From: Dromaius novaehollandiae
Lineage: Eukaryota; Chordata; Aves; Casuariiformes; Dromaiidae
Direction: 5' to 3'
Assembly: GCF_036370855.1 (NCBI RefSeq)
Contig: NC_088101.1
Coordinates: 1,185,501-1,249,500 of the forward strand
DNA length: 64,000 nt
A program made the translations under genes and the position numbers. How positions within the stretch are numbered: position 1 is the first letter of the stretch; every line of letters begins with the position of its first letter. Below are positions 1 to 64,000 of the stretch, piece after piece. The notes beneath the pieces are model-generated. The model made no database searches and had not been told where the DNA came from. It saw only the letters and a program-made list of their open reading frames with translations.

Positions 1-870
1 AATGGATCGCGTCTTACGGGCAACCCTTCTGTCCCCGAGGTTATCATATACCTTTATGCCTAACCGAGGTCCGCCTGTTTCTGGTAAAAGGAAAAACAGT
101 GGTCTGATAATCCCTATGTAACAAATTCCCGACCACCCCGCGGGTAAAAATTTATATGCTGTGTGTCCACAGATCCAATAATGCCCCTTCTTAGCTCCAA
201 TGCCCTGAGCAAATGGCCCGTTTATCCCTGGTGGGAATTGAAAGTAAGTTGTGTCTCTGTCACCCAGAGGGCTGAAAAATGTGGTTGCCCCATCACCTAT
301 TCGGCCGGTACAATACCAAGCCCCAGAAGTGTCTTCCCATTCGCAGGTTCGCTTGTAAGGGGGATAATTGGGTCGTTGGTGAGTTACAGTTTCATTTTTG
401 TTTGACCAGTATCCCCCAAGTCCCCAATTGTGCCCCATTTCATTGAGCCACATCCATAGCTGGAGATTCCTGTCTTTATCGAGCAGTTTACAAGTGAGTG
501 TCCATTGACTTTCCCCCACTTCAATCCCTCCCTCCTGGGTACAATTTAAACAATATTGGCCCATGGCTGGGAACTGAATTGGCCAGGTCCCACCGTCGTT
601 CCACGTGTCATCCTCGGTTTCGCTGTAATTGCTTACGATCTGGTCTGGGGTGAGGGGTGTGGACATCCATGGCCAGCTTGATAACCCTATCGGTCCTCTG
701 CACACCCAGCAGTGGCTTAAATTGAAAGTTTGGCTTACTGCTTTTGCCAGCAACACGAACTCGTTGTTCTCGAAGGGATTAAATGGGTTGGGGGAAGGTA
801 GAGGGAGTGGTCGTTCGTCGCCCTCATGGATGCATCCTTGAATCTGGATGGTCCAGAGCAGTAGATGCAT
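1..870 (-). CDS. env: Envelope gene of unit 1, cut by window edge
   Basis: This is the N-terminal 290 codons of the envelope precursor described at 6307-7803. Translation starts at the ATG complementary to 868-870 and leaves the window two residues after the R-K-T-R surface/transmembrane cleavage site. The whole transmembrane subunit is outside the window. It differs from the other two env copies by a few substitutions, for example near 359 and 444. No premature stop was noticed among those differences, but the 3' part cannot be judged. As in the other units, the frame is open upstream into pol. Confidence 0.85.
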   Translation of the reverse strand, partial: MHLLLWTIQIQGCIHEGDERPLPLPSPNPFNPFENNEFVLLAKAVSQTFNLSHCWVCRGPIGLSSWPWMSTPLTPDQIVSNYSETEDDTWNDGGTWPIQFPAMGQYCLNCTQEGGIEVGESQWTLTCKLLDKDRNLQLWMWLNEMGHNWGLGGYWSNKNETVTHQRPNYPPYKRTCEWEDTSGAWYCTGRIGDGATTFFSPLGDRDTTYFQFPPGINGPFAQGIGAKKGHYWICGHTAYKFLPAGWSGICYIGIIRPLFFLLPETGGPRLGIKVYDNLGDRRVARKTRSI

Positions 871-2082
871 CTTGGTCAGACCACCACCTTTGAAAACATA
901 AATAAGAACAAACTCGCTCCTCGGGTCAGGAGGAGGGAATAATCCATTTTGTGTGAATCTTGTAGGTTTTCCCACTAGCACCTTCTGCTCTCCGAATATA
1001 TTTATTATTCTATTAACCTCCCAGGCATTTTGCTCCCAAAAAGGAAGCCATTTCAGGCAGCCTTTGAACACCATATGTGAGTCCGTGTAGGTGTGTACAG
1101 GGGAAGTAGCCTGGCTTTTGCATTGGGATACGCTCCACACTGCAGCCAGCTCTCCCACCTGCGCACTGCCCTTTCCCTCTGTAATGATCTGCTCCTTAGT
1201 CCCCACTTGGAGCGCCACAGCCCGGTATCTCCAGGTTTTCCCTTCCCACTTTGAGGAAGCATCTGTGAACCATGCATTTAGGATCTGATCGGAAAATGTG
1301 GGAGCTACTTGAATTACAGAGGGAAGTTGGGGGGTTTCTTTATTCAAGTCTGCCTCATCTTGTATATTTAATGCTTTAGTGGCTCCCTCTGTTACGGAGA
1401 AGATTTTACAATAATGCTTTATTTGTGCATACCATTTTCGTACAGAGGCTCTCTGAGCCACCCTGTCAGGGGGCGAGGTCCCTGCCAGGACTGCTTTGGT
1501 CACCTTAAAGGGACCTCGGAGAACTATGGTTTGCTTTCGAATAGCTCGTTCAGCCTCCCTTACAGCAAGGCTGACTACAAACAGCCCCTTCTCCCATAGG
1601 TAGATAAAGAGCCCAGTCTGGGCAAATCCCCATTCGATCTGGATAGGGTTGGTGGGGTGGACTGGCCCCAAAGCTTGGTAGGCGTTTGCCTCAAAAACCA
1701 GCAGCTGCAACGCCTCATCGTGGACCGAGGTCCGCTCCCAGTGAGCCCTTTTCTGTAGTAAGTCATATAATGGCCTGACAACAATTGAAAAGTCAGGAGT
1801 GTGCTTCCTCCAAAACATAAGCAGCCCTAGAGCATGTTGCAAGTCCCTTTCGGACTCCAGCATTTTAACTGAGTCCAACGAGGACAGGGTATCCGGGGGA
1901 ATGCAGGTCATCCCTCCCCTCCACCAAATTCCCAGAAATTTTACCTCGCTGGAGGGAGTTTGGATCTTTTCGGGCGGAATTGTCAGCCCTATCCGCTCTA
2001 GGTGGGCAATAATGTCGCACTGCGTTTTCTCAACGTCCTCTACCCGGCTCCCTCCCACAAGCACATATGGGGACAGTTTCAA
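871..2082 (-). pseudogene. pol: pol remnant of unit 1: RT C-terminal part and truncated RNase H
   Basis: This is the unit 1 counterpart of 7804-9015 and joins env in frame in the same way. It differs from units 2 and 3 mainly in a small cluster at about 978-991, which changes two residues just after the RNase H remnant, exactly where pol gives way to env-side sequence. It also has a leucine-to-isoleucine-type change near 1889. No integrase follows. It is a broken gene fragment with no start of its own: the open frame begins at a TTG inside the RT domain. Confidence 0.85.
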
Positions 2083-2356
2083 GCTCTTGTGCTAGCGCAT
2101 GATGGGCTAGTGTAGGGGAGTGCTTGTACCCCTGAGGCAGTCGGGTGAACGTGTATTGCTGTCCCTCCCACGTGAAGGCAAAACGCTCTTGGTCCTCAGG
2201 CTGCAAAGGGACCATAAAAAACATGTCTTTGACATCGATTGTTGCCATCACAGGGTGGGACTGCTCCTGGATAGTCGCTATTAATTCAGCAATGTTTGGC
2301 ACAGCTGCCATCAATGGGCCTGTATTGTTATTTAATAGTCTACAGTTAGTCTCCAC
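2030..2356 (-). pseudogene. pol: Reverse transcriptase finger/palm fragment, unit 1
   Basis: This 108-codon open stretch lies one frame away from both its neighbours. It carries the RT segment with the first catalytic aspartate (I-D-V-K-D-M-F-F) and the L-P-Q-G-Y-K-H-S-P-T motif. It ends in a run of arginine-rich residues at a stop exactly where the YxDD box should be. The sequence is the same as at 8963-9289, so both breaks predate the array. Confidence 0.85.
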
Positions 2357-4495
2357 TTATTTGGTTTTCGAACTGGCCATACAGGGGAATTGAAGGGGGA
2401 CTGTGCTGGGATCACAACTCCCTGTTTTTTCAGGTCCTCCAATACTGGGCTAATTCCCTCTCTGGCTCCCAAAGGTAACGGATAGGGTTTTACATTAGTC
2501 AGCCGGGAAGGGGGGAGGGGAGGCGTCGCTTGCAGCGAGCGCACTGCCACACCGAAATCTCCGGTCAGTCTTCTGACCTGAGGAACGCTGAAAGACCACG
2601 AATTCCCCTGGGAATCCCGCCACTGTTTCCCCTTCAGGACGTCTATGCCTAAGAGGTTCATTTGAAAAGGCCCCACAGCCACCATAGTGGCCACAGGACT
2701 CTCTTCCCCTGGGAACCACAATGTTACCGGGGTCATGGGCACAGTCTGGGTCTTCCCCAGAGCACTTAAAACTATTAGGTGTTTGGAGGGGACCGAGATG
2801 CCACACCGTTCCGCCTCACTCCGTGTTAACGCTGTAATTTGGGCCCCTGTGTCAATTAAAAAAGTTACAGGCCTTCTCTTCGGCCCCACCGCTAGGGTGA
2901 TTAACAAGTCTCCTTTGTTATTGCAGGTGAGCTGTCTTATAAACATCCGCCCTCCGCCTCCCCCCACACCCTGAGGGGGCGGAGGAGCCAGTTTTCCCGC
3001 CACCCTTTTGTCCTCCTTGAACTCCTCCCCCACGTTTAACGCCGGTGCGGGGGGTGGTTTCGGTCTGGGCGGGGGTCCCTGTCCGGACCACCTTCGCACC
3101 AGAAGCTCTAGTTTTTTGGTCGGGAGCCCGTCCATCAAGTCTCGGGGCACGCCTTTTTGCAGCCCCAATTGCCATAGTCCCTGCCGGGTCAGGGATCTTT
3201 CTCTTCTGGCTAAGTCTGGGCTCCTCCCAGAAAATGCCAGCGGCTTGTTTGCTGGCTCTGCCGCCCGCACAGCCCTAGTTTCTACCCTTTGGTAAATCCA
3301 GCTGACTGGCCCGTATTTTCTCTCATAATTAATCAATTCCTGGGCTATCTCCCCCCAGGTCCACACCTTTTTCCCTAGCCGACCATGCTCGGGGGTTACC
3401 ATCCCCTCCAGGGCAGCCGCGATTCTCTCCTCGCGGGGCACATTTTGGATTCTCCCCTGCAATTGAATCCCAATAGGTTTCAGGGAATCAGGAAGTCCCC
3501 GTATTAGGGGAGTCATCCGCTCGGGATCTACTGGCAATAACATCGGAGAGCTCAAGTTCGGCTTGAGTTCCCGATCGTACATCATTTGCAGACAAGCTGC
3601 CTTTTGTACACTTTCCAGCAACTGATCGACGGAACCTGTTATAGCTAGGGGATCCCCCCTTTCCAAAGGGTTCAGCCCCCCCGCCCAATACGCGGCCCTC
3701 TGAGTCAGGGACCACGGGGCTCGGCGATCGCCGGTTGTGAGGAACACGCCCGGGCCCCAATATCCCTCTGCCTCCTTTTCAGATAGCAGGATCCCGTCCC
3801 CCCCCCGACAGGGATACCCTCCACACGTATTCGGTTTCGGATTCCCTAGCCGTTTTGGCAAAATCCTTTCGCAGCTTGGCCAGTTCGGTAGCTGTGAAAG
3901 GGATTTCTTTGGTAACAACCTGGGGGCGGTTGTCGCTGTCATCCTCGTATACATATTCCGTTTTGACTAGTGGGCACATATGGGGTGGGCCGTCTACGGC
4001 CTCCTTTAATCTTTTTAGGTCCCTTTGGGGGTAAAATTGGTGTACCCCTTTTCCCTCGAGCAGCACCTCAGTTTTGGTGAGGGTGTCTGCCTCCCTCAGG
4101 AGCTGGTTTCTTAGCTCCTCTTTCAGTATCAGATTTTGGTGCTTCTCTTCCTCCAGTGCCCGCTTGGTTTCCCGTAATTGTTCTTGCAGCGGCGTTAGCG
4201 CCGCTTGCAGCGCGGCAACCACGGCCTCTGCCTGACAAGGTGCCCGCTGCCTGTCCTCCACCGCAGCTGCTAGGCACGCTCCTAGCACAGCGCAAACAAT
4301 AGCTTTCCCTTTTCCTCTCTTAACTTTAGCTTCTTTTTGCAAGACCGCTATTCGGTCCACTACACTTTGCAATTGGAACCAATGGTCCCGTGCCCAGTCT
4401 CGTCCCGGGGGCGAGGGACGAGAACGGTGTACTTCCAAAAGGTCATATAATTTCTCGATTTCCTCACAAAAATCGCCTGCCTTCTGGGCAGCCAT
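2332..4495 (-). pseudogene. gag: gag-protease of unit 1, frameshifted in a C run
   Basis: This is the same gene as at 9265-11427, but the C run at 3798-3806 has nine Cs where units 2 and 3 have eight. The extra base splits the reading frame into an N-terminal 238-codon part (3779-4495: coiled coil and start of capsid) and a C-terminal part ending at 2332 (rest of capsid, protease, start of RT). Other differences from units 2 and 3 are scattered missense changes, including one at residue 149 (K for Q) and others in the linker before protease. The break is private to this unit and therefore younger than the shared pol damage, unless it is a sequencing slip in a homopolymer. Confidence 0.85.
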
Positions 4496-4496
4496 A

Positions 4497-4799
4497 TCCT
4501 ACAAAGGGGATTTCGTCCCGGGAGGGCCAGACCTTAAAGGAGTCCAAGTTTCCCCTATACGCTCCCGGGAGGCCAAACCGTAAGCTACTACAAAAAATGT
4601 CCTACAAAGGGGATATCATCCTGAGGGGGTCACACCTTAAAATCCAAGTTTCCCCTATACACCCTCAGGAGGCCAAACCGTATACTAGTACAAAAATGTC
4701 CTACAAAGGGGATATCGTCCTGAGGGGGTCACACCTTAAAATCCAGTTTTCCCCTATACGCCCTCAGGAAGCCAAACCACAAACCAGTATACTAAAAAT
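4497..4799 (-). repeat. Leader triple repeat, unit 1
   Basis: Three ~100-bp repeats lie between the primer-binding site and the gag start, matching 11429-11731 base for base as far as I compared. See that entry for the covarying stem in each repeat. The stretch between these repeats and the primer-binding site (4800-4968) is unrepeated leader, rich in TCGT/ACGA-type motifs. Confidence 0.85.
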
Positions 4800-4968
4800 C
4801 TCACCATTCACTCCTTCCTTACGCTTCGTTCGTCTCCGGCCGCTTCCCTCGCGGGAGAGCGGAACCGCGGATCGGAACTCCGCACTCGCTTCGTACTTGT
4901 TCGTACGTCTCGTTCACACACACTCGCTCAGCACACCATAAGGTTGTACGACACTCTCGTCTCAAGGG

Positions 4969-4986
4969 ATCCTGTCCGTGACGCCA
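4969..4986 (-). other. Primer-binding site, tRNA-Ser-like (unit 1)
   Basis: On the minus strand this reads TGGCGTCACGGACAGGAT, starting with the TGG that pairs with a tRNA 3' CCA. It lies 6 bases downstream (retroviral sense) of the LTR edge. The closest tRNA I can recall is tRNA-Ser(CGA), with one mismatch in 18. Confidence 0.7.
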
Positions 4987-5083
4987 ATTAGATGTCCTGA
5001 TCCAGTATCGGGAGGGTTTCGTTACGATCCCAAGGACGAGATTAAGACGCTAAAACCAGTCAAATATCGTACAACCTTTTACC

Positions 5084-5089
5084 TTTATT
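5084..5089 (-). promoter_or_regulatory. LTR polyadenylation signal AATAAA
   Basis: The minus strand reads AATAAA about 90 bases before the retroviral 3' end of the LTR, the expected position for the R/U5 polyadenylation signal. The same hexamer is conserved in the other two array LTRs. Confidence 0.6.
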
Positions 5090-5717
5090 TTCCACAAAGT
5101 GGGGAGAAAAGGCGTGTGGGGGGGGGGAGGCGAAGGGAAAAAAGGGAACAAGGGTAAGGGGAAAAGACAGAGAAAAGTTGGAAAAGGAGAGAGGAAGCTA
5201 GCTACCACCACTCCGAGGCCGATGATGTTCCGCTGACTCCGCTCGAATCACAGCTCAAGCTGGGTGCCTCCGACGAGGGACGAGGAGCGAGGGCCGAGAG
5301 AGGGAGTGAGAAAGAGATTGGGGGGGGGGGGGCGAACAAAGAAATCCCTCGGCAATTATAGCTTTTTCAAATTAAGTTTTCCCACCCCTCACGTGCTAGT
5401 TCAGACCAATAGTAATATTTGGGTCTGGGGTCTCCTGCTCCTTATTGGGTCTCATCACTGTCCCTAGGTAGGCCGTTTACTGTTGCCGTTTCTGCTGACA
5501 GGTGTGTCTCCATTCTTAGGTCCAGCCATTAGCTCTCAAGGTCCTGACAAAGAAGGTGATAACTTCAGCAATTAGCACTGTTTCAGCAGTGCAGAGGAAT
5601 GCAAATTGCTGGTAACTCCCTTATCATTCCTGCCTGCAGCAGCTCTGGGCCCTTTCTCACTGTACTAGGGAGTGCGGCCTAAGGCTTCAGCAAATTTAGC
5701 CACTCATGCCAAGCAGG

Positions 5718-5724
5718 TTTTATA
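5718..5724 (-). promoter_or_regulatory. Candidate LTR TATA box
   Basis: The minus strand reads TATAAAA about 241 bases into the LTR. If used, the R region up to AATAAA would be about 600 bases, unusually long. A weaker CTATAATT-type site on the minus strand near 5355 would give a more usual R. The choice cannot be made from sequence alone. Confidence 0.35.
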
Positions 5725-5965
5725 GAAGTTGTGCTAAAAACGGACAATAATTTACAGTCCAGATCCCAGAGTCTCTGCCCGATTGCGGTCTCATTCAGTG
5801 CAGGCTCGGTGTGTCCCGGGTGGTCGCAGGGAGACCTTTTCAGGGGTCGCAGCAGCTCAGTCCTGTTTCCGCTGGGAACAGATGGCTTGTTCGGGGTTAT
5901 GGTTCGCTTGCATCTTATGTACCAAGAAATGTTCAAGGCAAAAGTTCACTCATCTGTCCGCCACA

Positions 5966-6306
5966 CCACCCCGTGACTTAAACATTGATTGGTACGTCTC
6001 CTTCCTGAAGTCTTCATAGCCTTCGTCCATGGTGATAATATGAGACAGAGAGAGAGAGAGACCAGTAGGAAATATAGAAAAGATAGAAGCACGCAGGGAA
6101 CAAGTTGTGGGAAGAGTAAAAGGAAAGGTACTTAACAGCGATTAAACAGAGGTCTTGCTCAATGCAAGCTAATTCTTTAACTTCATAGAACAAAAATCAA
6201 AACTGAGATAACGAGGTAAGTGATTGTTACAACAAGTATAAAACAGCAAATGCGTTGTGGATGTTAATATGCAGTTGCCTCCTTCAGGATAAACTGGGAG
6301 TGGGTT
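5966..6306 (-). other. 3' untranslated region of unit 2, between env stop and LTR
   Basis: This 341-bp non-coding stretch separates the env stop from U3. It contains a short GA-dinucleotide tract near 6047-6060. A polypurine tract should abut the LTR at 5966; only a weak G-rich GGGGTGG is visible there on the minus strand, so the plus-strand primer site may be degenerate. Confidence 0.6.
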
Positions 6307-7803
6307 TTAAATGATGGGTACTGTGGTTGGCCGTGGCCGATGGATGGCACGGATTTTCTTTATGCCGTCAGGTGAGGTGGTCGGAACAAATTGCATATTT
6401 GACACAACATGTCGGATTAATTGAACAAAGCAAGGAATTATACAAGGTAAGAACATCAAAGCGGCAACCACGCATGACAAATACAATATTAACTGTTTCA
6501 CCCACAGTGCCCCCGGTAACCAGGACCACAAATCGCCACTCCAGCTGTTCCAGGTTTGGACAGGGACGTGGGCTATTTTTCTGATATCTTTGGTTAACTG
6601 GAGAACTGCCTTGCCTACATCATCTATTTCTAAACAACAGTTGGAAATATTTAATTTCCCACACACCCCTCCCTCTTCAGCTAACAGATAGTCTAAAACC
6701 ATGCGGTGCTGAAGGATTGCCGTGCGCATCTGTTGGGACTGGAGAGTTAAAAGATCTATTGCATCAGCGGTTTTGTTGGTAATAATTTCTAGAGCCACTT
6801 TTAGGTTGTAAATTGGTTCTCTCACCCCCGATATTAGTTCATTAGGATTCCAGGTTGCAGGCCCATAATGTTGAATTATTTGTTCAGGAGGCCACTCATT
6901 TCCCCATTTTTGCATCCCACCCAAATCTACCTTAATGGATCGCGTCTTACGGGCAACCCTTCTGTCCCCGAGGTTATCATATACCTTTATGCCTAACCGA
7001 GGTCCGCCTGTTTCTGGTAAAAGGAAAAACAGTGGTCTGATAATCCCTATGTAACAAATTCCCGACCACCCCGCGGGTAAAAATTTATATGCTGTGTGTC
7101 CACAGATCCAATAATGCCCCTTCTTAGCTCCAATGCCCTGAGCAAATGGCCCGTTTATCCCTGGTGGGAATTGAAAGTAAGTTGTGTCTCTGTCACCCAG
7201 AGGGCTGAAAAATGTGGTTGCCCCATCACCTATTCGGCCGGTACAATACCAAGCCCCAGAAGTGTCTTCCCATTCGCAGGTTTGCTTGTAAGGGGGATAA
7301 TTGGGTCGTTGGTGAGTTACAGTTTCATTTTTGTTTGACCAGTATCCCCCAAGTCCCCAATTGTGCCCCATTTCATTGAGCCACGTCCATAGCTGGAGAT
7401 TCCTGTCTTTATCGAGCAGTTTACAAGTGAGTGTCCATTGACTTTCCCCCACTTCAATCCCTCCCTCCTGGGTACAATTTAAACAATATTGGCCCATGGC
7501 TGGGAACTGAATTGGCCAGGTCCCACCGTCGTTCCACGTGTCATCCTCGGTTTCACTGTAATTGCTTACGATCTGGTCTGGGGTGAGGGGTGTGGACATC
7601 CATGGCCAGCTTGATAACCCTATCGGTCCTCTGCACACCCAGCAGTGGCTTAAATTGAAAGTTTGGCTTACTGCTTTTGCCAGCAACACGAACTCGTTGT
7701 TCTCGAAGGGATTAAATGGGTTGGGGGAAGGTAGAGGGAGTGGTCGTTCGTCGCCCTCATGGATGCATCCTTGAATCTGGATGGTCCAGAGCAGTAGATG
7801 CAT
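6307..7803 (-). CDS. env: Envelope glycoprotein precursor, intact 498-codon ORF (unit 2)
   Basis: This encodes a retroviral surface/transmembrane precursor for receptor binding and membrane attachment. Start is the ATG at 7801-7803, followed by a short hydrophobic leader (residues 2-11); the frame is also open upstream into pol. Seen in order: C-W-V-C at 54-57 (CxxC of gamma-type surface subunits), several N-glycosylation sequons (near 50, 81, 109, 159, 343, 385), furin-type R-K-T-R at 285-288, a heptad-like region at about 320-370, an immunosuppressive-domain-like stretch at about 356-380, C381 and C389-C390 (spacing CX7CC, not the usual CX6CC), and a membrane anchor at about 436-464 with a ~34-residue tail. 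No hydrophobic fusion peptide follows the cleavage site. Resemblance to ERV3-type envelopes is my recollection of the family. Function is unproven; a full-length ORF in a dead provirus may reflect youth of the array or selection. Confidence 0.88.
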   Translation of the reverse strand: MHLLLWTIQIQGCIHEGDERPLPLPSPNPFNPFENNEFVLLAKAVSQTFNLSHCWVCRGPIGLSSWPWMSTPLTPDQIVSNYSETEDDTWNDGGTWPIQFPAMGQYCLNCTQEGGIEVGESQWTLTCKLLDKDRNLQLWTWLNEMGHNWGLGGYWSNKNETVTHQRPNYPPYKQTCEWEDTSGAWYCTGRIGDGATTFFSPLGDRDTTYFQFPPGINGPFAQGIGAKKGHYWICGHTAYKFLPAGWSGICYIGIIRPLFFLLPETGGPRLGIKVYDNLGDRRVARKTRSIKVDLGGMQKWGNEWPPEQIIQHYGPATWNPNELISGVREPIYNLKVALEIITNKTADAIDLLTLQSQQMRTAILQHRMVLDYLLAEEGGVCGKLNISNCCLEIDDVGKAVLQLTKDIRKIAHVPVQTWNSWSGDLWSWLPGALWVKQLILYLSCVVAALMFLPCIIPCFVQLIRHVVSNMQFVPTTSPDGIKKIRAIHRPRPTTVPII

Positions 7804-9015
7804 CTTGGTCAGACCACCACCTTTGAAAACATAAATAAGAACAAACTCGCTCCTCGGGTCAGGAGGAGGGAATAATCCATTTTGTGTGAATCTTGTAGGT
7901 TTTCCCACTTGCATCTTTTGCTCTCCGAATATATTTATTATTCTATTAACCTCCCAGGCATTTTGCTCCCAAAAAGGAAGCCATTTCAGGCAGCCTTTGA
8001 ACACCATATGTGAGTCCGTGTAGGTGTGTACAGGGGAAGTAGCCTGGCTTTTGCATTGGGATACGCTCCACACTGCAGCCAGCTCTCCCACCTGCGCACT
8101 GCCCTTTCCCTCTGTAATGATCTGCTCCTTAGTCCCCACTTGGAGCGCCACAGCCCGGTATCTCCAGGTTTTCCCTTCCCACTTTGAGGAAGCATCTGTG
8201 AACCATGCATTTAGGATCTGATCGGAAAATGTGGGAGCTACTTGAATTACAGAGGGAAGTTGGGGGGTTTCTTTATTCAAGTCTGCCTCATCTTGTATAT
8301 TTAATGCTTTAGTGGCTCCCTCTGTTACGGAGAAGATTTTACAATAATGCTTTATTTGTGCATACCATTTTCGTACAGAGGCTCTCTGAGCCACCCTGTC
8401 AGGGGGCGAGGTCCCTGCCAGGACTGCTTTGGTCACCTTAAACGGACCTCGGAGAACTATGGTTTGCTTTCGAATAGCTCGTTCAGCCTCCCTTACAGCA
8501 AGGCTGACTACAAACAGCCCCTTCTCCCATAGGTAGATAAAGAGCCCAGTCTGGGCAAATCCCCATTCGATCTGGATAGGGTTGGTGGGGTGGACTGGCC
8601 CCAAAGCTTGGTAGGCGTTTGCCTCAAAAACCAGCAGCTGCAACGCCTCATCGTGGACCGAGGTCCGCTCCCAGTGAGCCCTTTTCTGTAGTAAGTCATA
8701 TAATGGCCTGACAACAATTGAAAAGTCAGGAGTGTGCTTCCTCCAAAACATAAGCAGCCCTAGAGCATGTTGCAAGTCCCTTTCGGACTCCAGCATTTTA
8801 ACTGAGTCCAACGAGGACAGGCTATCCGGGGGAATGCAGGTCATCCCTCCCCTCCACCAAATTCCCAGAAATTTTACCTCGCTGGAGGGAGTTTGGATCT
8901 TTTCGGGCGGAATTGTCAGCCCTATCCGCTCTAGGTGGGCAATAATGTCGCACTGCGTTTTCTCAACGTCCTCTACCCGGCTCCCTCCCACAAGCACATA
9001 TGGGGACAGTTTCAA
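7804..9015 (-). pseudogene. pol: pol remnant of unit 2: RT C-terminal part, truncated RNase H, fused to env
   Basis: Residues 1-404 of a 902-codon open frame whose remainder is env. Visible: the residues just after the missing YxDD box (V-L-V-G-G at 7-11), RT thumb and connection (F-L-G-I-W near 49-53; F-W-R-K-H near 90-94), then RNase H with three acidic catalytic residues, D274 in T-D-A-S, E311 in G-E-L-A-A-V-W, and D334 in T-D-S. The fourth acidic residue and the C-terminal part of RNase H are absent. After residue ~366 the sequence changes to a pre-env stretch and reaches the env ATG at codon 405. A zinc-binding HHCC domain and DDE integrase, normally several hundred residues here, are completely missing. 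The frame opens with TTG inside the RT domain, so it is not a real gene start. Confidence 0.87.
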
Positions 9016-9289
9016 GCTCTTGTGCTAGCGCATGATGGGCTAGTGTAGGGGAGTGCTTGTACCCCTGAGGCAGTCGGGTGAACGTGTATTGCTGTCCCTC
9101 CCACGTGAAGGCAAAACGCTCTTGGTCCTCAGGCTGCAAAGGGACCATAAAAAACATGTCTTTGACATCGATTGTTGCCATCACAGGGTGGGACTGCTCC
9201 TGGATAGTCGCTATTAATTCAGCAATGTTTGGCACAGCTGCCATCAATGGGCCTGTATTGTTATTTAATAGTCTACAGTTAGTCTCCAC
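8963..9289 (-). pseudogene. pol: Reverse transcriptase finger/palm fragment (unit 2)
   Basis: This 108-codon open stretch continues RT in a different frame from the gag-protease ORF, which stops at 9265. It starts at a GTG that is only the first in-frame codon of the overlap. It contains V-K-D-M-F-F (first catalytic aspartate) at about residues 42-47 and L-P-Q-G-Y-K-H-S-P-T at about 74-83, both hallmarks of RT. Homology then passes to the third frame at about 9000-9010, where the YxDD catalytic pair should be but no D-D can be read in any frame. The enzyme would be inactive even if frames were bypassed. I do not reconstruct it. Confidence 0.86.
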
Positions 9290-11427
9290 TTATTTGGTTT
9301 TCGAACTGGCCATACAGGGGAATTGAAGGGGGACTGTGCTGGGATCACAACTCCCTGTTTTTTCAGGTCCTCCAATACTGGGCTAATTCCCTCTCTGGCT
9401 CCCAAAGGTAACGGATAGGGTTTTACATTAGTCAGCCGGGAAGGGGGGAGGGGAGGCGTCGCTTGCAGCGAGCGCACTGCCACACCGAAATCTCCGGTCA
9501 GTCTTCTGACCTGAGGAACGCCGAAAGACCACGAATTCCCCTGGGAATCCCGCCACTGTTTCCCCTTCAGGACGTCTATGCCTAAGAGGTTCATTTGAAA
9601 AGGCCCCACAGCCACCATGGTGTGCACAGGACTCTCTTCCCCTGGGAACCACAATGTTACCGGGGTCATGGGCACAGTCTGGGTCTTCCCCAGAGCACTT
9701 AAAACTATTAGGTGTTTGGAGGGGACCGAGATGCCACACCGTTCCGCCTCACTCCGTGTTAGCGCTGTAATTTGGGCCCCTGTGTCAATTAAAAAAGTTA
9801 CAGGCCTTCTCTTCGGCCCCACCGCTAGGGTGATTAACAAGTCTCCTTTGTTATTGCAGGTGAGCTGTCTTATAAACATCCGCCCTCCGCCTCCCCCCAC
9901 ACCCTGAGGGGGCGGAGGAGCCAGTTTTCCCGCCACCCTTTTGTCCTCCTTGAACTCCTCCCCCACGTTTAACGCCGGTGCGGGGGGTTGTTTCGGTCTG
10001 GGCGGGGGTCCCTGTCCGGACCACCTTCGCACCAGAAGCTCTAGTTTTTTGGTCGGGAGCCCGTCCATCAAGTCTCGGGGCACGCCTTTTTGCAGCCCCA
10101 ATTGCCATAGTCCCTGCTGGGTCAGGGATCTTTCTCTTCTGGCTAAGTCTGGGCTCCTCCCAGAAAATGCCAGCGGCTTGTTTGCTGGCTCTGCCGCCCG
10201 CACAGCCCTAGTTTCTACCCTTTGGTAAATCCAGCTGACTGGCCCGTATTTTCTCTCATAATTAATCAATTCCTGGGCTATCTCCCCCCAGGTCCACACC
10301 TTTTTCCCTAGCCGACCATGCTCGGGGGTTACCATCCCCTCCAGGGCAGCCGCGATTCTCTCCTCGCAGGGCACATTTTGGATTCTCCCCTGCAATTGAA
10401 TCCCAATAGGTTTCAGGGAATCAGGAAGTCCCCGTATTAGGGGAGTCATCCGCTCGGGATCTACTGGCAATAACATCGGAGAGCTCAAGTTCGGCTTGAG
10501 TTCCCGATCGTACATCATTTGCAGACAAGCTGCCTTTTGTACACTTTCCAGCAACTGATCGACGGAACCTGTTATAGCTAGGGGATCCCCCCTTTCCAAA
10601 GGGTTCAGCCCCCCCGCCCAATACGTGGCCCTCTGAGTCAGGGACCACGGGGCTCGGCGATCGCCGGTTGTGAGGAACACGCCCGGGCCCCAATATCCCT
10701 CTGCCTCCTTTTCAGATAGCAGGATCCCGTCCCCCCCCGACAGGGATACCCTCCACACGTATTCGGTTTCGGATTCCCTAGCCGTTTTGGCAAAATCCTT
10801 TCGCAGCTTGGCCAGTTCGGTAGCTGTGAAAGGGATTTCTTTGGTAACAACCTGGGGGCGGTTGTCGCTGTCATCCTCGTATACATATTCCGTTTTGACT
10901 AGTGGGCACATATGGGGTGGGCCGTCTACGGCCTCCTTTAATCTTTTTAGGTCCCTTTGGGGGTAAAATTGGTGTACCCCTTGTCCCTCGAGCAGCACCT
11001 CAGTTTTGGTGAGGGTGTCTGCCTCCCTCAGGAGCTGGTTTCTTAGCTCCTCTTTCAGTATCAGATTTTGGTGCTTCTCTTCCTCCAGTGCCCGCTTGGT
11101 TTCCCGTAATTGTTCTTGCAGCGGCGTTAGCGCCGCTTGCAGCGCGGCAACCACGGCCTCTGCCTGACAAGGTGCCCGCTGCCTGTCCTCCACCGCAGCT
11201 GCTAGGCACGCTCCTAGCACAGCGCAAACAATAGCTTTCCCTTTTCCTCTCTTAACTTTAGCTTCTTTTTGCAAGACCGCTATTCGGTCCACTACACTTT
11301 GCAATTGGAACCAATGGTCCCGTGCCCAGTCTCGTCCCGGGGGCGAGGGACGAGAACGGTGTACTTCCAAAAGGTCATATAATTTCTCGATTTCCTCACA
11401 AAAATCGCCTGCCTTCTGGGCAGCCAT
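9265..11427 (-). CDS. gag: Gag-protease-RT(N-terminal) polyprotein, 720 codons (unit 2)
   Basis: This encodes the structural precursor plus protease. The ATG at 11425-11427 has G at -3 and +4 and follows the leader repeats directly. Domains: N-terminal matrix-like region; long charged coiled coil (about 84-145); capsid-like region (about 200-410) with a conserved-looking W-R-x-S-L...D-G-I-L-L-S-E segment; proline/glycine-rich linker (about 473-515, including a G run); aspartic protease with D-T-G-A at 548-551 and L-L-G-I-D near 614-618; then the first ~60 residues of RT ending at W-R-L-T-V-D-Y and a stop. No CCHC zinc knuckle is present and no stop or frame change separates gag from protease, both unlike typical gammaretroviruses. 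RT continues in another frame (8963-9289). Protein sequence is identical to unit 3. Confidence 0.88.
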   Translation of the reverse strand: MAAQKAGDFCEEIEKLYDLLEVHRSRPSPPGRDWARDHWFQLQSVVDRIAVLQKEAKVKRGKGKAIVCAVLGACLAAAVEDRQRAPCQAEAVVAALQAALTPLQEQLRETKRALEEEKHQNLILKEELRNQLLREADTLTKTEVLLEGQGVHQFYPQRDLKRLKEAVDGPPHMCPLVKTEYVYEDDSDNRPQVVTKEIPFTATELAKLRKDFAKTARESETEYVWRVSLSGGDGILLSEKEAEGYWGPGVFLTTGDRRAPWSLTQRATYWAGGLNPLERGDPLAITGSVDQLLESVQKAACLQMMYDRELKPNLSSPMLLPVDPERMTPLIRGLPDSLKPIGIQLQGRIQNVPCEERIAAALEGMVTPEHGRLGKKVWTWGEIAQELINYERKYGPVSWIYQRVETRAVRAAEPANKPLAFSGRSPDLARRERSLTQQGLWQLGLQKGVPRDLMDGLPTKKLELLVRRWSGQGPPPRPKQPPAPALNVGEEFKEDKRVAGKLAPPPPQGVGGGGGRMFIRQLTCNNKGDLLITLAVGPKRRPVTFLIDTGAQITALTRSEAERCGISVPSKHLIVLSALGKTQTVPMTPVTLWFPGEESPVHTMVAVGPFQMNLLGIDVLKGKQWRDSQGNSWSFGVPQVRRLTGDFGVAVRSLQATPPLPPSRLTNVKPYPLPLGAREGISPVLEDLKKQGVVIPAQSPFNSPVWPVRKPNKWRLTVDY

Positions 11428-11428
11428 A

Positions 11429-11731
11429 TCCTACAAAGGGGATTTCGTCCCGGGAGGGCCAGACCTTAAAGGAGTCCAAGTTTCCCCTATACGCTCCCGG
11501 GAGGCCAAACCGTAAGCTACTACAAAAAATGTCCTACAAAGGGGATATCATCCTGAGGGGGTCACACCTTAAAATCCAAGTTTCCCCTATACACCCTCAG
11601 GAGGCCAAACCGTATACTAGTACAAAAATGTCCTACAAAGGGGATATCGTCCTGAGGGGGTCACACCTTAAAATCCAGTTTTCCCCTATACGCCCTCAGG
11701 AAGCCAAACCACAAACCAGTATACTAAAAAT
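11429..11731 (-). repeat. Leader triple repeat with covarying stem (unit 2)
   Basis: Three direct repeats start at 11429, 11532 and 11631 (spacing 103 and 99 bp) and end about 11731, lying directly upstream of gag in the 5' leader RNA. Each contains an 8-bp inverted repeat. In repeat 1 the arms are CCCGGGAG (11449-11456) and CTCCCGGG (11494-11501). In repeats 2 and 3 they are CCTGAGGG (11552-11559; 11651-11658) and CCCTCAGG (11594-11601; 11693-11700). Three base pairs differ between repeat 1 and the others, each changed on both sides so that pairing is kept. This is direct evidence for a conserved RNA stem with a loop of about 34-37 bases. Packaging, dimerisation or translation control are possible roles, by position only. 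Confidence 0.9.
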
Positions 11732-11900
11732 CTCACCATTCACTCCTTCCTTACGCTTCGTTCGTCTCCGGCCGCTTCCCTCGCGGGAGAGCGGAACCGC
11801 GGATCGGAACTCCGCACTCGCTTCGTACTTGTTCGTACGTCTCGTTCACACACACTCGCTCAGCACACCATAAGGTTGTACGACACTCTCGTCTCAAGGG

Positions 11901-11918
11901 ATCCTGTCCGTGACGCCA
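11901..11918 (-). other. Primer-binding site, tRNA-Ser-like (unit 2)
   Basis: Identical to 4969-4986: the minus strand starts TGGCGTCACGG. Six bases (TCTAAT in retroviral sense) separate it from the LTR edge at 11925, a longer spacer than the usual 0-3. Confidence 0.7.
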
Positions 11919-11924
11919 ATTAGA

Positions 11925-12897
11925 TGTCCCGATCCAGTATCGGGAGGGTTTCGTTACGATCCCAAGGACGAGATTAAGACGCTAAAACCAGTCAAATATC
12001 GTACAACCTTTTACCTTTATTTTCCACAAAGTGGGGAGAAAAGGCGTGTGGGGGGGGGGAGGCGAAGGGAAAAAAGGGAACAAGGGTAAGGGGAAAAGAC
12101 AGAGAAAAGTTGGAAAAGGAGAGAGGAAGCTAGCTACCACCACTCCGAGGCCGATGATGTTCCGCTGACTCCGCTCGAATCACAGCTCAAGCTGGGTGCC
12201 TCCGACGAGGGACGAGGAGCGAGGGCCGAGAGAGGGAGTGAGAAAGAGATTGGGGGGGGGGGGGCGAACAAAGAAATCCCTCGGCAACTATAGCTTTTTC
12301 AAATTAAGTTTTCCCACCCCTCACGTGCTAGTTCAGACCAATAGTAATATTTGGGTCTGGGGTCTCCTGCTCCTTATTGGGTCTCATCACTGTCCCTAGG
12401 TAGGCCGTTTACTGTTGCCGTTTCTGCTGACAGGTGTGTCTCCATTCTTAGGTCCAGCCATTAGCTCTCAAGGTCCTGACAAAGAAGGTGATAACTTCAG
12501 CAATTAGCACTGTTTCAGCAGTGCAGAGGAATGCAAATTGCTGGTAACTCCCTTATCATTCCTGCCTGCAGCAGCTCTGGGCCCTTTCTCACTGTACTAG
12601 GGAGTGCGGCCTAAGGCTTCAGCAAATTTAGCCACTCATGCCAAGCAGGTTTTATAGAAGTTGTGCTAAAAACGGACAATAATTTACAGTCCAGATCCCA
12701 GAGTCTCTGCCCGATTGCGGTCTCATTCAGTGCAGGCTCGGTGTGTCCCGGGTGGTCGCAGGGAGACCTTTTCAGGGGTCGCAGCAGCTCAGTCCTGTTT
12801 CCGCTGGGAACAGATGGCTTGTTCGGGGTTATGGTTCGCTTGCATCTTATGTACCAAGAAATGTTCAAGGCAAAAGTTCACTCATCTGTCCGCCACA
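11925..12897 (-). repeat. LTR shared by units 2 and 3
   Basis: This 973-bp LTR has the same TGT...ACA termini as the 4993 copy and is almost identical to it. It serves as the 3' LTR of unit 3 and the 5' LTR of unit 2. AATAAA is at 12016-12021 and the TATAAAA candidate at 12650-12656 (minus strand). A polypurine stretch (plus strand, about 12048-12130) and a G12 run near 12252 lie in the R/U5 half. Confidence 0.88.
12016..12021 (-). promoter_or_regulatory. LTR polyadenylation signal AATAAA
   Basis: Same position in the LTR as 5084-5089, minus strand. Confidence 0.6.
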
Positions 12898-13238
12898 CCA
12901 CCCCGTGACTTAAACATTGATTGGTACGTCTCCTTCCTGAAGTCTTCATAGCCTTCGTCCATGGTGATAATATGAGACAGAGAGAGAGAGAGACCAGTAG
13001 GAAATATAGAAAAGATAGAAGCACGCAGGGAACAAGTTGTGGGAAGAGTAAAAGGAAAGGTACTTAACAGCGATTAAACAGAGGTCTTGCTCAATGCAAG
13101 CTAATTCTTTAACTTCATAGAACAAAAATCAAAACTGAGATAACGAGGTAAGTGATTGTTACAACAAGTATAAAACAGCAAATGCGTTGTGGATGTTAAT
13201 ATGCAGTTGCCTCCTTCAGGATAAACTGGGAGTGGGTT
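12898..13238 (-). other. 3' untranslated region of unit 3, between env stop and LTR
   Basis: Copy of 5966-6306, including the GA tract near 12979-12992. No coding frame and no strong polypurine tract is visible. Confidence 0.6.
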
Positions 13239-14735
13239 TTAAATGATGGGTACTGTGGTTGGCCGTGGCCGATGGATGGCACGGATTTTCTTTATGCCGT
13301 CAGGTGAGGTGGTCGGAACAAATTGCATATTTGACACAACATGTCGGATTAATTGAACAAAGCAAGGAATTATACAAGGTAAGAACATCAAAGCGGCAAC
13401 CACGCATGACAAATACAATATTAACTGTTTCACCCACAGTGCCCCCGGTAACCAGGACCACAAATCGCCACTCCAGCTGTTCCAGGTTTGGACAGGGACG
13501 TGGGCTATTTTTCTGATATCTTTGGTTAACTGGAGAACTGCCTTGCCTACATCATCTATTTCTAAACAACAGTTGGAAATATTTAATTTCCCACACACCC
13601 CTCCCTCTTCAGCTAACAGATAGTCTAAAACCATGCGGTGCTGAAGGATTGCCGTGCGCATCTGTTGGGACTGGAGAGTTAAAAGATCTATTGCATCAGC
13701 GGTTTTGTTGGTAATAATTTCTAGAGCCACTTTTAGGTTGTAAATTGGTTCTCTCACCCCCGATATTAGTTCATTAGGATTCCAGGTTGCAGGCCCATAA
13801 TGTTGAATTATTTGTTCAGGAGGCCACTCATTTCCCCATTTTTGCATCCCACCCAAATCTACCTTAATGGATCGCGTCTTACGGGCAACCCTTCTGTCCC
13901 CGAGGTTATCATATACCTTTATGCCTAACCGAGGTCCGCCTGTTTCTGGTAAAAGGAAAAACAGTGGTCTGATAATCCCTATGTAACAAATTCCCGACCA
14001 CCCCGCGGGTAAAAATTTATATGCTGTGTGTCCACAGATCCAATAATGCCCCTTCTTAGCTCCAATGCCCTGAGCAAATGGCCCGTTTATCCCTGGTGGG
14101 AATTGAAAGTAAGTTGTGTCTCTGTCACCCAGAGGGCTGAAAAATGTGGTTGCCCCATCACCTATTCGGCCGGTACAATACCAAGCCCCAGAAGTGTCTT
14201 CCCATTCGCAGGTTTGCTTGTAAGGGGGATAATTGGGTCGTTGGTGAGTTACAGTTTCATTTTTGTTTGACCAGTATCCCCCAAGTCCCCAATTGTGCCC
14301 CATTTCATTGAGCCACGTCCATAGCTGGAGATTCCTGTCTTTATCGAGCAGTTTACAAGTGAGTGTCCATTGACTTTCCCCCACTTCAATCCCTCCCTCC
14401 TGGGTACAATTTAAACAATATTGGCCCATGGCTGGGAACTGAATTGGCCAGGTCCCACCGTCGTTCCACGTGTCATCCTCGGTTTCACTGTAATTGCTTA
14501 CGATCTGGTCTGGGGTGAGGGGTGTGGACATCCATGGCCAGCTTGATAACCCTATCGGTCCTCTGCACACCCAGCAGTGGCTTAAATTGAAAGTTTGGCT
14601 TACTGCTTTTGCCAGCAACACGAACTCGTTGTTCTCGAAGGGATTAAATGGGTTGGGGGAAGGTAGAGGGAGTGGTCGTTCGTCGCCCTCATGGATGCAT
14701 CCTTGAATCTGGATGGTCCAGAGCAGTAGATGCAT
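13239..14735 (-). CDS. env: Envelope glycoprotein precursor, intact 498-codon ORF (unit 3)
   Basis: The predicted protein is identical to that of unit 2 (6307-7803), with the same start (ATG at 14733-14735), CxxC, R-K-T-R cleavage site, CX7CC and membrane anchor. Perfect protein identity between two 1.5-kb copies in a provirus that cannot replicate points to very recent duplication, gene conversion, or an assembly duplication. It is not evidence by itself for selection on env. Confidence 0.88.
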   Translation of the reverse strand: MHLLLWTIQIQGCIHEGDERPLPLPSPNPFNPFENNEFVLLAKAVSQTFNLSHCWVCRGPIGLSSWPWMSTPLTPDQIVSNYSETEDDTWNDGGTWPIQFPAMGQYCLNCTQEGGIEVGESQWTLTCKLLDKDRNLQLWTWLNEMGHNWGLGGYWSNKNETVTHQRPNYPPYKQTCEWEDTSGAWYCTGRIGDGATTFFSPLGDRDTTYFQFPPGINGPFAQGIGAKKGHYWICGHTAYKFLPAGWSGICYIGIIRPLFFLLPETGGPRLGIKVYDNLGDRRVARKTRSIKVDLGGMQKWGNEWPPEQIIQHYGPATWNPNELISGVREPIYNLKVALEIITNKTADAIDLLTLQSQQMRTAILQHRMVLDYLLAEEGGVCGKLNISNCCLEIDDVGKAVLQLTKDIRKIAHVPVQTWNSWSGDLWSWLPGALWVKQLILYLSCVVAALMFLPCIIPCFVQLIRHVVSNMQFVPTTSPDGIKKIRAIHRPRPTTVPII

Positions 14736-15947
14736 CTTGGTCAGACCACCACCTTTGAAAACATAAATAAGAACAAACTCGCTCCTCGGGTCAGGAGGAG
14801 GGAATAATCCATTTTGTGTGAATCTTGTAGGTTTTCCCACTTGCATCTTTTGCTCTCCGAATATATTTATTATTCTATTAACCTCCCAGGCATTTTGCTC
14901 CCAAAAAGGAAGCCATTTCAGGCAGCCTTTGAACACCATATGTGAGTCCGTGTAGGTGTGTACAGGGGAAGTAGCCTGGCTTTTGCATTGGGATACGCTC
15001 CACACTGCAGCCAGCTCTCCCACCTGCGCACTGCCCTTTCCCTCTGTAATGATCTGCTCCTTAGTCCCCACTTGGAGCGCCACAGCCCGGTATCTCCAGG
15101 TTTTCCCTTCCCACTTTGAGGAAGCATCTGTGAACCATGCATTTAGGATCTGATCGGAAAATGTGGGAGCTACTTGAATTACAGAGGGAAGTTGGGGGGT
15201 TTCTTTATTCAAGTCTGCCTCATCTTGTATATTTAATGCTTTAGTGGCTCCCTCTGTTACGGAGAAGATTTTACAATAATGCTTTATTTGTGCATACCAT
15301 TTTCGTACAGAGGCTCTCTGAGCCACCCTGTCAGGGGGCGAGGTCCCTGCCAGGACTGCTTTGGTCACCTTAAACGGACCTCGGAGAACTATGGTTTGCT
15401 TTCGAATAGCTCGTTCAGCCTCCCTTACAGCAAGGCTGACTACAAACAGCCCCTTCTCCCATAGGTAGATAAAGAGCCCAGTCTGGGCAAATCCCCATTC
15501 GATCTGGATAGGGTTGGTGGGGTGGACTGGCCCCAAAGCTTGGTAGGCGTTTGCCTCAAAAACCAGCAGCTGCAACGCCTCATCGTGGACCGAGGTCCGC
15601 TCCCAGTGAGCCCTTTTCTGTAGTAAGTCATATAATGGCCTGACAACAATTGAAAAGTCAGGAGTGTGCTTCCTCCAAAACATAAGCAGCCCTAGAGCAT
15701 GTTGCAAGTCCCTTTCGGACTCCAGCATTTTAACTGAGTCCAACGAGGACAGGCTATCCGGGGGAATGCAGGTCATCCCTCCCCTCCACCAAATTCCCAG
15801 AAATTTTACCTCGCTGGAGGGAGTTTGGATCTTTTCGGGCGGAATTGTCAGCCCTATCCGCTCTAGGTGGGCAATAATGTCGCACTGCGTTTTCTCAACG
15901 TCCTCTACCCGGCTCCCTCCCACAAGCACATATGGGGACAGTTTCAA
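14736..15947 (-). pseudogene. pol: pol remnant of unit 3: RT C-terminal part, truncated RNase H, fused to env
   Basis: Identical protein to 7804-9015, with the same missing YxDD box, RNase H truncation, integrase loss and in-frame continuation into env. The pol-to-env junction lies at about 14840-14855. The opening TTG is not a true start. Confidence 0.87.
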
Positions 15948-16221
15948 GCTCTTGTGCTAGCGCATGATGGGCTAGTGTAGGGGAGTGCTTGTACCCCTGA
16001 GGCAGTCGGGTGAACGTGTATTGCTGTCCCTCCCACGTGAAGGCAAAACGCTCTTGGTCCTCAGGCTGCAAAGGGACCATAAAAAACATGTCTTTGACAT
16101 CGATTGTTGCCATCACAGGGTGGGACTGCTCCTGGATAGTCGCTATTAATTCAGCAATGTTTGGCACAGCTGCCATCAATGGGCCTGTATTGTTATTTAA
16201 TAGTCTACAGTTAGTCTCCAC
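15895..16221 (-). pseudogene. pol: Reverse transcriptase finger/palm fragment (unit 3)
   Basis: Identical 108-codon fragment to 8963-9289, with the frame change at its start (overlap with the gag-protease stop at 16197) and loss of the catalytic box at its end. Confidence 0.86.
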
Positions 16222-18359
16222 TTATTTGGTTTTCGAACTGGCCATACAGGGGAATTGAAGGGGGACTGTGCTGGGATCACAACTCCCTGTTTTTTCAGGT
16301 CCTCCAATACTGGGCTAATTCCCTCTCTGGCTCCCAAAGGTAACGGATAGGGTTTTACATTAGTCAGCCGGGAAGGGGGGAGGGGAGGCGTCGCTTGCAG
16401 CGAGCGCACTGCCACACCGAAATCTCCGGTCAGTCTTCTGACCTGAGGAACGCCGAAAGACCACGAATTCCCCTGGGAATCCCGCCACTGTTTCCCCTTC
16501 AGGACGTCTATGCCTAAGAGGTTCATTTGAAAAGGCCCCACAGCCACCATGGTGTGCACAGGACTCTCTTCCCCTGGGAACCACAATGTTACCGGGGTCA
16601 TGGGCACAGTCTGGGTCTTCCCCAGAGCACTTAAAACTATTAGGTGTTTGGAGGGGACCGAGATGCCACACCGTTCCGCCTCACTCCGTGTTAGCGCTGT
16701 AATTTGGGCCCCTGTGTCAATTAAAAAAGTTACAGGCCTTCTCTTCGGCCCCACCGCTAGGGTGATTAACAAGTCTCCTTTGTTATTGCAGGTGAGCTGT
16801 CTTATAAACATCCGCCCTCCGCCTCCCCCCACACCCTGAGGGGGCGGAGGAGCCAGTTTTCCCGCCACCCTTTTGTCCTCCTTGAACTCCTCCCCCACGT
16901 TTAACGCCGGTGCGGGGGGTTGTTTCGGTCTGGGCGGGGGTCCCTGTCCGGACCACCTTCGCACCAGAAGCTCTAGTTTTTTGGTCGGGAGCCCGTCCAT
17001 CAAGTCTCGGGGCACGCCTTTTTGCAGCCCCAATTGCCATAGTCCCTGCTGGGTCAGGGATCTTTCTCTTCTGGCTAAGTCTGGGCTCCTCCCAGAAAAT
17101 GCCAGCGGCTTGTTTGCTGGCTCTGCCGCCCGCACAGCCCTAGTTTCTACCCTTTGGTAAATCCAGCTGACTGGCCCGTATTTTCTCTCATAATTAATCA
17201 ATTCCTGGGCTATCTCCCCCCAGGTCCACACCTTTTTCCCTAGCCGACCATGCTCGGGGGTTACCATCCCCTCCAGGGCAGCCGCGATTCTCTCCTCGCA
17301 GGGCACATTTTGGATTCTCCCCTGCAATTGAATCCCAATAGGTTTCAGGGAATCAGGAAGTCCCCGTATTAGGGGAGTCATCCGCTCGGGATCTACTGGC
17401 AATAACATCGGAGAGCTCAAGTTCGGCTTGAGTTCCCGATCGTACATCATTTGCAGACAAGCTGCCTTTTGTACACTTTCCAGCAACTGATCGACGGAAC
17501 CTGTTATAGCTAGGGGATCCCCCCTTTCCAAAGGGTTCAGCCCCCCCGCCCAATACGTGGCCCTCTGAGTCAGGGACCACGGGGCTCGGCGATCGCCGGT
17601 TGTGAGGAACACGCCCGGGCCCCAATATCCCTCTGCCTCCTTTTCAGATAGCAGGATCCCGTCCCCCCCCGACAGGGATACCCTCCACACGTATTCGGTT
17701 TCGGATTCCCTAGCCGTTTTGGCAAAATCCTTTCGCAGCTTGGCCAGTTCGGTAGCTGTGAAAGGGATTTCTTTGGTAACAACCTGGGGGCGGTTGTCGC
17801 TGTCATCCTCGTATACATATTCCGTTTTGACTAGTGGGCACATATGGGGTGGGCCGTCTACGGCCTCCTTTAATCTTTTTAGGTCCCTTTGGGGGTAAAA
17901 TTGGTGTACCCCTTGTCCCTCGAGCAGCACCTCAGTTTTGGTGAGGGTGTCTGCCTCCCTCAGGAGCTGGTTTCTTAGCTCCTCTTTCAGTATCAGATTT
18001 TGGTGCTTCTCTTCCTCCAGTGCCCGCTTGGTTTCCCGTAATTGTTCTTGCAGCGGCGTTAGCGCCGCTTGCAGCGCGGCAACCACGGCCTCTGCCTGAC
18101 AAGGTGCCCGCTGCCTGTCCTCCACCGCAGCTGCTAGGCACGCTCCTAGCACAGCGCAAACAATAGCTTTCCCTTTTCCTCTCTTAACTTTAGCTTCTTT
18201 TTGCAAGACCGCTATTCGGTCCACTACACTTTGCAATTGGAACCAATGGTCCCGTGCCCAGTCTCGTCCCGGGGGCGAGGGACGAGAACGGTGTACTTCC
18301 AAAAGGTCATATAATTTCTCGATTTCCTCACAAAAATCGCCTGCCTTCTGGGCAGCCAT
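16197..18359 (-). CDS. gag: Gag-protease-RT(N-terminal) polyprotein, 720 codons (unit 3)
   Basis: Same protein as unit 2, start ATG at 18357-18359, with the C run at 17663-17670 at the eight-base length that keeps the frame open. Coiled coil, capsid-like region and D-T-G-A protease site are as described for 9265-11427. This is the 5'-most gag of the array in the direction of transcription, so it is the copy best placed to be expressed from the outer LTR at 18857-19573, although that LTR has an internal deletion. Confidence 0.88.
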   Translation of the reverse strand: MAAQKAGDFCEEIEKLYDLLEVHRSRPSPPGRDWARDHWFQLQSVVDRIAVLQKEAKVKRGKGKAIVCAVLGACLAAAVEDRQRAPCQAEAVVAALQAALTPLQEQLRETKRALEEEKHQNLILKEELRNQLLREADTLTKTEVLLEGQGVHQFYPQRDLKRLKEAVDGPPHMCPLVKTEYVYEDDSDNRPQVVTKEIPFTATELAKLRKDFAKTARESETEYVWRVSLSGGDGILLSEKEAEGYWGPGVFLTTGDRRAPWSLTQRATYWAGGLNPLERGDPLAITGSVDQLLESVQKAACLQMMYDRELKPNLSSPMLLPVDPERMTPLIRGLPDSLKPIGIQLQGRIQNVPCEERIAAALEGMVTPEHGRLGKKVWTWGEIAQELINYERKYGPVSWIYQRVETRAVRAAEPANKPLAFSGRSPDLARRERSLTQQGLWQLGLQKGVPRDLMDGLPTKKLELLVRRWSGQGPPPRPKQPPAPALNVGEEFKEDKRVAGKLAPPPPQGVGGGGGRMFIRQLTCNNKGDLLITLAVGPKRRPVTFLIDTGAQITALTRSEAERCGISVPSKHLIVLSALGKTQTVPMTPVTLWFPGEESPVHTMVAVGPFQMNLLGIDVLKGKQWRDSQGNSWSFGVPQVRRLTGDFGVAVRSLQATPPLPPSRLTNVKPYPLPLGAREGISPVLEDLKKQGVVIPAQSPFNSPVWPVRKPNKWRLTVDY

Positions 18360-18360
18360 A

Positions 18361-18663
18361 TCCTACAAAGGGGATTTCGTCCCGGGAGGGCCAGACCTTA
18401 AAGGAGTCCAAGTTTCCCCTATACGCTCCCGGGAGGCCAAACCGTAAGCTACTACAAAAAATGTCCTACAAAGGGGATATCATCCTGAGGGGGTCACACC
18501 TTAAAATCCAAGTTTCCCCTATACACCCTCAGGAGGCCAAACCGTATACTAGTACAAAAATGTCCTACAAAGGGGATATCGTCCTGAGGGGGTCACACCT
18601 TAAAATCCAGTTTTCCCCTATATGCCCTCAGGAAGCCAAACCACAAACCAGTATACTAAAAAT
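18361..18663 (-). repeat. Leader triple repeat (unit 3)
   Basis: Same three repeats as 11429-11731. The one difference seen is C to T at about 18623 in the third repeat, outside the 8-bp stem arms, so all three stems remain paired. Confidence 0.88.
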
Positions 18664-18832
18664 CTCACCATTCACTCCTTCCTTACGCTTCGTTCGTCTC
18701 CGGCCGCTTCCCTCGCGGGAGAGCGGAACCGCGGATCGGAACTCCGCACTCGCTTCGTACTTGTTCGTACGTCTCGTTCACACACACTCGCTCAGCACAC
18801 CATAAGGTTGTACGACACTCTCGTCTCAAGGG

Positions 18833-18850
18833 ATCCTGTCCGTGACGCCA
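18833..18850 (-). other. Primer-binding site, tRNA-Ser-like (unit 3)
   Basis: Same 18 bases as in units 1 and 2, six bases from the outer LTR at 18857. Confidence 0.7.
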
Positions 18851-18856
18851 ATTAGA

Positions 18857-19573
18857 TGTCCCGATCCAGTATCGGGAGGGTTTCGTTACGATCCCAAGGA
18901 CGAGATTAAGACGCTGAAACCGGTCAAATATCGTACAACCTTTTACCTTTATTTTCCACGAAGTGGGGAGAAAAGGCGTTGGGGGGGGGGGGGAGGCGAA
19001 GGGAAAAAAGGGAACAAGGGTAAGGGGAAAAGACAGAGAAAAGTTGGAAAAGGAGAGAGGAAGCTAGCTACCACCACTCCGAGGCCGATGATGTTCCGCT
19101 GACTCCGCTCGAATCACAGCTCAAGCTGGGTGCCTCCGACGAGGGACGAGGAGCGAGGGCCGAGAGAGGGAGTGAGAAAGAGATGGGGGGGCGGGCGAAC
19201 AAAGAAATGCAAATTGCTGGTAACTCCCTTATCATTCCCGCCTGCAGCAGCTCTGGGCCCTTTCTCACTGTACTAGGGAGTGCGGCCTAAGGCTTCAGCA
19301 AATTTAGCCACTCATGCCAAGCAGGTTTTATAGAAGTTGTGCTAAAAACGGACAATAATTTACAGTCCAGATCCCAGAGTCTCTGCCCGATTGCGGTCTC
19401 ATTCAGTGCAGGCTCGGTGTGTCCCGGGTGGTCGCAGGGAGACCTTTTCAGGGGTCGCAGCAGCTCAGTCCTGTTTCCGCTGGGAACAGATGGCTTGTTC
19501 GGGGTTATGGTTCGCTTGCATCTTATGTACCAAGAAATGTTCAAGGCAAAAGTTCACTCATCTGTCCGCCACA
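18857..19573 (-). repeat. Outermost (5') LTR of the array, internally deleted
   Basis: This is the 5' LTR of unit 3 and the right end of the array. It matches the 973-bp LTRs up to about 19208 and again from 19209 on, but about 255 bp (equivalent to about 12278-12532) are missing. The sequence AAAT/AAT flanks both sides of the gap, suggesting a microhomology deletion. It has more private substitutions than the two inner LTRs (for example near 18916, 18922 and 18960). The TATAAAA candidate (19326-19332, minus strand) and AATAAA (18948-18953) are retained. The right edge is set by the abrupt change after CCGCCACA at 19573. Confidence 0.85.
18948..18953 (-). promoter_or_regulatory. LTR polyadenylation signal AATAAA
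   Basis: Same position in the LTR as in the two inner copies, minus strand. Confidence 0.55.
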
Positions 19574-20535
19574 CAGGTGGGGAAAGGCAAAGGGGAGGCG
19601 AAGGGAAGAGGGGAAGAAGGGTAAGGGGAAAAAGAGAAAGCTGGAAAAGGAGAGAAGCAGCTAGCTACCACCACTCCGAGTCCGATGATGTTCTGCTGAC
19701 TCCGTTCGAATTACCGCTCAGGCTGGGTGCCTCCGAAGAGGGACCCTGAACAAAGAAATCCCTGGGCAATTATACTTTCCAATCTAAGCTCTCCACCCTT
19801 CATGCAGTAGTTTGGACCAACAGTAATATTTGGGTCTGGGGTCTCCTGCTCCTTATTGGGTCTCATCACTGTCCCTAGGTAGGCTGTTTGCTGTTGCGGT
19901 TTCTGCTGACAGATGTGTTTTCATTCTTCGGGTCCTGCCCTTCTCTCTCAAGGCCCTGACAAAGTAGTACTTCCACAGCAGTGACTGTAGGTGTTGTCTC
20001 CCAAGGTCCAGACAAAGGGAATATAATCTGGACCTCGAGATAGTCCAGACCGCCCCCTAATCAGCATTGTTTCAGCAGGGAGAGGAGGCCCTGCTCCCCA
20101 GGGTCCTGGCGCCCAAGCAGGCCTTATTTCAAAGCCTTGACATCCTTCCTCCCGGAGTGTAAAGCATAGGAATGCAAACTGCTTGTAGCTCCCCTATCTT
20201 ATCAGCCTGCACCAGCTCTGGGGCCCTTTCTTACTGAACTAGGAGTGCAGCCTAAGGCTTCAGCAAATTTAGCTACTCATGCTAAGCAAGTTTTATAGAA
20301 GTTGTGCTAAGCGGCAATAATTTACAGTCCAGGTCCCAAAGTCTCTGCCGGATCATGGTGTGGTTCAGTGCAGGCTCGGTGTGTCCTGAATGGTTGCAGG
20401 GAGACCATTTCGGGGGTCGCAGCAGCTTAGTCCTGTTTCCGCCGGGAACAGATGTCTTGTACGGGGTTATGGTTTGCTTGCACCTTATGTACCAAGAAAT
20501 GTTTAAGGCAAAAGTTCACTCATCTGTCCGCCACA
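19574..20535 (-). repeat. Older diverged LTR of the same family, interrupted by the array
   Basis: This 962-bp stretch aligns with the array LTR from a point about 105 bp inside its left edge up to the same CCGCCACA right end (20528-20535), with many substitutions. It also has about 130 bp in the middle (about 19960-20170) that the array LTRs lack. The missing left ~105 bp are not next to it, because the array LTR begins there instead. The simplest reading is that the provirus integrated into a pre-existing LTR of its own family, leaving the rest of that LTR beyond the left window edge. A solo LTR or a larger older provirus are both possible. Its TATA-like site (TATAAAA, minus strand near 20290) is kept. 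Confidence 0.8.
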
Positions 20536-20710
20536 CATGCACAGCCTCAGGGTCCTTCCTTGTACCCCAGGCTTGGCTGGGCTTCACCGTGGCTGGCACG
20601 GGGGGGAGCAGGGATGCTGGACAGGCTGCTTTGGTGCCCACGCTCTGCCTGGGGCTCACGCCTTGTGCTCAGTTCCTCTTTCTGCTGCTGCAAATGCAAA
20701 GAGAAAGCCT

Positions 20711-20725
20711 CTGCTCTTCTTCCAG
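20711..20725 (+). other. Splice acceptor of the IRG coding exon
   Basis: A pyrimidine-rich stretch ends in CTTCTTCCAG followed by G, 31 bases before the IRG start codon. IRG genes commonly have a short 5' non-coding exon spliced to one large coding exon, which fits. The upstream exon was not found; the LTR at 19574-20535 lies where the intron would run. Confidence 0.55.
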
Positions 20726-20756
20726 GCTGACCGGACACCCACTCACTGCAGCCGCC

Positions 20757-22059
20757 ATGGCCAGCGCTGACACAGACTTGGAGGCGGAGGCACTTCCCCA
20801 TATTTCTAAAGGAGACATGAATGAGATAAGGGCTGCAATAGAGAAAGGAGACCTCACAGCAGCAGCTACAAAAGCCCAGGAGATCCTGGCTAATGAAGAA
20901 AAGATCCAGCTCCACATTGCTGTAACAGGAGAGTCAGGCTCCGGGAAATCGTCTTTCATCAATGCCGTGCGTGGCCTGCAGGACCATGAGCAGGGTGCAG
21001 CTGAGGTTGGAGTGACAGAGACAACGGTGCAGTGCCCCTTATCCTTGCCCCCAGGACTCCCACGTGACTTTCTGGGACCTGCCTGGCATTGGGGCACCCA
21101 ATTTCAGACCAGACACCTACCTGCAGCAGGTGCAGTTCGACCGCTATGACTTCTTCATCATCATCTCCTCCAGCCGCTTCACATGCAATGCTGTGATTCT
21201 GGCAGAGGCAATTCAGGCTCGGGGGAAGCATTTCTACTTTGTGCGCTCCAAGGTGGATCAGGATGTGAGCAATGAGCAAAGACTCTACGATGAGGAGGGA
21301 GTCCTGAAGGCCAAAGGGAAGAAAGCTACTGCGACCCGGTCACAGCGCTATGATGAGATGGCAGTCCTGGATAGGATCCGTCAGGACTGTGAAAGGAAGC
21401 TGGCAGAGCTGGGCATAAGCTCCCTTCAAGTCTTTCTTGTCTGCAGGGATGGTTTTGGCAGGAAGTACGATGGTCCCAGACTGTTGTGGACCTTCCTGGA
21501 TGATCTGCCAAGCCAGAAGAAACTCGGCTTCCTACGGTCCCTGGCCAACACTTCAAAGGAGGTGCTGAGAAAGAAGAAGGAGGAGCTGATGAAGTATGTC
21601 TGGCTGAAAAGCCTTGCGTCATGTAGAGCATCTGCTGTTCCCATCCCTGGTCTCTCTACCGCTGTTGATACTGCAATCCTGGTGACATCCCTGCAAGAGT
21701 ACTGCTGGACCTTTGGCCTGGCTGAGGACTCCCTCCAGAAACTTGCAGAGCAGGTGAACAAGCCTGTTGAGGAGCTGAAGGCTGTCATGAGGTCCCCCCT
21801 GCACCACGAAATATCCAAGGATCTTGTAATTAAGCTGTTGACCAAAAGCTTTGGGGGTGCTGTGCAATATCCACTGCTTGTGTTAAAATCCATCCCCATA
21901 GTGGGGGCTGTGATAGGCTGTCTGTTGTCGGCAGCAATTGCTTTCTTCAGCATGTTCTTTCTGTTGAGGAATTTCCTGTCTGATGCTGCTGCTAATGCCG
22001 AACGTATTCTGCAGCGGGCTTTAGAGGGGACGAGTCAGAATAGCCCAAAGGGGAGCTGA
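20757..22059 (+). pseudogene. Immunity-related GTPase (IRG), single coding exon with one frameshift
   Basis: IRG proteins are interferon-linked dynamin-like GTPases that act on vacuole membranes around intracellular pathogens; IRGC-type members act in the germ line. The ATG at 20757 has a perfect GCCGCCATGG context. Seen: helical N-terminus, P-loop G-E-S-G-S-G-K-S at residues 58-65 (GKS type), switch I T-E-T-T near 87-90, G3 W-D-L-P-G-I-G (from 21073), G4-like S-K-V-D (near 21250), then the helical C-terminal domain with a hydrophobic segment (about 21880-21980), ending at 22059. Length about 434 codons is normal. Around 21030-21036 the frame moves by one base: motifs before lie in frame 1, motifs after in frame 2, and reading on in frame 1 stops at 21149. 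There is no other stop and no myristoylation signal. A sequencing error or very recent pseudogene is possible. Confidence 0.88.
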
Positions 22060-22215
22060 GCACAAAGTGTGTGAAAGGAATGTGGGGAGCTCCCAAGAGC
22101 AGCGGGGAGAGGGGCTGAGTCCGGCCATCTGCATTCTGCACGGGTGGCCAATGCTTTGCTGTCTGGAAGTGCTGCGGGGTGCTCTGGTGGTGCCGGGGAG
22201 TGGGGTGAACTGCTG
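22060..22215 (+). other. Probable IRG 3' untranslated sequence
   Basis: GC-rich sequence following the IRG stop, without an open frame or a clear nearby AATAAA. The next good plus-strand AATAAA is at 22767-22772. Confidence 0.4.
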
Positions 22216-22655
22216 AAGCTAATATTCAAGTTTCCTTTTATTAATATTTATAATATATCTTTATGAATATGTCTCACTTATCACAATTTTTTCATTTTCA
22301 TATTATTGTATTTATATTTCTATTAATATTTTCTGCCAATGTTTTTCTATTGTTTTCTGTTCTATTAATATTTCTATTATTATTGTTCTACTATCTTTCT
22401 ACTGTTGTATGACTATTTCTATAGCCTTTATGTTAATATTTGAATTATGATTTTAGTGTTCCTTTTAATGGTATTTCTAGCTTTATTCTTGTATTGGCTT
22501 TTATGACTGTTCATCTCTTTTAATACCATTAATGCAAATATTCCATTTTGACATTGGTATTTCTGTGATTTTCATAGCATATTTGCACTTTGTTATGATT
22601 ATTCATGTTTTTCCTAGCAGTAGTTGTTATATTTTAATTAGCATTTGTTTAACTT
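22216..22655. other. T-rich, low-GC block
   Basis: About 440 bp dominated by TATTAATATTT- and TTTCTATT-like words, sharply lower in GC than the IRG exon to its left. It could be degraded simple sequence or a low-complexity 3' UTR. No gene is visible. Confidence 0.6.
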
Positions 22656-25600
22656 TGCCCCAGCATGAGATGGGCGCACCTCCTGCCATCACCCTCCTCC
22701 CAGTGAAGAATGCTAGACCCAGAGGGCGCCTGGAGGTATATTAACCACATTAATGAGACTTTCTTCAATAAAACTACTTACTTGCCTTCTTCCCCCTGCC
22801 CCCTGCAATAATTCATGGTGGGTTAATGATAACCCTTTAATTAGACAGTTAATATTGCAAGAACAGTCACGGCAGGCCCCTTTCTGGGTTTTTCAGGGCG
22901 GGGCAAGGGTATTTTGGCACACCTGCTACAAGGAGTTGCCCCAGCTCAGGATGTTTCAGTATTTCGGGGGCAGGCAATGACCCTGCCTCCCCATCCCATC
23001 ACTCGTTCACAGGATCGCTGGCCTCAAACAGTGAGGCAGTTTCAGAGTGAGGAAAGGGGGGAAAGACCTGGGGGTCCCTGCCCTGCTATAGAGCTCCCAA
23101 AGTCCCACCATCGGGTGCACAAGCGCGCCAGGCTCATAGCTCACTCGAGCATCAGCCCAGGCTCTAAGTCCTTTTAATATCCATGCCTGGACCAGGAACA
23201 CGGGCGCGTCCAGGCTCTACTGTCGCTGGCACCCAGCCCTGCAGCTTCCGTGTCCCACAGCCCTTCTCCTGCTCTTGGTACTGAGATTTCTCAATGCACC
23301 CACGCACAGAGCAGACAACAAACTCACACAGAAAATATGGTTTCATGAGGAGATAGCACAGACTGAGGCACTGAGGCATAGGGTGCAAGTAGACAAGCTC
23401 ATGGACAAGCTGCTCACTCGCACCCTGCCTGCCCCTCTTGTCCCTCTTCTCTCCATTTCCCCATGCCTCTTCATCTGCCATCCACCTCCATCTGTCCCTT
23501 TCTCCGCCCTGGTCTCCTTCCAAATAAACAACCAGCCCCTGATTACTTTCTTCCCCACTGGCCCCCATTTCAATACATCCATCCCCAAATTTGACATTTC
23601 TGACATTGTTACCTGGGCCATCCCTGCTTTCCCTGGTATTGCCGATGCGGTCACTTAGTTGCTAGTGGCCTTGTGAGAGCTTTTATCTAAGCACTCAAGT
23701 TGCTGAATTACACCAATACCAAGTAGTTTTGAAAATCCCAGATAAGATAAAAAAACTCTTCCTTTTTAACCACCGTAGAAATATCCAGGCTGTGTAATAT
23801 AGATGATCACACTTCTCCCACAAGGGTAGTATCATTCCATTCAGTGCCAACACCTTGTAATTCAAATCTGCAGCGATACAATTTTTTGTCCCAGATTGAC
23901 AAGTCTGTTGCGTCTCATTTACACTTCAGGAGCCCTGCTGATTTTGACAATCTCATTGCATCCATCTTCTAAGTTCTGCAATAAATGGAATAAAGGTAGA
24001 TAAAATCTCTATTGGTTTTGTTATTTTTTATGGACTGCTTTCCTCACCCTAGCACAGGAGAAACCTCACAGCAGGGGGAAGCAAATGCCATGTAATGAAA
24101 GCCTCATCAAACACCAACTTCTTAAAACTGTCAGAACTGCCTGACATGTGTGAGACCTCCTCAGCATGAATAAACCAACAAATGTCCAGGAAAACATGTG
24201 CCCCTGGCCAAAACAAAGAAAAGACACCATTCGCAAGGCAAAAGTGCTTTTCTGACAACCAACACCACATAAAGAAAGCATTAAAATTTTTGAAGGATGT
24301 GAGAAGAAAGGAGATACTGGTGATAGTGAGTGTGTGGCGAGCATTGGTCTGAATGTTTGGCTACCAGGTTAGGAGATTGTGGAAAAGGTGATTTCAAGAC
24401 ATTGTTTTTATTTAGTTTTTAATCAGTTAGGGCTCTTGACAGAGAAAGGAAATCTTTGTAAGTGTTCTTCTTTAAAATCCCACACCAGTGGGATGATGAT
24501 ATTTTAGGAGTCTTGGAAATGTACTTGGGCAGCTCTGATAAAATTAATGTCTGGAATTAGAAGATTTTCTCATGCTTCCTCTAAGGCTGCAAGAAATACA
24601 AGCTACATGAAAGCTACCCCATAAATGCTTTTAAAAATCACTTAACACAGAAATGCCTGTTTCAGGTGTTGCTATAAATACCAGTTACAATCATACAATA
24701 CAGTTAGCTAACTCCCATGATCTCCTGTGGCCTAGGAACTGGTGAAGTCAGATAGACAAAACTTTCAAAATTGGAAGTGGATTGGCAAAGACTTCTAGAA
24801 AAATGATGAATGATTCTTTCCCTTTTGTTAGGAAATTTATTTGCAATTTTAGTCAAACTCTGTGTAGATGGAAAACAAAACTGCCTTTAAATAAACAAAG
24901 ACAGAACTTTTATTACTTTAGTAGATCTCCCTTAGATGAAGCCAACTTTATCTATAGACAGCAAATTGTACTGTTGTTTCTCATTAGCAAACCTGTTAAG
25001 ATTTTAGAATTAGTAGGTCTTATCCTCTCATGACTTGTTTTTATTAGTAAATTGTAGAAAGAGCTTTTCATCTCCCAAAGAGTTTCTAAAATTTGAACAA
25101 ATTACTCTCTGAACTGAGCTAATTGAATTATTTGGAATGAAGGAAATATCCTCCAAATACCTCTGGGTGAAATCACTCCCGACAAAAGCTGATGCTGCAC
25201 TTCACCATGATCTGGTTCCAGATGCCAAGTGAGTGATATCTTCCAGTTCAGTGTCTTGGGATATCCTTGCCTTCTTACCCCACTAATTCTCAGCAGGCCC
25301 TGCCTAGGGACCAAGGCCATCACCCCGCTTTCCAGATCTGATGCCATGGTAGCAGCCCTAGGAATCACCCTACTTCTACTGAGGCAGGGGCAACCTACGG
25401 CCTGGTATTATCTCTCAGCAGCACCAGCTGTCCTCCTGGTGTCCACCAGGGACGCGCCTCATGAATGAGGCTGAAAGGCCCGCTATTGGAAGGGAGATGG
25501 GAAAGAGGTGTCAAACTCTACTGATGATGTCACCCTCAGGCCCCAGCTCTCTTGGTATCTTGCAAATACTAGTGGCTTGAGCCTAGCATCATCTCATGAA

Positions 25601-27289
25601 CGTAGAGTCAGATCCCTGGGGTCTGGGTTGGTCTACTGCTGTCCTTCTGTAAGATGAGAACACAGTGGTCCGCTGTGAGAATGAAGAGAAACAGGCACTC
25701 AGATGTCACCTTAAAAATGCCGTACAAGCACTCTGAATAGACCCCCAACCCAGGGTACTTTTGTTACAACAGAGTCTGAGGCAGCATCCTCAATGGGAGT
25801 CTGAGGGCTGGGTAGCGCTGTGAAGATGTTCAGGCAAGCTACCTCCTGTCTACAACTTGGAGGTGTGTAATGCGAGAGCGGTCATACGGACAGGGAAAAT
25901 GAGACACTGAGCTCAGAGGTACTCTATTGAAGGTCAGCAAGGGAATCAATTGCCCACTGGGATCAAATTCCCAGACCTGTGCTGTCTTTCCTAGCAAAGA
26001 TGAATGAAAATCAAGATTTCCAGAGGGACACTGGCAAGTAAACAGACCGGGCAGGAGGTGACCATCCTGGGATATTCCAGTAGCTATTAATGAAGGCTAC
26101 AAAGAGTTATCTGAGCAAGTATCACACCACCTCTGAAGCTGCAGCTCTGCCAAATACATATATTTTTTCCTTTTTAAATATTTTGTGATAGTTCCAGAAT
26201 TGTTGTGCTTTATCTGTCTGTACCTCCTCTCCCATTAAGTACTCTACCAGTTTGCTGCATGATTTACAACAGCCTATAAAAAATATCCTCTGCTGCAGTA
26301 TCTCCCCTGTTCTTTGGTTCAAGGCACGGAACTTATGCATTATTTAAAATAGCAAAGTACTCATCTGAGGCTGTTAATGCCTCAGGTATTCATTTATTTG
26401 AAGCATCTGAGTGTTTCTCTGCAGAAACTACTCCACAAAATTACAAGGAGGAAGCATCAGCTGCATGTCTGAAAGCAAAAGTGGGGAGGGAGAGCTGGAG
26501 TAGCCCCTCACAGGGTAGGAGGCAAAGAGATGTGCAAAGACAAGGCCATGTTCTCTTTGGGCTGTTCTTAGTCCTGGTGGCCAGGCAGTGTTGGAGGTTA
26601 CTGCTCACCCCCTACCTCCCAATTCCAGGTTGTCCTTGCAACATTTGCTGTGGAAGGCCAAGCCCTTGCTTTCCAGCCCTTGCTTTCCAAAGGTCTTCTG
26701 TCCATCCCTGGCACAAATATAGCTATTACTTAGATCACATGCAGGACTGCACTCAGAAGCAAAACAAACCTGATTTTAAAACAACTTCTTCCAGGCCTCC
26801 ACTTTAAGCAGTTTTTTTCAAGGGTGTGAGGGACAAGCCCTTGGGTATTGTCTGGGAACAGGAATGGCTTTAATCTGTACCATGTGCCTAGACAACTCTC
26901 CTTTCGTGGCTTTGGGAGTACTTTGCCAATTCTTTACGAGATCGTACACCAGCAGAGTTAGGCTGGTTTGAGAGGAGCAAGCTACTACCAGCATCCAATC
27001 TGTTGGCATTCCCTTTGCAGGAGGAGGAGGAGGCGGGATGCACTCTGATTCCTCTCCATGAAGTGATTCTTCCTCTGTTCCTCCCATCCAGCAGCCAGTT
27101 CTCTCTCTCTGTGTTGTCACCCGGGGTACGCTTGCTTGTATTATAGCAATATGTTTTCATGCCTTCTCAGGCAGGGCTGTGTGTTTCTATCCTACAGTGT
27201 TCGCTCTGCTTTTAGCTCCAGTTTTGAGTGCCTGTGTTGGACAGTGATTTAAATTATTATTCCTTAGATATTGAGTGCTTTACTGGAAG
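22656..27289. other. Non-coding, no recognised gene
   Basis: AATAAA occurs at 22767-22772 (possible IRG polyadenylation signal). A moderately GC-rich stretch at about 22860-23660 contains a 128-codon plus-strand open frame (23275-23658) that I do not recognise and that has no coding signature beyond its length. The rest (23700-27289) is ordinary AT-leaning intergenic sequence with only short chance frames, including a GGA-repeat near 27021-27033. Confidence 0.5.
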
Positions 27290-27620
27290 GCTTCTCTGCC
27301 CACTGGGACTTTTATCACTGGCAGCAATGGGGCCGCCTGGGCCGGGCTGGGGCAGGGGCCGGTGTGGCTGGTGTGGGGGGCTCTGCCCCCCCCAGGAGCA
27401 GCGGCTCCAGGGCCATCCCAGGGTGGGAGGCAGCTGCAGAACTCAGCCCAGTGCCAGCCTGTGTCCCCCAGCCCAGCTCCCAAGCACGACCCGACCCACA
27501 TGGGGCCGGGGCACTGGCTGGGGTGGGCTGCCCCCCCCCCCAACATCCTCCTGGGGCCAGGAGGGGAGGGCTGGTGCCTGGGGGCTCTGAAACAGGCTCA
27601 GGGTGCTGCTCTGGGGCCCC
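27290..27620. other. GC-rich block with C and G runs
   Basis: Strongly GC-rich stretch with homopolymer C/G runs (for example C8 near 27386 and C10 near 27531). Several overlapping open frames exist in all phases, as expected of a stop-poor GC-rich sequence. No domain is recognised. It directly precedes the minisatellite. Confidence 0.5.
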
Positions 27621-27689
27621 AAAATGGGGATGGTGTAATTATGCGGTTTGCAAGAGAGGGTAAAGGGGTGGTTTGGGGGGGGCTTGGAA

Positions 27690-28255
27690 AGGGAGGATAA
27701 ATCCTGCATTTTTGGTGCTTGAAAATAGGTTCAATGGACCGATTTCAGAGCTCAGAAATGGAGGCCAAGGGCTGCATTTATGGGGCTTGAAAATGGGTTC
27801 ATTGGGCTGTTTTTGGTGCTCAAAAGCAGAGGCTAAGTCCTCCATTTTTGGTGCTTAAAAACAAGCTCAGGGGGCTGGTTTAGGGGCTTGGAAAGCGAAG
27901 CTAAATCCTGTGGTTTTGGGGCTCAAAGACAGGTTCAGAGGGCTGCTTTTGGGGCTCAGTCTGCACTTCTGAGCTCCCAAAACAGCCCACAGGACCTGTT
28001 TTTGAGCCCCCAAAGGGCAGGATTTAGCCTCCATTTCTAATCCCTGTGTTTCTGAGCCTCAAAAAACATGTTCTTTGAACTGGTTTCAGGGCCTCTGTTT
28101 CTGAGCTAAGTCCTGCATTTTTGGTGCTTGAAAACAGGTTCAGTGGGCTGTTTTTGGTGCTCAAACACAAAGCTTAAGTAAGTCCTGCATTTTGGGATCT
28201 TGAAAACAGAGACCAAGTCATCTGTTTTCAGCCCCAAAACCAGAGGCTGGGTGGG
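27690..28255. repeat. Degenerate ~68-bp minisatellite with inverted copies
   Basis: Units begin with TCCTGCATTTTTGGTGCTTG or close variants at about 27698, 27768, 27836, 27904, 28109 and 28182. Each carries GGTTCA...GGGCTG and GGTGCTCA...GAGGCTAA words in the same order. Between about 27960 and 28050 the words appear as reverse complements (GAGCTCCCAAAACAGCCC, GGATTTAGCC), so copies lie in both orientations and could fold on each other. Confidence 0.75.
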
Positions 28256-28768
28256 CCCTTTTTGTGGGCAGTGGGAGGGCAAGAGGGGCGGGAGGGGGCA
28301 GGGCCCGCGGACCCTCACCGCAGGTGGGGGTCCGTCCATGTGCGCCCTGACGGCAGGAAGGCCGGCATGTACCAGGCTGAACTTGGCATCTGAGATAGTT
28401 TCTAGCGCAAAAGGCACTTTTGGGGGCAGAAACCCGGGCAGACACCGTCTTCCAGTTCCAATACTTATTCCACATGTATACAATCCTTCGACTATTTATT
28501 CCATATGTGTGTACTAGTAATAAATAATAACCTGTATTTGATATTAATATGCAAGTTGTGACAGTGATTGATTTACGACCTCGTCAATCGCCAAGATTGC
28601 TGTAATGAGCCAACACTGTACTCCCAGCGTGGTTTGCAAGGAGGCCAAGAGCCAGGCAGGAGCAGGCAGGTTGTCCCCAGCCAGGAGTGGGGTCCCACGC
28701 AGGGCAGGAGGGAGGCAAGCGGAATTGTCCTGCTGTGAGCAGGGAGCCGGGCGGCTTCTGTCAGGGAT

Positions 28769-28917
28769 GCTACAGAAACATTGCTTCAGGACTAATATTT
28801 CTGTAACTCACAAAGCCTTAGGCCCAAGTGGATAACTAACACATCTGGTTGTTCTTGCCATTGCATCAGTGTAAATCATCGTCCATCCACTACAAGGGTT
28901 TGTGCAGAGGCAGACAA
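28769..28917 (+). repeat. Left arm of a 149-bp inverted repeat
   Basis: Starts GCTACAGAAACATTGC and ends GCAGAGGCAGACAA. It is the near-perfect reverse complement of 29816-29964, with about a dozen mismatches in 149 bases and no indels seen. See that entry. Confidence 0.85.
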
Positions 28918-29815
28918 CAAAAAGTTGCTGCTGCCCGCAGAGGGATGCCTCTCCTCGCCTCTTGCTTTTGCTGCTGTTAACACGCTATAGCCAGTCAGCT
29001 CCAGGAGCTGATCTGACTGCAACTGCATCCCGTTGGGCAGCAGATGGGTTTTCCTTGGGGATACTGTCCCCAGTCTCACTTGCCACATCAGACTTAAACT
29101 GATCTGCTAGTGCGCTGCAGGATGGGAACGGCCCTTTTCTGGGAGGCTCTAAAGGGGAAGTTACAGAACGCAGCTCTGCAACCACATGGCCCCATGCCAG
29201 GCACGTCTCCTTTTTCCTGGATGGATGTGGACTGCTGGAGGAACTCTTTGACATAATTTTGTCCAAAGAGTGATGCAGAAATGCAAGATGATGGTTCTGG
29301 TTGCAGCTGAGCACTGGGTATTTCGAACCTTCATGCATTTTTCTTTCACCATTTCAGCAACCCAGGAAAAATGTGGGCCGAAAAGAAATCTTAAGGGAGA
29401 AGGAGTATCCAAGGTGAGTCCTTTGAACTGGTAGAGATATTACTGTGTATGACCACGCTGTGTGGTCAGGATCAAAGCCCGGTGTGTTTTAGCCTGTCCC
29501 TCATGTTTTGTGCTGCCTTTTGAGGGCATCTCGAAGAAGGTGTGTTGGTGCACTTGTGCATAGCTAGCCTTGGGAAACATGATGCTGTCTTCTGCCCCAA
29601 ACATGCTTCCAAGCAGGGCAGGATTAGAGCTGTTCCCAGCCCTTCTCTGGTGATAGAGCTGCAGTCACATCCCAGCTACGGACAAAGAGGAATGGGAGGC
29701 ACCTGAACAGGTGAAGCTGGGAAACTGAGCGAGCTTTACTGGGCCACTGTGGGTTGAAAATGATACCACACAGTGGCTCCCTCATAGCAACTCGTGTTTC
29801 TTTGATTTACTCCAG
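28918..29815. other. 898-bp spacer between the inverted arms
   Basis: Unique sequence without a recognised gene. It contains a short hydrophilic open frame on the minus strand (28985-29338) that I do not recognise; no transposase motif was seen. Confidence 0.5.
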
Positions 29816-29964
29816 TTGTCTGCCTCTGCGCAAACCCTTGTAGTGGATGGATGATGTTTTACACTGATGTAACGGCAAGAACAACCAGATGTGTTAGTTA
29901 TCCATTTGGGCCTAAGGCTTTGTGAACTACAGAAATATTAGTCCTGAAGCAATGTTTCCGTAGC
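29816..29964 (-). repeat. Right arm of a 149-bp inverted repeat
   Basis: Reverse complement of 28769-28917. The arms end together on both sides (GCTAC at the outside, GACAA at the inside). This fits a fold-back or terminal-inverted-repeat element of about 1.2 kb, or two oppositely oriented copies of one short interspersed repeat. No convincing target-site duplication is visible outside the arms. Confidence 0.85.
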
Positions 29965-32900
29965 AGATCATCCCCCAAGGTGAGAAGAAATGGATAATTA
30001 ATCCCTACCATAACCATATAAAAAAAACAGTTTAATGGAAGTTCTAAGTTCAATTTGAATTTAGAACCTATGTTGGTCATCACTTTGTCTTTTTGCTTTT
30101 TTTCAGGAAACTAAAATTTAAAAGAGCTAGATAATAAATCCTTAGGACACAAAAGGCCATACCTGCAGTATAGCCATGCCAGATGAGTTCTCATGTGGAA
30201 AGTTTGCTTGAAGATCAGTTCTTAACCTTTGCTGTAACAGAGCAATACGGTAAAATAGCTTACAACTCTGTCGTATCTTGCTCTAAGCTAAACAGCTTGG
30301 AAACAGGAGAAAATACTGCTTATTACTGGCACCAGCATCTTAGGCTCTACCTCCAGAAGAAAAAAAACTCAGATTTGGGGCAAACAAATGATGCTTGAAA
30401 AGATATTTCAGAGTATGCTGGGGTGCAGTGTTTTGCTTGCTCGTTGGGGCAAAAAGTAGATGGTTAGGGGAAGGGTCTTCTCTCAATGCTGAGAGCATCA
30501 TTGTTGCTATTCCTCTGCTGTTGGTGTGTTCTCCCTATAAATGCTGCTCTCTTCACTTGTGAGTGCAGAAGCTTAACTCACAAAAGATCCTGAGAGGCTG
30601 CTGCCTGGTTCAAGCTGCTTTTTTCTCTTGGTTGTACTTTGAGTTGAGAGTACTCAAATTCTCTGTGCTGTGTCTTGGATGGAAGAGTATGCAGCATTCA
30701 CACAGCGGCTGCGGTGGACGTGCGTGGTGCTGGCAGCCAACTTGCTGGACCGTGAGTGACAGCCTCGGTATTTGTGAACAGAGGGAGCAAAGTTTTGCGA
30801 AGCTGGCCTTGAGTAAGTGGCTAAGTGACCACTCAATGGACTACAAACTTTATTTGTAGGTGTTGGTTTTGCAGTAGGCATTGGTTTTTAGGTTGATCAT
30901 GAAATCTAGGCTGGCTAGAGGCATTTTTTTTCTACTTGCAGAGCAAAACAACAGGGTGCTGAATTGGCGTGAGCCTTAGTTACATAGATCTTATCTTTAA
31001 TTTGACTATGACCTCATCCACCTTTTTAAAGTCATCTGGCTTGCTGTTCAGTTCTGCCTGTGTGATGGGTTCTTGGTAATGTTCAAATCATACATTGTTC
31101 CCGCTTGTGTGAGAACAGGCTTAAGTTGGTACAGTGGATTTCCAACAATCTCATCCAGCACTAGTTAGAAATATCTATTTTTTTGTGGTAGGTGCACGCG
31201 AAGCAGCTGTTCTCCAGCATACTGCCACTGACCATCTATTCTGCCTTTTTCCATGTCATTTGAGCTGTCTTGAATTCCCAGATCTAAAGCTGACAATGTA
31301 TCTGTTATTTTTTCGTGCTGAAGGAAGGAAAAAGCATGTTTCTGTAGAACTGTAGTCTGAATATCAGAAATATAAGCCAGCAAACATTTGTTTCAATCAC
31401 TCAGTCTTCCTTCTGACTGATATGGGGGGGGGGGCAGAAATTCAGAGGGTTAAAACTATATTACAGAGGTACTGTACTGTTGCTTTTGAAAAGGAAAGAA
31501 CAAATAGTCGATTCCTTGAACATAACTGGAAGTGTGGGTTTTTTCCTATTCAATGTTTCTAATTCTTATCTACTATAATATATCCTGGGTGGCAGCTTCA
31601 TTTATTTGGCCTTGTGGCAACTGATTCAAGTAAGCACTTTAATTAGGTAATTATTTTGTTATGCAAAGGGGTATCTCATGTGCCAAAGAGAAGCCAGGAT
31701 TGTCACTTTGTGCACACTAAAATTCAGACCTGATTTCAAATGGAAGTGATAAAGTGATAAATAATAAAAACTCATGCCTTCAGCCTCCTGCAAGCAGCTT
31801 GCTGCTCCACAGAGCTTCTCTAGTGCAACTTAATTATCTGTATGTAGGATGTTTGTAAGAGAACCTCGGAAGAAAAATCACCATTAAGAAAGAAAAATAA
31901 TGATTAGGAACACATTTGCAATAACCAGTACTTTCAAAACTTGTGCTGATAGCAGTATACAAACGTATTTTATGAGGCAGTTGGCAGTCAGCTCTGTGCC
32001 TGGTGAGGCTGGGAAGATCTTTTCTGAGATTCCCACCATTTTGTCTATGTGGGAGCACAGGGATTCGGGTATCACTGGAAGGTGTCAGAGTTTGTTCTTT
32101 CTCTTGGCTCTGAACTCACTTCTGGTAACATCATTCTTCAAAACGGTGGGTCTGCTGCACTGTCTCTCTCCCAGGTAGAAAACCATTTGGGTTATTTCCC
32201 TTGGTTTCACTCAGCACTTCCACTGTCTCAAGCAGCCTCTGCCTTTTTAAAAGCTCATAAACTTTTGCAGAGCACTGGAGGAGGCTATGAGAGCTGTCAC
32301 CTTGATCACTGTGCAGTGATAGTCATACCTAGAACTTGAACCTGAAATTGAGCTGAAGTTGGCATTAATGTCTCAGAGTCCTGTAATTCAGACCCAGGGA
32401 CAGAGATAACTCAGGCATTGCAAACTGGCAAATTCCAACAGATTTACCAGTTCTCAGTTAAGATTAATATAAAACAGAGGATTTGGGTACTGAACTGAAC
32501 AATCAGTCTGTCATTCTGTGAGCCCTCCAAAAGCAGTAACTAATAACTGATAATTCAGTAGAAGGCAAAAATAGCACAGTTGTCCAAAAGACTTCAGGTT
32601 TATGCTTTAGAATGTCATTTCCTTCCACTCCCTGCAGGAATTGGCTAACACTGGTGTTTGCTTTCTCTGTAAAGCTAGAAAGCATAAGCCCTTTTGGTTG
32701 ATCTTCAGAAATAGCCCTAAATCCACTGAAATGAAAAATAAATTCTGGCAGCTTTTGCTCTGCCAATTGGGAATTACAAGATTTATTCATCACCATTCAT
32801 AATGTGCTTCTCCTTGAGATTTTCAGATGCTGAGCAGGACCCAGAAATACAGGAGAAGGTATTTAGGAGGGCACATGGCTGAGTCTTACAGAAAATACAT

Positions 32901-34570
32901 TCAGAAGGCCAAGACCCTGGAGGTGATACCCATTATTTTATCTCTTTGGGAATGCTCTGGTGGAAGAGGGGTATCTCCACATGAAATGGCAGGGGCAACC
33001 ACCTCCAACCTATTTCAGAGGGTCTTGCAGACTCTGGAGTTGCAGCAGGAAACTACCACAATAATGCTCAGCATTCTTCATATCACTTGATGCTTCAAAG
33101 CCTTTGTACAGGAGTGGCTTCCACTGTGGGGCTCTGATGAGCTTGGATAGGCTTCTTAGATCAGCAAAATCTCAATGGGATGCAAACTGCAGGCTCTGGA
33201 AGAGATTGCTCTTCTTAGCTCTACATGTTAGTGATACTTTCTGGATTTGGGATCTATGAAGCTGTAGGCTTTGCTAAAATCATTCTCAATTGTCTTTCTA
33301 AACTTAAACTAGAACACGGAAGCCCATGGACCATTTCTCTTAGTGTTTTCACAACAGACTTCACTTAGCAGCAAATAAAAGTGAACATAAATATTTGTTG
33401 TTCATGCATTGTTTTGACTTTCTCCCTGCACTGGGAAATATTTTTGTACACATTAATTTGGAGTGTCACCTTTTGAAATCTTGCAGACCCCTCTGTGGTA
33501 AAAAAAACAAAACACCTTACAGCACACTCTCAGCTTTCCAGCTCATAACATGCTGTGGACTTCCTTAAGAGTGTACTTTCAGTCTTGAAGGCAGCAATAT
33601 TCACACTATACCCAGAGAAACTGTTTCAGCGCTCTGAGATTTGCAATGGTGCAGAGTTGCATTGGGCAGAGAGCACTGTCTTCTGGAGATGTTCTTGGAT
33701 GCTTGATCCCCTTTCAAACAGCTGCTCACATCCATCCGTTTTCAGACCTCTCTTTAGTTACTACTTGTAAATCAGAGTTTTCCCTCACTCACACATCTGC
33801 GTGTTCCAGAAATAGCCCTTCTTCAGCAAGCAAAAGTCTGTTGTGCCTGAACATATGTGAAACACCTTTCTAGTCTGGTAGTGCTTCGAGACTGAAGGCA
33901 GTGTATCAGGACAAAGCACAGCAAGGTCATTAAAGGAGAGATGCAAGTCGAGGCAATAAACAGGCTTTGGACTAAAGTGTGCAAGACCCAGCCAGTTTTT
34001 ATTCACAAGAAACTAAAGCACTAAAGATTTTTTTACAGGCCAGCTGAAGGACTCGCTATCTCATTTCCCATACTTTGAGCATGATGAAATAGTGTCACAT
34101 ATAACTGATCTCCCAGAAGTATTAAAAAAAATCTTTGCCACCTAAATTGACTGGTGTAACCCCTCCAGAAAACACATTTCCCCACCTATGGTTGTTTGGC
34201 TTTTTGCAAAGCCCTCACTCCAACTGGAGTGTAGGTGACAGCAGCTCCTGGTCTTCACAGACAATACTTTTCTGAACACCCTCTTCCCCTCAACTAATCG
34301 TTTTGTCCTCCAGCATTCCAAACATTTCTTTGAAACACCATGTCTGTTTTCAGCTCCCCTCCCCCAAAACACATGGCAATTTCACCCGGCCTTTTCTTAT
34401 GCTCTGAAGCAAATGCAATATACTGGGTCATTCCTAGAGTCAGCTTGTCTTGCTTTCTTCCATTGCATTTTGTAGCTCTTCGGTGAGACTATGTCCTCTC
34501 CCTCACTCTGTTAGTTTCTCTCAAGCATTCACAACACTTCTCCATTCTTTTTTTTTTCTTTTTTTTTTTG
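29965..34570. other. Non-coding, no recognised gene
   Basis: AT-leaning sequence with only short chance frames. Simple-sequence landmarks are a G11 run at 31424-31434 and an interrupted T tract at about 34546-34570 just left of the CR1 element. Nothing else is supported. Confidence 0.5.
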
Positions 34571-34574
34571 GCAG

Positions 34575-35790
34575 TCTATTTATAAGCTTCCACCAGATAA
34601 TGAGGTTATAGAAACATCCAACAAGGACAAACCACGTCAAATCAATCTAATTTCCTTATCTAACAGAGTGGCTGGCTGGCTGGCAGGCAGCCATCCATGT
34701 GATGCATCTTGATTTTAGTAAAGCCTTGAGCACTGTCATATGTGGTACTGTTGTAAACAAATTGGGGAAATATGATCTACCAGGTGATGCAGAGGAAAGA
34801 GGTTGAGCAAATGGGCAAAAGAGGAGTTTGCAGGGGATTGTTCTTAAACAGACCTGCCAAGGTCTGACTTCAGTCCAAGCTCTATTTAATATTTTAATGA
34901 GTGCTTAAGGAAAGGGGATAAAAATATGCTGAGGACACTGAGCTGTGAGAGAGTAAGCACTCTGACAGAACCAGAATTTAAAATGATCTTGACCAGCTGG
35001 AAAAAAGTGTTGTAGTAAATATATGGAAGCTCTAGAGAAACACAGAGGCCTATATTTAAGAAAGTTAGTGTGGCAGAAGAGGACTAGTGGAGAAAAAAAA
35101 AAAGACACAGCCAATTTGGGGATATATAAACAGGAGTCACATGTGGGTGCCTCTATTCTATGTCTACATTACTGGAAAAATGAAAACAAACTGGAGAGAG
35201 TCCAAATACAAGCAATGAAAACAGTTACAGATTTAGAAAGACTGATTTATGAGGAAAGGCTGGAAAGGCTTGTTTTGTTGGGGGGAAGCAGGAAAAGGAA
35301 ACATGGGGATTAATTGTGCAGGAAGGTTGTAGAATCTCCACCACTGGAGGGTTGCTCAGACAGCTGTCATGGAGGGCTTGAATAGACCTCCTGCTTCCTC
35401 AGAGGAAAGGGTTTCCACTTTGAGGTACCTTTGAGTGAAATGAGATTCTCCATACAACCTAGAGCTAAACAGTGGAACTCACTGCTGCAAGAGACTGCAG
35501 GTGAGAAAGATTTGAAGACACTTACCAGATTCATGGAAACAAGAATTCATGAAAGCTATTAAACACAAAGATGCCATAACTTGATCGGGAAGTCTCAACT
35601 TAGCAATGCACCATTACGTAATTCCCACGTTCCCGTATTCTTTCCAAGATGTCTAGGAGGCTGCTGTTGATGAGAGGATACCAGGTTAGATGGACCTTTG
35701 AGATCAACCAGTAAATCCATTTCCATGTTTCTATATGCGTTGATCTCTTCAGATTGCTTCCGGCCTTACAATTCTATGATTTCTATCAGC
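34575..35790 (+). mobile_element. CR1-type LINE, 5'-truncated and decayed
   Basis: Plus-strand traces of CR1 reverse transcriptase: codons for H-L-D-F-S-K-A near 34707-34730 followed by N-K-L-G-K-Y, matching the conserved D-F-S-K-A-F-D block. Further on are the CR1 3' region words AAACTGGAGAGAGTCCAAATAC (near 35188), GTGGAACTCACTGCTGCAAG (near 35473), and GATACCAGGTTAGATGGACC (near 35677), ending in a TTCTATGATTTCTAT tail typical of CR1 3' ends. Frames are broken throughout. Family recognition is from memory of sauropsid CR1 consensus words. Confidence 0.8.
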
Positions 35791-38259
35791 CTACAGGTGG
35801 ACATTTAATGGAAATACTGCAAGTGGATATGTAGCAGGATCCTACATGCACTGTATAAAAGCTTCTCAGATTATTCTAGGAAATCTAACTTGGCTTGTCC
35901 AAGCCCCCAGTTTCCTGGTATCAGCTGCCATAAAGAAATAAAGTTCAGTGCTAAGTGATGTAATTGCTCTGAAGCAGTTCTCACATTGCTAACCAGTGCA
36001 TGGGCTTGCAGAATAAGCCTAAGCGCTAGACCCACCACAGCCTATATCCCATGCTCATAGTTTGTAACATCAGGCACACCTCCCTCAGAGCATGCAGGTG
36101 CAGAAAGGTAGTTGAAGCTCTCTCTTCTTTTACAAGAAGATTTCTTTCTCTTTAATTTAATTTTTTATGAAGCTAGCAATCTACCTATCTGTCTTTATTT
36201 GAAGGGTGAGTCATAACCCCTTGCCCCTTGTTTGTCTTGCTTTGGTAACATTCAGAGATCATGATTTGGAGATGAAGCAAAGCACAGATCTATAAAATGG
36301 GTGAATGTTTTGTCAAGGTGTTGCATGAAGCCTGCTTAGCTTTTGCTTGCAAAATGCCCTTCAAAAAAGTATTGTAGAAATGCAAGACTTAGAGAAAATT
36401 GATGACTAACATTCTTAAAATAGTTCTGCTCCTAGCTGTAGGCACTCTGTTGGTAATGTCCAAATCCCATTTGTTTCTGAAATTGAGTTTCTTGAAGAAT
36501 GAATGATAAAAGAAGTTAGTGAGACTTGGAGCTTTTAAGTGAGTTCAGAAGCAAATGGAAATAAAAGACAAAGAAATATCCCACTGTAATGTATTGAGCT
36601 GAGTGCTTCAAAACGTTTTTAGAGGCAGTTACCCAAACAGAATTTTAAACATAATGAGTAGATCCTGTTTCTACTGCACTTGCCCCCCCCCCCCCCAAAA
36701 AAAAAAACAAAGACAGCTTTGAAAGCCTTGCTACAATAATAATGTTCAGGCATCAGCCTCAGTGGTCAGGCTATACTCTAATCTGGGTAATTAAATACTG
36801 AGAGCATCTCATGGAGTAATTTCAGTAGGTTATGGTAGTCTTCTGTGTTATTGCAATGACAAAAAAATGCAGGACTATGCTCATAGAAGAATCAGGCGCA
36901 GCCTATTTTCAAGTGAAGAATAACTGTGTGGGTTCACTTACTTGTTTTTAGGACATTTTGTATAATAAGCAAGAAACCTAGAAGCTGCTAAAAAGATCAT
37001 GGACCTCTTTTTCACTGCCTGAAAGGCTGAGGTATCAGGTAAAACGGGGTAAAGCCAATGCAAAGTGGTTGCAAACCCCATCAGATATGACTGGATAATC
37101 TTGAGTTAGTAGGCTTTAGAGTCACTTTGTGCAAACAAGAAAGGATGCTTTGCATGGAAATGCTTGAGCAACTTGCAACATGGCTATTTATATGCTCCAG
37201 TGATGGAGAACTCAGACCTCCCTGAGTTCAAAACCTCAAAAGGAGGTTTTGAAAAGAAAGTGGTTAAGTATTTCACTCTTGAGCACCTGCCTCACTGCAC
37301 GATGCACTTACGGACAAGCCTCTAGCTTTGTAAATAGAATGACAGCTCTTAAGGTAAGATCTGAACTCCTACTGGAAAGCACCCAGACTCTTCCAGTCCC
37401 TTCCAGAAGTTCAACCACTGGATTTTATATCAGTCTGGTATTTGTCCCTTACGCAATGTGGCAGTGACACTATTTGAACAGCCCAATCTGCAACCTCTGC
37501 TCTCCTAATGCTGTTTGTCTTACACAGGGCAAAAGAAGCCCTCTTAGTCCTGAGCTCTTTCACTTCCTCCTCCCCATTTACTGTCACAGCATCTGCTCAG
37601 TCTGCAAAGGAAATATGAGTAAGGTTCAGTAGGTGCTTAGGCAGAGCTTTGGTGGTGACACCCATTTGCAAAGTCCTTTTACCCTCTTCCCTCCAGTGGC
37701 TCATTTGTGCCCTAGCTTTGCTGGTTGCTTTCCCTTCAGACAAGCTAACACTGTAAAATCCAGCAGTCAGTGAAATGATCCAATAAAAAACAGCTTTCCC
37801 AAAAGCAGAAATGGGGGAGGAGGGGAAGGGACAAATGTGAGAAAAACTCCATTGCACGACATTTTCAGCTGAGATACTTTAATCTAAAGTACTGAAAGAT
37901 TGATAATTTTTTGCATGAACAGAGCTAGATAAAATAACCAGAACAGAGAAATGAATGTCATCATCTCTTTTGCTGTCTCTAAAGATTTCTTCATTTTGGC
38001 AAAGCTGTGAGAAGTTCTGTCTTTTTAATTATTATTCTGCATTTGTTCCCCTAGCTGTTTCCTTTGACATCTCCGAGAGGTTTCCAGTTTTGGACAGAGG
38101 CATTGACTCTCTTGCTTGCTCTTAGGCAGGCAAGAAACTGATTTTTAGTCTCTGGGCCAAAACAGGCACCAGAAGTCAATAGAGAAGCCTAGCAGGTTAT
38201 CTGGTTGTTTTTTTCTGCCACCACATGGACTTATGATGTAGACTCCCTTAATCTCCCTC
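35791..38259. other. Non-coding, no recognised gene
   Basis: Ordinary intergenic or intronic sequence. The only low-complexity feature is a C14-A11 run at 36683-36707. Confidence 0.5.
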
Positions 38260-38812
38260 TGTGGCAGTCAGGACCAGCTGCTCCCCAAGGGAAGGGGAAC
38301 CAGGGGTGACCTCAGCACAGGCAGTGCCCACACTGATGAGGCACAGTCCCACAGGGTCTGGACACAGCAGGCAGAACCGGGGGCTGATAACAGAAGCCAT
38401 TGGAAATCCCAGAAGTGATGTGACAAAGCAGGTCCAGGGTCCAACCAGAGAGTTCAGTCACAAGCAAAAGGAGACAGGGCCAAAGACAGACCTGGAGGCA
38501 AGGCTATAACATGAGTCCAAAATCCATCCAGGAGACAGGGCCAAAGACAGGACTGGAGAAAAGCTACAACACACATCCAAGGGGCCACTCCAGGAGACAA
38601 GCTACCTACTGCACAGGTGTAAGGTCCATCCAGGAGACAGAGCCAGAGGCAAGGCTAGAAACAGGTATACCTACAACATCCTTCAAGGAAAAACTGAAGC
38701 TTCAGGCTTGAGCTTAAATGGAGCTCCTTGGCCCGCAGGTGGGGAGTGGGTGGAGGCCTGAAAGAGACTAGTCAGGGCAATTAAGGTCTATTAGTGCCCT
38801 CAGGGCCCTGAG
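38260..38812 (+). repeat. LTR-like interspersed repeat, copy 1, with internal tandem repeats
   Basis: Starts TGTGGCAGTCAGG and ends GGGCCCTGAGA, so the ends are roughly inverted (TGTCAGG/CCCTGACA in copy 2). The last ~100 bp match copy 2 at 56022-56123: shared words TTAAATGGAGCTCC, GGGTGG, AGGCC and TTAAGG-CTATT. Inside, four partial copies of a ~60-bp unit begin GGAGACAGGGCCAAAGACAG or a variant (about 38469, 38532, 38596, 38633). An LTR or a non-autonomous DNA transposon are both possible. I see no clear target duplication. Confidence 0.65.
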
Positions 38813-41800
38813 AGGCATGTTGTTTTTTGTGGCTTTTAGAGCTGAATCTCTGTCTGACAGATTCTGTAGAGCTGTCTCTATGGCTGTAGCAAGATTAGAT
38901 GTTTGGGGGTGGGTGGTGTGTTTGCTGAGGAATGGTCTTGATGACCCAGACATTTTGTTCCAGGCTCTTTCAACCTTGTTGCTGTAGCCAGCACTCCGGT
39001 CTAATTGCTCTGGACACATACAAAAGCATTTTGTTTCAGTTTTTCATACTGGATCCATGCACATGATCTGTTTCTCCCATTTTTTTCTCATTCCTCAGCG
39101 GGTACGGCAAAAGCTGTATGGCACCAAAAGAGATGGTCTCCAGTTCAGTGCCATGCAAGTGACACAGAGGATCTGCAAATACCAACGCCTTTCTGGCTTG
39201 CTTGCTTGCAGCCAGGTTCTTGGCAACAGGGATGAGGGAAACCTATGTTTTGGAGTCTTCTCAGCTGTTGGGAACAAGTGTAAAACTCTCCAGCTAGCCA
39301 CAGCACTAGGAGAGGGAAGATATAGGTGACCTCCTTCTCCAGGTACTGTACCCAGTGAGTTCTCTATTTTCATCTGCCTTGAGGGTATTTCCCATGGTAT
39401 TCTCCATTCAGCTAAGTATCCTGCCTAGAGCTGTTTGTAAAAAAACGTCTGAATTCATCAAAAGTCACTCTGTCATCCTCTTCCATCTCTGGCAATTTGT
39501 TGTCTTTCATTGCTTTTGCAGTTACTATGAGGAAAACTGCATAGCTCAGAATGACACAAAGCAAGAGATGCCAGCAAGGCTTTGGAGATTGATCAGTCTA
39601 ATCTAGCACGGTAACTGCACTCTGAATATGTGTCAGCACGGAGGTGTGTAACAGCACCCCTATAAGCCTGCTAATTTTCACTACAAAGACTGTTTCATTT
39701 TATTTTTTTTCAGGTGAGGGATTACCATAATTTTGCCTTTTCTCACCAGAAATGCTGCATGGGTATGACAACAATGGATGTGCATACAATAGGGCTGGGA
39801 TGCTGAAAGATGGTCGCTTCCTAGTGAAGAAGAACCACTGAGACTTCAGGGCTACAAATGAGTTTGAAATGTGGGTGACGGGATACATACCTGTGACCAA
39901 ACAACCCTGTGTTCTTAAACACAAAATAGACCACCAAACTGTATTGCACACAGAACCCCTTATTCTTCTAGGTGGCTCATTAGGTGCAGAAAAGGTTGCT
40001 TGTACAAACTTTTCCTTTGACAGGAATGGTAGTAGATGGGATGGAAGTTTTCTGGAGGTGCATTTCCTCTTCTGTCCCACTGGGTCCAGCTGCTTATTCC
40101 AAGCAGCATAAACTTTATACAGTTGACATTTTCTGAATGAACTTCAGGTGTAAATGATATTAGTTTATTAAATGACCTTGACTCATTTCAATTACTCTTT
40201 GCCCACAGTGCTGGTGGCATATGTGATGTCTAGATGCTGATTAAATTAGAACCCATGCCCCTCTGAAAGATACTCCCCATAAAATGCCTTTTTGTTTTTT
40301 AAATAATAAAAATGTCTTCTCTTTAATTCATATTCACTGGATAGATCTCTTTGGTTTATATATTAATATTCATATGATAAACTGCATAGCTGAAGAAGTA
40401 GATTAAAGTTCGGTCTCTTAAAGAAGTAAGAGTAATGACTACAGTAAAATCTTCAAAAATGCCACTATTCCCCCAAAGAGTAAGTATTGCTACTGTACAT
40501 GTATTGATGCTAAGCAAGAGAACAATATCAAATGAGTAAGTGCTGTCATTTAGACAGTAATATCCACAGGAGGGGTTTGAACATGTGCACAGAGATCAGC
40601 CTTGTGCGAGGATAACCGTGTTACCAGTCACTTTAGGGAGGTTGTAGCATCATCAGGGAGAGAAGGACTTTGCCACAGGTACGATCAAAGAAATGTATCT
40701 GGATGGGATTGTGCTATGAGACAAAACACCAAGCATTTCAACAGCTGGAGGCTATTGAAATTAATTGATCAAATGGGAACCTAGTTTAGTGTCTTACAGC
40801 TATACGCACTGCTTCTCTCCCCAAGGTCGTTTCTCTGTGGCAAATCAGATATCCAGAAATAAAGCTAAGATGCTTTCAGCCCCTATGATAAGGCTCTGTA
40901 TAGGATGGCATGCTGTATTCCAACTAAGAGCTAGTCTCAGTCAGGGAACATGTTATACATTATTTCTATCTTCCTCACTAAATTTGGGATCCCAAGCCTG
41001 AAGGCCAAGATACACATTCAGTTTGCTGGCACCTGCAGTGGTTTAAGGTCCCCAGCAGTTTGTTATTATTGCAGAGAGGTAATGATGGTCCCCACAGTAG
41101 CACTGGCAGCACTGGTTGGACTGCTGTCATGTGAAACCCGCTCTCCTAGTGCAAATCTGTGATGAGGTGACTTGAGCCAGGCATGTGGACCCTGCCCTGG
41201 AGCAGATGAGGAGACATTCACACTCATTCCACATGCTGCATGGCCAAGGATATGCAACACATGGCCTGTGGCTAGCAATGCAGGCAACAGCATCAGCATG
41301 AGCTCTAGCGAGATCCAAAAGAAGATATCTGTCCTTCTGGTCATTTGAGCCCTGCTTTAACAGACATTTTTAGCATCCTTCCTACCATCCCTTTGCTTCC
41401 TTTTCAGTGTGCATGTATGTGCAATACCCCTACACAGCACCAAACTTGCTGCAGTGAGTCTGTCTGGATTCGGACAATGGGAGAGCACGGAGAGTTAGGA
41501 GAGAGACACCCAATTTTTTAACTGCTTTTCTGCTGCTGAAGCATTCAAGGTCCTCACAGCATAACAAGATACATTACTACTTCTCACAGATAGCCAACCT
41601 CCTCGTGAGCAAACTTTTCCCCCCAAATCACATGGAGGCAGGCACCCAAGCAGGGAAATTTCAGCCTTGCAACACAGCAAAGTCATAAGCAGCTGAACTT
41701 TGGATGTTCTGCTGGAAAATTGAGGCAGTCTTTGCAGTCTTGTGCACCATTCCTAAAGGGATACCAAAATCAGACCAGAATTAGTTACTGCATTAAATAA

Positions 41801-42558
41801 CATCCAACAGACCAAAGTGATGTTTAAAGGCATTCAGATTGCTCTTCTATTTTGTCTTTCTGTTATTTCCCCCAACCCTAACTTTCTGATGTAGTAAGGA
41901 AAAGTAATAAAATAGAAGACTCACGATGGATTAAAAATCAGTTCAGCCCTCTCTGTGACCACACTCCTGGAAAGGTTGTGACTCTAATTTCTGTATTTCC
42001 ATATGCATATCTGTGGCTTGCCTGTAAAACAACTACTGACCGCTGCTGCCATTTACAGCAGCTGCCTAGAACATACCTGCACATGCAGGAAATAAGGAGC
42101 AGTTTAGCACCCATTTTCCTCTGATTGCCCCCTTCACTCCCTCATTACCTGTCCCTACTTCTGCAGCCTTCAGATCTCTGAATTTGGAGCTCCCAGACTG
42201 AAAGGTGTACCTGACAGCCACATGTGGACTCCACGTCACAGCCTAACTGAGTTTGCTTTGGCCCTCCTCTCTTCCAGGCCATGGTGTCCATGGGAGAGAA
42301 GCTCAGGCTGGAGGAGGGCTGTGGAGCTCCTTGGTCATGTCCCAGCCTCAATGACCAGAATGTGAGGGCCTGAGGGGCACTGTGAGTCATTGCCAGTTAT
42401 CAGAGCAGTTATTTTAAAGAACGGGTACCTTTAGAAGACCAAATTACCTGGAATGAGGGTTATATACTTGAAAATAGGGCCTACAAGTGTAGCATAGCAT
42501 CTTTAGATGGCAGGATGATTGGATGTACAAACCATGTATTTCCACAACTTCACTTATT
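38813..42558. other. Non-coding, no recognised gene
   Basis: Ordinary sequence with short chance frames in all phases and no simple repeat of note. Confidence 0.45.
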
Positions 42559-42605
42559 TGGGTTTAATTTAAAATTAAACCCAATTAATTTAAAATTAAA
42601 CCCAA
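42559..42605. repeat. AT-rich hairpin and direct repeat
   Basis: Perfect 12-bp inverted repeat TGGGTTTAATTT (42559-42570) and AAATTAAACCCA (42572-42583) with one base between. The right half is repeated directly after it (TTTAAAATTAAACCCA, about 42590-42605), so either copy could pair with the left arm. Confidence 0.8.
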
Positions 42606-45600
42606 ACCTAATTTTCCACTTGCTAGGTTGGTAACATTTGGTTTGGGAATAAAGACCATGTTGTGTTTTTTTATCTTTGTGGCGATATTGTTTGTGCTCC
42701 TGTCATGAACTCTGCCTTAAAGAGATTGATGTCTAGGAGATAGTATGTAGCAAACACATATGTGTTAGACTTATTCAGACCTCTGCAATTTTTTTTTTCA
42801 GTGAATTTCAGATCTCTCCTCAGGATTTTGATGAGTACATTGATCACTGAACCCAAACATGAATATATTTCCTATATTACCTTGCATAAAGATGTGGTTT
42901 TAGTAATGGTATCTGAACAAATGTTTATTTCCTCTGTGACCACTTCAGCTACATTAGCAGCAGGCCAAAACTTGTATCTCTCCTCCCTGCTTGTTCTTCT
43001 CTGTGGGTTCACAATATTCAACTTTTTTACCTCTTTTCCAGATTCCTGTTGACTTTGGTGGGTTCAGAATGGCACGCTTCCCACTGACCCACTGGAAATG
43101 AGGCAGAGGAAAAGTGTCCCTTTCTTACAACATTGAAGGCAATTAAAAACTCTCCAAAGAATACCCGAGTTCATTATTACATAAGGAGACTGTGTCATGC
43201 TCTTTTATTTCATCAGATGCTAAAAATGAGTCTTCTTGGCCAGAAACATGTTTAATGGCCAGTGCCTTTCCTAGCGCAAGGGACAATTAATTCTTTGCTG
43301 TGAATGTCATATTCAGATCTAATAAAAGATAGTGCCAACTGCTACTAAAGGCATGATCCTGGGAATCACTATCCAGCAAATTGAACTGCGTGCCTGAAGA
43401 TGGGCTGGTGGTCTCAGGTGAATAAATTTCAGGCATGAAGCCTTGATTTTTTCAGCTTAGATTTTAGCTAACCCCTTTTTTAAAGCAGGAGATAGGCACA
43501 TTTAATATTTCTAGTTCTCTGTGGAAGAAGAGAAAATGTTACTGAAGTCTTATTTCCACTGACAATGGCGTTACCTAAGAGCTTCCCAGCTAATTTTTAC
43601 TATGTAGGACCAGTGTCTGTACTTAATTCTTTGGCCATGTCCCTGACATTTTCTTTGCTAATTTGGCACTTCAGTGAAAAAAGGGCATTTGCTGGCTCAC
43701 CCTATCAGTCTTGATACTGTTTTATTATATTCAGAGGTGAACTGTCCATTTAAATTAAGCAGCTGCAACAATTTCTTTGTGAATCTGACAAGCAGGCATG
43801 TGAAAGATGACAATCTTTCAAAAGCAAGGTACCGTGGTTCTTTAAAATAGCTCCTGTCTCTTCGAAGATCATTACATCACAAAACTTTTCTTCGAAGACT
43901 ATCTTCTTGAACAACATCAATTGCAAGAGGATAAAACTCAGCACTTTCAATAACACCAAAAAGGTATTGTAGGATGAATAGAATTAAGTTTGGTTAATTT
44001 GCTCTGTCTCAACAAATGCCAACTTTTCAAAAACCTCACTTTAGAGTTATTTCACATTTTCTTTTTGTGCCCTTGTCTTCATTTTGTGTATGTCCTTAAT
44101 CCTTTAATACTTCTTCTTATCTTTACATGTTTGTTCAGAATCCTTAATATTTGGTAGAGCCCTTTTTCAATCAAGTTTTAAACTTGTCAAGGAACAGTAA
44201 ATAAGCATAGTATTACAGATTAGATAAAAAGGTTATTAAAGTCACATCAATGCAATCCATATTAATACCTGAACTGTCATGAGGCTTCATACCACTGCAG
44301 CTCAGAGGGGATCTAAAATGTCTTAATCCCTAAAATATAGAATAGTAAGAAAGATGTTACATTTTGACTTTTAGGCCTGCAGCATGTGCATAAAACCAAT
44401 GCTCTCCAAGGGCACACTGAGGGCCATTCATGCAAAGGAAGAAATGAAATTAAAATAAGGCAACTTGAGTTCCTGTGGGACTTTCTGTCTATTTCCTAAG
44501 TATTTGCCTGTATGGATTTATTATTTTGTTGCTGATGCTCTTGAATCAGTCGGGATTTGTATCTGCAAAACTACTTTTAAAGAACCTGGGATGGGGAAAA
44601 GGTAAACTTCATTATAAGTTCACAGGAAATATTATATTCATAAAATGGCTGTTCTTTACAGCTGCTGTTGAAACAACTCCATTTCTCCAAGTTATCTGAA
44701 TATTTTCTGTTTACAAAATATTTCCACTTGTGTTTTAGTGCTGGAAATTTCTCCAGCTTTATGACTTCTACAAAGGCATGTTATGTTCATTACTGTCTCC
44801 ATAAAAACTAGCGATTTGATAGAAGCCATGCACTTTATGAGCTGTCATGGGATATGCAGCAAATTATGTTTAGACTGGGAAGAGGGAGATGACAAACATC
44901 ATAAAGTTCTCCATCTTCTCAGCCAATTTCAATCTGGTGCCTTCCTTTCAGTTCGAAATGTTAAGTGATCTATTTCTCTGCACAGCAGAATACATTAGCT
45001 GTCTATTTTCCCAGACTTTGGCTAGAGTAAGTGAGTGATGTGACTCACCTGAAGCCCCCTGAGGAGCAATACAGGCTATGGGGTGATGGAAGCTCTGTAG
45101 TTCTTTGCCCTTCTCCTCAGCAGCAGGAGACAGAAGGGGACCAAGGCCATTCTTCTTGTTTTTATGCAGACTTGAAAGTCTTTTAAGGAAGGAAATATTA
45201 GTGCTGCCATATAGAGTGGTAGAGTTAGTAGGATAATAGCAAGTGCAGGGCATTGTATACAAGCAGAGAAGGCTGCAACAAGAGGAATCAGACCTGGCTG
45301 AGAAACATCCTGAGCTTTGGTAAAAAGGAAAACTCTGTTAAGCAGGGCTTTTCAGAGAAGATCAGAACCAGGCTGGATCTGCAGAGTACCATGAAGAATG
45401 GAGCAATGGTACCGGTTAGTGCACAGGGCAAATGGAAGTGTCTTTCCTCAAGCTACCAGGCTCCTAACAGATGCTGCTGCATGTTAGCTCCCCAGGAGAT
45501 GTGTTTCAGTTTACTTCTGTAAGATTTACCTTAAAACCCCAGAAATGTACTTTAAAACCTCCTGGAAAAAAAAGCTGTTCTGTGAAAAACTCAGTTTCTA

Positions 45601-47019
45601 GAAGACAAAAAAGATTGTTTTGGGGAAAGAATTGAAAACATAAACAAAGGACTCAAGATCCTAAGGGAAAATAAAAACACCTCCCTTTTTTAGCTTGAAA
45701 GCCATGAGAGCTTAAGTCTTATGATTTTCATGGGACTGAGGCTAGCAAAATCATACTGGCTTCTTTGTCTTTTGGGATCTCCCAAAGGTAGGGAGGGCTC
45801 CCAGAAGTCCATACTTATGTCTAGTCTCAGGTATTTTTGAGAATATTGACCAGACAAATGTGAGAAAGAAAAGAAGAAAGCCTACCAGAGATTCTCCTCT
45901 ATCAATCAGTTCTTATTTAATAGGGAATTTCAGCTGCTCACTCAACACATACTGAAAGTTTCCTTGAGTTTGGAAAACATGGTGAGCAAAGAGTCCATCT
46001 AATGAAGATGCTGTGACTTGAGCTGTGTCTCAGAAAGAGACAGCAAAATATCTGGCATTGCTTGAAGGGTTTAATGAAACATGAACATGTTTCTTTAATG
46101 TGCTGTATGACAGACTACCCCCCGCCCCCAGGTGCTGGAGAGGCTGTTTCCACTAAATAGTGGCTGCATATTATGTATTCAATTGGAGTATTGTAGTGAG
46201 TTGGTCATAGCAAAGCCTCCCAGGACCCTAAGGAAACAGAGAGGAGAGTATCCCACATGAATCTGAATGGTGTCGTGGCCACCTCTTTGCTAGTTCCTGA
46301 GTTGAAACAGTTTGAGCTCTAAGGTGCCTTCTCATCTTAGGTAGCAATGTAGGTGTAAGAGACAGGATCTAGTTTCCTGAGAGCCATGAAGATCAGCTTT
46401 CAATAAAAGATGCAGACTCTCCTCCACACCAATAGATCCTGAGATATATGACCTTGAGATTTGCCCTGAACTGAGCAATGCTCACCCTTGGCCTTAGCGC
46501 AGCCTGGGTTTGGGGGAGGAATTCCACATTTGGGAGGAGAAAAGGAAAGGTCTCTAGTTTGCTTTACTGAAGCAGAAGATGCATGAAGCTACTCCTGGGT
46601 CAGGAACAGGAGAATGCATTGGTTTTGGATCATAGGGGTAGGAATGTACATAGGTGAAAAGCGTCCTTCTCTGGAGTCTACCACTTGCCAGTTCTGGCAC
46701 AGAACTGGGCAATGCTCAGTATGTGCTGCACACTCGGCTACATGTGTTTTCTCAGGACAGTGTTCATATAAAGGATATATGGTGGGGCTGGATGATATTT
46801 GAATGGAGGATCAGCATCTGACAAGAGAAAACATGAATCTGGGAGCAGCTCCCCAAAACACATTCTGTCTCTGACATTCACTATCCACACAGTCTCCTGC
46901 CTCCTTCACTACACAGTAGAGCACTTGACCTGTGTTCCTGTGGCATGCTGGCATCTAGCACACAAGAGCAGCCGAGGATGCATTTGCCTCCTGGAAGTGC
47001 AGGTTTGTTACAGATGCAT
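42606..47019. other. Non-coding, no recognised gene
   Basis: Only short chance frames are present and no repeat was recognised. T tract at about 42789-42799. Confidence 0.45.
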
Positions 47020-47166
47020 GAGGATAATGAGGAGAGGTGAGGGAAGGGGGGCAGGGGGAAAGGAAAGGGGAAGGAGAAGGAGGAGGAGAAGAAGGGGGAG
47101 GAGAAGGAGGATGAGAACAAGGAGGAGGAGGTGAAGTAGGCAAAGGAAGAGGAGAAGAAGGAGAAA
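47020..47166. repeat. Polypurine (GGA/GAA) tract
   Basis: About 150 bases almost purely A and G on the plus strand (GGAGAAGGAGGAGGAG-type words) with few interruptions. Such tracts can form triplex (H-) DNA. The charged open frames across it are artefacts of the repeat. Confidence 0.85.
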
Positions 47167-47505
47167 GGCAAACCCAAAGAGCTTAAATCAAGGTCACCAC
47201 TGAGATTTGGGTCAATTTTGCTAGTCTTTGGATGAACACTGACATCTAAGACAGTCTTGTCTGAGTAAGGCTTGGGGAAGCATTGCACGTGAGAGTTTCT
47301 GAGAACCAAGGGCTCTTTGCTAAGCCATTTCATAGTTGGAGAGTAGATCAGCCTGCATGGAGCCAGTTGAGAAACAACCTCTCAGTAATGTGTTCTCCTA
47401 AATTAGGTTCCTAGTGCTTCTAATTAGTACTATCAGTTGCTTTTCAACGGAGTGTCTTGTGTCTTGTTTTGGGAAGTCCCTGATTTATGACTCAGGTGCC
47501 CTCAG

Positions 47506-47712
47506 CATATATATGTATATGTGTGTGTGTATGTGTGTGTGTATATATATATATATATATGTATATAAAAAAGTCTATACAGGCATCTATATCATATATA
47601 ATATCATTTACATATCTGTATAGATGTATACACATATACATACATATGTATATACATATAAATGTATACCTATGCATAACATCATATATAAGTATATATA
47701 CATATATACATA
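47506..47712. repeat. TG/TA microsatellite and AT-rich palindromic tract
   Basis: Positions 47506-47567 alternate purine and pyrimidine without a break (TA, TG, then TA repeats). The sequence continues as imperfect CATATA/TATATG words to about 47712. Confidence 0.85.
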
Positions 47713-47819
47713 AACATCATACTGATATTTGCGGCTAGTGAAAGTATTGTAGCAGTCATGGTGCCAAGGAGGATGCTTGCTAAGATGACGTAGTCATTCC
47801 TAATCACCCTTAAAATGCC

Positions 47820-47950
47820 AAACTGGATGTTATTTGTACAGGTTCTGGTCGTGGCCTGGGATCCCACTGAGCTAGGCACTACACAGGCACAGATGGGACA
47901 GAGGGTCTCTCCTTCCAAGAGATGATGACTGCAGGGTGGAGGGTTCGCTC
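47820..47950 (+). repeat. Possible old amniote interspersed repeat fragment
   Basis: Words such as GATCCCACTGAGCTAGGCAC followed by an ACA-rich stretch and GGGTCTCTCCTTCCAAGAG resemble a repeat I recall as common in sauropsid and other amniote genomes (form: ...GTGCTAGGCACTGTACA...). Low confidence without a library search. Confidence 0.3.
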
Positions 47951-50900
47951 TTTCTCCATGACGCTGATAAACTTTGCTGTACAAGCTCTTTGAATGATAA
48001 TACCTCCTTTCTGTGGCAGGCACGTTTGCATGTGCAAGTATTGCAGTTATCTTATGGGAATAGGAGCAACAAATAGGTTTGGAATGAAGCCCATTAGGGA
48101 GAGGTACATGAATGAATGACTAACTTTGCTGCTTTAAAGCAATGTCATCCCCATATGATAATACAGGAGAAAAAGGAAAATCTCTTGAAATAGAGAAAAG
48201 TTGCACTTAAACTCTTTCCTTACACCTTGCAGCAAATATTAATGAGTTTTTAACATGGACATTATGCTTCAGCTAAAGCCTGGGAGTCAGGAAGTAGGTG
48301 AGATTTTTCTATGAATATTGAGTACAAGAGAGAAAATGTAAAGATGAAAATCAGCATCTGTTATACATAGTCAGAAAAATCTCACATGAAAATTTTTGAA
48401 TGTCTGATTGGTTTATCAGAAATGCTGCACCCTGCAGGCACCCTGCACTCAAATCTCCCTGGGAAGGTCATTTGTCCCCATAGGTAAATCATGCTATATT
48501 CCTACAACTCTTGCAAGTTGCTGCTGGACAGTGGAGTGTGATGCAGAAGAAATGCCAGACACCAGTGTTGGCTTTTCTGTGGGCCTGTGAGTCAATTCCC
48601 TGAATAGTGGTATCTGAGTGCCCTGAAAATATGCTACCCTGGTTTCGGTAGCAAGCAAGCAGTGGATCGCTTGCCTAGAGAGACAGCTGAGCGAGAGCTT
48701 TATTAAACTGCTTCTGCTCTCTTCTTCACAGTGCACAGACTGGACTGGCACCATTGCCCCCACTTGGGACTCCCTTCACACAGGTCATAGAGAATGGCAG
48801 GGGAGAGCCAGGTCTTAAAAATAATGGCATATAGCCTTGGTATAGAGAGTATGGAGGAGCCTCCAAGAAGTTTCTAAGGGGGTTTGGCTACTTAGGAGAT
48901 TTCCCGGTTTTTCTTCCCAGGTGACTGGATGCTTCCAGGCTGTATCACTCATTGCTGGGGTGCCACCCAGCCAGTGCTGACACTGCTGGCCCAGCTTGTA
49001 TACTTTCTGTGCTCAAACAAGAGGTTTTTCTGGGTCTACATCCTGTCCCACCTTGTACTGTTACACTGCACGTGGTCCCTGCCCTCCTGAAGTCAGCAAA
49101 AGGAGCAGGAACGGCCATGTCTCTAGGATAGCCCTCAGCTCCAAAATGTGCCTCCTACCACATCTATAATATCTAGCTTACTAAAATACGAGTTTAGTTT
49201 TTAAGATCTGGCTTGCCTAATGGATACCCTGAAAGCCTTTTTGCTGTGTAGACAGCAAGTCATGTTAGTCCCATGAGCTACACTTAGGGAAAGAAGCCAT
49301 TTCTTATACCCCCTCACCTGCTTTCTGTATCCTTAAACCCCATGGCCTACACAGAGCAGTGTGGGGTTGTGGTGCCCTGGGGTGGGGGTCAGTTAGTAGC
49401 AGAGTGGAGGTGACTGACTGGTAGCGTCCATGATCTGAGGAAATGGGTCAGGTCCACGTCTCTGGAAGACAAACAGAAAAAAACGCTACTGTGCTGCTGG
49501 AGGAAGTGACGTGGCTCCTGGTGAGTGACAGGCTGTTAAGGAGTGAGTGAAAGTATCTTGTCCATGTACCCAGTCATGGTAATATCAAGGTGGATACCCA
49601 AGCAGGGGATGCTTGCTCATGCAGGTAGCTACAGCACTAGGTAACTGTGATGGGCTGTGAGCAGAGCTTATGGGCCAGAAGCTACTCGCACCATTGCCAT
49701 CCCTGCCAGATAATGCTCTGCTGCTCATGTCTATTTTGTAAAGTCTTGTTTGTTTTTCAGTCTGAATTACAGGTGATCCACCTGGAAGAATTGGAAGTGG
49801 TCACTAACAGAAATGACATCTTGCATATATCAACTGTGGCAGCAGAACTCTGGGAGGATGGGGCTACCTGTAGTCAGAGTGGCTTGGACGAAGGAGTACG
49901 GGACTGCAGAAATGATGGTATCCCTGGTAGTGGTACTCAAGGGAACTGTGTGTACTGCCCCAGGACTTGTGTGGAGCAAGCCTTCAAATGATGTGTCAGA
50001 TTTTCAGTGGGCGAACTTTGTATTAGGTGCAACCTGGAAGACAGTTGCAATCAAAGTGACTGAGTCCCAGCAAGCAGCATGAAGCCTTACAGAGACAGCA
50101 CAGAGTACTAGTTCAGGCAGTTCATTGATCTGAACAAACCGTGAAAGTGGCCACTACTCTAGAAAGTACATTAGCTAACCAGTGGAGGGGCATTTTTGAA
50201 TGGTCAATGACCAGGAATGGGGTATTTCATCTGTCATTACATCCTATAGTCATGCTATTGATTGGAGTTTGCTTATTTTTCTGTATTTGATTGTCTGTAT
50301 TGTTATACCTGGTGAAATGTCTTATGCTGGAATGCATGTTAGCACCGGCTAGCCAATACTGAGTTGCCAATAGCAAGAGGCTGGAACAATGGCATCACCC
50401 TCTCAGCAACCATAGTCCCAATATCCCTTGGGCTGATGGATATAGGGTGCCTGTCCTGTGACTACTACACCGTTGGTGATTTGTAACATACATAACAGAT
50501 CAAGGGGTGGAATGTGGCAAGAGCTGTAGGACTTTAGCTGTTTGTGAGCTGTAATTATGAAAATCAAATCTGTTCTTCAGTTTAGTGAATTCAAAACTAG
50601 ACACTCACTATCCAGTATAGAATTAGAAGAAATTATCCCTGCATTTTGTTGTGCACCTGGACTATCAATCAGTGTGCAAATACGGAGCTGGTACACTCTT
50701 ACAAAGCAATTTTTTTTTGATGGCTTAAAATTACATTGTGAAATTATCAGAAATAAGCAGCATTGCAGTTTTCATAGTCATTTGCATTGATGAAAGGTGA
50801 GCATTAAATTTTTCCCAAGGAAGGTGAGAATTTACTGAACTGAGCCAAAAAGATTTCCAACAATACATTTTCTTGCCCCTAATGAAAAACTGAGCTTTAT

Positions 50901-53089
50901 ATTTAGTGATGGAAATGTTTTCTTTCCTTTGAATTTCACAGGTTTTGTATAAAAAAGTTAGTGTATTTTTGTCTTGTTAAAACTTTCCAGGAAGTGACAT
51001 TGTTTACAATTGTTTTCTGCAGGTTCAAATGCATTAGATGCTGGGTGAAAATGTTATTTGCTTGCTTTAGAAGAGAGGTGAACATTGTGCTAGGTGCTCA
51101 TATGGCCCCTTCCGATCTGAGAAGTACCACCTAGTGCTCCCAATGAAAGCCAGGATCTGTTCAATCCCATATTTCTTGTAGAAGGCTTGGTGGGAGTTTG
51201 GTGCCTCAGAAAAGAATTCATAAGAGCCTTGCCAGAAGCCATGGCAGGACAGTGTCTATCTTAAAACCTGGGCATGGCAGAATTTAGCTTTGTTATTCAG
51301 TATTCCCTCAACACCTCTCTCCATGTGGGTCCAGCTGCCTTGAAGCCCTCTGAGTCCCCTTAAAATATAGACCTGGACACGCTCCTGTTTTGCTGTGTGG
51401 TGAGGAGATGGGGAGATGTCTATGTAACCACAAGGCAGTTAGAAGACTCACTCAAATGCATTCAATTTCTTCACTGGAGAGAGATCAATGCTATCTTTCC
51501 AATTTCCTCGGGGGGCTACCTGAGCCACCAGCAGAGGAGCATCTAGCTTGTTAGGTGTTTGAATGCCATGAGCCTCCAGTTCCTCAGTGCATATCATGAC
51601 TGAAGCATTTCAGGGCAAGACTAGACTGGAAGCACAGCTCTGTGGGCCTGGGACTTCTTTGGCTGAGAACAGAGGACTGTGGGACCAATATAGCCACATG
51701 GAGGCTTTAGAAGCTCAGTTTGGGTCTTTGCACTAAGATTTCATCCAAGGTTGGGTTTGGCTGTGATTCTGCAGCCCTATCCATCTTCATTTGTGCACTG
51801 TCTCATTCTCCTTTGCGTCATCTCTTTGCCTTAAGCTAAACTTTAAGGACAGGGGCCTGCATGGCTCTCTGTGTTGCCGTCAGCATTTACCACAGGCCAA
51901 GACTGATGGTCTGAATCCTGAAAAGCATGTTTTGGCAGAGGGCGTTTAGAAACTTAGTCCCAGGGGAGGTTAAGAGGGGACCTTGATCATGGTCTGCAAG
52001 CACAGATGTGAAAGACTTCTGTCAACAGGGGCAGTTTAATGTAGCAGCAAGCACAATGAGATCTGGCAGCTAGAAGCAGAAGGCAGACCCTGCAGGTAAA
52101 AAATGAGGGGGAGATTTTTGAAATTAGGGTAATTAACCTTTGAAGCACTGCATCTAGACACGCACTGGATCTTCCATTACTACCCCACTGGAGTCTTTAA
52201 AACAGAAATGTGTTCCTTTCTGTACTAGATGGGAAAAAGGCAGGGTTTGTGAAGGGATCTTATTTGGCCCTTCATCTACAGAAGTCAGATCTCTGTGTTT
52301 CCTTAAGGCCTTTGTGCCAAGGCCTGGGATCTCCAACTCCGCTGGGGATCTGCATGCATCAGAACAGGTGTTTGTGTTTGTTCATGTGTTTGGTGCCTGC
52401 AGTTTTTGCCAGACAGAGAATGGGGACACTGGCTTTTATCTGCAAGGTATAAGCCACACAGATACTGAGCATGAATTATTTTCCATTAGCTTGGTGTTTT
52501 TCTCCTCTAGTTTTCACCTGGAACAAATCCCCCATCACCCATAAGCCTACCATTGCCTGCATTCAAGGAAACAGTGAAGGGCAAGTACTCGCTTGTCATT
52601 GACAGCTTCTTGGGGCAAGACTGCCAAAGCTGACTGACAGGGTGTACCCCAAAATTAATAATATTTGACATAAAACAACAGCATGGGGTCAGGCTGCATA
52701 GCCCAGGTCTCTGTGTCCAAGAGGCAGGTTGTAGCATGTTCACAGGGGAAGAGCACAACAAAATCCTGCATGGAGTCCAGTAACTTGGGCTTGGCTAAAG
52801 CTGATCCCCACTGCTAAACTGAGCAAAGCAGATTCTGAGAATGGTTAAAAATAGATGTTTAGCTCCCAGTTTGAATTGGTCTGGCTCAGTTTCCTTGCCC
52901 TTATTTTCTCATGCCTTTCTTGGCTAGACTATAGAGTTCTGTACACTTCCCACTGCAAGAGATTTAGACGTTACTCTCAATCTTCTTCATGATAAACCTG
53001 AATGAGCACTTTAGGTCTCTTGTTGCAGAGAATTTTCTCTGCACTCAACTCATTATCTGTGCTCTCTACCCCCGCCCCAGCTTTATGAC
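47951..53089. other. Non-coding, no recognised gene
   Basis: Includes a moderately GC-richer stretch (about 48620-49140) and a 114-codon plus-strand frame (49647-49991) overlapping an 89-codon frame (49813-50082). Neither matches a family I know. Confidence 0.45.
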
Positions 53090-54032
53090 ACCCTTTAAGA
53101 AATGTGGATACTAGAATTGCAAGCAGTCTTCTAACACTGATTTGTTTACTCATCTGTGGATTGTCAGGATTTCTCTACTGTCCTAAAATCATGGGGCTAC
53201 ATGTTGTCCACTGTTCCTAGCAGCCTTTTCAGATACACAGCCTTCAGAGATCCTGTTCTTAGTGGCCTGATCTTCTGTCTTCAAGTGTTACTCTTTGTTT
53301 TCAGCAAAATGTACCAGCAGCAATTTTCATTTTCACTTCCAGTGCATTGATCAAAGCATTAAAGGATGCCATGCCTAGAGATAGTCCCTGCGAAGCCCTG
53401 CTGGAAATGTCCTCATTTGTTGACTGTTCCACTATGACAGTTTCCCTCTGAAATCAGTTATTTAGTCCTTAATCCATTCAGTGCATTTTGCTGATGTTGT
53501 ATAATACTGTTTCTGTGAACAAAATGTCTTTAGTGGGAGATCAAAGTATCTATGCTTGTGTAATTTCATTTATCAACCAAATCCAAATCAGATCTGTCTG
53601 ACAAGCTCTGTTGTCTATAAAACTATGTTAAATGGGTATTAATCCTGTTCCCATCTATTTGTTCTTCAGACACGCAAGCCCATGTCAGTTTTTCCATTAT
53701 TTTGTTCAGGGTGGGTGTCATATATGATTCATCCTATTTTAATGGATATTGGTGCAGCCTGATACCCTGTTAGTCCATTGGAGATTCCTTGCTAATTCAA
53801 GTTTATTAGATATTAGCATCAGCAAACTAGAGAGTGCCCTACCCAATTCTCTTGGAGCTATCTGATGCAAATTATGCAGGCTAGTTATTGTTCATCTCTT
53901 GGAAATAGTTTTTAATGTCATCCTTACTACTGGTCTGGAAAATTATTAGTCATTGTCATTATCACGGTTCTTTTAAAATAGAGATGAGAAAATTTTCCTG
54001 AAAATACCAAACTTCTCTGAATCGTTTACTAG

Positions 54033-54064
<32 letters not shown>

Positions 54065-54420
54065 CTGTCTCCATATTGACATGGACCTATACATAAGTTG
54101 AGACAGCTTTTATTTCAGACCAAATGCCTGTTATTTATACATCTCTCAGCCATGGATTTTTTTCCTTTATACCTGTAGCTTCCCTTTCCAGTTTTATGTT
54201 ACTTTGTAACTTCTAAATGCCATTCATTTCTATTTCTCTTTTTCCTCCACTTGTCATATATTCCCTTCACTTTCCCACTATATTAGAGAGAGCTTTACCA
54301 AAAATTGTCTTCTCTCTTGGTAGTATAATCATAGTTTTTAGTATAAACACTTGCTGTAAGGAACTTCCAATTCTAATTTACATTTTTATTTTCCTTTTCA
54401 ATCCATTTATCCCATAATTT
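53090..54420 (-). mobile_element. Probable old CR1/L3-like LINE fragment, antisense
   Basis: The plus strand shows the order of words I associate with the antisense of sauropsid CR1/L3 RT regions: a CCCTGCGAAGCCCTGCTGG-like word near 53386, CAAAATGTCTTTAGTGGGAGA near 53520, GACAAGCTCTG...ACTATGTTAA near 53600, and a later T-rich part. It is heavily decayed, with no open frame. A 26-base T tract (54038-54063) lies inside it. Confidence 0.4.
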
Positions 54421-55739
54421 TCCTTTGCTTTGGGAAATAATATTTTAAGTAATATATCTAAATAGAATTTAAGTAAAACTTTTGGAAATATCATGTATTT
54501 CCATAGAAGGTAAACAGAAAGCTATGTTTTCCTCAGCAAAAAAGGAAGTCTGCTGGTCTGTGATGGCAGGCCAGAGAGCACATGGCTAAAGACAACACAC
54601 CAAAGATTTAGGCTTGAGTCTTTAGTTTCTTCTACTTCAGCCTGATGGGATGGAATCCCAGTGATAGCAAAGTCTGTGATCAAATTCCTGTTCCCTTTGG
54701 TGAACCTGGGCTGGACATATGGAGCTTCTAGCTGTCCCTGTCACACTTCCCCGGTTAGGCACACATCAGACTATTCATATGATTCAGTAGAAGAGTGACA
54801 AAGGTGATGACCTGAGAGGGCATCTTCGAGACCATCATAAGGTCATCTGAGAGTATCCTCAGAAACTTTCTCTCAGGTCATTGCCTTCATCACCTGCTGA
54901 ATAACAAACCATGAAAATCCCATCTCTACAAAATGCTGGGAGAAGTTAATCGTTCAGGGTTGGCAATTTATCTCATGAGTAGGCCCACCAGTCTCTCCTG
55001 TGGGACACCACATTGAAACATATTGTCATACACCACCTCTTAATAGAAAGAGTTGTTTTCAGGAAGCAGAGACAGTAGATTAGGTTCACTGTTACTTCAT
55101 GCATAGGAGTAAACATGAATTAAATCATCTGTAAATTCTAGATAATCTATGGAGAGAGAGCTGCCTTTGAGATCCCAAGAAAAAATAAAAGAAATTGAAC
55201 TATTTGCATACAGTTTGCCTAAATGCTAATTTTGCCTTTAGGACAAAGTGTTTTTGCTCTTTCATAGTATGCCAGAAAGCAAATAATTGCATAGTTAAGA
55301 GGATTAAACTTGCCTGTAAATAAGTTTTCAAAACACAAAGACTCTTGCTCGTCTCTTGCCAACAAAGATAGCAAACACAGCAAAGATAGAAAGCAACAAA
55401 ATAATGAATAGTGTATCTGCATAGCATTGCTGGTCCCTTAAGTAAGCCGAACTGTTCACTGTTAGCTTGCTTTTGATCGACTAAATCAAGCATTATGGAG
55501 GATGATAAAGATTTGAGAACAAGATGCCTCTGTACCTACCTTGTGTTTGTAGAATGGCCTTAATCCATCCTAGGGAAGAAAGAGAAGGCATACTCCAGAA
55601 CAGGCTCTGCTTGCTCTCATGAAGCAAAGGAGATGTGATGGACCAAACATTTTCAACTGCCTGAGTCTCAGCATCTCTAGTTAACAGTACATCTCCCACT
55701 GCACAACTGCAGCCTTTGTAATCCCAGGGGCTCTGGTTT
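54421..55739. other. Non-coding, no recognised gene
   Basis: Contains a 12-bp inverted repeat ATGACCTGAGAG (54807-54818) and CTCTCAGGTCAT (54870-54881). Otherwise ordinary sequence with short chance frames, the longest being 97 codons on the minus strand (55200-55493), not recognised. Confidence 0.45.
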
Positions 55740-56123
55740 TGTGGCTGTCAGGGAGCAGCAAGGGCTAGCTGCTCCCTAAGAAAGGCAAGACAAGAGCTGA
55801 GGGTGGCCAGAGCACAGGCTAGGCAGGTCCCACAGCACCTGAGCCAGGTGAGAAGAGCAGCAGTGGTGATAGAAACAGGTCCTATTGACAGTCCAATGAT
55901 CATCAGGCAAAAACAAGATAACAAATCAGGTCTGAAAATAATCCAGGAAATGCAAACAATAATTCAGGACCAGGACTAAGATCAAGCACACCTGCAGCAT
56001 AACCCAGACCAGGCACAATCTTAAATGGAGCTCCTGGGCCCTTGAAAAGAGGGGGTGGGTAGAGGCCCCAGGTGAGGCAGATTGGGGCACTTAAGGCCTA
56101 TTGGTGCACACAGAGCCCTGACA
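55740..56123 (+). repeat. LTR-like interspersed repeat, copy 2
   Basis: Starts TGTGGCTGTCAGGG and ends GAGCCCTGACA. Shares both ends and the final ~100 bp with the element at 38260-38812 but lacks its internal tandem units. The flanks (CTGGTTT on the left, GTACTG on the right) show no duplication. Confidence 0.65.
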
Positions 56124-59100
56124 GTACTGTGCTAGGGATGCAAATTTACTAACTAATTTATTCAGGATGTGCATCTGATTCAGGGCTACCCTGTGCCTGT
56201 GTTCAGGCCTGGCATTCATGGAGAGTCAAAGACATTTTGGGGCTCTCTGTACTGACCCACACTCAGTCCCTATAGAATTTAGAGCTGCTTTAGGACTGCT
56301 CTGTTGTTGTCCTATAATATTCCCACCAACATCTACTGCTCCAGAGAACAGGCCTAGAGTTTTTCCTTCCTTCTTTGTAGAAAGAAAACATGACAGAGCT
56401 CCCAGAGAAATCAGCTTTTCTGCTTCATCACACACTGGGGGATTTCAAAACTTTCCCCACTCTGTCTCATAGCAAGGCTGAGATCTTCAAGCAACAAGGA
56501 CTCTAAAATCAATGTCTGCTTTCTGGGGATACACCAATAAACAGGTGACTTTGTAGGAACACTGCACTGTGATAACACCAGGGAATGCTTGTGAAAGTAA
56601 ATGCGGCATACTGGATGCAGGTATTCACACCAGGAACCAAAAGCAGAAAGCACTGCATTTTAGTGTCTTTATCTACTACCTCGCTTTGTGTTTTTGACAC
56701 ATGCAGACATTTCAAGAGCAAATTCATTCAAAGCAGTGCCTCTGCTCTAATAAATATTGAGGGAAAGGGGAACCTCTGAATAGTTTAAACATCAACATTT
56801 CTCAAAAGACTGATTTACCCACCATGGCTCAAATATGTAATGAAGTTCTGTGAGGAGCTGTGATTTCTCCCAGACATAGCATGATCAAACTCATTCTTTG
56901 GAATCTAATTAGCAGCTAATTTTCATTTTGGATCATAACTGAGATTCTGCCTCCACCACGCCATGGGCAAAAGCACGCAAAGCAATAAAACAATATGATT
57001 GCTAGGAATTTCCCAACTTCCCGATGCGAGCATGCAGTGGCAATAACGAGCCACATATACAGAGAGAATTGTTGATTGAAACAGTAAATTCAGCTTAGAC
57101 CAGCTTCCATAATTTTTCAGTGACAGTTAAATATAAGGGTGGGAGGAAGAAGCTGTTTTATGTGATGGCCAAAAGAGCCTGTTTCAAATGTGTTGCAAAG
57201 TCAGCATTACCGCTGAAGTAGGTAATAGAATTGCTTTCTATGATACTTGGTAGTTTTCAATGGATAATTCATATTCGTTCACTGTTTTTCAATTACTGCT
57301 GGCAAAATGAATGACTAATCAATTTAGATCAAGGCTAGTTGATTTCCACTCACTCTTTTTGGTCTTGTGCCTATGAAAAAGGCCTTTAGAAAAGGGCATG
57401 CAATAACCTTCCTCAATGGCTTGGACTCATTCCCTGGAATTCAGCAGAAGATCATAAAATCCTACAGGATGGTGCAAAAACTGTTGCCAGGAGATTATTC
57501 TGTAGGAAATGATGTCTTTTCTCCTATTTACATGAAGATAGATTACATTTTATGATTCCCTATTGAATAAATCCTTCTTAAACTTCCCCATGAAAGACCA
57601 TTATGCCTTGCCTGTTTGTTGGTCTCTAGACAGCTCTTTCATCCAGTACACAGAAGGCAAATAAGGAGAGACATAGCTTAATATTACCAAAACGGGCATC
57701 CCTCTACCTCTTCCCCTGTTTCCTTCCCCTCCTCCTTTGCTGGCTCTGTGCAAGATTTTCCATGGTGACCTGTAGTTGCCTTTTCACTACCCAATGCCTC
57801 ACAACAGAATGAGGTTTTGAAGTTGTCCAGCTTTGCCAAGGGTTGGAAAGCCGCAGCTCCACCTCCCTCTCCATCACATGCTCCTGGGTCATTGACAACC
57901 TATTTAGCACTGTGAGCCCTTCTGTTGAGAGTGCACTCCTCCAATAAATGGATGACCATTATCAAATTCAGAGCAAGAGGCAGGCTGACCAGTGGTGCCA
58001 CAAGATGGGAACTGACCAGTGCTTTTCTGGATGTCTTTTGTCCCTAGAGTCTCACTAGCTGGCAGCTTGGGTTGGAATAGCTGCTGTTATTTTTCCTCCA
58101 AATAATAGTCTGGCTGTGTGTTATCCTTTGCCTAAAAACAAGCTTGTACCCTTCAGGAAACTGGGACGTTTCTTAAAAACTGCAAGCCCACTACCAAGAA
58201 AAAGAACATGACAGATCTCTATCTGCACACCTGTATCCGAAAGCAAACCTCTGTTATTTTGTAGTGATCTGTGAAGCTCGTTGCTAATTTGTCCAGCAAA
58301 CAAATGATACTAGCTAGATATGTAACATTGCCATACCTAGACGGGTTTGTTCTCTGGCTAGCGGTTAACATTTCTCTCAGTTATACTTTCCCAAGAGAGT
58401 GGACACAGGTTCTTTGCTTTCTAACGAAAAACCTCTGCAGAAATGGTTGATTTCTGTAAATGTGGGAGGTCTGAAGGAACAACAAAGATTGAGAAAGGAA
58501 GTGTCAGAAGCCCAGGCCTTTAGGGAGATGGCCTGTCTGAGCAGTTTCTGCTTATAATATTAGCAGCCCCTCATTCAACTCCTGGGAGATGAGAGCAATG
58601 GGAGAGAAAAAATATTGAAACTAGATGGTTCTGCCCAGAAATAAAAGGAGAGAGTACTGTCATGGCTTTCCATCATCTACAGACATTAAGGCAACAATTG
58701 TATTTTCTTATTGAAAGGCATGTTATTGCCCAAACAGACAGAATGTCATTGGTGCAGGAATTGGTGGGGGCTGTTCCCTTACGTGCATTACCTTCAGTTG
58801 TTTCTGACTCTCTTAAATTTGGAGTTCATGTCCCTAAGAGGGTTGGGTGGAGACCCTTGAGGAATCCTAGATACAAAGGTTAGATCATAACAAGGACTTT
58901 TCTTCCACCGAGGGCAGGACTTAGGTGGAACTGAGAAGGCAAAACCCCAAATTTGTCATTCATAACCAAGCCATGTTCAAGAAAAAAGTCTGCTCGCAGA
59001 CTTCTCTTTTGTCAAAAACCTTTCAATTTACTTCCTTCCCCGCCCCAGGAACTGAAAAGTTTAGCAAAGGAACAAAATGCTTTGATGTCATGCCGGTTGT

Positions 59101-62100
59101 CATGACGGTATCTCATGCCCCAAGACTTCTCTGTGGACAAACTACTACTCTAGGGGAAAGTTCCCATCATACGGCAAATCCACATTGTGTTGCTACCCTG
59201 TAAATAGAGAGGGTGAAACCTCTTTTCTTGAGTACCATGCATTAGTCCAGATCTAGCCCAGTCCTCAACTTTGCCAGTCCCAAACTTTAGCTCATCTGTT
59301 ACTAGAAAAACTCTTGAGATTGGGAACAGATAGGAAACTTAATCAGGTTCTATACTTCTAGTCCTTTGTGTCTTGTCCTCACTTTTCTCCCCTTCTCCTG
59401 CACGCTCATCAGAAGCAAAGTTCTGCTCAGCAGGAGCAGTGGGCTGATTTCCCAGCAGTCTCATGTCAGCTGTTTTGGAGGCAGGTGTCCTCGAGCTCCT
59501 TCAGCTTTGATGGTTCTCCACAGTAGCTCCACAGTCTGCTCTCTCTGCACCAAGCGATGATATCCCCTTTCCCTGCACCTTTCCTGCAACTTGTCAGGGG
59601 TCTATCCAAAGTCTCACTCATTGCCAATTGCAGTGAGCAGCTCTAACAAATCACTGCCTTTATCATGAGGAACATCAGTGCTCTGAGATCTTCCCCAGCC
59701 TTTGTGCTTCAGTGGGCAAATTAGGTAATGGGATATAAAAATACTGCCTGAAAATAAGCCATTTTTATTCAGACGCTCCTGTGAATCAAACAAGGCTTTA
59801 TTCCATTTGGCAGTCGAGACAATTACCCCGCGTAGTACTTATTGTTGACATCTCTCTGACCTTCTCTACTCGAGGTGAAATTGCTCTCTCAATAACTTCT
59901 CCCTCTCTCTTGCTAGTTATTTCTCTTCAAACAAATCAACCCTCTGATGCTGCCTTGCTTTGACTTTCATGAGGCAGTCAGCTGAAGTAACACTTGAGAG
60001 AAATGGAGAGGGAAAGGAGAAGGTGCCATATTTTCTGCTAATCACCAGTTCAGTCAGAAATCCAGAGTCTGGGAAGTGTCATGTATTTTCAGTGATATAT
60101 GTGGAAAGCACATTTTAAAATGGATTAGGGGAATTTCTCCCCCCCCCCGCCGCAAGAGACTGGCATCTTCTTCCTTTCGACTTTACAAGGCGCTTTGCAC
60201 ATGTGGGATTTTGTTTCCACCCCCTCTCCTCCCCCTAAATACACCACTGCTCACACACACATAAAACAGCTCATTAATTTTTGTGCTGCCACTCACACTA
60301 ATGTTCTTAGGATCCTGCCAGACCCGGTTATAAACCTGCACTTTGGAGAGCTCCTACTGCTGTAGTGAAGTTCAGCGATGAAGACGGATGGCAAAGAGAA
60401 GAGTGTTTTTTTTAACATAGGCATTTCCTGCAGGTCCATGTTCAGGTTGTGGAAGAGAGATTCTGAAAAACTAGAAGAGTTTTTTTTTTTTTTTTTTTTA
60501 AATAATCCTGTAACTCAGCAGTGGGATGTGTGGAAGCCAAGGGAATATCTTTATTGGGATGACACAGGCACAGCGTGTTTGGCATTGGGAGAATCAGCTG
60601 GGTACCAGCTCAGTTATTTTATTTAGGAATAATTTGTCATGCATAACCATCTATTTAATAAATGCAGAGAAGCAGCTAAGCTGCAAGCAGAGCAGGCTGC
60701 ACTGCCTTTTCCCCAAGTATTACCACACAGATTAGTGGACACTCAGTGCTTCTGGTTTAACAGGTCTCAAAACAGTGTTGCTAAATGCAGCACTAAGGAG
60801 CTCTAGTGAAATCAGGTATTGGTAATAGGAAAGGAGATAAATAACATTAACATCCCCCTCCATCTTTAGATCCCGGTAAACATTATGTGCTGCCAAATCA
60901 TAAAGGAGAAGTGTTCTGCACAGCTTGGGAAAGAATTGGCTTCACCACTGCTCTGCACTTTGAATTCTCCCTCTCAGGACTGTTTTCTAACAGAAAATTG
61001 GATTTTGATGAGTCATACTTTTTTTTTAAGCAAAGAACAGCTGTTTTATTCTGAAAATGACTTTTGTGTTTGTCTTCATCTTCCCTTCCAGGGTGATGTT
61101 GCCCTTCATGTGCCATCCTTCTGTTGTCCTAAACTCTCCGTACTTCTATTCAGTGGAGAAAACTGATTTTTTTTCTTAGCTGTGTATTTGGAAATGGTTT
61201 AATAACTTCAGCCCAAATGATTCACCTTCCTGCCAAAACAAGCAGTCTCAGACACTTGCCCTGAAAAATATGCCCCCAGACTGTTAAAGTTTGGTGAAGC
61301 TGTAAACAATTTAAAACAGGGATTTATAATGGGAATTTTCAGGCAAGTTCTCCTATAATAAATGCAGTATTTATAATTGTAGCTTTATGAACATCTTTAT
61401 AAAAGAGTCTGGAACTGCACTGGAGAGGTATGCTCTTCCCATGCCTTTGAGAGTAATGGCTATTCTTGTTGCTGGACAATAACTTCATGTGCTCTTGGAG
61501 GAGGATGAATTCAGGGAACTGTTCTATCACTCTTTTTACAATAATATTTTGGTTGAACAGTGGTTTAAAAGCATCTTCCTTTCACAAGTGTAGCTGACAT
61601 GATTTGTTCATAATATTCCTTGTTTGCATCCTATAAGGCCTTTTTTTTTTTTTTTTTTTTTACATTTGGAAAGATTGGAGAGAGAATCAAATGCTGAGTA
61701 CAGAGGTCCTTATGAGGTTATGTGGTTATGCACCCATCCAGCTCTACTCTGAGTCTTCACTACAGTGAATTCACTTTACACCAGATTTGTGCCTTTGAAA
61801 GGCAAGTCTGGCAAACCTTAATACTGGAGACGAAGATTGTCCCCTGTGCATTGAAACCTCTGACTGGCACTCTTGTGACCTTCTAGCAGATGTGAAGGCA
61901 ACAGTCTCTTGTAGAGGTTCAGAGCAGATAACAGAACAGCAAATAACGGTAGCAAGACTTACCGGTGGCCAGATGTCAAGACCATTTTCCTTTCTTCCTG
62001 AACATCTCCATCTCCTCTAGTACTGTGTGTGTCATGGAGAAAGCTAGATCCAGAACCCCACTAGGATTTCCTCTAAGCAGACTGTGGGAGAGCCAGTCTT

Positions 62101-64000
62101 CCTTTCTGGGCAGAGAGGGGGAAATGCAGGAGGCTGAGCAACCAGCAACTCACCTTTTGGCCATTCTCCCATAGAAGGTGAGCTGGATAAAACTAAAAAC
62201 TGCTACACTTCTATGAGCTCTGCCTTCAGATGTGGGGTGCAGTTTTCCGAACACAGACTTTGACTACCAGGCTGATTCTCCATTTCTTCAGCTCTTCATA
62301 GATCTTTCTACTTGTGCAGAAATTGGTGCATGTAGAGTAGAACTGAAGAAGGACCATCCATGATCAGGAAAAGCTGAAATCCATGTGTCGAAAGGGGGTT
62401 GGGAATGCAGTAGATATGATAAATGCCTCTTTCCTCCTATTTCTTCAGGCAGCTTGTTGTAATGTGGAGATATAAGCACAATAACCACAAGACACTGAGT
62501 TTATTTGCTCCTCAAATTTTCCCCAGAACCCTCTAATCAAAGACCCACACCTTGAAATTCTGCCTATTCATTACAGCTTTAGTTAGCCTCACTGGAATCA
62601 TTTACAGGATTCAGTCACATTGACAAGGTGGGTCAAAGGAAGACCTATCTGCTGATTTCAAGCACACAGCTAGACTTTTCCTGCTTAAACTGCTTGCATT
62701 TCTCAAATAAGCCAGATCTGAAGGACAATACATTTTGAAAATACATATTAAAATGTTTTTCCTAGCCATTTCTTTTGTTAAAGATGAGAAATACCTTGAA
62801 CTCCATGTGTTATAGGATTTCTTTAGTACTCAGTCCTAGAAAACAGTGTCAGCATGACCAAAAAAGCTGTAAGGATATTAAATAAAAGTGTCATAGAAGG
62901 ACAACCAACAAAAAATAATGACGAATTGCCAATTCTTGCAGCTTTATCACAAGCTTTGTATTTCGATTGCAAAACTTGGGAGAGTTGGTGCTGTTCTTAA
63001 AGCCCTAGTTACTGGAGTTATTTGAGGAGAATCTCAGCAGATACTAGGGTTTTTTTAAACATACATCTCTAGCACTCCTGACTAGAGAAGGTTTGATGTG
63101 CAAAGTGCTAATCATTACTTTGGAGACACAAGTTATGATTTTTGAACTTCTGGCACTATCAATACAGTAGCAGGCATATGTTGAAAAGAGATTGGCTTTT
63201 CCTGAGGTTTGCTACACAAGAAGAGTTTCACAGAGATTTAGAGGCACCTCGTAGAGATAATTTCCAAAATCCCGTTGAAGTTCAGGTCCTTTATTCTTTT
63301 AGCCATTAGAAACTTCAGCTGCAGGAAATTCAGCCCTAGGATGTTGATGTCAGTGTAACTCTATGGATAAGTTAGGTCTGAAGTAGAGCCTTTACACTAC
63401 ATGGGTCTTCTCTCCACTTGGTGGATCTTATTTGGAAAACAGAGTTTCCGTACTTACCTTGGTGATTCAGGTGATCAAGGTGTGCATTTCTCTGTATATT
63501 GAGCAAGAAGTTGAATAGATCACTAAAATTCAAGTATTACTTCGAAGGCATGCATTATGCACTTTGCCAAGTAAACTACATGGAAAAATGTAAATGAAGC
63601 ATAAAACTCTTATGAATTGGGCCCTAAGCATTTTTCTTTTTAGCATATAAACTGCTAGTCAAGATGTGATAGGAATGCATTTAACACTATTTTTCAAACT
63701 GTAATTACATTTCCCCAGTAAAACTCAGATACTTGATATGGTCCTGTTGCAGCTGTACTAGGCAGGTAATAATTGGAAAATTTAACTCACAGGTTTTATC
63801 TCTTATATAGTAAAAGGTAAGGTTACACACTGCATACAGAAGAGATTATGTTAAGTATGAAAATTGTGGAAAGGGTGCTTCTCTGTAGTAGTATGTTAAT
63901 TTTACATCTTGAGATCTAGCCCAAAACTGTATTTTAAGCTGCAGGTCATTTCCAGAAAAAAAATAAAAGTAAGGATAAAGGGAAAAAAATCACTAGCTAT
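56124..64000. other. Non-coding, no recognised gene
   Basis: AT-leaning sequence with short chance frames. Homopolymers: an interrupted C run near 60140, T20 at 60480-60499, T22 at 61641-61662. No gene, RNA gene or recognised repeat is supported, although old repeats may be hidden. Confidence 0.45.

Follow-up and report, generated by a model that had tools for sequence, protein, structure and literature searches.

Covarying hairpin repeats of variable number in the leader of an emu endogenous retrovirus family

Introduction

The question raised by this locus was whether the short repeats that precede gag in an endogenous retrovirus of the emu form RNA hairpins kept by selection, and what such hairpins might do for the virus. 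The DNA analyzed was a stretch of 64,000 nucleotides, referred to below as the window. A preliminary description of it had drawn attention to three repeats of approximately 100 bp at 11429–11731, each with an 8-bp inverted repeat in which changes on one arm are matched on the other. We examined these repeats in the window, elsewhere in the host genome, and in predicted structures of the leader RNA.

The proviral array and its leader

Self-comparison of the window revealed that its minus strand carries three proviruses arranged head to tail, with a period of 6932 bp and identities of 99.4–99.7%. Positions 1–19574 hold at least three proviruses joined through common LTRs, and the array continues past the low end of the window. 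The LTR common to two neighboring proviruses lies at 11919–12898 (minus strand; placed by self-comparison and end sequences, with an approximate 3′ boundary). The putative primer binding site (PBS) is at 11901–11918 on the same strand, an assignment based on sequence; the candidate tRNA is of the serine type. This site was found within three mismatches in 49 of the 64 distinct leaders of sufficient length.

An ORF of 720 amino acids (9265–11427, minus strand, ATG at 11427) encodes Gag and protease (Pfam gag-asp_proteas, E 3e-10). The zinc knuckle motif CX2CX4HX4C was absent from this ORF and from all 122 proteins examined, many of them partial models. There were 186 Gag relatives among 7995 scored candidates, and among the 120 matches listed all those with names were bird proteins. 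A second ORF, of 902 amino acids (6307–9015, minus strand), joins the C-terminus of reverse transcriptase (RT) and a partial RNase H to env, with RNase_H and TLV_coat matches; the latter make the transmembrane part of Env class I-like. The scanned pieces of this ORF matched no integrase family, also when rescanned at E up to 0.1. One RT fragment matched MLV-type and foamy-type RT about equally, a second matched only foamy-type Pr125Pol entries (E up to 0.01), and the nearest RT of a longer bird relative (P0111) was of the murine leukemia type. In other genomic copies, unlike the RT/RNase H-env fusion at 6307–9015, long open frames of as many as 1735 codons run through gag.

The repeats lie in the 5′ leader between the putative PBS and gag, a distance of approximately 490 nt. 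On the minus strand they occupy 11426–11528 (repeat 1, R1), 11529–11627 (R2), and 11628–11727 (R3), and R1 ends at the gag ATG, in agreement with the earlier placement just upstream of gag. The same layout had also been pointed out at 4497–4799 and 18361–18663 (minus strand), and sequence and self-comparison located it at both places. Because these are the leaders of neighboring, more than 99% identical members of the tandem array, they add no independent evidence.

Stems of the three repeats

Each repeat contains a pair of complementary arms, a and a′, which form a predicted stem of 9 bp rather than the 8 bp reported previously. In R1 the 5′ arm TCCCGGGAG (11494–11502, minus strand) pairs with the 3′ arm CTCCCGGGA (11448–11456) across a 37-nt loop. 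R2 has the 5′ arm TCCTGAGGG (11594–11602) and the 3′ arm CCCTCAGGA (11551–11559), and R3 has the same two arms at 11693–11701 and 11650–11658, again on the minus strand; the loops of R2 and R3 are 34 nt long. The preliminary description was accurate in stating that three pairs differ between R1 and R2/R3 (C-G to T-A, G-C to A-T, and A-T to G-C) and that each is matched on the other arm; exactly three were found. All three matched changes are transitions, and therefore each could have passed through a G-U pair in the sense RNA.

When the 16 differences between R1 and R2 were redistributed over the 99 aligned sites in 1,000,000 trials, three or more compensated pairs arose in 3.3e-4 of the trials, and three or more with none broken in 1.8e-4. 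These values (P ~2–3e-4) do not come from a blind test, since the stem had been noticed before it was tested.

The arms of R1 lie in a direct repeat (TTACGGTTTGG-CCTCCCGGGA vs. TTAAGGTCTGGCCCTCCCGGGA) around a palindrome, so that each arm is a copy of the same palindromic sequence. R2 and R3 no longer keep the direct repeat or the palindrome intact, but their arms still pair with each other.

Repeat number in the family

The host genome (1.47 Gb in 271 contigs) was searched for further copies. A DNA search in which 40 of 280 candidates were scored gave 44 matches. The loop motif was found at 837 places, compared with 198 for the reversed pattern, and the junction of R1 with gag, at up to two mismatches, at 292 places, compared with 15. 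From the junction counts we estimate roughly 275 elements of this kind in the genome, and many of them stand in tandem arrays. Among viral contigs, tblastn with the gag sequence or the gag alignment found no relatives; the loop motif matched eight of them.

The number of repeats varied from one to five among leaders. Of 93 distinct leader stretches, 17 had one unit, 22 had two, 46 had three, 7 had four, and 1 had five; these counts are lower bounds, because diverged units may escape recognition and pieces of 411 bases may be too short to hold all of five units. A rearranged subfamily on contig C5 belongs to the one-unit class. A Gag-based search with a bird relative (P0035) gave 85 matches, from which 30 upstream pieces were taken whose leaders were new to the sample (one of them, L126, adjoins another from the same search, L120). 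All 30 of these leaders had R1, and 28 had two or more units. A gag tree for mapping the states of the arms was set aside, because 36 of its 54 inner branches were open and it was partly mislabeled, a loose anchor having sometimes taken an upstream repeat.

A donor-like splice site was also found upstream of the repeats, with 72 sites in 88 leaders. We rejected it as a conserved donor immediately before the repeats, because GGTGAG was kept at only 32 of the 72 sites.

Covariation of the stem

A larger alignment, which had been proposed as a check on the stem, supported pairing at the level of the family. Among 63 distinct aligned units, 98.2% of the stem cells paired and five pairs had changed on both sides, whereas shifting the partner by one to three columns lowered the paired cells to 47–70%. 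The sample was then 147 loci of this genome, many of them overlapping or from arrays, which reduced to 107 distinct units, of which 47 were R1-type units and the remaining 60 belonged to the other type. These were compared with a tree-based null in which the substitutions of each branch were replayed at random sites. Paired stem cells amounted to 97.6% vs. a null mean of 82.2% (0 of 4000 replicates), cells changed on both sides to 126 vs. 5.9 (0 of 4000), and pairs changed on both sides to five vs. 1.3 (11 of 4000). With a smaller set of 75 units the corresponding counts were 37, 0, and 5 of 5000. Both nulls rest on parsimony and on trees made from the same units of approximately 90 columns, and their means differed (89.4% vs. 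82.2%), so that only the direction of these comparisons is trusted.

For two of the five pairs changed on both sides, at alignment columns (17,64) and (19,62), nearly all of the variation separates R1 from the other repeats. Within R1 the stem varies at its central step: one pair occurs as C-G, U-G, U-A, and C.A, and the next as G-C, G-U, A-U, and A.C. The U-A state defines one variant class of eight locus identifiers (six separate places, since L062–L064 overlap) and is also present in L093 and L136. Further matched changes in R1, to A-U, were found in L083 and in L092; L083 and L093 each have a mismatch elsewhere in the stem. The wobble states of the central step recur.

An RNA hairpin is thus well supported and is the most likely reason for the matched changes. 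That R1 and R2/R3 came to differ by chance, as a founder effect, and happened to keep pairing is the least probable of the explanations considered: the signal does come largely from one old split in a stem that was noticed before being tested, but both the permutation values and the tree-based nulls speak against it.

Variants that break the stem

The matched changes had been called strong evidence for a selected hairpin. That judgment was overstated: most of the covariation signal effectively comes from one old split, R1 vs. the other repeats, younger changes do not significantly avoid breakage, and correction of one arm from the other could also produce matched changes. Uncompensated changes, which had been named in advance as counterevidence, do exist and some are multi-copy. 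One mismatch was present in the R1 of 10 of the 30 leaders picked through gag. In the 147-locus sample, the central step of the R1 stem showed C.A or A.C at 15 locus identifiers, some of which overlap, and other R1 mismatches were seen in L083, L093, L100, L111, and L116. An A.C mismatch is also present in one of the upstream repeats of a multi-copy subfamily. In L133 an upstream unit is a hybrid, with a 5′ arm like that of R1, a 3′ arm like that of R2, and a single mismatch and a single wobble between them, which suggests exchange between units.

Among the younger single changes there was no significant avoidance of breakage (13 breaking changes vs. 16.5 expected; 937 of 5000 replicates as low), and columns of the stem changed as often as those elsewhere (1.94 vs. 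1.81 substitutions per column). Most endogenous copies may drift after insertion, and breaking variants are therefore compatible with selection in the replicating virus. The case for such selection is one that rests on the old split and on a few younger matched changes.

Matching without selection could arise if template switching, in replication or in reverse transcription, copied a change from one arm of these close inverted repeats into the other. The region is prone to slippage, as judged from the range of one to five repeats and from a deletion in L081 (540–620, approximate), which occurred between the direct repeats, removed the 5′ arm and loop of R1, and left a single palindrome before gag. 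The lack of significant purifying selection in younger copies would also fit such an origin. The matched changes, however, affect single pairs and are accompanied by wobble states, so that they look stepwise, and mismatches persist in so many copies that any correction must be inefficient. We therefore regard a purely mutational origin as possible but rather unlikely.

Strand asymmetry of the changes was looked for as a sign of selection on the RNA, and none was detected in the stem (C>T 12.0 vs. G>A 10.7). This lack of RNA-strand asymmetry, together with the GC-rich palindromic arms of R1, would be expected if the arms were elements of the DNA, such as paired inverted binding sites of a host protein. 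R2 and R3, however, have lost the palindrome and its sequence while the pairing stays, and G-U states recur; a function at the DNA level is very improbable.

Predicted folding of the leader

In the predicted fold of the full leader the three stems are local partners, with mean pair probabilities of 0.97 for R3, 0.96 for R2, and 0.92 for R1. The sense repeats were no better folded than their shuffles (z 0.37, 0.48, and 1.27), and the folding energy of the whole leader was ordinary (z 0.14); the antisense strand of R3 was relatively better folded (z −1.88). In L068, a unit with a mismatch, the predicted fold abandons the a:a′ stem. Predicted duplex energies were −17.9 kcal/mol for a:a′ of R1 and −16.4 kcal/mol for a:a′ of R2, compared with −6.5 and −8.9 kcal/mol for the mixed R1/R2 duplexes. 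Because the mixed duplexes are much weaker, the two types of arm would be expected to mispair little.

A search of 11300–13000 against Rfam at E up to 1 gave no match. The loops of 34–37 nt are unlike known packaging tetraloops, and no GACG tetraloop was present among the hairpin loops of 3–9 nt in the minimum-energy leader, which is a single predicted structure; the sequence GACG itself occurs five times in the leader. Nor is the palindrome of these repeats exposed for kissing in an apical loop, being confined to the arms of the R1 stem.

Elements b and b′ and upstream ORFs

Two further short elements are complementary to each other and nearly invariant. In R1 they are b, AGGGGA, in the loop (11483–11488, minus strand), and b′, TCCCCT, a short distance before the gag ATG (11437–11442, minus strand). 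Units were recognized by b and b′, and the conservation of these elements is therefore partly due to the method. The order a-b-a′-b′ would permit a pseudoknot. We do not claim one: b and b′ were complementary in 99.2% of cells, yet without covariation, and they had served to find the units. In the nested ensemble of the full leader the probability of b:b′ was zero, and forcing it cost 6.6–7.7 kcal/mol.

These elements bear on the possibility that the leader controls translation, with stems and short upstream ORFs (uORFs) tuning gag initiation or b:b′ switching between translation and packaging. Such a role would suit the near invariance of b and b′, the end of R1 at the ATG, and the short uORFs of the leader. 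One uORF starts just 5′ of R3, at approximately 11740, and stops at the TAG of the R3 b motif; another, inside R2 at approximately 11550, reads ATG ATA TCC CCT TTG TAG. The ATG of the latter, however, is absent from R1 and R3 of the window, and the b:b′ pairing fares as poorly in prediction as described above, with the further reservation that b and b′ helped to define the units. We consider translation control improbable.

In R2 and R3, TATAGGGGAAA and ATATCCCCTTT are also complementary base by base in parallel orientation, in addition to their 6-bp antiparallel match; the parallel complementarity is probably a coincidence.

Possible role and history of the repeats

The reading that we prefer, tentatively and at a little below an even chance, is that the repeats are a variable-number array of hairpins, kept by selection for pairing during replication and used in cis for packaging and/or dimerization. 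Packaging or dimerization, which the preliminary description had proposed alongside ribosome entry, appears to be the best-supported candidate role, because the position of the hairpins, their multiplicity, and their palindromic ancestry fit it.

Since R1 contains the gag start, we infer that it is the older form. A short direct duplication of a stretch bearing the palindrome would have produced the R1 hairpin at once. As many as four copies of the unit of approximately 100 nt would then have been added upstream of gag, and these would have lost the self-complementarity of each arm while keeping the pairing between arms through matched transitions. A bolder version holds that a retrovirus lacking a nucleocapsid zinc knuckle labels its genome with hairpins of two orthogonal types, in an array whose copy number varies, a multivalent, VNTR-like tag for packaging or dimerization, in which the palindrome was duplicated and the stems diversified by compensation so that neighbors do not mispair. 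Taken as a whole, this version is doubtful enough that we would not expect it to hold.

Dimerization and packaging stem-loops of other retroviruses likewise lie between the PBS and gag (PMC5874298). Gammaretroviral leaders, such as those of MLV (SL-A to SL-D) and RD-114, have several stem-loops, some palindromic, that contribute to dimerization (PMC5874298). As far as that source describes them, the emu leader resembles these dimer linkage and packaging regions in having several stem-loops in the 5′ leader. It differs in that its units have been duplicated in tandem, in varying number, and have loops of 34–37 nt, that its palindromes are in the stem and in R1 only, that the predicted structure lacks the GACG tetraloop of gammaretroviral psi, and that its Gag shows no zinc knuckle. 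In foamy viruses, dimerization elements SI–SIII include a palindrome (SII) and an element overlapping the gag start (SIII), and Gag has no Cys-His zinc fingers (PMC5874298, PMC5035957). The emu family is similar in its palindromic leader element near gag and in its Gag without Cys-His zinc fingers, a likeness of description; unlike the emu repeats, tandem repeats do not figure in the available parts of the accounts of the foamy virus leader (PMC5874298, PMC5035957).

The nearest described mosaic found is XtERV-S of Xenopus tropicalis, which, in the available part of its description, has a serine-tRNA PBS, a Gag without a zinc finger, a gammaretrovirus-like transmembrane Env, and a leader of 158 bp (PMC8278194). 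The emu family shares the absence of a zinc finger in Gag and the TLV_coat-type Env; unlike the 158-bp leader, its own is approximately 490 nt from PBS to gag and contains the hairpin repeats. A serine PBS, if the candidate assignment in the emu family holds, would be a further likeness. In open-access literature searches for avian or tandem-repeat leaders, no such repeats were described in the titles and opening lines of abstracts listed, which is not proof of absence. What is new here is the repeat number of one to five, the R1 arms as direct copies of one palindrome, the pairing in R2/R3 that has outlasted the palindrome, and the poor predicted cross-pairing, all in a family whose Gag shows no zinc knuckle.

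If the hairpins are cis signals, the natural leaders of one to five units would constitute a dose series for the number of copies needed in genome selection, and this in a lineage in which no zinc knuckle was found in Gag. The route from palindrome to hairpin to orthogonal hairpin would also provide a readable case of new RNA elements arising.

Sequences near the array and other series

The outermost LTR of the array lacks approximately 246 bp by self-comparison, and a diverged LTR-like sequence at 19592–20536, 77–88% identical to the array LTR, adjoins it. Directly beside the proviral array, at 20304–22059, two overlapping ORFs match interferon-inducible GTPases (IIGP; the second with E 9e-58). 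Outside the array, at 27703–28208 and 28768–29965, are a 68-bp tandem repeat and a 151-bp inverted repeat with 94% identity. Evenly spaced series were also seen elsewhere in the genome, on contig C5 at approximately 73.83–73.87 Mb (spacing about 4982 bp), on C2 at approximately 70.56–70.59 Mb (about 5947 bp), and on C1 at approximately 170.65 Mb (4699 bp).
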